Of a DNA stretch of 39,916 bases, positions 1 through 39,916 are shown piece by piece. The notes under the pieces were generated by a model. That model was not told where the DNA came from. It made no database searches and saw nothing but the letters and a program-made list of their open reading frames with translations. A program made the translations under genes and the position numbers. The DNA is taken from contig DWYZ01000213.1 in the NCBI GenBank assembly GCA_019118425.1, positions 1 to 39,916 of the forward strand, written 5' to 3'. Every line of letters begins with the position of its first letter. The stretch's first letter is position 1. This DNA comes from Candidatus Blautia faecavium. Its GTDB lineage: Bacteria; Bacillota; Clostridia; Lachnospirales; Lachnospiraceae.

Positions 1-692
1 GTTCCCTGATCCAGCATTTTTCCTTTATGGAGAAGGATCACACGGTCGCAATACTTGGAAATACTGCTGAGATCATGGCTGACAAAAAGGATGGTCTTTC
101 CCTGGGCCTTAAACTCTTCAAACTTATGATAGCATTTCGCCTGGAAGAACACATCCCCCACGCTTAGCGCTTCGTCCACGATCAGAATCTCCGGATCAAT
201 GTTAATGGCCACCGCAAAGGCAAGCCGCACAAACATACCGCTGGAATACATTTTTACAGGCTGATGGATGTAATCTCCAATGTCCGCGAAGGCAAGAATA
301 TCATCCAGACGAGCGTCAATCTCCTCCTTGGAAAATCCGATCATGGTTCCGTTTAAGTACACATTTTCCAGGCCGGAGTATTCCATATTAAAACCGGCTC
401 CCAGCTCCAAAAGAGCGGAAATCCTTCCGTCCACCTTCACTTCTCCCTGGGTGGGATTCAACACTCCGGTGATGATTTTTAGAATGGTGGATTTTCCGGA
501 ACCGTTGACCCCAATGATACCCACACATTCTCCTTCTTCTATATCAAAATTCACATCATTCAGCGCGTAATGCTCCCGGTACCGCTTTTTCCGGCTCAGT
601 CCCAGGGATTCCTTCAGACGGTCGGAAGGCTTGTCGTACAGCTTATACATCTTTGATAAATGTTGAACTTGAATGACTTTCTTCTTTTCCAC
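1..692 (-). CDS. wzt: Polysaccharide/teichoic acid ABC exporter, ATP-binding subunit (Wzt/TagH type), partial
   Basis: This is the ATPase of a polymer exporter that would energise transfer of a lipid-linked surface polysaccharide or teichoic acid across the membrane with the permease just upstream. About 230 residues are visible and the C-terminus lies beyond the left edge. Read on the minus strand it has a Walker A (GVNGSGKST), an ABC signature region (YSSGMFVRLAFA), Walker B (ILIVDEA) and an H-loop (ILFVSHD). The signature is the degenerate SSGM form common in Wzt/TagH proteins rather than LSGGQ. I chose a GTG start at 692 because an AGAGAGG ribosome site sits 8 bases upstream and the first residues (MEKKKVIQV) lead straight into the ABC fold. 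It follows the permease stop by 22 bases. Whether a C-terminal carbohydrate-binding domain follows cannot be seen. Confidence 0.9.
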   Translation of the reverse strand, partial: MEKKKVIQVQHLSKMYKLYDKPSDRLKESLGLSRKKRYREHYALNDVNFDIEEGECVGIIGVNGSGKSTILKIITGVLNPTQGEVKVDGRISALLELGAGFNMEYSGLENVYLNGTMIGFSKEEIDARLDDILAFADIGDYIHQPVKMYSSGMFVRLAFAVAINIDPEILIVDEALSVGDVFFQAKCYHKFEEFKAQGKTILFVSHDLSSISKYCDRVILLHKGKMLDQG

Positions 693-714
693 TAAAAAAA
701 CCTCTCTATAGTAT

Positions 715-1530
715 CTATAATACATCTGCGAAATGGACGCGGAGACGCTTAAATACCCAGCTTCCCAGCAAAAAGCACAAAATAGTAAATACCCAGAAAT
801 AAAGCGTCCAGTAAGGGCGTTCCACAAACCACTGTTTCGCCACAAAAGCATCTCTGTAGCCGGATACAATATAATACATAGGATTCAGCTGCAGTATTCT
901 ATGGAGAATAGGATGGTCAATAAGCGCTGTCTCCGCCACCCACATAATAGGGGTCAGCCAGATTCCCACCTGAAGTCCTATGCTTATGATCTGGGTCAGA
1001 TCCCTGAAAAATACCACAATGGCGCAGGTAGCATAGCACAGTCCCAGCACCAGTACAAAGGTACAAAAGCTGTAGTAAAGGATCTGAAGATAATACACAT
1101 CCGGAAATCTTCCATAAAGCATATATAAAATAATAGTAAACGCAACAAAAAAGCAATGTACGAACAAGGCAGAAACAATCTTTACAATTGGAAGCACACT
1201 GATATTAAAGACTACTTTTTTCACGAGATAGTTATATTCGATCAGAGCGTTCGTCCCTCCGTTTAACGAATCCTGGAAGAAAAACCAGGGCACGATCCCC
1301 GCTACCAGATAAAGAACAAAGGGCACGTCCACTCCCTCCATGGAAGGCTTGACTCCCACGGAAAAGACAAACCAATATACCAGGATGGTGACAATAGGCT
1401 GGATCAGCGCCCACACAGCGCCCAGATAAGAGCCTGCGTACCTGGTCTTAAAATCATTTTTCGCCAGTTTTAAAACCAGCCGGCGGTTTTTCCACACATC
1501 CGCCGGCAGGGAAAAAATTGTTTTCAGCAT
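715..1530 (-). CDS. wzm: Polysaccharide/teichoic acid ABC exporter, permease subunit (Wzm/TagG type)
   Basis: The membrane half of the exporter completed by the downstream ATPase; it would form the channel for the lipid-linked polymer. The 271-residue length and roughly six hydrophobic segments fit the ABC-2 permease family used for O-antigen and teichoic acid export. The N-terminal stretch with LVLKLAKNDFKTRYAGSYLG is the amphipathic helix typical of Wzm/TagG, followed by the first membrane helix (WALIQPIVTILVYWFVFSV). The ATG at 1530 is preceded by AGGAGA at good spacing. It lies 29 bases after rmlC. The exported polymer cannot be told from sequence; the neighbours point to a dTDP-sugar-containing glycan. 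Confidence 0.92.
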   Translation of the reverse strand: MLKTIFSLPADVWKNRRLVLKLAKNDFKTRYAGSYLGAVWALIQPIVTILVYWFVFSVGVKPSMEGVDVPFVLYLVAGIVPWFFFQDSLNGGTNALIEYNYLVKKVVFNISVLPIVKIVSALFVHCFFVAFTIILYMLYGRFPDVYYLQILYYSFCTFVLVLGLCYATCAIVVFFRDLTQIISIGLQVGIWLTPIMWVAETALIDHPILHRILQLNPMYYIVSGYRDAFVAKQWFVERPYWTLYFWVFTILCFLLGSWVFKRLRVHFADVL

Positions 1531-1559
1531 GACCTTCTCCTAACATTTTATAGTAAACG

Positions 1560-2108
1560 TCATAAATCCTTAAGAAGCCCCCAGTTCTTGTCCTTCTCGG
1601 AAAAGATAAGCTCCATTCCCTCCTGGACAGGCCACTGCACGCCTATATCCGGGTCATTCCAGAGAATTCCCCCTTCATCGTTAGGATGATAAAAATCCGA
1701 ACATTTATAAGTAAATTCTGCTTTTTCGGATAGTACGAGAAAACCGTGGGCAAAGCCCTTGGGGATAAAAAACTGCTTTTTATTTTCCGCGGACAGAACC
1801 ACTCCGTACCACTGTCCGTAAGTAGCGGAGCCTGCTCTAAGATCTACCGCAACGTCAAACACTTCTCCGCTTACCACACGGACCAGCTTGTCCTGAGGAT
1901 AATGGATCTGAAAATGAAGTCCCCTAAGCACCCCGTATCTGGAGCCAGACTGGTTGTCCTGGACGAATTCTACATCAATGCCCGCCTCTTTAAAATCATT
2001 GTAATTATAAGTCTCCATAAAATAGCCCCTGTCATCGCCGAATACTGTCGGCTCAATAACCTTAAGGCCTTCTATATTTGCACAATCCGTTACCTTGATT
2101 TTTCCCAT
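1560..2108 (-). CDS. rfbC: dTDP-4-dehydrorhamnose 3,5-epimerase
   Basis: RmlC/RfbC epimerises C3 and C5 of dTDP-4-keto-6-deoxyglucose in the cytoplasm, the third step toward dTDP-L-rhamnose. The 182-residue length is that of the family. The cupin core motif GVLRGLHFQ holds the catalytic-base histidine region, and FIPKGFAHGFLVLS is the second family signature. The start has AAGGAGA just upstream. It sits 69 bases after rmlA. No rmlD (final rhamnose reductase) is in the window, so rhamnose synthesis would need a gene elsewhere; alternatively the epimerised 4-keto sugar feeds another branch. Confidence 0.95.
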   Translation of the reverse strand: MGKIKVTDCANIEGLKVIEPTVFGDDRGYFMETYNYNDFKEAGIDVEFVQDNQSGSRYGVLRGLHFQIHYPQDKLVRVVSGEVFDVAVDLRAGSATYGQWYGVVLSAENKKQFFIPKGFAHGFLVLSEKAEFTYKCSDFYHPNDEGGILWNDPDIGVQWPVQEGMELIFSEKDKNWGLLKDL

Positions 2109-2177
2109 AATAATCTCCTTTTTATTTTCTCCCGGAAGGATCTTTTCATCCGCCGTTACTGGTGTGATACGCAGCCT

Positions 2178-3047
2178 TTACAGCCCTTCTGAGATTTCCA
2201 TAAGATATTTTCCGTAAGTTGTCTTTAAAAGAGGCTGGGCAAGCTTTACCAGCTGTTCTTTTGTAATAAATCCCTGCTTGTAAGCGATCTCTTCAATACA
2301 GGATACATACAGGCCCTGGCGTTTCTGAACTGCCGATACATACTCCGCCGCATCCAAAAGCGCGTCCGGATTTCCTGTATCCAGCCATGCAAAGCCTCTT
2401 CCCAGAGTTTCCACATGGAGCATCCCTCTTCTTAGATACTCGTTGTTTACACTGGTGATCTCAATCTCCCCCCGCTTGGAAGGTTTTACGTTTTTCGCGA
2501 TCTCCACAACAGAATTATCATAAAAATACAGTCCGGGAACAGCATAATTAGACTTAGGATTCTGCGGCTTTTCCTCAATGGACAATGCCTTTCCGGTCTC
2601 ATCAAACTCCACTACCCCGTACTCTCTGGGATCACGTACATAATATCCGAAAATGGTCGCTCCTTCTGTCCTGGCTGCTGCCTGGCGAAGAACTTTCGTG
2701 AAACTCTGCCCATAAAAAATATTATCTCCAAGAACAAGGGCCACATTATCTGTCCCGATAAATTCCTCTCCGATGATAAAAGCATCCGCCAATCCCCTGG
2801 GATATTCCTGTACTGCATAGGACATTTTAAGGCCCAGCTGCTCCCCGCTTCCGAAAAGCTCCTGAAATACCGGAAGGTCTCTGGGTGTGGAGATGATCAG
2901 GATCTCCCTGATCCCTGCCAGCATTAACGTGGAGAGAGGATAATAGATCATAGGCTTGTCATAAACCGGCATGATCTGCTTACTGATAGCTACGGTAAGA
3001 GGGTAAAGCCTGGTTCCCGACCCACCCGCAAGAATGATTCCTTTCAT
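2178..3047 (-). CDS. rfbA: Glucose-1-phosphate thymidylyltransferase
   Basis: RmlA/RfbA makes dTDP-glucose from dTTP and glucose-1-phosphate, the entry step of all dTDP-deoxysugar pathways. The 289-residue length is normal for the short RmlA form. The nucleotidyltransferase signature [11 protein letters not shown] lies near the N-terminus, and the metal-binding [10 protein letters not shown] and [15 protein letters not shown] motifs follow. GGAGG precedes the ATG. It lies 10 bases downstream of the carboxypeptidase gene, so the two are probably cotranscribed. It supplies both the RmlB/RmlC branch and the RffA aminosugar branch. Confidence 0.96.
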
Positions 3048-3057
3048 GGAAAACCTC

Positions 3058-4344
3058 CTATTTTCTCTTTTTCTTTGCCTTTTTATTCTTTTTTACAAGG
3101 GCAATGAGCAGTATCACAAGGATCACCACCATAACCCCCATAATTATAAACAGGAACTTTGCCAGGTCCGTGATCCCGTCCCTGGCTGGTTCCTGTGTGG
3201 TATCGCTATTTTCTGTCTGGCCTAAAAGAGGAGCCTGGTTGGCGTCCTCCGCTTCCTCTGCCTGGGGAGTGGGGGTAGGGCTTGCCGCAGCCTGCTCCAC
3301 ATTTCCTATGCCGACCCGGTAATCTCCCAGGTAGTAGCCCTCCCTATTTCTGCCGTCTATCTCTTCTTCCCGCACAGTGACAGACTCTGTTCCCGTTCCG
3401 CTTGGAATGATCACATTACCGGTCCTGTATTCTGTCTTTTGGAAATTCTGGAATCCGTAATCATACAAAAGGCGGCTGTCCATGCTTACCTGGTTCATAT
3501 CCGCCCCCCGCATAACAACGGCAATATAAGTGACTCCATTCTGCCGCACTCCCGTGACCAGGGTATAGCCGGCATCGTTGGTCATACCGGACTTTCCGCC
3601 CAGACATCCCTCATAATAAAGAGCGGATTCCTCCGCAAAAAGAGGAATGTGGGTGTGAAGCTTCCGTGTTTCACTGTTCAGATTCGTAGGTTCTATATAA
3701 TAGGTAGGAGTGCCGATGATCTTACGGAAGATATCGTTCTTTAAGCCTTCCCTGAAGATCAGGGCCATATCCCTGGCTGTTGTGTACTGGTTTTCATCAG
3801 GCAGTCCGCTGGCATTGACAAAGTTCGTATTGGTACAGCCAATCTCTGCCGCCCTCTCATTCATCATGGCGATGAAATTTTCTTCCGTACCTCCTACGTA
3901 TTCTGCAATCTGGGCGGACACCTCGTTAGCAGAATAAATGATCATAGCATACAGGCAATCCTCCATGCTCATGGTCTCCCCGAGCTGCATGCCGATGTTT
4001 CCAGAATCAGGGGTGACGTCCCGAACGCCAGTCTCCGTAAAGGTCACCATATCATCCAGACTGCTGTTCTCTACTGCCACCAGCAAAGTCATCAGCTTAG
4101 TGATACTTGCCGGATAACGAAGCTCATCCGCCCCCTTATCATAAACTACTGTTCCTGTCTGGGCTTCCATAAGAATCCCCGTATCCGATGATATCTCGGG
4201 TCCTGCAGGCCATCCCTGTATATCATTTGTAGAAATGGGATAAACGGCATTTAGATCCACCGATGCCGCAGATACCGGCAGGGCAAATACAAGCGCTGAT
4301 AAAGCAGCCGCGGCTTTATACAATATTTTTCTTATTTTTTTCAT
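3058..4344 (-). CDS. D-alanyl-D-alanine carboxypeptidase (DacF/PBP5 type), membrane-anchored
   Basis: A low-molecular-weight penicillin-binding protein that trims the terminal D-Ala from peptidoglycan stem peptides outside the cell. The 428 residues start with a signal peptide ([17 protein letters not shown]). The active-site motifs are all present: SITK (Ser80, Lys83), SAN (138-140) and KSG (251-253; KTG in most relatives). A low-complexity segment follows, then a C-terminal membrane helix (about 397-418) and a very basic tail [11 protein letters not shown], so it is anchored by a helix rather than the amphipathic helix of PBP5. It sits 9 bases after rffA and 10 before rmlA, inside a sugar operon, which is unusual. 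GAGG lies 7 bases before the ATG. Confidence 0.93.
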
Positions 4345-4353
4345 AGCTTGACC

Positions 4354-5484
4354 TCAAAATTCCTTAAATCCATCGACAGCATCTACGATCCGTTTTACAT
4401 CCTCCATATCCAGGTTATAAAACATGGGCAGACGCAAAATCCGTTCGCTTTCTCTGGTAGTATACACATCCTCTCCGAAGAAACGGCCGAATTTCTTTCC
4501 CGCCGGTGCGGAATGAAGAGGAACATAATGGAACACACTCATGATACCCTTTTCTCTAAGATAAGCAATCAGCTTCGTACGTACAGTTATGTCTCTTACC
4601 TTAATGTAATACATATGGGCATTGTGTATACATTCCTTCGGTACAAAGGGCTGCTGGATCTTTCCTTCCTCTGCCAGATGTTTCAGATTCCGGTGATAAT
4701 ACTGATAAATATCCATACGCTTTTTATTGATCCGCTGGTACTCTTCCAGCTGGGCATACAGGTAAGCGGCATTCAGTTCGCTTGGCAGATAGGATGAGCC
4801 GTAATCCACCCAGCGGTACTTATCCACCTGTCCCCGGAAAAACTTGCTGCGGTCCGTTCCCTTTTCCCTCAGGATCTCCGCCTGCTCCTGGTACCTGACA
4901 TCCTGGAATAAAAGCGCGCCGCCCTCACCCATAGTATAATTCTTCGTCTCATGGAAACTGTAGCATCCAAAATCTCCTATAGTACCAAGAGCCTTCCCTT
5001 TATAAAAAGCATCCACGCCCTGGGCAGCGTCCTCTACTACCTTAAGACCATATTTTTTCGCTATGCCCATAATGGTGTCCATTTCACAAGCCACTCCTGC
5101 ATAGTGGACCGGAACGATTACCCTGGTCCGGGAAGTGACTGCTCCTTCGATCTGTTTCTCATCTATGTTCATGGTATCCGGACGGATATCCACAAACACA
5201 ATCCTGGCTCCCCGAAGGACAAAGGCGTCCGCCGTAGAGACAAAGGTATAGGAAGGCATGATGACCTCATCTCCCGGCTTCAAGTCACACAGATAAGCCG
5301 CCATTTCCAGCGCATGGGTACATGAGGTAGTCAAAAACACATGGTTTACCTGAAATTTTTCCTGTATCCACTGGGAGCACATTTTCGTATAGGCCCCGTC
5401 TCCGCAGAGCATCCCTCTGTTTACCGCATCCTTTATATAATCCAGTTCTTTTCCCACAAAGGCGGGACGGTTAAAATCAATCAT
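4354..5484 (-). CDS. rffA: dTDP-4-keto-6-deoxyhexose 4-aminotransferase (RffA/WecE-like)
   Basis: A PLP-dependent DegT/DnrJ/EryC1/StrS aminotransferase that would convert dTDP-4-keto-6-deoxyglucose to a dTDP-4-amino-4,6-dideoxyhexose (Fuc4N in the enterobacterial RffA pathway). Its 376-residue length fits WecE. The PLP lysine is Lys181 in SFHETKNYT, with the GEGGAL loop after it; EDAAQ near residue 151 supplies the cofactor-binding aspartate. N-terminal NRPAFVGKELDYI is typical of the RffA subgroup. The start overlaps the end of the glycosyltransferase gene by 8 bases, with AGAGGAAA upstream, suggesting translational coupling. Stereochemistry (galacto or gluco) cannot be decided by eye. It is the key gene arguing that this locus makes an aminosugar. 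Confidence 0.9.
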   Translation of the reverse strand: MIDFNRPAFVGKELDYIKDAVNRGMLCGDGAYTKMCSQWIQEKFQVNHVFLTTSCTHALEMAAYLCDLKPGDEVIMPSYTFVSTADAFVLRGARIVFVDIRPDTMNIDEKQIEGAVTSRTRVIVPVHYAGVACEMDTIMGIAKKYGLKVVEDAAQGVDAFYKGKALGTIGDFGCYSFHETKNYTMGEGGALLFQDVRYQEQAEILREKGTDRSKFFRGQVDKYRWVDYGSSYLPSELNAAYLYAQLEEYQRINKKRMDIYQYYHRNLKHLAEEGKIQQPFVPKECIHNAHMYYIKVRDITVRTKLIAYLREKGIMSVFHYVPLHSAPAGKKFGRFFGEDVYTTRESERILRLPMFYNLDMEDVKRIVDAVDGFKEF

Positions 5485-6421
5485 CTGTTTCCTCTATTTT
5501 CTCTATATTTGCCTTCTCTCGAATCACATACTGAGGCGTCCTGTTAATATTTAAAATCACCTTTCCTATGTACTCTCCTATAATGCCCAGCATCAGAAAA
5601 CTAAATCCGAAAAACACCAAAAGGGCACACATAAGAGAGGACCATCCCACAGCGATACAGGGATTTAAAAGCTTACGGATCAGCACGACAATGGCGGCAA
5701 TAAATCCCGCCGCTGAAAACAGGGTGCCCAAAAGAGTAGCCGCCCGCAGAGGGATCACTGTAAAATTCAGACAGGACATAAAAAGCTTCAAGCCCTTACG
5801 GAAGGTATAATTAGAGCTTCCTGCCTCCCTGGCGTAATGTTCGATCTCAATATTTGCAATGTTATGGGTAGTCCTGAAAAACAACACCTGGAGAAACACA
5901 TTATAGCCGTCATACTTCACCACTTCATCCCTTACATACCGGCGGCAGCACCAGAAGCTGCTCATCTGGATATGCTTGGGCCGGTCTAACAGCCGCCATA
6001 AAAGGAAACGGCTGACAGCCCCGGTTATATTCTTAACTGCTGAGAATTTTCGCTCTTTAAAAACGCCGAACACAATATCATATCCCTCCTGGATCTTCTC
6101 CAGGAACTGAGGAATCTGAGAAGGATGGTTCTGCATATCATCGTCCATTCCCACAATCAGGTCTCCGCTGGTGTAGGAAAGACCCGCCATGATGGCATTG
6201 TGCTGTCCGAAATTTTTCGCGAAATTAATGCCTTTTACATTAGGATACTTTTCTGTCAGGCCCTTAATGGTCTGCCAGGTGGCATCCTTTGAATAATCGT
6301 TGACTAAAATAAACTCACAGTCGTAGTCCGAAAGCCGGCGGAATTCCTCCATAGCCAGCTCCACGACCTTTCCGATGGTTTCCTGTGAATTATAACATGG
6401 TATGACAATAGATACCAGCAT
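5477..6421 (-). CDS. GT2 glycosyltransferase, ArnC/GtrB/DPM1-like polyprenyl-phosphate sugar transferase
   Basis: Members of this family load one sugar from a nucleotide donor onto undecaprenyl phosphate at the inner membrane face. The 314-residue protein has an N-terminal GT-A domain (SIVIPCYNS at residue 4, acidic metal-binding DDD at 93-95 in GMDDDMQNHP) and two C-terminal membrane helices (about 225-250 and 260-285), as in ArnC and GtrB. An ATG 21 bases further upstream is open, but the internal ATG at 6421 has GAGGAGG right before it, so I chose that one. It overlaps rffA, whose product may be the donor. With the SMR pair upstream it resembles the ArnC-ArnEF logic of making and flipping an Und-P-sugar. 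Confidence 0.88.
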   Translation of the reverse strand: MLVSIVIPCYNSQETIGKVVELAMEEFRRLSDYDCEFILVNDYSKDATWQTIKGLTEKYPNVKGINFAKNFGQHNAIMAGLSYTSGDLIVGMDDDMQNHPSQIPQFLEKIQEGYDIVFGVFKERKFSAVKNITGAVSRFLLWRLLDRPKHIQMSSFWCCRRYVRDEVVKYDGYNVFLQVLFFRTTHNIANIEIEHYAREAGSSNYTFRKGLKLFMSCLNFTVIPLRAATLLGTLFSAAGFIAAIVVLIRKLLNPCIAVGWSSLMCALLVFFGFSFLMLGIIGEYIGKVILNINRTPQYVIREKANIEKIEETDD

Positions 6422-6435
6422 TCTTGCCTCCTCTT

Positions 6436-6493
6436 GACACATTCCCTATGTCAATAATGGTAGATTTGAAAGTTTTCTTCCTAACTTTCCTTC
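6436..6493. repeat. Two-hairpin intergenic repeat, degenerate copy 1
   Basis: A diverged copy of an element seen again at 18888-18939 and 26127-26180. It keeps the shared centre TCAATAATGGTAGATTTG and the following paired purine/pyrimidine block, but the GACGCA/TGCGTC stem is reduced to GACA/TGTC. It fills the gap between the SMR-like gene and the glycosyltransferase start. Confidence 0.7.
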
Positions 6494-6544
6494 TTCTGAC
6501 GTGCCGTCCGGGCAGATTTGAAATTTATTTTTTACGGTCTGCCG

Positions 6545-6889
6545 TTATCTTGAAAAAACTACAATACCTAAAAGGATCAAGGCAAGGCCTAAAAGCTTTC
6601 TCTTCCCAAAACGTTCCTTCAGGAAAATATAGCCCAGTACGGACACAAAAATGTAACCTGTGGATTCCAGTATAGGAGACATGGAAAGGGGGACTCTGCG
6701 AAGAGCCAGCATAGTCAGGATCACCGAGCAGAAAAACATAGCATAAGCAGTCACCACCACAGGATTCAAATATTCTCTTATACGGTTTTTATAGGTTTTA
6801 TCCGCTGCTTTTTTCAGCAGTATCTGGGATACGGAAGAAATGAACACAGATACCAAAAGCACGCAGATGGAATTTCCCAAACTATTCAT
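6545..6889 (-). CDS. SMR/EamA-type small membrane transporter subunit (ArnF-like)
   Basis: A 114-residue, four-helix membrane protein of the drug/metabolite transporter superfamily. Hydrophobic segments fall at about 6-24, 42-62, 68-90 and 97-113. The conserved pattern PLSMSPILESTGYIFVSVLGYIFLKERF is the usual EamA half-domain with the glutamate-containing loop before the last helix. It overlaps the next upstream gene by 8 bases, and both are half-size, so the two probably form a heterodimer. In the Arn system ArnE and ArnF form such a pair and flip Und-P-aminoarabinose; by context the substrate here would be an undecaprenyl-linked sugar, but a small-molecule exporter is possible. Confidence 0.75.
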   Translation of the reverse strand: MNSLGNSICVLLVSVFISSVSQILLKKAADKTYKNRIREYLNPVVVTAYAMFFCSVILTMLALRRVPLSMSPILESTGYIFVSVLGYIFLKERFGKRKLLGLALILLGIVVFSR

Positions 6890-7244
6890 CGCTGCTCACC
6901 ACCAGATAAATCCCTGCGAAAATAATGGCTGCTCCTAAAACCATATTCCAGGAGATCTCTTCCTTAAAAATAAGGCTTCCCCAGATGATTCCCCAGACCA
7001 GCGTCACAGGCTTATTGGAATAAGCCACGGTCAGAGGCATCCGCCGAAGGATCTGCTGCCAAATAACCGCATATACAAACATGATCACAAAAACCAGTCC
7101 GAACCAGAACAGGAACGGAAGGGAAAAAATATCCTCCATATAGCCTGATGCCATCTTAGAACACACACCGCTTAAGGAACTTAACAATAGGCTTCCATGA
7201 AGGGCCAGAAATACACTTTTTTTTGTAGAAGTAGAAGTTCTCAT
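6882..7244 (-). CDS. SMR/EamA-type small membrane transporter subunit (ArnE-like)
   Basis: A 120-residue partner of the overlapping gene downstream. Four hydrophobic segments (about 10-30, 41-64, 75-92, 98-116) and the motif LTVAYSNKPVTLVWGIIWGSLIFKEEISW match the EamA/SMR half-transporter fold. The ribosome site is weak (GTGAGAAAATAAC), consistent with coupling to the upstream ATP-grasp gene, which ends 15 bases before. It has no clear substrate signature. The position between aminosugar ligases and a polyprenyl-phosphate sugar transferase is the main argument for a flippase role. Confidence 0.75.
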   Translation of the reverse strand: MRTSTSTKKSVFLALHGSLLLSSLSGVCSKMASGYMEDIFSLPFLFWFGLVFVIMFVYAVIWQQILRRMPLTVAYSNKPVTLVWGIIWGSLIFKEEISWNMVLGAAIIFAGIYLVVSSDE

Positions 7245-7259
7245 GTTATTTTCTCACAA

Positions 7260-8447
7260 TCATAAATTAAATTCAATGCTTATTTTCGACAAAACCTCTT
7301 CCAGACGTTTTTTACATCCCAAAAGGGTATCCCCTGCCAGGATTACCTGGCCGATCCGGTCTCTTCCATTCTGATAGCGGCGCACTTCCTCTCCCGGCCG
7401 GATGTTAAAGGAAAGATCGATCAGATCCGGAGAAGGAAGATTCTCATTTCGGATTTCTTTTACTTTTCCGCTTTTCTGGGAAGAAAGCGTCTTTGCCAAT
7501 ACGGCTCCCCACTTTCCTTTTTCTTCAAACATATGGGCCACCGGCATTCCAAGAGCCAGCCGGGCGATGGCCTCATAATAATTTATATCGTACATAAGCC
7601 CCACGATCTCGGGAAGGCAGGTTGCTCCGGCACGGCCGGTGATCTCGATCACATAGATCTTTCCATCCTTTTCTATAAGGTCGCAGTTCACCGGACAATC
7701 ATCCAGTCCCACAGCCTTGATGGCCAGCATTACCTGCCGTTTCACCTCATCTCCCAGGGTTTCCTGTTTCTCATAGGGAACAGAATGTCCTACAGGAGTA
7801 GGCACCGTACTTTCAAAGGCAAGGGTATTATTTGGAAGGCAATATAAAAGCTCTCCCTGATACATCATTGCCTCACAGCCCATAAGCTTTCCCTGAATAA
7901 ATTCTTCTACCAGACAGTAATCTTTTCTTGTGGCAGCCATGGTATCCTCATAATGAAGAAGGGCCTCTTCTTTCGTATCGCACCGAAAGATCCCCCGGCT
8001 GCCCATAAGGTCTACTGCCTTTACGATCACCGGAAAGGGAAGCTTCTCAAGGGCTTCCTCTAATTCTCTCCGGCTTCTTATTAATATGTGGCGGGCGCAG
8101 CGCACGCCCCCTTCCTGGAAGGCTTCTTTCATTTTATATTTATCGGAGCTTTTTTCTCCGGCGCTTTTCGATAGTCCGGGAAGGCCAAGGGTCTCACAGG
8201 CATAGCCAAGGGAGCGTACGCCTGCGTCCACACAGCAGGTGGCGATCCCATTCACCCCAAACTCTCTGGCAGCCTTAAGCACCTCACTGGGCTTTGAAAT
8301 ATCCGCGTAAGCGCATTCATCCGCCAGGGAAAATCCAGGCCAGTCTCCCTTCGTGCTGGCGGCCACTGTCTTTACCCCAAGGTCTTTGGCCGCCTTATAA
8401 AGGGGAATCTGAGAATAACTCGCCCCCAGTATCATTAATTTTTTCAT
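7260..8447 (-). CDS. ATP-grasp carboxylate-amine ligase
   Basis: A 395-residue ATP-grasp enzyme of the biotin-carboxylase/PurK-like class, which activates a carboxylate as acyl phosphate and joins it to an amine. The N-terminal fold (KKLMILGASYSQIPL) is the pre-ATP-grasp Rossmann domain. PVIVKAVDLMGSRGI is the ATP-grasp lysine and glycine-rich loop, and VIEITGRAGATCLPE carries the metal-binding glutamate. The start codon overlaps the stop of the fusion gene upstream by four bases (ATGA), so the two are translationally coupled. Substrate is unknown; a sugar amine or amino acid is plausible in this operon. I know no exact named homologue and give no symbol. Confidence 0.85.
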   Translation of the reverse strand: MKKLMILGASYSQIPLYKAAKDLGVKTVAASTKGDWPGFSLADECAYADISKPSEVLKAAREFGVNGIATCCVDAGVRSLGYACETLGLPGLSKSAGEKSSDKYKMKEAFQEGGVRCARHILIRSRRELEEALEKLPFPVIVKAVDLMGSRGIFRCDTKEEALLHYEDTMAATRKDYCLVEEFIQGKLMGCEAMMYQGELLYCLPNNTLAFESTVPTPVGHSVPYEKQETLGDEVKRQVMLAIKAVGLDDCPVNCDLIEKDGKIYVIEITGRAGATCLPEIVGLMYDINYYEAIARLALGMPVAHMFEEKGKWGAVLAKTLSSQKSGKVKEIRNENLPSPDLIDLSFNIRPGEEVRRYQNGRDRIGQVILAGDTLLGCKKRLEEVLSKISIEFNL

Positions 8448-10597
8448 GACTCTAAGGCTCCCTTCATATGCAGCAGATCAAAAAAAAGAGGGGTTCCACC
8501 TGTATGCCAGAAAAGAATATTCTCTTTGCATATTTCCTTTTCTTTCAGATAGGAAAGCATTCCGTGAAATCCCTTGCCGGTATAGGTCATATCCAGAGGC
8601 AGGCCTTCCTCTTCATATACTCTTTTGATCACATCCATGACTTTTTCAGAATAGGCTCCGTAGCCGCCTTCCATGTATGCGTCTGTAAAATAAATCTGGT
8701 CTTCCCATCCTTTTGGAAGGGAGAGGTTCCATTTTTTTCCATAGACTTTTATATTATTTTCTATGACCTCTCTGCCTCTGGCGGCGTTTCTGGAAACGGA
8801 GATCCCTACGATCTTTCTTTTATCTTTCTTTAACAGGCTTCCCATGAGAAGGCCGGACTGGGTGGCATTGGTGCTGGAGGCGAGGAAAATATACGAAAAG
8901 GCTTTTCCCGTTTTTTCTTCCCAGGCGCACAGTTCCTGGTAGGCCTGCACGTAGGCCTCCATAGGAATACATTCATTGCCCTCTCCCAGATGGTTTCCAT
9001 AAATATAATAAGGGGAATATCCCTGCTCCTTAAGCTCGTCCATTGCCGTTAAAACAGCGGAGGCAATTTCGTTTTTTCTGCATTTTATTTCTTTTACGCC
9101 CATCTGCTTGATGAGACGGCTGTTGCAGGACTCTCCTTCCTCTTTTATATCCTCTGTATTATGCACCATATAGCAGGGAATGGAGAGTTCTCTGCACACT
9201 GCGGAAAGGATCCTGCAGAGATTAGAATGGTAATTGCCGTAAATGATCATGGCGTCACAGTGCTTTCTCCGCATATCCTCCACAAACTTCTCTCCGAACC
9301 TCACCTTGTTTCCCCCAAAGGAAAAAGACAGCAGATCGTCCCGCTTTACAAAAAACTGATTCTCTCCGTCAGAAAGCCGCAGCTTATGTACCGGGGTTTC
9401 AAAAATCTGGATCGGATTCTCCTTTGGTCCCCGGTGGAGAAGCCCTTCCATTTCCTCCATGGTTTCTGTCTGAAGGATATAAAAGCCCGGGCGTCCGCCG
9501 CTGTCCAGGATCTCCCCGCTGGGAAAGGTTTCCGGCACTGTTATTTTTTTCAGGCATTGGGGATGGCTTTTCTTTAACTCCTCCATGCGTTCCATATCTT
9601 TTTTGCACATAAGGAAGCGGATTGCCGCTATGTGCTCTTTTTTTTCTGAAATCTCCGGTTCTCTGCCGCAGGCAATGTCAATAACCATTTTTACATAATC
9701 CCTGCCGGTAGATAAAGGCACAAGGTCTGAACCGATACAGTCTCCTCCCATGCGGGAGCCGATCTCTATGATATGTATGTTTTCCTCCCGGTCAATGCGA
9801 AGCTCGCTGTGTCCCGCCCCGTACTCCACCCCCAGGGCGTCCAGGGCGGCACAGACTGTCCGTTCCACTTTTTCTTTCAGCTCTTTAGATAGAGGAGCCG
9901 GTTCCAGATGGCCTGTCTCAATATAATGGGGCGCGCCTGTGGTAAACTTTTTTGTAATTGCCAAACAGGTATGTCTGCCTTTATAGCTTATGGACTCCAC
10001 ACTGTACTCCGCCCCAGAAAGACAGGCTTCCACAATGGCTTTCTTTTCAAAAGACTGTTCTATTGCCCGTTCTATGGCGGGAATCAAGTCTTTTTCCTCC
10101 TTTACCAGGGTAATGGCCCGGCTTCCGGAACGGTCGGTGGGCTTTACGATAACGGGATAAGACGGAATGGAAATGTCTTTCCTTCCATCCCCGTTTTGGG
10201 CAGAAATTTTTTTCTTATCTTCCTCTCCCACCACCTGAAAAAAAGGAACGGGAATCCCCGCCTCCTTCATTGCTTTTCGCATGAGATATTTATTGGTGGT
10301 CTTTTCTATACACTCCTGGCTGTTGCCGGGAAGGCCAAGCTTCCTGGCCAGATACTGCACCGTGATATTGGCAAGATCCGAACCGATGGTAGCCACGCCC
10401 TCCGGCCAGATTTCTCTGCATATTTCCAGTATCTTTTCTTTTTCTGTGATACTGATCTCGTAAAATTTATCTGCGTCCGCCGCCCCTGACGCTCCCTCTC
10501 TCCAGGCAAAAACATGGGTCTCATATCCCATTTCCTTTGCCTTTTGAATGAGCGGCCTTTGGAAATCATTGGCGCCGATGATGACAATTTTTCTCAT
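8444..10597 (-). CDS. Fusion: ATP-grasp ligase + ACC deaminase/D-cysteine desulfhydrase-like PLP enzyme
   Basis: A 717-residue two-domain protein. Residues 1-390 form an ATP-grasp ligase: KIVIIGANDFQRPL at the start, the ATP loop VKPTDRSGSR at 151-160, and metal-binding IEIGSRMGGD at 277-286. Residues 394-717 form a fold-type II PLP enzyme of the ACC deaminase/D-cysteine desulfhydrase family: VKRDDLLSFSFGGNKVR with the probable PLP lysine at 431, a Ser/Thr-rich phosphate-binding loop SSTNATQSGL, and the family's C-terminal HTGGTP at 698-703. Both halves look full length. An ATG 93 bases upstream is in frame, but it would translate a perfect DNA palindrome; the ATG at 10597 has GAGGAA five bases before it and begins at the conserved fold. 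The fusion suggests the PLP domain prepares or consumes the amino acid used by the ligase. Confidence 0.88.
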   Translation of the reverse strand: MRKIVIIGANDFQRPLIQKAKEMGYETHVFAWREGASGAADADKFYEISITEKEKILEICREIWPEGVATIGSDLANITVQYLARKLGLPGNSQECIEKTTNKYLMRKAMKEAGIPVPFFQVVGEEDKKKISAQNGDGRKDISIPSYPVIVKPTDRSGSRAITLVKEEKDLIPAIERAIEQSFEKKAIVEACLSGAEYSVESISYKGRHTCLAITKKFTTGAPHYIETGHLEPAPLSKELKEKVERTVCAALDALGVEYGAGHSELRIDREENIHIIEIGSRMGGDCIGSDLVPLSTGRDYVKMVIDIACGREPEISEKKEHIAAIRFLMCKKDMERMEELKKSHPQCLKKITVPETFPSGEILDSGGRPGFYILQTETMEEMEGLLHRGPKENPIQIFETPVHKLRLSDGENQFFVKRDDLLSFSFGGNKVRFGEKFVEDMRRKHCDAMIIYGNYHSNLCRILSAVCRELSIPCYMVHNTEDIKEEGESCNSRLIKQMGVKEIKCRKNEIASAVLTAMDELKEQGYSPYYIYGNHLGEGNECIPMEAYVQAYQELCAWEEKTGKAFSYIFLASSTNATQSGLLMGSLLKKDKRKIVGISVSRNAARGREVIENNIKVYGKKWNLSLPKGWEDQIYFTDAYMEGGYGAYSEKVMDVIKRVYEEEGLPLDMTYTGKGFHGMLSYLKEKEICKENILFWHTGGTPLFFDLLHMKGALES

Positions 10598-10613
10598 AAT
10601 ATTCCTCTGACAA

Positions 10614-10650
10614 GGAAATGTTGCAAAACCCTGTATTTTGCAACATTTCC
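10614..10650. promoter_or_regulatory. Perfect 15-bp inverted repeat in the leader of the ATP-grasp/PLP gene
   Basis: Arms of 15 bases (GGAAATGTTGCAAAA and its exact complement) are separated by 7 bases. The dyad ends 16 bases before the chosen ATG and only a few bases before the ribosome site. It could be a repressor operator, an RNA hairpin controlling translation, or a copy of a palindromic repeat. Confidence 0.7.
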
Positions 10651-10756
10651 GTCTCCGCGTTTCTTTTCGCACCATATCCCTACGTTTCACCGGTCTGCTT
10701 TTACAACTGCACTCTCAAAAAGCATTCTCAGAGAAACAATAAGGCATTTAAAGTGG

Positions 10757-10832
10757 CTCCTAGTGTACTGACACGTTCATATTCTCACTAACTGTGCTGT
10801 CAATTTGGATATGGATATGCCAGTACACTGGT
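10757..10832. repeat. Palindromic repeat D, copy 1
   Basis: The left arm CTAGTGTACTGACA (10760-10773) is mirrored by TGCCAGTACACTGG (10818-10831). The left half recurs at 36883-36915 after gpr. The bases just before it (GGCATTTAAAGT, 10743-10754) also match part of the composite repeat at 30249. It lies between the rmlB stop and the ATP-grasp leader. Confidence 0.65.
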
Positions 10833-10846
10833 ACGCTTGGAGCATT

Positions 10847-11929
10847 TTATTTGGTATGATACATTTCTTCGTAGTATTTCTGGTAATCTCCGCTGGTGAC
10901 ATTTTTCATCCATTCTTCATGCTCGAAGAACCACTGGATCGTCAGGCGGATGCCGTCCTCAAAACAGGTCTCCGGAGACCAGCCCACCTCGGATTTGATC
11001 TTATCCGGTGCAATGGCATAACGCCGGTCATGGCCTTTTCTGTCCTCCACATAAGTGATCAGATCTTCACTTACCAAAGCCCGGCGTGGATCGCTCTTCG
11101 GCAGCATTTCTTTCAATGTGTCCAGAATGATATGGATGATCTGGATATTCTGCTTTTCGTTATGGCCTCCAATGTTATAGGTCTCGAAAAGTCTTCCTTT
11201 TTCCTGGACCATATCAATTCCCTTGGCGTGATCCATTACATACAGCCAGTCACGGACATTTTTTCCATCGCCGTATACAGGCAGATTCTTTCCTTGGAGA
11301 GCATTGTTAATGATCAGGGGGATCAGTTTTTCCGGGAACTGGTAAGGGCCGTAGTTATTGCTGCAGTTGGTGATGTTCGCCGGGAATTTATAGGTATCCA
11401 TATAGGATTTTACCAGCATGTCTGAGGAAGCCTTGCTGGCGGAATAAGGGCTGTGGGGATCATAGGGAGTAGTCTCATAGAAGTAAGAGCCATCATCCTC
11501 CAATGACCCGTAGACCTCGTCTGTGGATACATGCAGGAATTTTTTATCCGGCTTAAAGGTACCGTCCGGAAGTTCCCAGGCAGCTTTCGCCGCGTTCAGC
11601 ATGTTCAGGGTACCCAGCACATTGGTCTTTACGAAAACGTCCGGGTTCTTAATGCTTCGGTCCACATGGCTTTCCGCTGCGAAGTGAACTACACGGTCAA
11701 TGTCGTTTTCCTCGAAAATTTTCATCATGGCGTCTCCGTTGCAAATGTCCGCCTTAATGAAGGTATAGTTTTCTCTGTTTTCAATGTCTTTTAAGTTTTC
11801 CAGGTTTCCTGCGTAGGTGAGCTTGTCTACGTTGATGATACGGATGGCGTCTCCGTATTTCTGGAACATGTAGTGGATATAGTTGGAGCCGATAAAGCCG
11901 GCTCCGCCGGTTACCAGGTATGTGCGCAT
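10847..11929 (-). CDS. rfbB: dTDP-glucose 4,6-dehydratase
   Basis: RmlB/RfbB converts dTDP-glucose to dTDP-4-keto-6-deoxyglucose, the shared intermediate for rhamnose (RmlC/D) and for the 4-amino sugar (RffA). This 360-residue extended short-chain dehydrogenase has the NAD-binding GGAGFIGSN at 8-16, STDEVYG at 135-141 and the catalytic YSASK pair Tyr162/Lys166. The start ATG has AAGGAG eight bases upstream and a good promoter before it. It is separated from the rest of the cluster by 250 bases holding a palindrome and a repeat, so it may be regulated on its own. Confidence 0.97.
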   Translation of the reverse strand: MRTYLVTGGAGFIGSNYIHYMFQKYGDAIRIINVDKLTYAGNLENLKDIENRENYTFIKADICNGDAMMKIFEENDIDRVVHFAAESHVDRSIKNPDVFVKTNVLGTLNMLNAAKAAWELPDGTFKPDKKFLHVSTDEVYGSLEDDGSYFYETTPYDPHSPYSASKASSDMLVKSYMDTYKFPANITNCSNNYGPYQFPEKLIPLIINNALQGKNLPVYGDGKNVRDWLYVMDHAKGIDMVQEKGRLFETYNIGGHNEKQNIQIIHIILDTLKEMLPKSDPRRALVSEDLITYVEDRKGHDRRYAIAPDKIKSEVGWSPETCFEDGIRLTIQWFFEHEEWMKNVTSGDYQKYYEEMYHTK

Positions 11930-11952
11930 GGTTTGTTCTCCTTTTTTTATCG

Positions 11953-11964
11953 CTTGAATTCAAG
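11953..11964. promoter_or_regulatory. 12-bp perfect palindrome at the rmlB transcription start
   Basis: CTTGAATTCAAG lies just downstream of the predicted -10 box, where transcription should begin. It could be an operator, but a 12-base palindrome can arise by chance. Confidence 0.35.
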
Positions 11965-11966
11965 TT

Positions 11967-11995
11967 ATTATAACACTAATGTTGGGGGTGGGCAA
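11967..11995 (-). promoter_or_regulatory. Sigma-A type promoter of rmlB
   Basis: On the minus strand TTGCCC (11990-11995) and TATAAT (11967-11972) are spaced by exactly 17 bases. The start codon follows about 38 bases after the -10 box. Confidence 0.75.
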
Positions 11996-12033
11996 GAGGG
12001 GGAATGGGTGAATACGGACGCCGTAAGGAAGGG

Positions 12034-12063
12034 GAAGCTGTGCGCCGGGCGGTGTACAGCTTC
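12034..12063 (-). terminator. Possible terminator after the amidase gene
   Basis: An 8-bp stem (GAAGCTGT/ACAGCTTC) with a 14-base GC-rich loop lies 50 bases after the amidase stop. On the minus strand it is followed by CCCTTCCTT, not a true U-run, so termination is uncertain. Confidence 0.4.
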
Positions 12064-12112
12064 TTCTTCCTCGCGGCTGAGTATTCCTGTAGTGGACGGT
12101 GGGCGCGGTGGT

Positions 12113-13618
12113 TTAGCGGCGGTTGGTGCAGATTCCTTGGGAGTTGAATTTGTAGGTTTGGCCTTGGGAGTTTGTTACTTTGCAGTTTTTGAGCATTACG
12201 CCTGCTTTGCTGGTGAAGTAATACCATTTTCCGTTTAGTTTCATCCAGCCTTTTCGTGCTTTTCCGTTTATCTGGAAGAAGTAGGTTTGGGTTTTTCCGT
12301 TGGTTTTGAGGGTTTTGAGGGTTTTGAAGCCTTTGTTGTAGCGGACTCCGTTTTGGTCTACATAGTAGATGTCTCCGTTTTTCATGGTTATTTTTTTGTT
12401 TTTATAGAGGTATGCTTTGGAGGGATGGAAGTAGTAGTATTTTCCGTTTACTTTTTTCATTCCCCGAAGGGCGTACCCCTGGGAGCCTACGTAATATTGT
12501 TTTCCTTTAAAGGTGCACCAGCCTTTCAGACGTTTTCCGTCCGCTCCCAGAAGGTATACGTCTCCTGAGGCAGATACCATGGCAGTGTCCTTATACATGA
12601 ATCCGTATGTGATATCAAAATAGTACCAGGTGCCGTTGTCATTCATCCAGTTGCAGTGGGCAATGCCATCGTCTTTGAAGAAGTATTGTTTCCCTTGGAA
12701 TTCCTGCCATCCATACTGGCGTTTGCCGTCCGGGCCTACGAAATAGATGCCTGGTTTCAAAAAGAGAAGTTTATTTTTAATCTTTTCGTCATTTTCGTAG
12801 TAGTAATAATCTCCGTTTTCTTTATACCAACCGTTTTTCCCTGAAGTATCCTGTCCGTCATCCACCGGCTCGTCCGGAAGCTGGTCGCAGTACCTTACGA
12901 TCGCCCGGGCGTCTGCTGCTGCAAGACGGCGGAGTTTTGCGTCAGAGCTTAAAAAGTTTTTTACATCGGAGGCATTGCTGATAAAGGCATGTTCGATGAT
13001 CACCCCGGGAAGATCCATTTCTACGCTGGAGGCGACAATTCCATAATAATCTCTCAGAGCTCCGTTAGGATATCTGCTGTTATTTTCCGTCATGCGGTAT
13101 TCCATCCCGCCAGTCTCTGGAAAGCGCTGATAGATTCCTAATTTCCCCAGTTCCTCCATTACATAGCTTCCGAAAAGTTTTTCCTTCTGGGACAGGTACG
13201 GACGGTAGGTTCCCTTGGAAATCATCACCGAGGCGCCCTTGGCGGAAGGATTGGCCACGGAATTAATATGCTGGCTTACCAAAAGGTCCGCGCCATAATC
13301 TTTCGCCCTCTGCACTCTTGCCCGAAGGCCCAGCCGTTCCTGATAAGAACGTGTGAGATGTACCTCTATGTCTCCATGCTTAGCCAGCTCCTGCATGGTA
13401 TAGTTGGATATTTTCCAGTTTATCTCTTCTTCTTTGTACAATACTCCGTTATGCCGCGCCCAGGCTCCTGTCTCGCCGCCTCCATGCCCCGGGTCCAGTA
13501 CTACCACATGTTTTTTTACTGCGGGTGCTTTTTGCGCAGCAAAGGCGGCAAAGCCGCCGAAAATACCGGCCAAGCCTGCTGCCGCCGCAAGAAGTATAAT
13601 CCACTTTTTCTTTTTCAC
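12113..13618 (-). CDS. Secreted N-acetylmuramoyl-L-alanine amidase with wall-binding repeats
   Basis: A 501-residue secreted amidase_3 enzyme that cuts the MurNAc-L-Ala bond of peptidoglycan. It has a signal peptide or anchor (residues 5-28). The zinc amidase domain spans about 36-250, with LDPGHGGG (His45), the KEEEIN glutamates near 63-65 and SQHINS (His117). The rest is a chain of aromatic repeats of the choline-binding/glucan-binding type (for example KGWMKLNGKWYYFTSKAG), about 270-495, which should hold the enzyme on wall polymer. The GTG start at 13618 has AGGGAG six bases upstream. It follows the lysozyme gene by 21 bases, so the two likely share one mRNA. The 3' part is richer in G than the neighbours on the plus strand. 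Confidence 0.93.
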   Translation of the reverse strand: MKKKKWIILLAAAAGLAGIFGGFAAFAAQKAPAVKKHVVVLDPGHGGGETGAWARHNGVLYKEEEINWKISNYTMQELAKHGDIEVHLTRSYQERLGLRARVQRAKDYGADLLVSQHINSVANPSAKGASVMISKGTYRPYLSQKEKLFGSYVMEELGKLGIYQRFPETGGMEYRMTENNSRYPNGALRDYYGIVASSVEMDLPGVIIEHAFISNASDVKNFLSSDAKLRRLAAADARAIVRYCDQLPDEPVDDGQDTSGKNGWYKENGDYYYYENDEKIKNKLLFLKPGIYFVGPDGKRQYGWQEFQGKQYFFKDDGIAHCNWMNDNGTWYYFDITYGFMYKDTAMVSASGDVYLLGADGKRLKGWCTFKGKQYYVGSQGYALRGMKKVNGKYYYFHPSKAYLYKNKKITMKNGDIYYVDQNGVRYNKGFKTLKTLKTNGKTQTYFFQINGKARKGWMKLNGKWYYFTSKAGVMLKNCKVTNSQGQTYKFNSQGICTNRR

Positions 13619-13639
13619 CTTTTTCTCCCTCTGCCTTTA

Positions 13640-15214
13640 TTACTTTTTATACTGTTTTATGCAAACTCCATTTTTGTTAAAGACGGATACTATGCCGGAA
13701 CCGCTGGTGAGGGTAATGCTTTTTGCCATTATTGCCGATCCCTGGGTATTTCCCTTATAGAAATAATATTTCTTTCCGTTGATAGTATGCCAGCCTTTAT
13801 AAGCTCTTGCATTTGTTCCGAAATAATAGGTATTCTTTTTCCCGTTTTCCGTAATGGTCTTGAATCCAAAGTCACAGCACCAGCCGTTGCTTCCTGCATA
13901 ATAAATATTTCCATCCTGAGCTATGATCTTTTTGCTTTTATACATATAGGCAAGCGTTTCGTCAAAGAAATAATATTTGGCGCCAATCTTTTGGGAACCT
14001 TTTACCGCATAGCCGTTAGAAGCCATATAATATCGTTTTCCTTCCCAGCTTACCCAGGTATTGGTCACTCTGGCTCCGTCTTCGTCCACATAGCAGATAT
14101 TATTCTTGCTGGAGGTAAGAAGGGTATTTTTAAAAAGCGCGCCTGCATTACTGCTGAAATAGTAATACTTCCCGTCAATCCTCTGCCAGCCTTTTACTTT
14201 TTCATCGTTTTTATAATAGTAAGTGTAGCCGTTTTCTGTCACCCATCCGTTTTTTCCGGTACTGACACCGCTGTCGTCCCAATCCAGATCAGGCGTGGTG
14301 GAAGGTTCATAGGTAGAAACCGCATTCCAGCGGGGAGTGATGATCTTCGTATAATCCACATAGCCGAAATCAATGTCCACATTGTTTCCACTTGGAATAC
14401 CTGCGATCAGGCCTGCAGTGGAATTTAAGGTTCCGCCTCCGTCACCGTCTGTGGCCTGCCAGATCGTATAATTATAGGAAGAACTGGAAGGGGCCTGGAT
14501 CGTGTCGCCGTATCTTGCAATCCATACATCTATTCCATTTAAATAACTCCAGTCCACTTCGTTGTCATACCAGTTTGTGTTGCAATAGACCATGGGATAA
14601 TAGCCGGCTTTCTTAATCTCGTTGCAGAATACCACCGCCAGTTTGGCTACCTGCTTTGTGGAAAGCTGACCCATCTGGGAATATTCCAGATCAAAAACCA
14701 CCGGATAAGAAACCTTATAACCGTCCATTTTTTCAATGGCAAGTTTCGCCTCTCTCAAGGCCATAGCCGGCGTGGTGGCCGTGCTGTATATGTAAGTGCC
14801 TACTGGAACTCCTGCCTGCTCTGCCTGCTGCATGTTATAATCGTAGGTTTTATCTAGATAATTAGAACCGTAGGCAATCCGCACGAAAGCAAAATCTACA
14901 TTAGAATTTTTTACACTCTGCCAATTTATAGTCCCCTGCCATTCAGATACATCGATTCCTCTGGTAATGGCTCCCGGGATTTCTACGCCGCTTCCATTGT
15001 AACAAACGCCGTTGATCTTCTGCCAGGCCCTGGAGTTCGCTCTCGCTGTCCCAAAGAGGAGCTGTCCTTCTCTTTTCGCAGCCAGTTCATCCTGATCCAG
15101 AGTATCCCATCTCTGATAAGTCTGGGCCGATGCAGTGCAGATGCCGGCAAAAAGAAGCCCCAGACATAACGCGGCGATCCCAATGGTTTTTCGGATCCAC
15201 TTTTTCATATTCAT
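13640..15214 (-). CDS. Secreted GH25 lysozyme with wall-binding repeats
   Basis: A 524-residue muramidase that hydrolyses MurNAc-GlcNAc bonds. A signal peptide (about 1-30, ending ICTASA) precedes the GH25 domain at about 84-300: RGIDVSEWQG with Asp88, and the catalytic pair in VVFDLEYS (Asp175 and Glu177). The C-terminal third is a run of choline-binding-like repeats (KGWQRIDGKYYYFSSNAGALF and relatives). It has its own strong promoter. The first ATG at 15214 has AGAGGG seven bases upstream. Amidase and lysozyme share the same repeat module, so both probably dock to the same wall polymer. It could be a phage-derived endolysin, but the signal peptide argues for a cellular autolysin. Confidence 0.94.
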   Translation of the reverse strand: MNMKKWIRKTIGIAALCLGLLFAGICTASAQTYQRWDTLDQDELAAKREGQLLFGTARANSRAWQKINGVCYNGSGVEIPGAITRGIDVSEWQGTINWQSVKNSNVDFAFVRIAYGSNYLDKTYDYNMQQAEQAGVPVGTYIYSTATTPAMALREAKLAIEKMDGYKVSYPVVFDLEYSQMGQLSTKQVAKLAVVFCNEIKKAGYYPMVYCNTNWYDNEVDWSYLNGIDVWIARYGDTIQAPSSSSYNYTIWQATDGDGGGTLNSTAGLIAGIPSGNNVDIDFGYVDYTKIITPRWNAVSTYEPSTTPDLDWDDSGVSTGKNGWVTENGYTYYYKNDEKVKGWQRIDGKYYYFSSNAGALFKNTLLTSSKNNICYVDEDGARVTNTWVSWEGKRYYMASNGYAVKGSQKIGAKYYFFDETLAYMYKSKKIIAQDGNIYYAGSNGWCCDFGFKTITENGKKNTYYFGTNARAYKGWHTINGKKYYFYKGNTQGSAIMAKSITLTSGSGIVSVFNKNGVCIKQYKK

Positions 15215-15293
15215 ATCTCATCCCTCTTGTTTCGTTTTTGTCAAAATTTGGTTTCAAAGTTTTTTAAGATATTACGTTTTTGTTACGGTTTTT

Positions 15294-15322
15294 ATTATAC
15301 CTGGGTTAAGGGGGTTTTGCAA
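15294..15322 (-). promoter_or_regulatory. Promoter of the lysozyme-amidase operon
   Basis: TTGCAA (15317-15322) and TATAAT (15294-15299) on the minus strand are 17 bases apart. The leader is about 75 bases and AT-rich. A WalR-like direct repeat (TATTAC-N5-TGTTAC, read on the plus strand) sits at 15270-15286, just past the start point. Confidence 0.78.
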
Positions 15323-15344
15323 TACGGAGTTACTAAAATATGTA

Positions 15345-15608
15345 ACATGAAGGGGGCCCGGGGTTTGGTGTTGTCTGAATAAAAAATTTTGTGGCAATAT
15401 AAAAACTATCACGGGGATATTTCTGAAGCGCACTGCCTAGGAATCGCTCAGAATCCCCATCATTGTAGATATAGGCAGTATCATAGTAGTTGATACCGTG
15501 GCTCATAGCGTAGTCGATGACCTCCTGGGACTTTACCCAGTCAATTTTCGCGTTTGACCCAAATGTTCTCTCCGCCTCCGGCAGCCTCATGTTGCCCATG
15601 CCGAGACG
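15345..15608 (-). pseudogene. Aldo/keto reductase remnant
   Basis: About 85 codons of an aldo/keto reductase survive: SRLGMGNMRLPEAERTFG, then DWVKSQEVIDYAMSHGINYYDTAYIYNDGDSE with the family's YDTA catalytic-aspartate region, and YIATKFFIQ. Intact members are about 280-380 residues, so the first dozen residues and the last two thirds are missing. The reading frame stays open upstream only because it runs antisense through the transposase remnant. I call it a pseudogene; no start or ribosome site belongs to it. Confidence 0.75.
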
Positions 15609-15770
15609 TGAAAAGTGCCAACATCTATTTTCTAAATAAAGGATAAGCACATATTTCCCCCTTATCCCCGCCAGACAAGAACTACTGGAGGAAATCCAGG
15701 CGAACCAGAAACAAAACACCATATTCCAAGGCTGGGCTACGCCTTTCCCGGCGAGCGCAGCGCCTGCTAT

Positions 15771-16271
15771 GGGGCGGATCTTCTTCAGAACTATTTCTTC
15801 ATTCCCCTTGACATTTTCAAAGAAAGCCTGCACAATAAAGGTATTCAGAACAGACTGGACGGATGGCTGACCTTTTTGTCCAGCGATGACCCGGAGGATA
15901 TCTGCGCCTTATTAGACTGTTATCCTGACTTCCGGGATTTATACGAACACATTTACCAGATCTGCAGGAATATGGAGAATATTATGGGAATATTTTCAGA
16001 AGAATTATTACAGATGGACAGGAATACCGTCCAGTATATGATTGATGAAATGCAGGAAACCATCGATCGGCAGAAAGAGGCTTTAGCCGAAAAAGACAAT
16101 GCTTTAGCGGATGCCTTAGCCGAAAGAGACAAAGCCTTAACTGAGAAAAATAAGGCTTTAGCCGAAAAAGACAAATACTTAGCGGAAAGAGATAAGGCAT
16201 TAGCAGAAAAAGAAAGAGAACTGTCTGAAATGAAAGCGCGGATGCAGGAATTAGCGGCTCGATCAAAATAG
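15771..16271 (+). pseudogene. Rpn/PD-(D/E)XK nuclease-family transposase, C-terminal remnant
   Basis: The frame reads ADLLQNYFFIPLDIFKES, then NRLDGWLTFLSSDDPEDI, YPDFRDLYEHIYQICRNME and FSEELLQMDRNTVQYMIDEM. I recognise this as the C-terminal part of the Rpn-type (recombination-promoting nuclease / putative transposase) proteins abundant in Lachnospiraceae. It ends in a highly charged coiled coil of repeated LAEKDKA heptad-like units (about 16085-16260). The N-terminal nuclease core is gone; upstream codons to 15636 are open but not recognisable. It is one of only two plus-strand coding segments in the window. Identity rests on memory of the family, not a search. Confidence 0.7.
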
Positions 16272-16300
16272 CTATTTCCACGCAACATTTTATATGCACA

Positions 16301-16333
16301 GAGAAGGAGGGAGTGGCTAACTCCCTCCTTCTC
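16301..16333 (+). terminator. Strong hairpin terminator between the transposase remnant and the L,D-transpeptidase
   Basis: Two perfect 14-base arms (GAGAAGGAGGGAGT and complement) with a 5-base loop are followed on the plus strand by GATTATTTTTT. The U-run is on the plus side only, so it best terminates the plus-strand remnant, but the stem would also form at the 3' end of the converging transpeptidase mRNA. Confidence 0.85.
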
Positions 16334-16342
16334 GATTATTTT

Positions 16343-18829
16343 TTAAATCGCCGGGTCTGTGGGGTCGAAGTTCATGCTGCCGTAGAGCGGCACGAGAGCT
16401 CTTCGTCCCAGAGGACCTTTGAACACTTCATCGGCCTTATAAGTGCCGTCGAAGATTTTAATGGTTGCGCCGTTACAGTTGTCATATACCCATTTCGCGT
16501 CTGCCACGCAGCAGCGGATACAGCCGTGGGATGCCGGATTGCCCAGCTTGTTGTATTCGGCTGCCGGAAGGCTGTAGCTGTTCGCGTAGCTTCCGGATAC
16601 GGAATGAACGAAGATTCCGCCCTGTCCGGCGCCTTCTACATGAGTTCCATACTGTCCCCAGGAGGGGCCCATCAGCGGCTGCCATCTTAAGCTTCTGCTG
16701 AGAGTATAAGTTCCGGTAGGCGTAGGCGTTCCCGCCAGACCTACGGATACGCGGATGGATTTCACCGGAGTGGTCCTTCCCTGATCAAAGATAGTCATAA
16801 CACCGTTCACACGGTCAACCTCTACATAGTACGGTCCTTTGATAATGGAAGTCAGGTCGTTTCTGCGGTATCCATTGCTGTCGAAATAATATCTGAGACC
16901 ATCTATAACTCTAGAAGTATTGGTCAGGAATCCTTTTCCATTCGGATTCAGGTATTTCACCTGATTCTTGGCATTGCTTATCACTACCCAGCCGGTACAG
17001 AACTTACCGCTGCTGTCTACATAGCCGTAGGTATCTCCCCGCTTAACAAATTCATTTGTAAGCATGGTGAAGTCATCCTGGAAATAATAATAATTTCCAT
17101 TGTCCTTTACCCATCTGTTCTGGGCTAAGATTCCTTTTGGGCCTGCATAGTACCATTTGCTCCTGTAGGAGATCATGGTATTTTTAAACATCTGGCCGTT
17201 TCGTGTGCTGGCGTTGGAAACTTTGAAGAAGTAAGTCTTTCCATTTATTTCGGTCAGTCCGCTTGCAAGCTGTCCATTTTCTTTAAAATAGTAGGTTCCG
17301 TCCAGCCATCTGCTTGTATAATGATCGCCGCTGCTTGGGAAATAGAACCAGCCGTACATTTTTCCCGCGGTATTGGTAACCTTCTGCCATCCTTTTTTCT
17401 CTACCACTCTTCCGGCTGTATTTCCGAAATAATAAAAACGATTTCCCGCACCCGGGCAGCGATGCCAGCAATTCTGCCATTTTACACGGCGTCCATCGCT
17501 GCTGAAGTAATATCTCGCGCTGCCGAATTTCGCCATGGTATTGGTAAGAACACGGCCGTTTTCGTCAGATGCGTAATAATATCCGTTTGCTGCTTTGAGC
17601 ATTTTATTTTTCTGGATGTATCCGGCTGCTCCAAGGAGATACTTGCTGTCTCCCATGATCTCTGTATCCAGCCTGGTAGCAACGATCCCTCTCTCATAAA
17701 GGCGTCCGTCTGATTTGAAATAGCGCCACTGCTCGCCCTTGCTGGTCTCTCTGTAATGCCACTGGCTGCGGAGCATAGCTCCTGCAATGCCGTTTTCCCC
17801 CGGTGTTTCCTGGAAATAATAGGTGCCTGGCTTAGTTCCGTCCTCGATCACCACATCTCCCAGTCTTGGAACACCGTTCTCATCCATACAATAATAGTAA
17901 CCGTTAATGTTATAATATCCGGTATAAGTGCCTGCCGCTTCACGGATCTCTTTCAGCTCCGCCATTGTCAGGAATTTTCCTGTGGAGTCATAATAGCGGA
18001 AGGCAGTACCTGTCCATAACCAGTATTTCAGCTTTAACTGTCCCATATCCGTAGTCAGAGGAGAGCAGTTGGTAACATCCACCGCCCCGTCTCCCATCAA
18101 AGGAGAGGCATGGACAGCATCCATAAAGAAGAACTCTTCTTCCGCAGCAAGATCGTAGCCCGGGGTTCCCGGCGAGATCATCTGCTGACCGGTAAGCATA
18201 TATCCTTCCCCGTCAAACATATAATAGCCGGCATATCCGGTATGCGCATCTGTATCTGTACTTGGGGCGGATTTATCTTCTACTGTTTTAATATAAACAA
18301 TACCATCCGCACTGGTATAGTATGTACCGTCCGCCTTGCGCAGCTTGTAGCGGTTGTTTACAGGATCCGCCTGTTCCCAGTCTTCTTTATCTACTTCTGT
18401 GGCGGTCACAACGGAAATGCCGTAAGCCGTATCACCGCTGGTAAAAATATCCGGTTCCTCCGGGTCTACAGTCGGGGTGGGCGATACATCCGGGGTGGGA
18501 GTGGGCGTAGGTTCCGCCGGCTCAAACACCTCTACATCTTGGTCCGGCTCTTCTGACGGGGTCTCTGTTATAACAGGTTCCGGCGTCACAGACGGAGCTG
18601 CCGGCGTCGGTGTCGGTTCCGGTTCAGATATTCCATCCGGTACAGATACAGAATCCTCTCCGGTAGTATCTGAAACCTCTCCTCCCGTAAATTCCTCTGT
18701 TGCTTCTGAAGTTTCTATTACAGCGGCCGTGTCCTCTGTGCCATCGCTAAAGGCTGCCGCTCCCGCCTGGGCTGTCATTGACACGCACAATACTGTACTC
18801 AGCAAAACTGCCACTACTTTCTTTTTCAA
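16343..18829 (-). CDS. Secreted L,D-transpeptidase (YkuD) with extensive wall-binding repeats
   Basis: An 828-residue surface enzyme that forms or exchanges peptidoglycan cross-links via meso-Dap. A signal peptide covers about 1-25. A Thr/Pro/Glu-rich linker with many TPTP units spans about 50-125. A long array of aromatic choline-binding-like repeats spans about 130-660. The YkuD catalytic domain is 667-828, with HSVSGS (His742) and SHGCIR (catalytic Cys770). I chose a TTG start at 18829: AAGGAGG lies 7 bases before it and it begins MKKKVVAVLLS, whereas the GTG 18 bases upstream would put the ribosome site inside the gene. A two-hairpin repeat lies upstream. Confidence 0.93.
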   Translation of the reverse strand: MKKKVVAVLLSTVLCVSMTAQAGAAAFSDGTEDTAAVIETSEATEEFTGGEVSDTTGEDSVSVPDGISEPEPTPTPAAPSVTPEPVITETPSEEPDQDVEVFEPAEPTPTPTPDVSPTPTVDPEEPDIFTSGDTAYGISVVTATEVDKEDWEQADPVNNRYKLRKADGTYYTSADGIVYIKTVEDKSAPSTDTDAHTGYAGYYMFDGEGYMLTGQQMISPGTPGYDLAAEEEFFFMDAVHASPLMGDGAVDVTNCSPLTTDMGQLKLKYWLWTGTAFRYYDSTGKFLTMAELKEIREAAGTYTGYYNINGYYYCMDENGVPRLGDVVIEDGTKPGTYYFQETPGENGIAGAMLRSQWHYRETSKGEQWRYFKSDGRLYERGIVATRLDTEIMGDSKYLLGAAGYIQKNKMLKAANGYYYASDENGRVLTNTMAKFGSARYYFSSDGRRVKWQNCWHRCPGAGNRFYYFGNTAGRVVEKKGWQKVTNTAGKMYGWFYFPSSGDHYTSRWLDGTYYFKENGQLASGLTEINGKTYFFKVSNASTRNGQMFKNTMISYRSKWYYAGPKGILAQNRWVKDNGNYYYFQDDFTMLTNEFVKRGDTYGYVDSSGKFCTGWVVISNAKNQVKYLNPNGKGFLTNTSRVIDGLRYYFDSNGYRRNDLTSIIKGPYYVEVDRVNGVMTIFDQGRTTPVKSIRVSVGLAGTPTPTGTYTLSRSLRWQPLMGPSWGQYGTHVEGAGQGGIFVHSVSGSYANSYSLPAAEYNKLGNPASHGCIRCCVADAKWVYDNCNGATIKIFDGTYKADEVFKGPLGRRALVPLYGSMNFDPTDPAI

Positions 18830-18887
18830 AGCATGTTCCTCCTTCACTCATTCCCTAAAACTACTTTTTTCATTCTTTCCTCTATCT

Positions 18888-18939
18888 GACGCACTTTCGG
18901 CTGCGTCAATAATGGTAAATTTAGAAGTTTACTTCCAAA
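18888..18939. repeat. Two-hairpin intergenic repeat, copy 2
   Basis: GACGCA and TGCGTC form the first stem (18888-18907). AATAATGGTAAAT links it to a second stem, TTTAGAAG/CTTCCAAA, around a short TTTA loop (to 18939). It matches copy 3 at 26127 closely. It sits between the HPr stop and the transpeptidase start. Confidence 0.85.
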
Positions 18940-18944
18940 CTTTC

Positions 18945-19208
18945 CTATTCACCCAAGCCACTTTCAATGGCATTTATAAGATTTTTTAAAGCTTCCTCTT
19001 CATCTGGGCCTTCACAGATAAGCTCAATCTCATCTCCGCTTTTCACACATGCGCCGAGAACACTTAAAACGCTTTTGGCATTTGATGTTCCTCCATTGAA
19101 AGAAAAAGTTATCAGAGATTTATATTTCATTGCTTCCTGGCACAGGATTCCTGCCGGACGCAGATGAAGGCCTGTTGGGTTCTTTATGGTAACTTTCTGT
19201 CTGATCAT
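18945..19208 (-). CDS. HPr-family phosphocarrier protein
   Basis: An 87-residue HPr-like protein. The phosphorylatable His15 is in GLHLRPAG and the regulatory Ser46 is in NAKSVLSVLGA, so both PTS phosphotransfer and HPr-kinase control are possible. The length is normal for HPr. GGGAGA precedes the ATG. It starts 12 bases after the cdaR stop, so it is the last gene of the c-di-AMP operon, an unusual address for HPr, which is normally next to ptsI. It may be the main HPr or a Crh-like second copy; Crh proteins lack His15, so a catalytic HPr is more likely. Confidence 0.92.
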   Translation of the reverse strand: MIRQKVTIKNPTGLHLRPAGILCQEAMKYKSLITFSFNGGTSNAKSVLSVLGACVKSGDEIELICEGPDEEEALKNLINAIESGLGE

Positions 19209-19220
19209 TTGGTATCTCCC

Positions 19221-20537
19221 TTATTCCTCGCTGTTCTCCACCTCAGAAACATCAGATATCTCCGAGATATTAATTTCCGCCACCACATCGTCTACCAGTT
19301 CATACCCCTCCGGAAGAGTAATATCCACAGGAACCTCATAGCTTCCTTCTTCTCTTCCTTCCAGGTCAATAGAAGCTTTGATCGACTCTTCATCCGGATC
19401 ATCCAGACTTTCATCGTCTTTCTTCAGCCGGATGTCTATGGCTGCCGTATCAAATGTAACCTGCAGATTTTCAGATAGATTTTTCACTTCAATATCACTG
19501 GTCAAAATCTCGTATTCTATACTTCCCTCCGGAAGAATATTTACTCTCACGAATACATCGGTGCTGGAATCACTTGTAAGCTTTATACCTTCCGGCAGAT
19601 ATTCGGAAATATCCACCTTTATTTCCATATTATCGCTCTTTCCAGAAATGTCAATAGCGTCTTCCGTAATCCATATTGAATTCCCTGCCTGCGAAAGCTC
19701 TTCCAATGCATCTTCGCTTCCCGCCACGCTTATCTCACTGGGAATTTCTTCCACGCTTCCTACCTTATAGCCCTGAGCAGGCGTTCCGCTGTACTCGGCA
19801 TTGATAGTAACAGTCTGAACCCGCCATAGTCTGGCTGTAACCGCCACCTGTCTTTCGAAGGTAAGATAACTCATCTGGGTAGTGGTAAGAGGTTCCCCGT
19901 TTTTATCAATGATACTCAAGTCGATATCTTCTGTCACATCCTCTGTAGCTCCGTCCACATCGATGACCGCGTTGACCTGATTAATCTTATTTATAAGTGA
20001 AAACGGTCCTGTAATCCGTATTTTTTCCGGATTCGCTGTGACAGTTCCGATCTCATATCCCCTTCCTGGTTTTCCCTCTGTCGTGGCATTAATGACAAAT
20101 TCCTGGGTTGCTTTTTTCTGAAGGTTCACACTTAGGTTTTTCGGTGTTACCTCTATATTTTCGGGTGATATTCCCGTACAGGTGACGGTAATGGGAACCA
20201 TAACCAGGGAGGTAGTCGTATTTTGCTCTATGGCAGCCTCCAGATTGATCGCCTGCTGAAGATCCGCCACTGCGTTAATATCGGATTCTGTAATCCCGCT
20301 TACCGTCTTTCTTGTGCCGGTAATATAAACACGAATGGGAGCCTGATCCTCATCCATAGAGCTTACCAGTCCCATGCTGTCAATGTAAGCCTGGTTCATC
20401 AGCTCCACGTCATGGATCACAAAGGATCTTCTTGTAGTGGGATTGTCAATATTTACCACGATCAGCCATACAAGAATCCCTACAAAAATGGACATAAGCT
20501 TTAAAGGGATGTTATCGGTTAGCTTTCTTTTCTTCAT
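19221..20537 (-). CDS. cdaR: CdaA regulatory protein CdaR (YbbR-domain protein)
   Basis: A 438-residue membrane-anchored protein that binds and tunes the diadenylate cyclase CdaA. One N-terminal helix (LKLMSIFVGILVWLIVVNI, about 12-30) is followed by an extracytoplasmic region made of about four YbbR repeats (for example AQGYKVGSVEEIPSEISVAG). The start overlaps the end of cdaA by 26 bases, as in many Firmicutes. The acidic C-terminus (DVSEVENSEE) is ordinary. Family assignment is firm from layout and neighbour. Confidence 0.94.
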   Translation of the reverse strand: MKKRKLTDNIPLKLMSIFVGILVWLIVVNIDNPTTRRSFVIHDVELMNQAYIDSMGLVSSMDEDQAPIRVYITGTRKTVSGITESDINAVADLQQAINLEAAIEQNTTTSLVMVPITVTCTGISPENIEVTPKNLSVNLQKKATQEFVINATTEGKPGRGYEIGTVTANPEKIRITGPFSLINKINQVNAVIDVDGATEDVTEDIDLSIIDKNGEPLTTTQMSYLTFERQVAVTARLWRVQTVTINAEYSGTPAQGYKVGSVEEIPSEISVAGSEDALEELSQAGNSIWITEDAIDISGKSDNMEIKVDISEYLPEGIKLTSDSSTDVFVRVNILPEGSIEYEILTSDIEVKNLSENLQVTFDTAAIDIRLKKDDESLDDPDEESIKASIDLEGREEGSYEVPVDITLPEGYELVDDVVAEINISEISDVSEVENSEE

Positions 20538-21402
20538 GTTTCACTCTCCCTTTCAGCAGATGGCGCAGCTTACTGTTGTCCACTACTTTTTTATTCTGTG
20601 CTATTTCAAGCAGTTCCCGCAGACGCGCGCTGTTTATATCGCTTTCCAGCCGTCCGCCCTGTGCTGCGGAAACCTTTCCTGTCTCCTCTGAAACGATGAT
20701 GGTCAGAGAATCGCTCACCTCGCTGATCCCTACTCCCGCCCTGTGCCTGGTCCCAAGCTGTTTGCTCAGTTCCATATTATCAGAAAGGGGAAGATAGCAG
20801 GTGGCTGCTACGATCCGGTTTCCCCTGACAATGACTGCTCCGTCATGAAGAGGGGTATTGTGTTCAAATATATTGATCAAAAGCTGACTGGAGAGCACTG
20901 CATCCACATTGATGCCAGTTCTCTCATATTCTGTCAACAGTATATTCTGCTCAATGACGATCAGGGCTCCGGTCTTTACCTCGCCCATGTCAAAACAAGC
21001 TTTTATCAGTTCATTTACCGTTTTATCCGTAAAACGCTCCTGCACGTCTTTCCCCGTGTCAAAGGGAAGGATAGCAGACATGATCTTTTTTTCTCCTATC
21101 TGTTCCAAGGCCTTTCGAAGCTCCGGCTGAAAGATGACGATCACGCCGGTGATCATGGCGCTGGCCAGATTGGTCACGATCCATAGGATCGTATTCATCC
21201 TAAAGATATAAGCAACCAGGAGAAACACAAGCACTACCAGGATTCCCTTCAGCAGCGTATAGGCGCGTGTGAATTTGATCCATACCATGAACTGATATAC
21301 AAAAAACGATATCAGAGCGATCTCGATAATATCAATCACGCCAATTTCCGGAAGGGTTATTTTAGATATATATCTGGAAATGATATCGGTTATATTCTGC
21401 AT
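20512..21402 (-). CDS. cdaA: Diadenylate cyclase CdaA
   Basis: Makes the essential second messenger c-di-AMP from two ATP; c-di-AMP controls potassium and osmolyte uptake and wall balance. The 296 residues have three N-terminal membrane helices (about 20-90) and a DAC domain with the two signature motifs: DGA (187-189) and RHR (219-221, in GTRHRAGVGISE). GGAGGACACA precedes the ATG. In many Firmicutes the cdaA-cdaR pair is followed by glmM; here the next gene is an HPr, and two unknown membrane proteins precede it. Confidence 0.97.
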   Translation of the reverse strand: MQNITDIISRYISKITLPEIGVIDIIEIALISFFVYQFMVWIKFTRAYTLLKGILVVLVFLLVAYIFRMNTILWIVTNLASAMITGVIVIFQPELRKALEQIGEKKIMSAILPFDTGKDVQERFTDKTVNELIKACFDMGEVKTGALIVIEQNILLTEYERTGINVDAVLSSQLLINIFEHNTPLHDGAVIVRGNRIVAATCYLPLSDNMELSKQLGTRHRAGVGISEVSDSLTIIVSEETGKVSAAQGGRLESDINSARLRELLEIAQNKKVVDNSKLRHLLKGRVKHEEKKANR

Positions 21403-21420
21403 TGTGTCCTCCTTTCAATT

Positions 21421-22536
21421 TTATAGATCTTTTAAAGACTCCTCAAGTTTTTTTTCGAAATCAATATCGTCTGTATCGGGCTTTTCCGCCGGAGCAGCAC
21501 TGCTCATCTCCAACGGGGCTTCCTTCTTTTTCTTTACCGGCTTTTTTTCCTCTTTCTGGAAAATAGGATTCGGGTAAGAAGGAGTTCCCTCTGTCTTTTT
21601 CTGTGTTCTCGCCGGAGCTGCGTTTATTTTCTTAATGCTTCTCTCTGAGGTAGCCACAGCAGCCTTGGGAACCGCCTTTACATAGTAATAATACTCATCA
21701 TCCTCGTACTCCAGCCTCTCCGTGCGGGTATAGTCCCCGCCAAATACAAAGAACTCAAGGACAATACAGATCAGGACCGAAATCACAGTGTAAATAATGA
21801 GTACCGGAACATTTATCTGTACGCTGAAGTAGAATGAACCTGCCATCATGATAAGAGCATAGACCACTCCCCCCACCACGATGGAAATCCTCCACGCATA
21901 ATCAAAGGACCGGGTGCGGATCAGGTTTACTAATAGAATAACGATCACAAAGGCCGCCGCTGTAATCCACATTTCCCAATTCTGTATCAGACCATCCGCA
22001 AGGAGGGTCAGCTTATCCACTATCTCTGTCTCCGAACTCTGAAGAACATTGGACTGCGCCCGCAGATACCGTACAAAATAATATACGATCACGCCGCAGC
22101 CTGCCGGAAAAGCAGATATGGGACTGCTTAAAAGGCCGCTTCCGATAGGAAGGAGGGCCGGAACATTCAAGGCCATGGAGAGAGGAGAAAATACAAGGAC
22201 TATATTTTTTCCTCCGCTGAACCTCAAAAAGAGAATAGCCATAAAAAGGATCAGCACCAGCATAAAGCCGGCCACCTCGATCCCCAGCGCATAACAATGG
22301 ACAACCATCATTGCAAAGCCTAAAAATACCATCACCGAAGACGGCAGGATGGAACATACCAGCGCCAGGATCAGTACAATAAATATATTGTCAAGCTGGG
22401 ACATATATCCCATATTCATATTGATCCAAATAAAATAAACAAATGCAACGATAAATTTCAAAAAAGGCAGGATGTATATTTCATACTGTCCGTATAACCT
22501 TTTTATTTTCTGTTTAAATTCCAGTAGTGCTGTCAT
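21421..22536 (-). CDS. Conserved membrane protein of unknown function, upstream of cdaA
   Basis: A 371-residue polytopic membrane protein I cannot name. Seven or eight hydrophobic segments lie between about 20 and 265, starting ILPFLKFIVAFVYFIWINM. The last 85 residues are charged and cytoplasmic in character, with YEDDEYYYYVKAVPKA, a Lys/Pro/Ala-rich stretch and an acidic end DDIDFEKKLEESLKDL. It ends 18 bases before cdaA and begins inside the stop of the next upstream gene (4-base overlap), so it is almost surely cotranscribed. The ribosome site GGGAGG is good. A role in sensing for, or membrane partnering with, CdaA is a guess from position only. Confidence 0.85.
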   Translation of the reverse strand: MTALLEFKQKIKRLYGQYEIYILPFLKFIVAFVYFIWINMNMGYMSQLDNIFIVLILALVCSILPSSVMVFLGFAMMVVHCYALGIEVAGFMLVLILFMAILFLRFSGGKNIVLVFSPLSMALNVPALLPIGSGLLSSPISAFPAGCGVIVYYFVRYLRAQSNVLQSSETEIVDKLTLLADGLIQNWEMWITAAAFVIVILLVNLIRTRSFDYAWRISIVVGGVVYALIMMAGSFYFSVQINVPVLIIYTVISVLICIVLEFFVFGGDYTRTERLEYEDDEYYYYVKAVPKAAVATSERSIKKINAAPARTQKKTEGTPSYPNPIFQKEEKKPVKKKKEAPLEMSSAAPAEKPDTDDIDFEKKLEESLKDL

Positions 22537-22967
22537 CTCTTATATCCTCCCGACGTACCTCTTCCTGCGGATTTCTTTTCTTCCCGTCCGTAAATCTTGT
22601 CAAGCTTCGTGAGTTCTTCGTAATACTTTCTCACACTTTTCTTGGCGCGGTGATACTTCACAGAATACTGGATATAAGTCAGGACCGAGTAGGCCACAAG
22701 AACTGCAAGATAACCTATCAAAATGGAAATTCCCATATTTACCAGATTCATTTTATGAATATTATTCATCAGGTAGTCCCCGAAATACGCCGCTACAGCA
22801 AGCAAAACAAGTCCGTATCCTATGGTGACCAAAAAAAAGTTTTTGATTAATGCCAGGCCGATGTAATCACTTCGGTAAAACTTACTGACCGGAAGGTATT
22901 TTTTCCCTTCACCCTTTTCATAAAGGGCGAGTCTGTTCATTATCTTTACCTTTTCCTCGTTTAACAT
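22533..22967 (-). CDS. Small membrane protein of unknown function, first gene of the cdaA operon
   Basis: A 144-residue protein with two hydrophobic hairpin segments (about 43-63 and 76-98) between a charged N-terminus (LNEEKVKIMNRLALYEKGEGKKYLP) and a very basic C-terminus rich in Lys and Arg. Both ends are probably cytoplasmic. AGGAGTACGTT precedes the ATG. The stop overlaps the start of the 371-residue gene by four bases. I do not recognise the family. Confidence 0.82.
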   Translation of the reverse strand: MLNEEKVKIMNRLALYEKGEGKKYLPVSKFYRSDYIGLALIKNFFLVTIGYGLVLLAVAAYFGDYLMNNIHKMNLVNMGISILIGYLAVLVAYSVLTYIQYSVKYHRAKKSVRKYYEELTKLDKIYGREEKKSAGRGTSGGYKR

Positions 22968-23118
22968 AACGTACTCCTTATAATCTCCTCGTTTTACGGT
23001 TCCTTTTGTGCCCGGTCAGGGATATCCTGATGAAAAAGCTTACGGGCATTCTCTGCCGTATAACAGATAATCATATGGTTTTATTGTAACATATATAGGT
23101 TTTTAAGGAAAGCATTTT

Positions 23119-23841
23119 TTAGAATCCCCGTGTCTGATCAGAGCCTGTGCAGACAGTAAGAAAACATACTCTCGCGGCTCCCGCCTTTTTCAGACATTCT
23201 GCCGCCGCTTCTATTGTATTTCCCGTGGTATACACATCGTCGATCAGAAGAATAGTTTTACCGTCAGCTCTGCCCTTGGCGGCAAATGCATCCCTAAGAT
23301 TTTTCCGGCGCTGTGCGGCGTTCATTTTCTTCTGGGATCTGGTATCCTTTACTTTTCTCAGCAAACTGCTGTCCACCGGAATCCCGAAAAAACTCCCCAC
23401 CTGATCTGCTATGTATTCTGCCTGGTTAAAGCCTCTCATCCTCTTTTTGCGCGGATGCAGAGGCACCGGCACGATCAGATCCGGTTTCCACCTGCGTATC
23501 TCCCCGGCTCCGTACATGCACATGGCTCTTGCGTAAAAATCTCCATACTGCCTTCTTCCTTCGTACTTATATCTTAAAACAGAGACTTTCATCCTGCTGT
23601 CATACAGGTATATCCCTTTTCCCTGGAAAAATTCTCTTTTTCTTCCCGTACAATCCCGGCAGTACTCCGCCTCCTCCTTCACTGGCTTGCCGCAGCACAT
23701 GCACCGGGGCTGGGAAATGGGTTTTAATTTTTCCCCGCATTCCGGGCAAATCAGCAGAGACTGGTCTTTTAAAATCTTCTGACAGATGGGGCAGCATCTT
23801 GGATATAAAATATTTAATATATGGTTTAACAGTTTTTTCAA
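23119..23841 (-). CDS. comF: ComF family phosphoribosyltransferase-like protein
   Basis: A 240-residue ComF. The N-terminal zinc-finger region has paired cysteines (CCPIC, CPEC, CMCCGKP, CRDC), followed by a type I PRTase domain with the PRPP loop ILLIDDVYTTGNTIEAA. ComF is needed for DNA uptake in competent bacteria, probably helping pass single-stranded DNA onward, but comF is widespread in bacteria not known to be competent. The TTG start at 23841 has AAAGGA upstream. It follows recD2 by 36 bases. Note that the uptake-channel gene comEC at the right end of this window is truncated. Confidence 0.93.
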   Translation of the reverse strand: MKKLLNHILNILYPRCCPICQKILKDQSLLICPECGEKLKPISQPRCMCCGKPVKEEAEYCRDCTGRKREFFQGKGIYLYDSRMKVSVLRYKYEGRRQYGDFYARAMCMYGAGEIRRWKPDLIVPVPLHPRKKRMRGFNQAEYIADQVGSFFGIPVDSSLLRKVKDTRSQKKMNAAQRRKNLRDAFAAKGRADGKTILLIDDVYTTGNTIEAAAECLKKAGAARVCFLTVCTGSDQTRGF

Positions 23842-23877
23842 AGAGTGTCCTTTCTCCCCGACTGCGCTCTCTTTCTG

Positions 23878-26112
23878 TTAAGCATCAGCCAGCTCCCGAA
23901 GCCTCACATCCAGCGAGCTGTATCTGTTCTGCTGTTTTTCATTCCGTATCATTTCCTGGAATGTCTCTTCACTTCCTACTATAGTAACACATTTCCTCGC
24001 CCTGGTAACCGCCGTATAAAGGAGATTACGGTTCAGGAGCATCCTTGGCCCTGATAAAACAGGCATGACCACAGCCGGGTACTCCGATCCCTGGGATTTA
24101 TGGATGGTAATGGCGTAGGCCAGCTCCAGCTCATCCAACTGTTTAAAAGAGTACTCCGCGTACCTGCCGTCTTCAAATTCCACTGAAGCAGTCTCCGCAA
24201 ATTCATTGATCTCTTTTAAAATGCCCGTATCGCCGTTAAAAACGCCTACTCCCTTTTCCACAGGTATGCCGTATTTCCCCCGTACTTCCCATTCCAGCTG
24301 ATAATTATTTTTTACCTGCATGACCTTATCTTCTTCCCTAAACAGGCCATGTCCGGATTCTTTTTCCTTTTTGGACGGATCCGGCGGGTTTAAATACCGC
24401 TGCAGAATCTCATTCAGCCGCTCTACGCCTAGAAGGCCTTTGCGCATAGGAGTAAGCACCTGTATCTCATAAGGCTTCGCGTTCACATATCCAGGAAGCT
24501 TATCCTGGATCAAAGCGATCAGCACACGGATGATGATATCCGCATCGTATCTTTTTAAAAAGAAGAAATCCCGGCTCTTATTATCTAAGATCACCGGTTC
24601 CCCCCTGTTTATCTTATGAGCATTCACCACAATATCGCTTTCTGATGCCTGACGGAATATCTTCTTCAGCTCCACCACGGAAAACTGTCCGGAACGGATA
24701 ATATCCCTAAGGACATTTCCCGGCCCTACGCTTGGAAGCTGGTTTTCATCTCCCACCAATATAAGCCGGGTTCCTGCTGTCAGAGCGAGCAGAAGAGAAT
24801 GCATCAGATGAATATCCACCATGGACATTTCATCTATGATGATCACATCTGCGTCCAGAGGATTCTCCGCATTCCGCTCAAAGTGAACTGCCTGTCCTTC
24901 CCGGTCCTCATCCGGCATTCCGGTCAGCTCCAGAAGCCGGTGTATCGTCTGCGCCTCATAACCTGTGGTCTCTGTCATACGCTTGGCCGCCCTTCCTGTA
25001 GGAGCGGCAAGACGAAGCTGCGCGCCTTCCCCTTCAAAAAAGCGGATAATAGCGTTTATAGTCGTGGTCTTTCCTGTTCCCGGTCCTCCGGTAAGGACGA
25101 AAACCCCGTGGCTGGCCGCTTCCATAACTGCTTTTTTCTGCATTTCATCCAGAGTGGTCCCTGTCTCTTTTTCTATCCCGGCAATCCGGCGTTCCACCAG
25201 ATTTTCCTCTTCCGGGCACAGAATATTCAGTTCCAGCAGCATCCTGGCTGTATTCAGCTCCAAATAATAATATTGGCTGGGATAGACGATCACTTGGTCT
25301 TTTGTCTCCTTTAAGATCACTTTTCTGTCAATAGCCATATCCATCAGATGCTTTTCCATATAGGAAGGATCCACCTCCAGGAGAGCAGAAGCACGGGAAA
25401 ACAGCTGTTCTTTCGGAAGATAGGTATGTCCCTCCCCCGATGCCTGCAATAAAGTATACAACATTCCGCTGCGTATCCTGTAATCTGAATCTGTATGGAT
25501 TCCTATGCGGGAAGCGATCTCGTCAGCGATCTTAAATCCCACCCCGCTGATATCCTCTGCCAGGCGGTAAGGGTTTTCCTGAAGGACCGTATACACGGAT
25601 TCCTTGTACTTTTGATAAATCTTTGCTCCCAGAGTCAGGGAAATCCCGTATTTCTGAAGAAACATCATGGCCTTTCTCATATCCGCCTTTTCCGTTACCT
25701 GGGCCGCAATCTCCCTGGCCTTTTTTTCACTGATCCCTTTTACCTCCGCAAGGCGCTCCGGTTCTTCCTCCACGATACGGATGGTGTCCTCTCCGAAGCG
25801 CCGCACAATCCTCGCGGCAAGGGCCGCGCCGATACCTTTGATCGCCCCGGAACCTAAGTACCGTTCCATGGCAAGGGCGTCCTCCGGCATTTTTTCCAGA
25901 AAGGACTGCACTTGAAACTGTTTTCCATATACCGGATGGCGGGTATAGAAACCAGTAGCCTCGATAGTCATTCCCTGGGAAACAGAAGGAAAAGTTCCCA
26001 CACAGGTAAGCTCTTCCTCCTCCCCCGCATCCTTCAGTACCATTACCGTATACCCATTGTCTTCATTTCGAAAAATTATATGATCTATGTACCCGGTGAC
26101 CGTTTCACTCAT
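23878..26112 (-). CDS. recD2: RecD2-type ATP-dependent DNA helicase
   Basis: A 744-residue SF1B 5'-3' helicase of the RecD2 subgroup that works without RecBC in DNA repair. An N-terminal OB-like domain and helix-hairpin-helix segments (IKGIGAALAARIV, VKGISEKKAREIA) come before the motor. Motor motifs: Walker A GGPGTGKTTT, Walker B IIIDEMSMVD, GDENQLPSVGPG, and motif VI LLYTAVTRARK. An ATG 21 bases further upstream is in frame, but AAAGAGGT sits right before the ATG at 26112, so I use that. A two-hairpin repeat abuts the ribosome site, leaving little room for a promoter of usual design. Confidence 0.95.
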   Translation of the reverse strand: MSETVTGYIDHIIFRNEDNGYTVMVLKDAGEEEELTCVGTFPSVSQGMTIEATGFYTRHPVYGKQFQVQSFLEKMPEDALAMERYLGSGAIKGIGAALAARIVRRFGEDTIRIVEEEPERLAEVKGISEKKAREIAAQVTEKADMRKAMMFLQKYGISLTLGAKIYQKYKESVYTVLQENPYRLAEDISGVGFKIADEIASRIGIHTDSDYRIRSGMLYTLLQASGEGHTYLPKEQLFSRASALLEVDPSYMEKHLMDMAIDRKVILKETKDQVIVYPSQYYYLELNTARMLLELNILCPEEENLVERRIAGIEKETGTTLDEMQKKAVMEAASHGVFVLTGGPGTGKTTTINAIIRFFEGEGAQLRLAAPTGRAAKRMTETTGYEAQTIHRLLELTGMPDEDREGQAVHFERNAENPLDADVIIIDEMSMVDIHLMHSLLLALTAGTRLILVGDENQLPSVGPGNVLRDIIRSGQFSVVELKKIFRQASESDIVVNAHKINRGEPVILDNKSRDFFFLKRYDADIIIRVLIALIQDKLPGYVNAKPYEIQVLTPMRKGLLGVERLNEILQRYLNPPDPSKKEKESGHGLFREEDKVMQVKNNYQLEWEVRGKYGIPVEKGVGVFNGDTGILKEINEFAETASVEFEDGRYAEYSFKQLDELELAYAITIHKSQGSEYPAVVMPVLSGPRMLLNRNLLYTAVTRARKCVTIVGSEETFQEMIRNEKQQNRYSSLDVRLRELADA

Positions 26113-26126
26113 GTTTACCTCTTTCT

Positions 26127-26180
26127 GACGCACTCGGCTGCGTCAATAATGGTAGATTTGGAAGTTTACTTCCAAACTTT
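26127..26180. repeat. Two-hairpin intergenic repeat, copy 3
   Basis: The best-preserved copy. Stem 1 is GACGCA/TGCGTC (26127-26144). A linker AATAATGGTAGA follows. Stem 2 is TTTGGAAGT/ACTTCCAAA, a 9-bp stem with a 2-base loop (26157-26176). It lies directly upstream of the recD2 ribosome site. Confidence 0.88.
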
Positions 26181-26196
26181 TCTCTCGTCTGTATAT

Positions 26197-26227
26197 ACGT
26201 CACTGGTCACACATCGACCAGTAACGT
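26197..26227. repeat. Composite repeat, isolated module C copy
   Basis: CACTGGTC and GACCAGTAAC flank a 7-base loop. This is the GTTACTGGTCAC/GTGACCAGTAAC hairpin found at four sites between 30.2 and 35.9 kb, here without modules A and B. Confidence 0.65.
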
Positions 26228-26246
26228 GCGGCAAACCTTCCACAAG

Positions 26247-26265
26247 CAAAAGGGCGCTGTCGCCC
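26247..26265 (-). terminator. Terminator after mreB
   Basis: On the minus strand a GGGCG/CGCCC stem with a 4-base loop is followed by TTTTGC, 11 bases after the mreB stop. The stem is short but GC-pure. Confidence 0.65.
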
Positions 26266-26275
26266 AGCCCCCTTG

Positions 26276-27265
26276 TCACTCATCCATTTTTGCCATAACT
26301 TCCGCATATTTTCCTGTTCCTATTGCTACCACTCCCATAGCGTCCTGTATAGTAGTGGCGCTCACGCCGGTTTTCTGCTCAATCAGGGTATCCATGCCAT
26401 GAAGGAGGGCTCCCCCTCCTGTAAGAACGATCCCCCGGTCCACGATATCCGCCGCAAGCTCCGGCGGCGTTTTTTCCAGGATACTGTGTACCAGCTCCAC
26501 AATCTGTCCTGTAGCGTCCTTTAAGGCCACCCTTATTTCTTCTGAAGTAAGGGTCGCCACTTTAGGTAGTCCGGTAATCACATTCCTGCCCTTTACTTCC
26601 ATAGTTCTGGGATCCGCCTCTTCACATGCAGTCCCGATCTTAATCTTAATTTCCTCCGCAGCGTCTTCACTGATAAACAAGCTGTGATTTTTTCTCACAT
26701 AATTCATAATTGCCTGGTCGAATACATCTCCAGCCACTTTAATGGAACCGGAAACTACCACTCCCGCCAAAGAGATCACCGCGGCGTCCGTTGTACCTGC
26801 GCCGATATCCACGATCAGATTTCCAAAAGGCTTTGTCACATCCACCCCTGCTCCAATGGCAGCGGCAATGGGCTCCTCTACAAGGAACACCTCCCTGGCT
26901 CCAGCCTGGTAGGTGGATTCCTCAACCGCCTTCCTCTCGATCTCCGTGATCCCGCTGGGCACGCAGATACTGATCCTGGGCTTGCGGAAAGCCCTGCGGC
27001 CGATCGCCTTGGAAATAAAATATTTCAGCATCTTTTCCATGACCACATAATCTACGATCACACCCTGACGGATAGGACGGATCACTTCCATGCCCGAATT
27101 GGCATGTCCCGCCATCTGCCGGGCTTCCTCACCTATGGCCTTTATTTTTTCTGTATCTTTATCATAAACGACTACGGTGGATTCCTTCAGCACAAGTCCC
27201 TTTCCCGTAGAATACACCAGGCAATTCCTGGTGCCTAAATCGATCCCGATGTCGCTGGCTGCCAT
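26276..27265 (-). CDS. MreB/Mbl-like actin homologue
   Basis: A 329-residue bacterial actin that assembles under the membrane and guides side-wall synthesis. Nucleotide-binding motifs: IGIDLGTRNCLVYS (phosphate 1; the usual form is DLGTANTLVY), VDIGAGTTDAAVIS (phosphate 2), and VLTGGGALLHGMD (adenosine). GAGAGG precedes the ATG. No mreC or mreD is adjacent, unlike the classic operon, and phosphate 1 departs from the consensus, so it may be a paralogue such as Mbl or MreBH. It has its own terminator. Confidence 0.9.
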   Translation of the reverse strand: MAASDIGIDLGTRNCLVYSTGKGLVLKESTVVVYDKDTEKIKAIGEEARQMAGHANSGMEVIRPIRQGVIVDYVVMEKMLKYFISKAIGRRAFRKPRISICVPSGITEIERKAVEESTYQAGAREVFLVEEPIAAAIGAGVDVTKPFGNLIVDIGAGTTDAAVISLAGVVVSGSIKVAGDVFDQAIMNYVRKNHSLFISEDAAEEIKIKIGTACEEADPRTMEVKGRNVITGLPKVATLTSEEIRVALKDATGQIVELVHSILEKTPPELAADIVDRGIVLTGGGALLHGMDTLIEQKTGVSATTIQDAMGVVAIGTGKYAEVMAKMDE

Positions 27266-27298
27266 AAAAAACCTCTCTTTCTATGAAAGTTTTTTTCT

Positions 27299-27327
27299 AT
27301 TATATACAACTTTTCTTTAAAAAGGAA
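27299..27327 (-). promoter_or_regulatory. Probable mreB promoter
   Basis: A perfect TATAAT (27299-27304, minus strand) lies 33 bases before the start codon. The best -35 at 17 bases is TTCCTT, which is weak. Confidence 0.45.
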
Positions 27328-27342
27328 GTGTTTGTCCGGATT

Positions 27343-30192
<2,850 letters not shown>

Positions 30193-30210
30193 TGGTTCCT
30201 CCGTTGTTTA

Positions 30211-30321
30211 GTTACCGGTCACAAGTTGACCAGTAACGGGGCAATTTGGCATTTAAAGTTCGCTTCGCGAAACCAAATTGTCCTTTGATACCGGCCCGTA
30301 ACCACGCAGCAAGTGCGTGGT
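30211..30321. repeat. Composite palindromic repeat, full copy (C-B-A order)
   Basis: Three hairpins in a row. Module C: GTTACCGGTCA/TGACCAGTAAC (30211-30237). Module B: GGGCAATTTGG/CCAAATTGTCC enclosing TTTAAAGTTCGCTTCGC (30238-30283). Module A: CGGCCCGTA followed by ACCACGCA/TGCGTGGT (30291-30321). The same modules lie in the opposite orientation at 35780-35897. It fills the hemW-uvrA gap. Confidence 0.88.
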
Positions 30322-30345
30322 CCGAGCGTGACATGTAACGAATGT

Positions 30346-31488
30346 TTATTCTATAAATTCTGCTAGAATTGAATTGCTGACATGAATCCCCGGCCTTGAG
30401 AATCGCCACATGCGTCCCTCATTTTCCAGGAATCCCATATCTCTGTATTTTTTTAGAACGGGCCCATATACGCTGTCCAAAGTTTCTCCGAACGTTTCCA
30501 TAAATTCCTCTTCCGAAACTCCTGCCGTCATACGCAGCCCCAGTATCATAAATTCTTCCATTTCTTCCCGGCGGGTCAGGCGAGTCAGCTCCCTCCGTAT
30601 CCGGTCAGGCTCCTTGCTGTGTGCCAGGTATTCCTCCATCTTATCTGTATTTTTAAAGCGGGTCCCTTGGTAAAGGGAAGCGGCCCCCAGGCCGAAGCCC
30701 AAATAGTCCCATCTCTTCCAGTACCCCAGATTATGTCTGCAGGCAAAACCCTTCCTGGCATAATTGGAAATTTCGTACTGTTCATAGCCGTATCCCTTCA
30801 GGACCGAAGCCGTATCCTCATACATACGGTATTCAGTATCTTCATCCGGAAGAGAAAGTTTTTTTTTCGAAAAGGGAGTCCCTTCCTCCACGATCAGACT
30901 GTAAGCGGATATGTGCTCCGGATTCAGCTCAGCCACAGTCCGCAGGCTTTTTATCCAGCTTTCGTAAGTCTGTTCCGGAAGGGCACACATTAGATCCACA
31001 TTAATATTGTCAAAGCCCGCCGCTCTTGCCAGGCGATAGCTTTTCAGGAAATCCCCGAAGGTATGAATCCTACCCAGCATACAAAGCTCTTCATCCAAAG
31101 AGGACTGAAGCCCCAGGCTCAGGCGGGTGATCCCATATTCTTTATATCGCAGGAGTTTTTCCTGCGATAAAGTCCCCGGATTGGCCTCTATGGAAATCTC
31201 GGCATCCGGGGAAAAAGAATAGTTCTCTCTTAAATTGTCCAATATTTCTCCGATCCATTCTGCATTTAATAAAGAAGGGGTGCCTCCGCCTATAAAAACG
31301 GAAGTCACCTGCCGCTTTCTCTGTGAAAGCGCGCGGATTTCCCTCAAAAGGGCTTGGACATAAGCTCTTTGTCCTGCCTCCCCCTCCGGGAAGGAGAGAA
31401 AATCACAGTAAGCGCATTTTCTCGCGCAGAAAGGAAGGTGTACATAAAGTTCCAATGGAGAGGCGCTGTTATTCTTCACTGGTTCCAT
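30346..31488 (-). CDS. hemW: HemW, radical SAM heme chaperone (coproporphyrinogen oxidase-like)
   Basis: A 380-residue radical SAM protein of the HemN/HemW family. The iron-sulfur motif CARKCAYC (CX3CX2C) lies about 20 residues from the chosen start, followed by FIGGGTPSLL. HemW proteins transfer heme rather than oxidise coproporphyrinogen; distinguishing the two needs alignment, but the place after lepA is the usual one for hemW. The frame opens 96 bases upstream, inside the lipoprotein gene; I choose the ATG at 31488, which has GAGGGAGAGG directly before it and begins near the conserved core. It overlaps the lipoprotein stop by 20 bases. Confidence 0.93.
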   Translation of the reverse strand: MEPVKNNSASPLELYVHLPFCARKCAYCDFLSFPEGEAGQRAYVQALLREIRALSQRKRQVTSVFIGGGTPSLLNAEWIGEILDNLRENYSFSPDAEISIEANPGTLSQEKLLRYKEYGITRLSLGLQSSLDEELCMLGRIHTFGDFLKSYRLARAAGFDNINVDLMCALPEQTYESWIKSLRTVAELNPEHISAYSLIVEEGTPFSKKKLSLPDEDTEYRMYEDTASVLKGYGYEQYEISNYARKGFACRHNLGYWKRWDYLGFGLGAASLYQGTRFKNTDKMEEYLAHSKEPDRIRRELTRLTRREEMEEFMILGLRMTAGVSEEEFMETFGETLDSVYGPVLKKYRDMGFLENEGRMWRFSRPGIHVSNSILAEFIE

Positions 31489-31846
31489 CCTCTCCCTCTG
31501 TGACGGTATCCTCCCCGCCTGTCTGTACGTCTCCTTCTGTATCTGCCTGCGGCTCCTCCTCTGTCTGCGCGGTGCTTTCTGCATCGGTATTTCCTGTATC
31601 AGAAGCAGTTCCGCTATTTTTATCCACCAGGTAACTGTTTACCATGGTGATATCTCCATTGGTGGTTACCGCATCCGGATCCACCTCGGCCGGTGCAGGG
31701 GTGGGCGTCACGACAGGGGTAATGGTGATCTCCAGCACTCCCTGAGCGGCAGGATCCGTCTCTGTCTCTTGGCCGCAGCCAGCCAGTCCCATGCATGCCA
31801 GCATGGCCAAAGCCAGCGCAGCCTGTCTGCTGTTTTTTTTCTTCAT
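31469..31846 (-). CDS. Small acidic lipoprotein, unknown function
   Basis: A 125-residue predicted lipoprotein. The signal ends in the lipobox LAGC with the lipidated Cys24. The mature part is low in complexity, rich in Thr, Glu, Asp and Gly, with a proline-rich TPVVTPTPAPAEVDPDAV segment. GGAGG precedes the ATG, 14 bases after lepA. It wedges between lepA and hemW, which are neighbours in many Firmicutes. Nothing shows a function. Confidence 0.8.
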   Translation of the reverse strand: MKKKNSRQAALALAMLACMGLAGCGQETETDPAAQGVLEITITPVVTPTPAPAEVDPDAVTTNGDITMVNSYLVDKNSGTASDTGNTDAESTAQTEEEPQADTEGDVQTGGEDTVTEGEDGTSEE

Positions 31847-31860
31847 TGCCGCCTCCTGAT

Positions 31861-33669
31861 TTATTTGTCGTCCAGTTTCAATACGCTCATGAAGGCCTTT
31901 TGCGGAATCTCCACATTTCCTACCTGGCGCATACGTTTCTTTCCTTCCTTCTGTTTTTCCAGAAGCTTTTTCTTACGTGTGATATCACCGCCATAACACT
32001 TGGCAAGGACATCCTTCCTGAGGGCACGGACAGTCTCACGCGCGATGATTTTGCTGCCTATAGCAGCCTGGATAGGGATCTCAAAAAGCTGACGGGGAAT
32101 TTCTTCTTTTAGCTTTTCGCACATCTTCCGTCCTCGTTCATAGGCAGTGTCCGCATGTACGATGAAGGACAAGGCGTCCACTTCTTCCTTGTTTACAAGG
32201 ATGTCCAGCTTCACAAGGTCACTGCGCTCATATCCGCACAACTCATAATCCAGAGAAGCATAGCCTCTGGAACGGGATTTCAAAGCATCAAAAAAATCAT
32301 AGATAATCTCGTTCAGCGGCAGCTTATATTTCAGAAGAGCCCTCGTCTCTTCCATATAATCCATGCTGATATACTGCCCCCGCCTCTCCTGACAGAGATC
32401 CATAATGGCCCCGATAAACTCTGTGGTCACCATAATCTCCGCATTAACCATAGGTTCTTCCATGTAATCGATCTCCGATGGATCCGGAAGGTTCGTAGGA
32501 TTCGTAAGGTCGATCACCTCTCCATTAGTTTTATATACTTTATAAATAACGCTGGGGGCCGTAGTTACCAGATCCAGATTGTATTCTCTTTCCAAACGTT
32601 CCTGAATGATCTCCAAATGGAGCAGCCCCAGAAAACCGCAGCGGAATCCAAATCCCAGGGCAACTGACGTTTCCGGTTCATAGAAAAGGGAGGCATCGTT
32701 TAACTGCAGCTTTTCCAAAGCGTCCCTAAGGTCTCCGTACTTCGCTCCGTCTGCCGGATACATTCCGCAGTAAACCATGGGATTTACCTTTTTATAGCCG
32801 GGCAGAGCCTCGCTGCAGGGCCTGGAATCATCCGTCACTGTATCTCCCACACGGGTATCCCTTACGTTTTTAATGCTGGCGGTAATGTAGCCTACCATTC
32901 CGGCAGTAAGCTCTTCACAGGGGATAAATTGTCCTGCGCCGAAATACCCCACCTCCACTACTTCCGCCTTAAAACCTGTGGCCATCATCCGGATGGGCGT
33001 ACCTTTCTTCACCCTGCCGTCCATGAGGCGGCAAAAAACGATCACACCTTTATAGGAATCATATACAGAATCAAAGATCAGTGCCCTAAGGGGAGCGTCA
33101 GGGTCTCCCTCGGGGGCAGGAATTTTTTTTACGATCTGTTCCAGAACTTCATCTACATTTTCTCCTGTTTTAGCGGAAATCCTGGGTGCGTCCTGGGCCT
33201 CCAGCCCGATCACATCTTCAATCTCGTTGACCACTCGGTCCGGATCCGCACTGGGAAGGTCGATCTTATTGATCACCGGCAGCACGTCCAGATCATGATC
33301 CAGGGCAAGGTAAACATTGGCCAGGGTCTGCGCCTCGATTCCCTGGGCTGCGTCCACCACCAGAATCGCGCCGTCGCAGGCAGCCAGACTTCTGGATACT
33401 TCATAGTTAAAGTCTACATGTCCTGGAGTATCAATTAGGTTAAAAATATATTCTTCCCCGTCCTTCGCCTTATAAACTATGCGGACAGCCTGGGATTTTA
33501 TGGTGATCCCTCTTTCTCTTTCCAGATCCATATTGTCGAGGATCTGAGACTGCATTTCTCTCTCTGTGAGCAGTCCTGTTTTTTCTATGATTCTGTCCGC
33601 CAAGGTTGATTTTCCGTGGTCAATATGTGCAATGATACAAAAATTACGAATTTTGCTCTGGTCAATCAT
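31861..33669 (-). CDS. lepA: Elongation factor 4 (LepA)
   Basis: A translational GTPase that back-translocates or remodels stalled ribosomes; the 602-residue length is typical. G motifs: [12 protein letters not shown] (G1), DTPGHVDF (G3), NKIDLP (G4). The LepA-specific C-terminal region is present ([21 protein letters not shown]). GAGGAGG lies about 10 bases before the ATG. The order rpsT-spoIIP-lepA-hemW is common in Clostridia. Confidence 0.98.
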
Positions 33670-33738
33670 TCCAGAAGTTCCTCCTCTTACTTGTCTTTTC
33701 CCGAATATCTGTTTGCTAATTCCGTATTATAACATAAG

Positions 33739-33763
33739 AAAAGGCAGTTTTCTACTGCCTTTT
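33739..33763 (-). terminator. Terminator after spoIIP
   Basis: A perfect 10-bp stem (AAAAGGCAGT/ACTGCCTTTT) with a 5-base loop lies between the spoIIP stop and the lepA start. The A and T arms give a U-run on both strands; on the minus strand it follows spoIIP. Confidence 0.85.
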
Positions 33764-33774
33764 CCATTTTCTTT

Positions 33775-33845
33775 GTTACCGGCTAAAGCGAAGCGCACTT
33801 TAAATGCCAAGTTACCCGTTACCGGTCACCGTATATCCAGTAACA
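33775..33845. repeat. Composite repeat, partial copy (B-C)
   Basis: Module B (GGCTAAAGCGAAGCG, then ACTTTAAATGCCAAGTTAC) and module C (GTTACCGGTCAC ... CCAGTAAC, 33818-33845) without module A. Module C has lost some pairing (GTATATCCAG). It lies between spoIIP and the spoIIP terminator. Confidence 0.8.
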
Positions 33846-33871
33846 TTTGAACAGCGGCAGGCAGCTTTCCC

Positions 33872-35089
33872 TTATGCCTCCCCGGACAGTACGCGGTCCA
33901 GGATGTGGGCAAAGGGTTCCATGGCGTTCTTTACCTCCTGAACCGTATTGGTCTGGGCTCCTGCTTCCAGGAGAATGGCCCTTGGACGAAGATGCAGATT
34001 ATACCTAAGCCCTGCCAGATAGATCCCTCTGTACAGATCCGGGTAATATAGAGCCGCCTGGTATTCTAATTGGAAAGAAAACGCCAGATTATCCTGGATA
34101 TATGGATTAGGCAGATATTCCACCGGGCCATTGTTTACCGTGTAGCTCAGCCCGTTAAAAAACATAAGCTGGGCCGTATCCTTTCCGTTGATCTTTGTCA
34201 CCAGATGTGTATCCTCAGGCACACCGTCCCGGTGCAGATCGATCACTACCTGGATGGACGGATGTTCCTTTAATACCTTTTCCACATATTCCCCGGAATA
34301 ATCGTAAGCAGCACTCCGGTCAAGCTCCCCGTCCACAATGTCAAAGGTTTCTTTTACATGGATCACCCCATAGCCGTAGTCTTCTGTAAGGATTTTCGTC
34401 AGGTAATTACCCACGCCTACAATGGTATCCGCCTCCACACCCTCCCTGGAGTCTATAAAGGTCTCCTGGGAATGGCTGTGATAGATTAAGATCTGAGGTT
34501 CGCCGTCTTTTTGTTCCAAAGTAAAATCTTCTGCTAAAAATCTAGCCGCATTTAACTGTTCCGGACTGGTAGCGGTATTAGGATCCAATATAAAAAACTG
34601 GCCCAGAAGATAATCATAATCCGCCAGCGTTTCCGGGGAAAGATCAAGTTTGGGATGGGGGGAAACCGCAGCCGCAGCCTTCCGGATCTCGCTTGTCCCC
34701 TCCTTCTTCTTTGGCTCCTGGGTGGGAGAGGGGGAAGGATCCTTCTCTGTTTCCGCCTCATTTTTCTGCTCTTTCTCAGCCTCTTCCTCTGTTTCCGGCG
34801 AGGACTGTTCTGTTTCCTCCTTTACGGGAGGATTGTCCTCCTTTTGGGCAGTCTGATTTTCCTCGCGTATCTTTTCTCCCAGATATTCTCCATTATCCGC
34901 AATGATCTTTTCTAAAGTTTCCGGGTCTTCCCTCAGAGGAACGCTCCTGGCCTTATCTTCCAGAAAGCAGTACAAGGGAAGCTGTCCGAATACATTGCCC
35001 CGCCATATGAGCTGTCCGGGAACCAGTGCCAGAACCGCAAAAAAACACAGACTTAAAAATACACAGAACGCCTTCTGGAAGTTTGTCAC
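33872..35089 (-). CDS. spoIIP: Stage II sporulation protein P
   Basis: A peptidoglycan amidase/endopeptidase that, with SpoIID and SpoIIM, thins the septal wall so the mother cell can engulf the forespore. The 405 residues have one N-terminal membrane helix (about 7-26), a charged Glu/Lys/Pro linker (about 60-140), and the SpoIIP domain with ILIYHSHSQETF and VIDLHRDGV near the catalytic metal site. The GTG start at 35089 has AGAGGTGAT upstream. Its presence argues strongly for a spore former. Confidence 0.96.
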   Translation of the reverse strand: MTNFQKAFCVFLSLCFFAVLALVPGQLIWRGNVFGQLPLYCFLEDKARSVPLREDPETLEKIIADNGEYLGEKIREENQTAQKEDNPPVKEETEQSSPETEEEAEKEQKNEAETEKDPSPSPTQEPKKKEGTSEIRKAAAAVSPHPKLDLSPETLADYDYLLGQFFILDPNTATSPEQLNAARFLAEDFTLEQKDGEPQILIYHSHSQETFIDSREGVEADTIVGVGNYLTKILTEDYGYGVIHVKETFDIVDGELDRSAAYDYSGEYVEKVLKEHPSIQVVIDLHRDGVPEDTHLVTKINGKDTAQLMFFNGLSYTVNNGPVEYLPNPYIQDNLAFSFQLEYQAALYYPDLYRGIYLAGLRYNLHLRPRAILLEAGAQTNTVQEVKNAMEPFAHILDRVLSGEA

Positions 35090-35122
35090 ACCATCACCTC
35101 TTTATTAAAGGTTATCCTATGG

Positions 35123-35167
35123 TTACCTACCAAGTCGCCCGTTGCCGGCCACCGTGTGACCAGTAAC
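35123..35167. repeat. Composite repeat, partial copy (fragment of B, then C)
   Basis: ACCAAGTCGCC resembles the right arm of module B. GTTGCCGGCCAC-CGT-GTGACCAGTAAC (35141-35167) is module C with the common 3-base loop CGT. It lies between rpsT and spoIIP. Confidence 0.75.
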
Positions 35168-35265
35168 ATCCTATGACAGGCCTTGTTAGATTATGCCATC
35201 CCCGGCGTGCCTCCCTTTGCCCGTTTCTCTTGCCTGCCTCAGGGCAGGACCAATTCCGCATACAA

Positions 35266-35297
35266 AAAAGGACAGCTGACGGTAAGCTGTCCCCTTT
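35266..35297 (-). terminator. Terminator after rpsT
   Basis: An 8-bp stem (GGACAGCT/AGCTGTCC) with a 7-base loop has A-runs on one side and T-runs on the other, so it can work in both directions. It lies about 50 bases after the rpsT stop. Confidence 0.9.
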
Positions 35298-35346
35298 TTA
35301 ATCATAAGCTTATAATTAAAATACAACCCTTTATTTCTATCGCTGT

Positions 35347-35610
35347 TTAGCCGATGCTGTTTACAGCTTTTGTTAAACGAGAAACTTTTCTTGCGCAGTT
35401 GTTCTTATGATAAACGCCTTTGGAAGTAGCCTTGCTGATAGTAGAGATTGCGTTTGTCAGAGCAGCCTGTGCAGCAGCTTTATCCTTATTTGCAACTGCA
35501 GTTTCAACTTTCTTGATGGAAGTCTTAACAGCAGAACGGATTGCTTTATTTCTCGCAGCTTTTGTTCTGTTAACTAAAATTCTCTTTTTAGCTGATTTGA
35601 TGTTAGCCAA
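35347..35610 (-). CDS. rpsT: 30S ribosomal protein S20
   Basis: An 87-residue basic primary 16S rRNA-binding protein. The start ANIKSAKKRILVNRTKAARNK is the classic S20 N-terminus. I choose TTG at 35610: GGGAGG lies 8 bases upstream and the protein then starts at the conserved residue. The GTG nine bases upstream overlaps the ribosome site. Strong promoter and terminator make it a single-gene unit. A TTG start fits the known weak, regulated initiation of S20 genes in some bacteria (E. coli uses UUG too). Confidence 0.97.
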   Translation of the reverse strand: MANIKSAKKRILVNRTKAARNKAIRSAVKTSIKKVETAVANKDKAAAQAALTNAISTISKATSKGVYHKNNCARKVSRLTKAVNSIG

Positions 35611-35693
35611 CTGGTACACCTCCCATTCTTAAATGATCGTAATTCATCTTTCACAAAGACAGACACGGGCGCCTTTCTGAAACATGCTAATAT

Positions 35694-35722
35694 ATTCTAG
35701 TATAATTATCCATAAATGTCAA
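35694..35722 (-). promoter_or_regulatory. rpsT promoter
   Basis: Perfect TTGACA (35717-35722) and TAGAAT (35694-35699) on the minus strand, spaced by 17 bases. The leader to the TTG start is about 75 bases. This lies in the 362-base divergent gap between rpsT and gpr, the rest of which holds the composite repeat. Confidence 0.88.
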
Positions 35723-35779
35723 TACATAATTTTCGTCAAAAAGCCTAAAAATAGAAGGGAAGTTACATTTCACACCCGA

Positions 35780-35936
35780 ACCACGCACCTGCTGCGTGGT
35801 TACGGGCCAGTATGATTCAACAGGCAATTTGGCTAAAGCGAAGCGAACTTTAAATGCCAAGTTGCCTTGTTACTGGTCACCGTGTGACCAGTAACAAAGG
35901 AAAAATAATTATTATATGTCAGGTCACTGTGTGACC
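35780..35936. repeat. Composite palindromic repeat, full copy (A-B-C order) plus a small extra hairpin
   Basis: Module A: ACCACGCA/TGCGTGGT (35780-35800), followed by TACGGGCC. Module B: GGCAATTTGGC/GCCAAGTTGCC (35823-35866). Module C: perfect 14-bp arms TTGTTACTGGTCAC and complement with loop CGT (35867-35897). A further mini copy GGTCAC-TGT-GTGACC lies at 35922-35936. It is inverted relative to the 30211 copy. It lies between the divergent rpsT and gpr genes. Confidence 0.9.
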
Positions 35937-35972
35937 GGCAGCGAAGAACAAATGTATCTTGGAGGGCAAAAC

Positions 35973-36881
35973 ATGTTGGGAAATTACAGGATCAGAACGG
36001 ATCTTGCTCTGGAGGCAACAGAGCGCTTCACTGAGGAAAATGTGGAGATCAGAGGGGTGGAAGTAAAGGAAGAATACGACAAAGAAAAAGATATCCGCAC
36101 CACTGTGGTAAAAATAAAAACAGAAAACGGAGCCAGAGCCATGGGCAGGCCTCAGGGAAATTATATCACCATCGAAGCTCCGAACCTTTCCATTCCGGAC
36201 GAGGATTACCACAGAGAGGTTTCCGAAGAGATCGCCAGACATCTGCGCCAGCTCATTGACCTGAAAAAGGAACAATCCATCCTTGTGGTAGGGCTTGGAA
36301 ATACCGCCATCACCTCCGACTCTCTTGGACCTCACGTCGTAGAAAATCTCCGCATGACCCGCCATATCATACGGGAATATGGCCTGAAAGGCATGGGGGA
36401 AGAAAAGATGCACCGTACAAGCGGCATTATCCCCGGTGTTATGGCCCAGACAGGGATGGAGACCTCGGAGATCGTACAGGGCGTTGTGAACGAAACCCAG
36501 CCAGATGTGGTGATCGCCATTGATGCCCTGGCCGCGCGGAGCACCAGAAGACTGAACCGAACCATCCAGATCACAGATACCGGCATCCATCCCGGTTCCG
36601 GGGTAGGAAACCACAGGAACGGACTTACCGAAGACAACCTGCAGGTCAAAGTGATCGGCATCGGCGTGCCCACCGTGGTAGACGCGGCCACCATTGTCCA
36701 CGATTCCATGGCCCACCTTCTGGATGCCCTGGACGAAGCAGAGCAGAAAGAATTTCTGGAAGAGATGATCTCTCCCCACCTGCACAGTATGTTCGTCACT
36801 CCTAAAGATGTGGATGAGACGGTAAAATATTTAAGCTTTACCATATCGGAAGGTTTAAATATGGCTTTCTCCTCTGTCTAA
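35973..36881 (+). CDS. gpr: Spore germination protease GPR
   Basis: The protease that degrades small acid-soluble spore proteins at germination; it is made in the forespore as an inactive zymogen. The 302 residues begin MLGNYRIRTDLALEA, matching the conserved IRTDLA(V/L)E segment, with LVVGLGNTAITSDSLGP and VIAIDALAARS, regions that carry the active-site aspartates, and GIHPGSGVGNHR. The frame opens 57 bases upstream, inside a repeat hairpin; I choose the ATG at 35973, which has GGAGGG seven bases before it. The only intact plus-strand gene here. The nearby space is taken by repeats, so I could not place a sigma-G promoter. Confidence 0.95.
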   Translation: MLGNYRIRTDLALEATERFTEENVEIRGVEVKEEYDKEKDIRTTVVKIKTENGARAMGRPQGNYITIEAPNLSIPDEDYHREVSEEIARHLRQLIDLKKEQSILVVGLGNTAITSDSLGPHVVENLRMTRHIIREYGLKGMGEEKMHRTSGIIPGVMAQTGMETSEIVQGVVNETQPDVVIAIDALAARSTRRLNRTIQITDTGIHPGSGVGNHRNGLTEDNLQVKVIGIGVPTVVDAATIVHDSMAHLLDALDEAEQKEFLEEMISPHLHSMFVTPKDVDETVKYLSFTISEGLNMAFSSV

Positions 36882-36882
36882 G

Positions 36883-36915
36883 CCTAGTGTACCGGCACGT
36901 TCATATCCACGCTAG
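36883..36915. repeat. Palindromic repeat D, half copy 2
   Basis: CCTAGTGTACCGGCACGTTC then ATATCCACGCTAGC aligns with 10759-10792. It lies in the short gap between the converging gpr and holA genes and may form a weak stem (CTAG...CTAG ends). Confidence 0.6.
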
Positions 36916-36917
36916 CT

Positions 36918-37925
36918 TTAAAAACGGGCGGTTTCTTCCTTTCCTTTTCGGGAACTATATTTTACGATCAAAAGTTCTACGCTTAACACGTCTCCCAGCC
37001 GTCCTGTTTTTACTGCCTCCTCGGCATCCACGAAATCCCGGATCGCCGCCTCAAGTTCCTTTTCTTTATAGGCTCTGGCACACGCCTCCGCATTGCGCAC
37101 AGCGAAAGCCGGAATGCCGAGTCTGGCGGCGATCTCATTTTGGGAGACTCCTTCCCCTGCCATTTGTTTTACCAAAAGGAGCTGACGGTACTGCCGCGCC
37201 AATAAAAACAGGATACGCATAGGCGGTTCCCTTAGCGTAAGCAGATCATAGTACAGCTTAAGGGCTCTCTCCTGTTTTTGTTCCGTCACTGCCCGGACCA
37301 TATCGAAGATCCGGTTTGCCGTTTGGGTGGTGCACACCGCTTCAATATCCTCCCTGGAAACAATATTCCGGTCTCCTGTGTAGGTGATCAATTTTTCCAG
37401 CTCCATACGCAGGTTTCCCATATCCGTACCTGCCTTATCTAAGAGCAGCTCCATATCTCCCCTGGTGATCTTTTTGCCTTCTTTTCCCAAGAGCCCTGCC
37501 GCCCACTGCATCAATGTTTTTTCATCCTGGCGGACGAACTCTGTCACCCTTCCGCAGTTTTTTACTGCTTTATACATGCGGCTTCGTTTATCCACTTCAG
37601 ACTCGCAGAAGATCAGCCGCACATAGTCCGGCAGATTTTTCATATAGTCTGCAAGCTCATCACATTTATTCTTAAAAAACCCTGAATCCTCCACCAACAC
37701 CACTCTATAGTCGGCAAAAAAGGGCATTGTCTCACAAAAATCTATTACAGCCTTTACATCGATCCCTTTTCCTTCGTACTGGCTGTAATTCATCGTGTCC
37801 CCCTCTGGATTCAGAGCCCGGATCAGGTTCTGTTTATACTGCTGCTTTAAATACGCTTCTTCTCCGTAAAGGAGGTACGCGCTTTTAAAATTACCTGTTT
37901 TGATATCTTCCTGTATACTCTTCAA
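36918..37925 (-). CDS. holA: DNA polymerase III delta subunit
   Basis: The clamp-loader subunit that opens the beta sliding clamp. The 335-residue length is normal. N-terminal AYLLYGEEAYLKQQYKQ is the family start, with VVLVEDSGFF and the domain III helices toward the C-terminus (MRILFLLARQYRQLLLVKQM). The TTG start at 37925 has AGGAG nine bases upstream. It follows the truncated comEC by 76 bases, the usual comEC-holA order in Firmicutes. Confidence 0.95.
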   Translation of the reverse strand: MKSIQEDIKTGNFKSAYLLYGEEAYLKQQYKQNLIRALNPEGDTMNYSQYEGKGIDVKAVIDFCETMPFFADYRVVLVEDSGFFKNKCDELADYMKNLPDYVRLIFCESEVDKRSRMYKAVKNCGRVTEFVRQDEKTLMQWAAGLLGKEGKKITRGDMELLLDKAGTDMGNLRMELEKLITYTGDRNIVSREDIEAVCTTQTANRIFDMVRAVTEQKQERALKLYYDLLTLREPPMRILFLLARQYRQLLLVKQMAGEGVSQNEIAARLGIPAFAVRNAEACARAYKEKELEAAIRDFVDAEEAVKTGRLGDVLSVELLIVKYSSRKGKEETARF

Positions 37926-38001
37926 GTTTCTTTACTCCTGTCCCTAGTATAAGCCATAGCTTTTCTTACACCATATCATAAAATCTTCCAAAGGAAAAGC
38001 C

Positions 38002-39627
38002 TTACTCTTTTACAAATCTTTCTATAAAAATCATTTTTTCTTTTACTTTTATGGTGATCGCCCCGTTTTTCATGGTATACTCCACCTGGCAGCCTGCGTT
38101 TTCCAGCCGTTCTATCGTTTCCGGAGACGGATGCCCGTAGGTATTGGAATCCGAGCAGGAGATCACGCCTATCTTCGGCCGGAGTTTTTCTAAAAAGACT
38201 TCACTGGTTGAATACCGCGAACCATGATGGCCTACCTTCAAAAAATCAACTATCCCGATATATGGGAGAAGCTTTTTTTCTCTTTCCTCCCCAATGTCTC
38301 CGGTAAACAATCCTTTAAATTCCCCGTAGCGCAGCAGCAATACCATCCCATTTTCGTTGCTGTCTTCTTCCCCGTCCCCCAGGGGAGCTAAAACAGAAAA
38401 TTCTGCTCTTCCTCCACGAAACAGATCTCCCCTGTCCACATGAAACACCTCTGCCCCTGCCGAAAGAGCAAGTGTTTCCAGGTCTTTATGTGCTCCCGGC
38501 CTTTCCTTCCACTTTGGCAGGAACAATCGTTTTACCCTCACAGTGGTCAGGCCGTCTCTGCTGTACTCTAGGATCTGCCTCACACCGCTTATATGGTCGT
38601 CATCCGTATGGGAGATAAAAATTCCGTCTATATGGGAAATCCCCTGGCTTTTTAAATAGGGAAGGATCTGATACTGTCCCACATCCGACTTATTGCTGCT
38701 TCCCCCATCCACTAAAAAGCAATATCCCTCCGGCGTTTCCACGACAATCCCGTCCCCCTGCCCCACATCCAGACAGGTTATTTTCAGGCTGTCTAAAGGA
38801 TGCCAGCCAAGAATACCCGCTCCCGCTGCCATGGCAAAAAGACAGACTGCTTTTATCAGTATTTTTCCCCGCTGTTTCTTCTCCTCTTTTTTCTTCTCAA
38901 GCTTCCAAAGGCCAAACAATGCCGCCCCAAGAAGCCCATAGTAGATTACGATCTGCCACACCTTCGGCACTCCGCCGATCCAGGTGCAAAGAGGAAGCCT
39001 TCCTGCCAGAGCGCAAAGTTTCTCATACACAATCAAAAGAATTCTCCCGGGGAGTACTATAAACCAGGCAAGGGGAAGACATACAAGTCCGGCAAGTATC
39101 CCGGCCGCGCCACAGGCAAGGACCACTCCCACTGTGGGCAGCACAAGAAGGTTTAAAAGAATGCCGGCAAGGGATACCTCTCCATAAAACCATAACAGTA
39201 CAGGAAGCGTAAAAAGCTGCACCGCAAAAGAAGAAAGAAAGGTCTGTACAGTTTTATTATTCGTCCCTGACGCTTTTAAAAGAACAGGAGCCACCGCTCC
39301 CAACCCCACTACCGCGCCAAAAGACAGAAGAAAACTGCTGTTATACAGACAGGCTGGAGAATCCAGAAGAACCAGGACAGCCGAAAGAGCCAGAGCAGTG
39401 TGCATGTCGTAGCATCTTCCCAGAAGCTGCGCTCCCACAGAAAGCAGAAACATACATACCGCCCGCATGGTGGACACACTTCCCCCTGTCATGATCCCGT
39501 ATCCCAGCATTATTATAAGAGAGATCATGCCGGAGGGCCAAATGCCAAGGCATGCCTTTTTTAAAAGCTTATACAGCCCCATCCCCAGAAGGCTGATGTG
39601 CAGGCCGGAAATAATTTTCGGCACCAC
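38002..39627 (-). pseudogene. comEC: ComEC/Rec2 competence channel, N-terminally truncated
   Basis: ComEC forms the membrane pore for single-stranded DNA during transformation. What remains (about 541 codons) starts in the middle of the competence domain at ISGLHISLLGMGLYKLL, has several membrane helices, then the metallo-beta-lactamase-like domain: CLDVGQGDGIVVET, LVDGGSS and the metal site SHTDDDH. Intact proteins are usually about 750 residues, so roughly the first 220 are missing. The break falls right before the ISGLH motif, next to IS-like sequence that has no comEC reading frame. A GTG in the junction could start a shortened protein, but no ribosome site is convincing. Confidence 0.85.
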
Positions 39628-39916
39628 TTAAAAAGTGGAAATAGCCATTTTACAGGCTTTACACACAATACACATCTATTTTTGATAATGTGTTCTATGT
39701 AGAACCAGCGTAAAATGGCTATTTCAACACCGTTTACATATGTAGATAATGTATGCCTTTTTGATTATCAATGGCGTAATCAAATGCATTTGCAGATTGC
39801 CAGCCTAAACGGCCACCTGTGCCATATTTGGCGGCCAGCCTGTGACTTAAATGGCGGTCAGCCAAGGACACATTAAGCGGCCAAAATTTCCAGTTATAAT
39901 ATAAGCATCTCCTGTT
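39618..39916. mobile_element. End of an insertion sequence interrupting comEC, incomplete at the right edge
   Basis: Non-coding sequence begins where comEC homology stops. It holds a long inverted repeat (GTGGAAATAGCCATTTTAC at 39635-39653 and its near-exact complement at 39710-39728), a nested ACACAT/ATGTGT stem, and a set of direct repeats with core GCGGCCA at 39809, 39831, 39854 and 39877. A TATAAT sits at 39895-39900, near the edge. Iterated sites inside an end suggest an IS21-like transposase-binding array, but no transposase is visible, so the family is uncertain. Confidence 0.55.

Follow-up and report, generated by a model that had tools for sequence, protein, structure and literature searches.

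In the aminoarabinose pathway (ArnB-ArnA-ArnC-ArnE/F-ArnT), a 4-aminotransferase, a GT2 enzyme acting on undecaprenyl phosphate, an SMR pair that flips the product and a GT-C transfer step handle a UDP sugar that bears an N-formyl group and is destined for lipid A. In the synthesis of enterobacterial common antigen, dTDP-4-amino-4,6-dideoxy-D-galactose (dTDP-Fuc4N) is acetylated by the GNAT WecD. The ligases BL00235, BacD and RizA join two amino acids. Gram-positive multi-component transmembrane glycosylation systems (GtcA-CsbB-YfhO, CsdAB), as outlined in the excerpt consulted, combine a GT-A enzyme acting on undecaprenyl phosphate, a small flippase and a GT-C protein (YfhO) that transfers the sugar onto a wall polymer (PMC8035078). 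Finally, the type B flagellin of Clostridioides difficile carries a peptidyl-Fuc3N that needs an ATP-grasp protein, and the terminal moiety is absent from the ATP-grasp mutant, according to excerpts of the two reports (PMC5207245, PMC5207246).

The cassette that we describe here lies in the window, that is, the whole stretch of DNA analysed (39,916 bases). It resembles the Arn pathway in its 4-aminotransferase, predicted GT2 loading, SMR pair and proposed GT-C transfer step, but the Arn sugar is UDP linked, carries N-formyl rather than an amino acid and goes to lipid A, and the GT2 and SMR proteins of the cassette score under the Arn cut-offs. With enterobacterial common antigen it shares the predicted RffA/WecE route to dTDP-Fuc4N, and sister loci have a GNAT next to RffA; in contrast, the cassette itself has ATP-grasp ligases in place of the acetyltransferase and would use a lipid-linked monosaccharide route. 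The amino acid ligases rank among the solved structures closest in fold to the ATP-grasp domain, and an LAL_C2 domain occurs in the second ligase of the cassette, but the acceptor here would be an amino sugar rather than a second amino acid. The GtcA-CsbB-YfhO type of system matches in its GT-A loading enzyme and small flippase, and its GT-C protein (YfhO) has a candidate counterpart in a same-genus genome, whereas the excerpted account has it transfer simple sugars (Glc, Gal, GlcNAc) by means of GtrA- or Wzx-type flippases (PMC8035078) and the cassette has a predicted aminoacylated Fuc4N and an SMR pair. The C. difficile locus (CDR20291_0244-0247), likened here by its description, combines an FdtB-like homologue of dTDP-amino-dideoxysugar aminotransferases with an ATP-grasp protein (CDR20291_0245), and puts an amino-acid cap, taurinyl-Ala-Gly, on the amine of a sugar, Fuc3N. 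That sugar is a 3-amino and not a 4-amino sugar, the sugars are placed on flagellin, and the excerpts mention no undecaprenyl-phosphate transferase, flippase or PLP-fused ligase.

Given this precedent, the statement in an earlier note on this DNA that its author knew of no described Gram-positive locus with such a combination calls for some qualification, although the C. difficile pathway is not described in the excerpts as lipid linked and flipped. Among the matches listed from the open-licence PubMed Central literature, we found nothing that unites an ATP-grasp protein, RffA, an undecaprenyl-phosphate transferase and a flippase; the excerpts of PMC12419801 and PMC4594306 hold nothing on such a system.

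Organization of the cassette

The cassette (positions 4354 to 10597) consists of six ORFs, all on the minus strand (Table 1). Family scans recovered the families that had been named for it at first sight, but the "seven linked genes" of that description are reached only if the fusion is counted twice. The genes are tightly packed, with overlaps of 4 bp between the fusion and ATPg2 and of 8 bp between SMR_A and SMR_B as well as between GT2 and RffA, and with gaps of 15 bp (ATPg2 to SMR_A), 102 bp (SMR_B to GT2) and 9 bp (RffA to the DacA-like gene). For the fusion, the mechanical ORF starts at 10690, but aligned homologues begin at the residue encoded at 10597. The cassette lies beside dTDP-sugar genes, the DacA-like gene, which is placed between RffA and rfb genes, and Wzm/Wzt. 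The window is one entire contig of a draft genome, and genes past base 1 are therefore outside its view. Peptidoglycan and wall enzymes are nearby as well. The closest named relatives are in Blautia.

Table 1. Features of the cassette and its surroundings in the window
Feature	Position	Strand	Basis
Wzt-like ABC export ATPase (presumed name), truncated by the contig end; upper boundary approximate	3..690	-	
Wzm-like ABC-2 polysaccharide export permease	715..1530	-	Family scans
RfbC, dTDP-4-dehydrorhamnose 3,5-epimerase	1560..2108	-	TIGR01221, 263.3 bits (cut-off 155.75)
RfbA-like glucose-1-phosphate thymidylyltransferase (which we take it to be from its sequence)	2178..3047	-	82% identity to a gene in a similar run of L048
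DacA-like S11 peptidase	3058..4344	-	Family scan
RffA/WecE, dTDP-4-amino-4,6-dideoxygalactose transaminase	4354..5484	-	Family scores
GT2 of ArnC/GtrB/PgfS kind, proposed undecaprenyl-phosphate amino-sugar synthase	5477..6442	-	Family scans
SMR_B, SMR/EamA-like small membrane protein, proposed other flippase half	6545..6889	-	Family scans
SMR_A, SMR/EamA-like small membrane protein, proposed half of lipid-sugar flippase	6882..7244	-	Family scans
ATPg2, second ATP-grasp ligase, L-amino-acid-ligase C-terminal domain 2	7260..8447	-	Family scan
ATP-grasp/PALP fusion: ATPg1 (residues ~1-385) and PLP-dependent PALP (~398-710)	8444..10597	-	Family scans, homologue alignment
RfbB, dTDP-glucose 4,6-dehydratase, makes the RffA substrate	10847..11929	-	TIGR01181, 476.8 bits (cut-off 365.1)

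Domain and family assignments

RffA passes the WecE equivalog cut-offs (PRK11706, 629.9 bits with a cut-off of 375; TIGR02379, 621.8 with 434.85). The GT2 protein scores 106.3 bits with PF00535 and stays below the equivalog cut-offs of PgfS (177.6 bits, cut-off 500) and ArnC (163.5, cut-off 529); by these scores it is a member of the wider ArnC/PgfS group, classed as neither. Likewise, SMR_B and SMR_A match ArnE (36.3 and 40.1 bits), both under the cut-off of 92, and SMR_B matches ArnF (27.0 bits) under the cut-off of 99. In its arrangement the pair is of the ArnE/ArnF type: the small SMR-like genes are adjacent to each other and close to the predicted lipid-sugar GT2.

ATPg2 carries LAL_C2 (46.9 bits, cut-off 29.4) in addition to ATP-grasp domains and is close sequence kin of PDB 4dim. 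The fusion matches PF13535 (ATP-grasp, 74.9 bits) and PF00291 (PALP, 80.8 bits). For its ATPg1 part, the top solved fold matches are 4dim and then the L-amino acid ligases BL00235, YwfE/BacD and RizA, with pyruvate carboxylase and PurK chains interspersed. The ATP-grasp proteins thus have a fold near amino acid ligases, and the metal/ATP residues, acidic and arginine side chains with that role in ATP-grasp enzymes, are conserved.

The best solved fold match of the PALP part is D-cysteine desulfhydrase. It misses the subfamily and equivalog cut-offs (TIGR01275, 132.2 bits with a cut-off of 289.4; CuyA, 138.8 with 450; TIGR01274 ACC deaminase, 106.2 with 392), and by fold and family it is of the D-cysteine desulfhydrase/ACC deaminase kind. 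Of 28 PALP domains, a set that leaves out four more divergent ones, at least 93% retain the PLP lysine in GGNK (K431) and the YTGK motif (Y672-K675), both of which have a catalytic role in such enzymes. Fused PALP domains form one group in the tree (25 rows, support 100/99), and their fusion partner, ATPg1 or ATPg2, differs between lineages; four of the free PALP loci outside the module were looked at. The DacA-like gene and the PALP domain accompany each other from locus to locus, and this co-occurrence makes an unusual or D-amino acid possible. The trees behind the PALP grouping and this association leave out L169 and L180, and the comparison of loci leaves out the family-sample duplicates (L169, L180, L196, L210 and L200) as well as L152.

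Distribution across genomes

The co-occurrence search that the earlier note had proposed was carried out. In a sample of 299 genomes from the family of the window, nearly one per genus and listed by hand, rffA is present in 42 of the 43 genomes with ATPg1 or ATPg2, versus 97 of 299 overall (p 6e-23); the ATPg1 counts are a lower bound, at most three candidates having been scored per genome. The exception is an ATPg1 genome, G040, and all 26 ATPg2 genomes have RffA. In the phylum sample, rffA occurs in three of three ATPg1 genomes, the window's own included, against a background of 24/398. Around the best 80 of 421 named-collection loci, among which near-copies beyond L169, L180, L196, L210 and L200 may occur, we found RffA (67), GT2 (65) and the SMR pair (61) within 10 kb, as well as ATPg2 (24) and PALP (20), and at least one of RffA, SMR_A and GT2 within 10 kb in 77/80. 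L178, from the named set, has no RffA, GT2 or SMR downstream.

Proximity in the family stretches was counted in 119 of 120 (L152 left out). RffA within 10 genes, or GT2 or SMR within five, accompanies 20 of the 22 ATPg1 genes and all 26 ATPg2 genes; the two ATPg1 genes with none of them nearby are in L046 (a contig of 13.8 kb) and L133. L034 carries the module without the SMR pair. ATP-grasp genes standing mostly apart from rffA or the GT2/SMR genes, which the earlier note had named as the contrary outcome, are thus not what the two samples hold, and chance neighbourhood is ruled out by the genome co-occurrence and both neighbourhood counts. Against our preferred reading, however, RffA is within 10 genes of ATPg1 in only 15/22 cases and of ATPg2 in 11/26. 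In several genomes it is located elsewhere, beside other GT2 genes, so that dTDP-Fuc4N may also feed a backbone.

Conceivably, RffA serves a backbone polymer, and GT2, the SMR pair and the ATP-grasps constitute a unit of their own, whose product, built and flipped by them, is some other lipid-linked sugar or lipid that carries an amino acid. Such a split would fit six genomes (L136-L139, L141, L147) in which ATPg2 and GT2, some with YfhO, form a unit off the contig of RffA; in five of the six, RffA has two other GT2 genes, each time the same ones, at its side (L053, L056, L057, L064 and L140; not L072). We nevertheless consider it quite improbable, as RffA is still present in all ATPg2 genomes and the SMR pair adjoins RffA in three of those five loci (L053, L064, L140), which ties RffA to the flipping step. 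Furthermore, the cassette genes form one run at most of the Blautia loci, as they do in the window, and the same holds, with the order rearranged, for many other genera.

Alternatively, the ATP-grasps might act on another acceptor, by amidating the carboxylate of a uronic acid or adding a peptide to peptidoglycan, and share the locus simply as surface genes while Fuc4N is loaded and flipped undecorated. The excerpt of a study on the Campylobacter capsule does describe an ATP-grasp domain, fused to a GT2, that amidates glucuronic acid (PMC11800379), the wall enzymes beside the cassette could point the same way, and some genomes have RffA away from the ATP-grasps. This alternative is unlikely, however, in view of the presence of rffA in nearly all ATP-grasp genomes even where the genes are unlinked, the direct neighbourhood of RffA and ATPg1 at many loci and the near-mutual exclusion of ATP-grasp and GNAT genes beside rffA (below). 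In addition, no uronic-acid gene was recognised among the window ORFs, as judged by reading rather than by systematic scan.

Acetyltransferase and ATP-grasp genes beside rffA

Of 40 genomes with ATPg1 or ATPg2, one has a GNAT gene beside rffA, versus 21 of 53 genomes without these ligases (Fisher p 1.4e-5). Its identity as a GNAT is backed by Pfam Acetyltransf_3 in the two proteins scanned, and the profile was built from five seeds out of GNAT loci, which could bias the exclusion test. The counts cover 93 of the 97 rffA genomes; missing are the window's own genome, G001, G092 and G165, where the match (45% identity) fell under the 350-bit threshold. Because a GNAT beside rffA is rare where ATP-grasps occur, the pattern suggests that the ATP-grasp replaces N-acetylation of the amino sugar. 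Against this, neither an ATP-grasp nor this GNAT is nearby at 35 of the 94 rffA loci, although 14 of those 35 genomes carry ATPg1 or ATPg2 elsewhere. An ATP-grasp nearby here means any profile match at E 1e-5, as at 38 of the 94 loci, 27 of them with at least 200 bits.

In the GT2 tree, sequences cluster according to the type of acylating enzyme (6 changes versus a shuffled mean of 26.9), and those in the RffA tree do likewise (7 versus 22.1), which means that descent may explain the clustering of GT2. We therefore do not take the GT2 tree to prove that the sugar is acylated before it is loaded on the lipid. Possibly, though we lean against it, aminoacylation comes after lipid loading, or one ATP-grasp extends the cap attached by the other, and GT2 handles plain Fuc4N; this would differ from our best explanation in step order only. 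ATPg2 is within five genes of GT2 in 23 of 26 cases, even with RffA elsewhere, many loci have ATPg1 alone or ATPg2 alone, and linked ATP-grasps are said, in the excerpt of one paper, often to add successive residues (PMC4431377). The clustering of GT2 would instead fit recognition of an acylated donor, but weakly, given the nearly equal clustering of RffA.

Proposed pathway and implications

Taken together, the cassette probably makes an amino sugar, adds an amino acid and carries the lipid-linked product outside for a surface sugar chain. That its genes have a joint function, as the earlier note had proposed, is well supported by comparative genomics; its model, however, omitted an outer-face GT-C transferase and the DacA-like gene. 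We favor, with moderate confidence, surface glycosylation by a three-component pathway in which the donor, dTDP-Fuc4N, would be aminoacylated in the cytoplasm. Amide formation on Fuc4N, step order, the identity of the amino acid and the acceptor polymer are what we infer here, next to the families, co-occurrence, domain fusions and near-exclusion of the GNAT that sequence comparison provides. RfbA, RfbB and RffA would produce dTDP-Fuc4N, to whose 4-amine one or both ATP-grasps would couple the carboxylate of an amino acid at the expense of ATP; in sister loci the GNAT acetyltransferase probably acylates this amine instead. ATPg1 and ATPg2 together may build a dipeptide-like cap, with the PALP domain probably supplying or altering one of the amino acids. 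The decorated sugar would then be placed on undecaprenyl phosphate by GT2 and taken to the other side of the membrane by the SMR pair; a GT-C transferase, of the YfhO family in a same-genus genome, would attach it to the polymer exported by Wzm/Wzt.

Judged by wider family, the cassette has the predicted GT-A type undecaprenyl-phosphate transferase and small flippase of a three-component system. The window, which stops at the contig edge, holds no GT-C gene, but in the same-genus genome a candidate lies downstream in the same cluster (Pfam YfhO, 246.5 bits, cut-off 28.5). We do not assign this protein's counterpart in the window's own draft genome, where a search gave no close orthologue and the YfhO-like genes are on other contigs with partial matches of 22-40% identity.

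More speculatively, and with low probability, aminoacyl-sugar cassettes of modular build could be widespread among the Lachnospiraceae, with an ATP-grasp ligase taking the place of the N-acetyltransferase in a 4-amino-sugar pathway whose product is lipid linked and flipped. The two-ligase form seen in the window would make a dipeptide-like cap with an unusual or D-amino acid from PALP, trimmed by the co-inherited DacA-like enzyme or used by it as a cross-linking amine, and the PALP-plus-ATP-grasp combination would also be applied to other amino sugars at loci with other DegT aminotransferases.

If the proposed pathway is correct, Blautia and many other gut Lachnospiraceae are coated with amino-acid-bearing sugars, and the resulting zwitterionic surface glycans could have consequences for immune recognition, phage receptors and wall charge. 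Such residues are not described in the excerpt of a review of gut surface glycans that covers one Lachnospiraceae species, R. gnavus (PMC12413058). The pathway would also bring a new donor class into three-component glycosylation and point to a role for two ATP-grasp families; for one of these, a close relative of solved structure (4dim) bears the title of a purine enzyme.

Proteins with choline-binding repeats, for which the amino sugar would be the wall ligand, were considered as general partners and rejected: counted roughly, by at least four motif copies, they are not more frequent in family stretches with ATP-grasps (2 of 44) than in those lacking them (2 of 76; 120 in total). The upstream part of the window does encode wall enzymes with such repeats, and Blautia loci have them again.

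Linkage of the ATP-grasp genes to RffA

The earlier note had proposed that genes at 4354-10597 make, lipid-link, and flip an amino acid-decorated amino sugar. That the cassette is a linked system is well supported; its aminoacylation chemistry is predicted from sequence. In a family sample of 299 genomes (298 genera by tally), the dTDP-Fuc4N transaminase RffA (E <= 1e-80) was carried by 97, the N-terminal ATP-grasp of the fusion gene (ATPg1; at least 345 bits over the ATP-grasp part) by 24, and the second ATP-grasp (ATPg2; E <= 1e-40) by 26. RffA was present in 23 of the 24 ATPg1 genomes, all 26 ATPg2 genomes, and 42 of the 43 genomes with either (hypergeometric P = 5.6e-23 over the 299 family genomes; P values here assume independence, which these genomes do not wholly have). 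Likewise, ATPg1 occurred in three genomes of a 398-genome sample spanning the phylum, one of them the window's own; RffA was present in 3/3 of these versus 24/398 overall.

The linkage extends to gene neighborhoods. We fetched 120 family stretches, centered mainly on RffA or the ATP-grasps. ATPg1 (n = 22) had RffA within 10 genes in 15 cases, the GT2 transferase within 5 genes in 18, an SMR gene within 5 genes in 10, and at least one of the three in 20; for ATPg2 (n = 26), the corresponding counts were 11, 23, 13, and 26. A named genome collection held 421 homologues. Of the 80 best, 67 had RffA within 10 kb, 65 had GT2, and 61 had both SMR genes; RffA, SMR_A, and GT2 were all missing in three of these 80, and two of the three (L170 and L177) stop at or close to the match. 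ATPg2 and a GT2 stand apart from RffA in six genomes; RffA adjoins two other GT2 genes in five of them, and in three of those five the SMR pair as well. Since the settings that host the module include rhamnan (RgpF), YfhO, DUF2142, and Wzm/Wzt, it behaves like a side-chain cassette that can move. ATPg1 is also adjacent to or near RffA on a spirochete chromosome (Treponema ruminis, L212) and in metagenome-assembled genomes labeled Bacilli and Saccharibacteria (L234 and L235), reflecting either interphylum transfer or binning error.

Organization of the window

The window is one complete contig of 39,916 bases from a 3.5-Mb draft genome, and a homologue search of the named collection placed its ATP-grasp nearest to Blautia among named relatives. 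On the minus strand, the order is RfbB, the ATP-grasp/PALP fusion, ATPg2, SMR_A, SMR_B, GT2, RffA, a DacA-like S11 peptidase, an RfbA-like gene, RfbC, Wzm, and Wzt (cut). The cassette had been described as seven linked genes; the linkage holds, and we count six open reading frames (ORFs). Overlaps of 4 or 8 bp at three cassette junctions suggest cotranslation. Proteins with choline-binding-like repeats similar to those of the window also occur in Blautia loci, and across the family they showed no general link to the cassette.

Features of the window outside the cassette
Feature	Position	Strand	Remarks
Amidase, GH25 enzyme, L,D-transpeptidase	12113-18847	-	All three are wall enzymes that carry choline-binding-like repeats; upstream of the cassette
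Short ORF	15333-15833	-	Aldo/keto reductase profile match, only positions 2-71 of 291; looks like a gene remnant
ORF with repeated charged tail	15876-16271	+	Read from sequence; no match in Pfam scan

Evidence for a proposed N-acylation step

The window RffA passes the WecE equivalog cutoffs, and its top two PDB sequence matches are named WecE or similar. GT2 and the SMR proteins fall in the ArnC/PgfS and ArnE/SMR neighborhoods, respectively, at scores under equivalog level, so we say that they would work like those proteins rather than file them there. ATPg2, for which a confident model was obtained (mean pLDDT, 94.9), has an L-amino acid ligase C-terminal domain. Its best PDB sequence match is 4dim (E = 8e-104), titled phosphoribosylglycinamide synthetase, a title that may be wrong. 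The AlphaFold2 model of the fusion (13 sequences; mean pLDDT, 82.2; pTM, 0.79) is a prediction whose first half matched 4dim along with L-amino acid ligases (BL00235, YwfE/BacD, and RizA), interspersed with chains of pyruvate carboxylase and PurK, and whose second half matched D-cysteine desulfhydrase. In alignments of 22 ATPg1, 23 ATPg2, and 28 PALP sequences, the motifs expected for catalysis were among the conserved positions.

The best argument that an ATP-grasp performs the N-acylation is its rare coincidence with a GNAT beside rffA. Many rffA loci without these ATP-grasps have, near RffA, a GNAT of about 170 to 200 residues, accompanied by a GT2 and by large membrane proteins. Both GNATs scanned belong to Pfam Acetyltransf_3; for the single one scanned in NCBIfam, PseH was nearest, at 83.0 bits, below the cutoff of 93.1. 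Among 94 rffA loci, 37 had only an ATP-grasp, 21 only a GNAT, one both, and 35 neither, with ATPg1 or ATPg2 elsewhere in the genome for 14 of these 35. By genome, 1 of the 40 that carry ATPg1 or ATPg2 had a GNAT beside rffA, compared with 21 of the 53 that carry neither (Fisher P = 1.4e-5). Counting any ATP-grasp near rffA as well, 3 genomes had both, 50 only an ATP-grasp, 19 only a GNAT, and 21 neither. The 1 genome with a GNAT among the 40 (G004) has a GNAT-type rffA locus (L072) and a separate ATPg2-GT2 locus (L141).

The PALP domain and the DacA-like gene

In a midpoint-rooted tree, fused PALPs formed one group (25 rows; support, 100/99) covering ATPg1 fusions (Blautia, L034, L176, and L181) and ATPg2 fusions (L035, L036, L038, L040, and L048); the free PALPs of L049 to L051 lie just outside (support for the larger group, 96/94). 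In counts whose cases are mostly Blautia-like, ATPg2 was found in 27/28 loci with PALP versus 20/91 without, and the DacA-like gene in 20/28 versus 1/91. Restricting the count to the family sample and loosening the PALP threshold gave 6/11 versus 0/33 for the DacA link (P = 6.5e-5). In the DacA tree, the locus genes joined other DacA genes, including one paralogue of the window's own genome. The simplest reading of these sequence data is that PALP supplies or alters the ligated amino acid; as it is absent from many loci, it would be optional. Two loci, L174 and L179, have neither PALP nor the DacA-like gene. Four more free PALP loci (L052, L149, L150, and L151), with RffA not nearby, each encode a DegT aminotransferase as well as an ATP-grasp whose N-terminal domain is PylC-like, possibly the same scheme on other amino sugars; L150 additionally holds a Bac_transf and a Polysacc_synt_2 gene.

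Proposed route and relation to known systems

Parts of this scheme have precedents. Multicomponent transmembrane glycosylation is established in Gram-positive bacteria (PMC8035078) and adds side chains to lipopolysaccharide O antigens (PMC11127046). An ATP-grasp is required for the amino acid-capped amino sugar of Clostridioides difficile flagellin (PMC5207245, PMC5207246), linked ATP-grasps are noted to add successive residues, O antigen included (PMC4431377), and another is reported to amidate a uronic acid in Campylobacter capsule (PMC11800379). RffA-made Fuc4N is predicted for Clostridium butyricum flagella (PMC13317340). Among the papers listed in our searches of open-licence literature, none combined an aminoacylated Fuc4N donor with both an SMR pair and a transferase acting on undecaprenyl phosphate.

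The likely route would convert dTDP-Glc to dTDP-Fuc4N, which would then be aminoacylated at the expense of ATP, loaded onto undecaprenyl phosphate (acylation may precede or follow), flipped by the SMR pair, and transferred to a polymer by a GT-C enzyme. The window holds no GT-C gene. In the same-genus genome, the cluster includes a member of the YfhO family, encoded downstream of Wzt; a close orthologue of it was not found in the window's own draft genome. Large membrane proteins adjoin the module elsewhere, two in the GNAT locus L092 and a single one in each of three ATPg1 loci (L039, L116, and L118); they matched no Pfam family and perhaps represent undescribed GT-C families.
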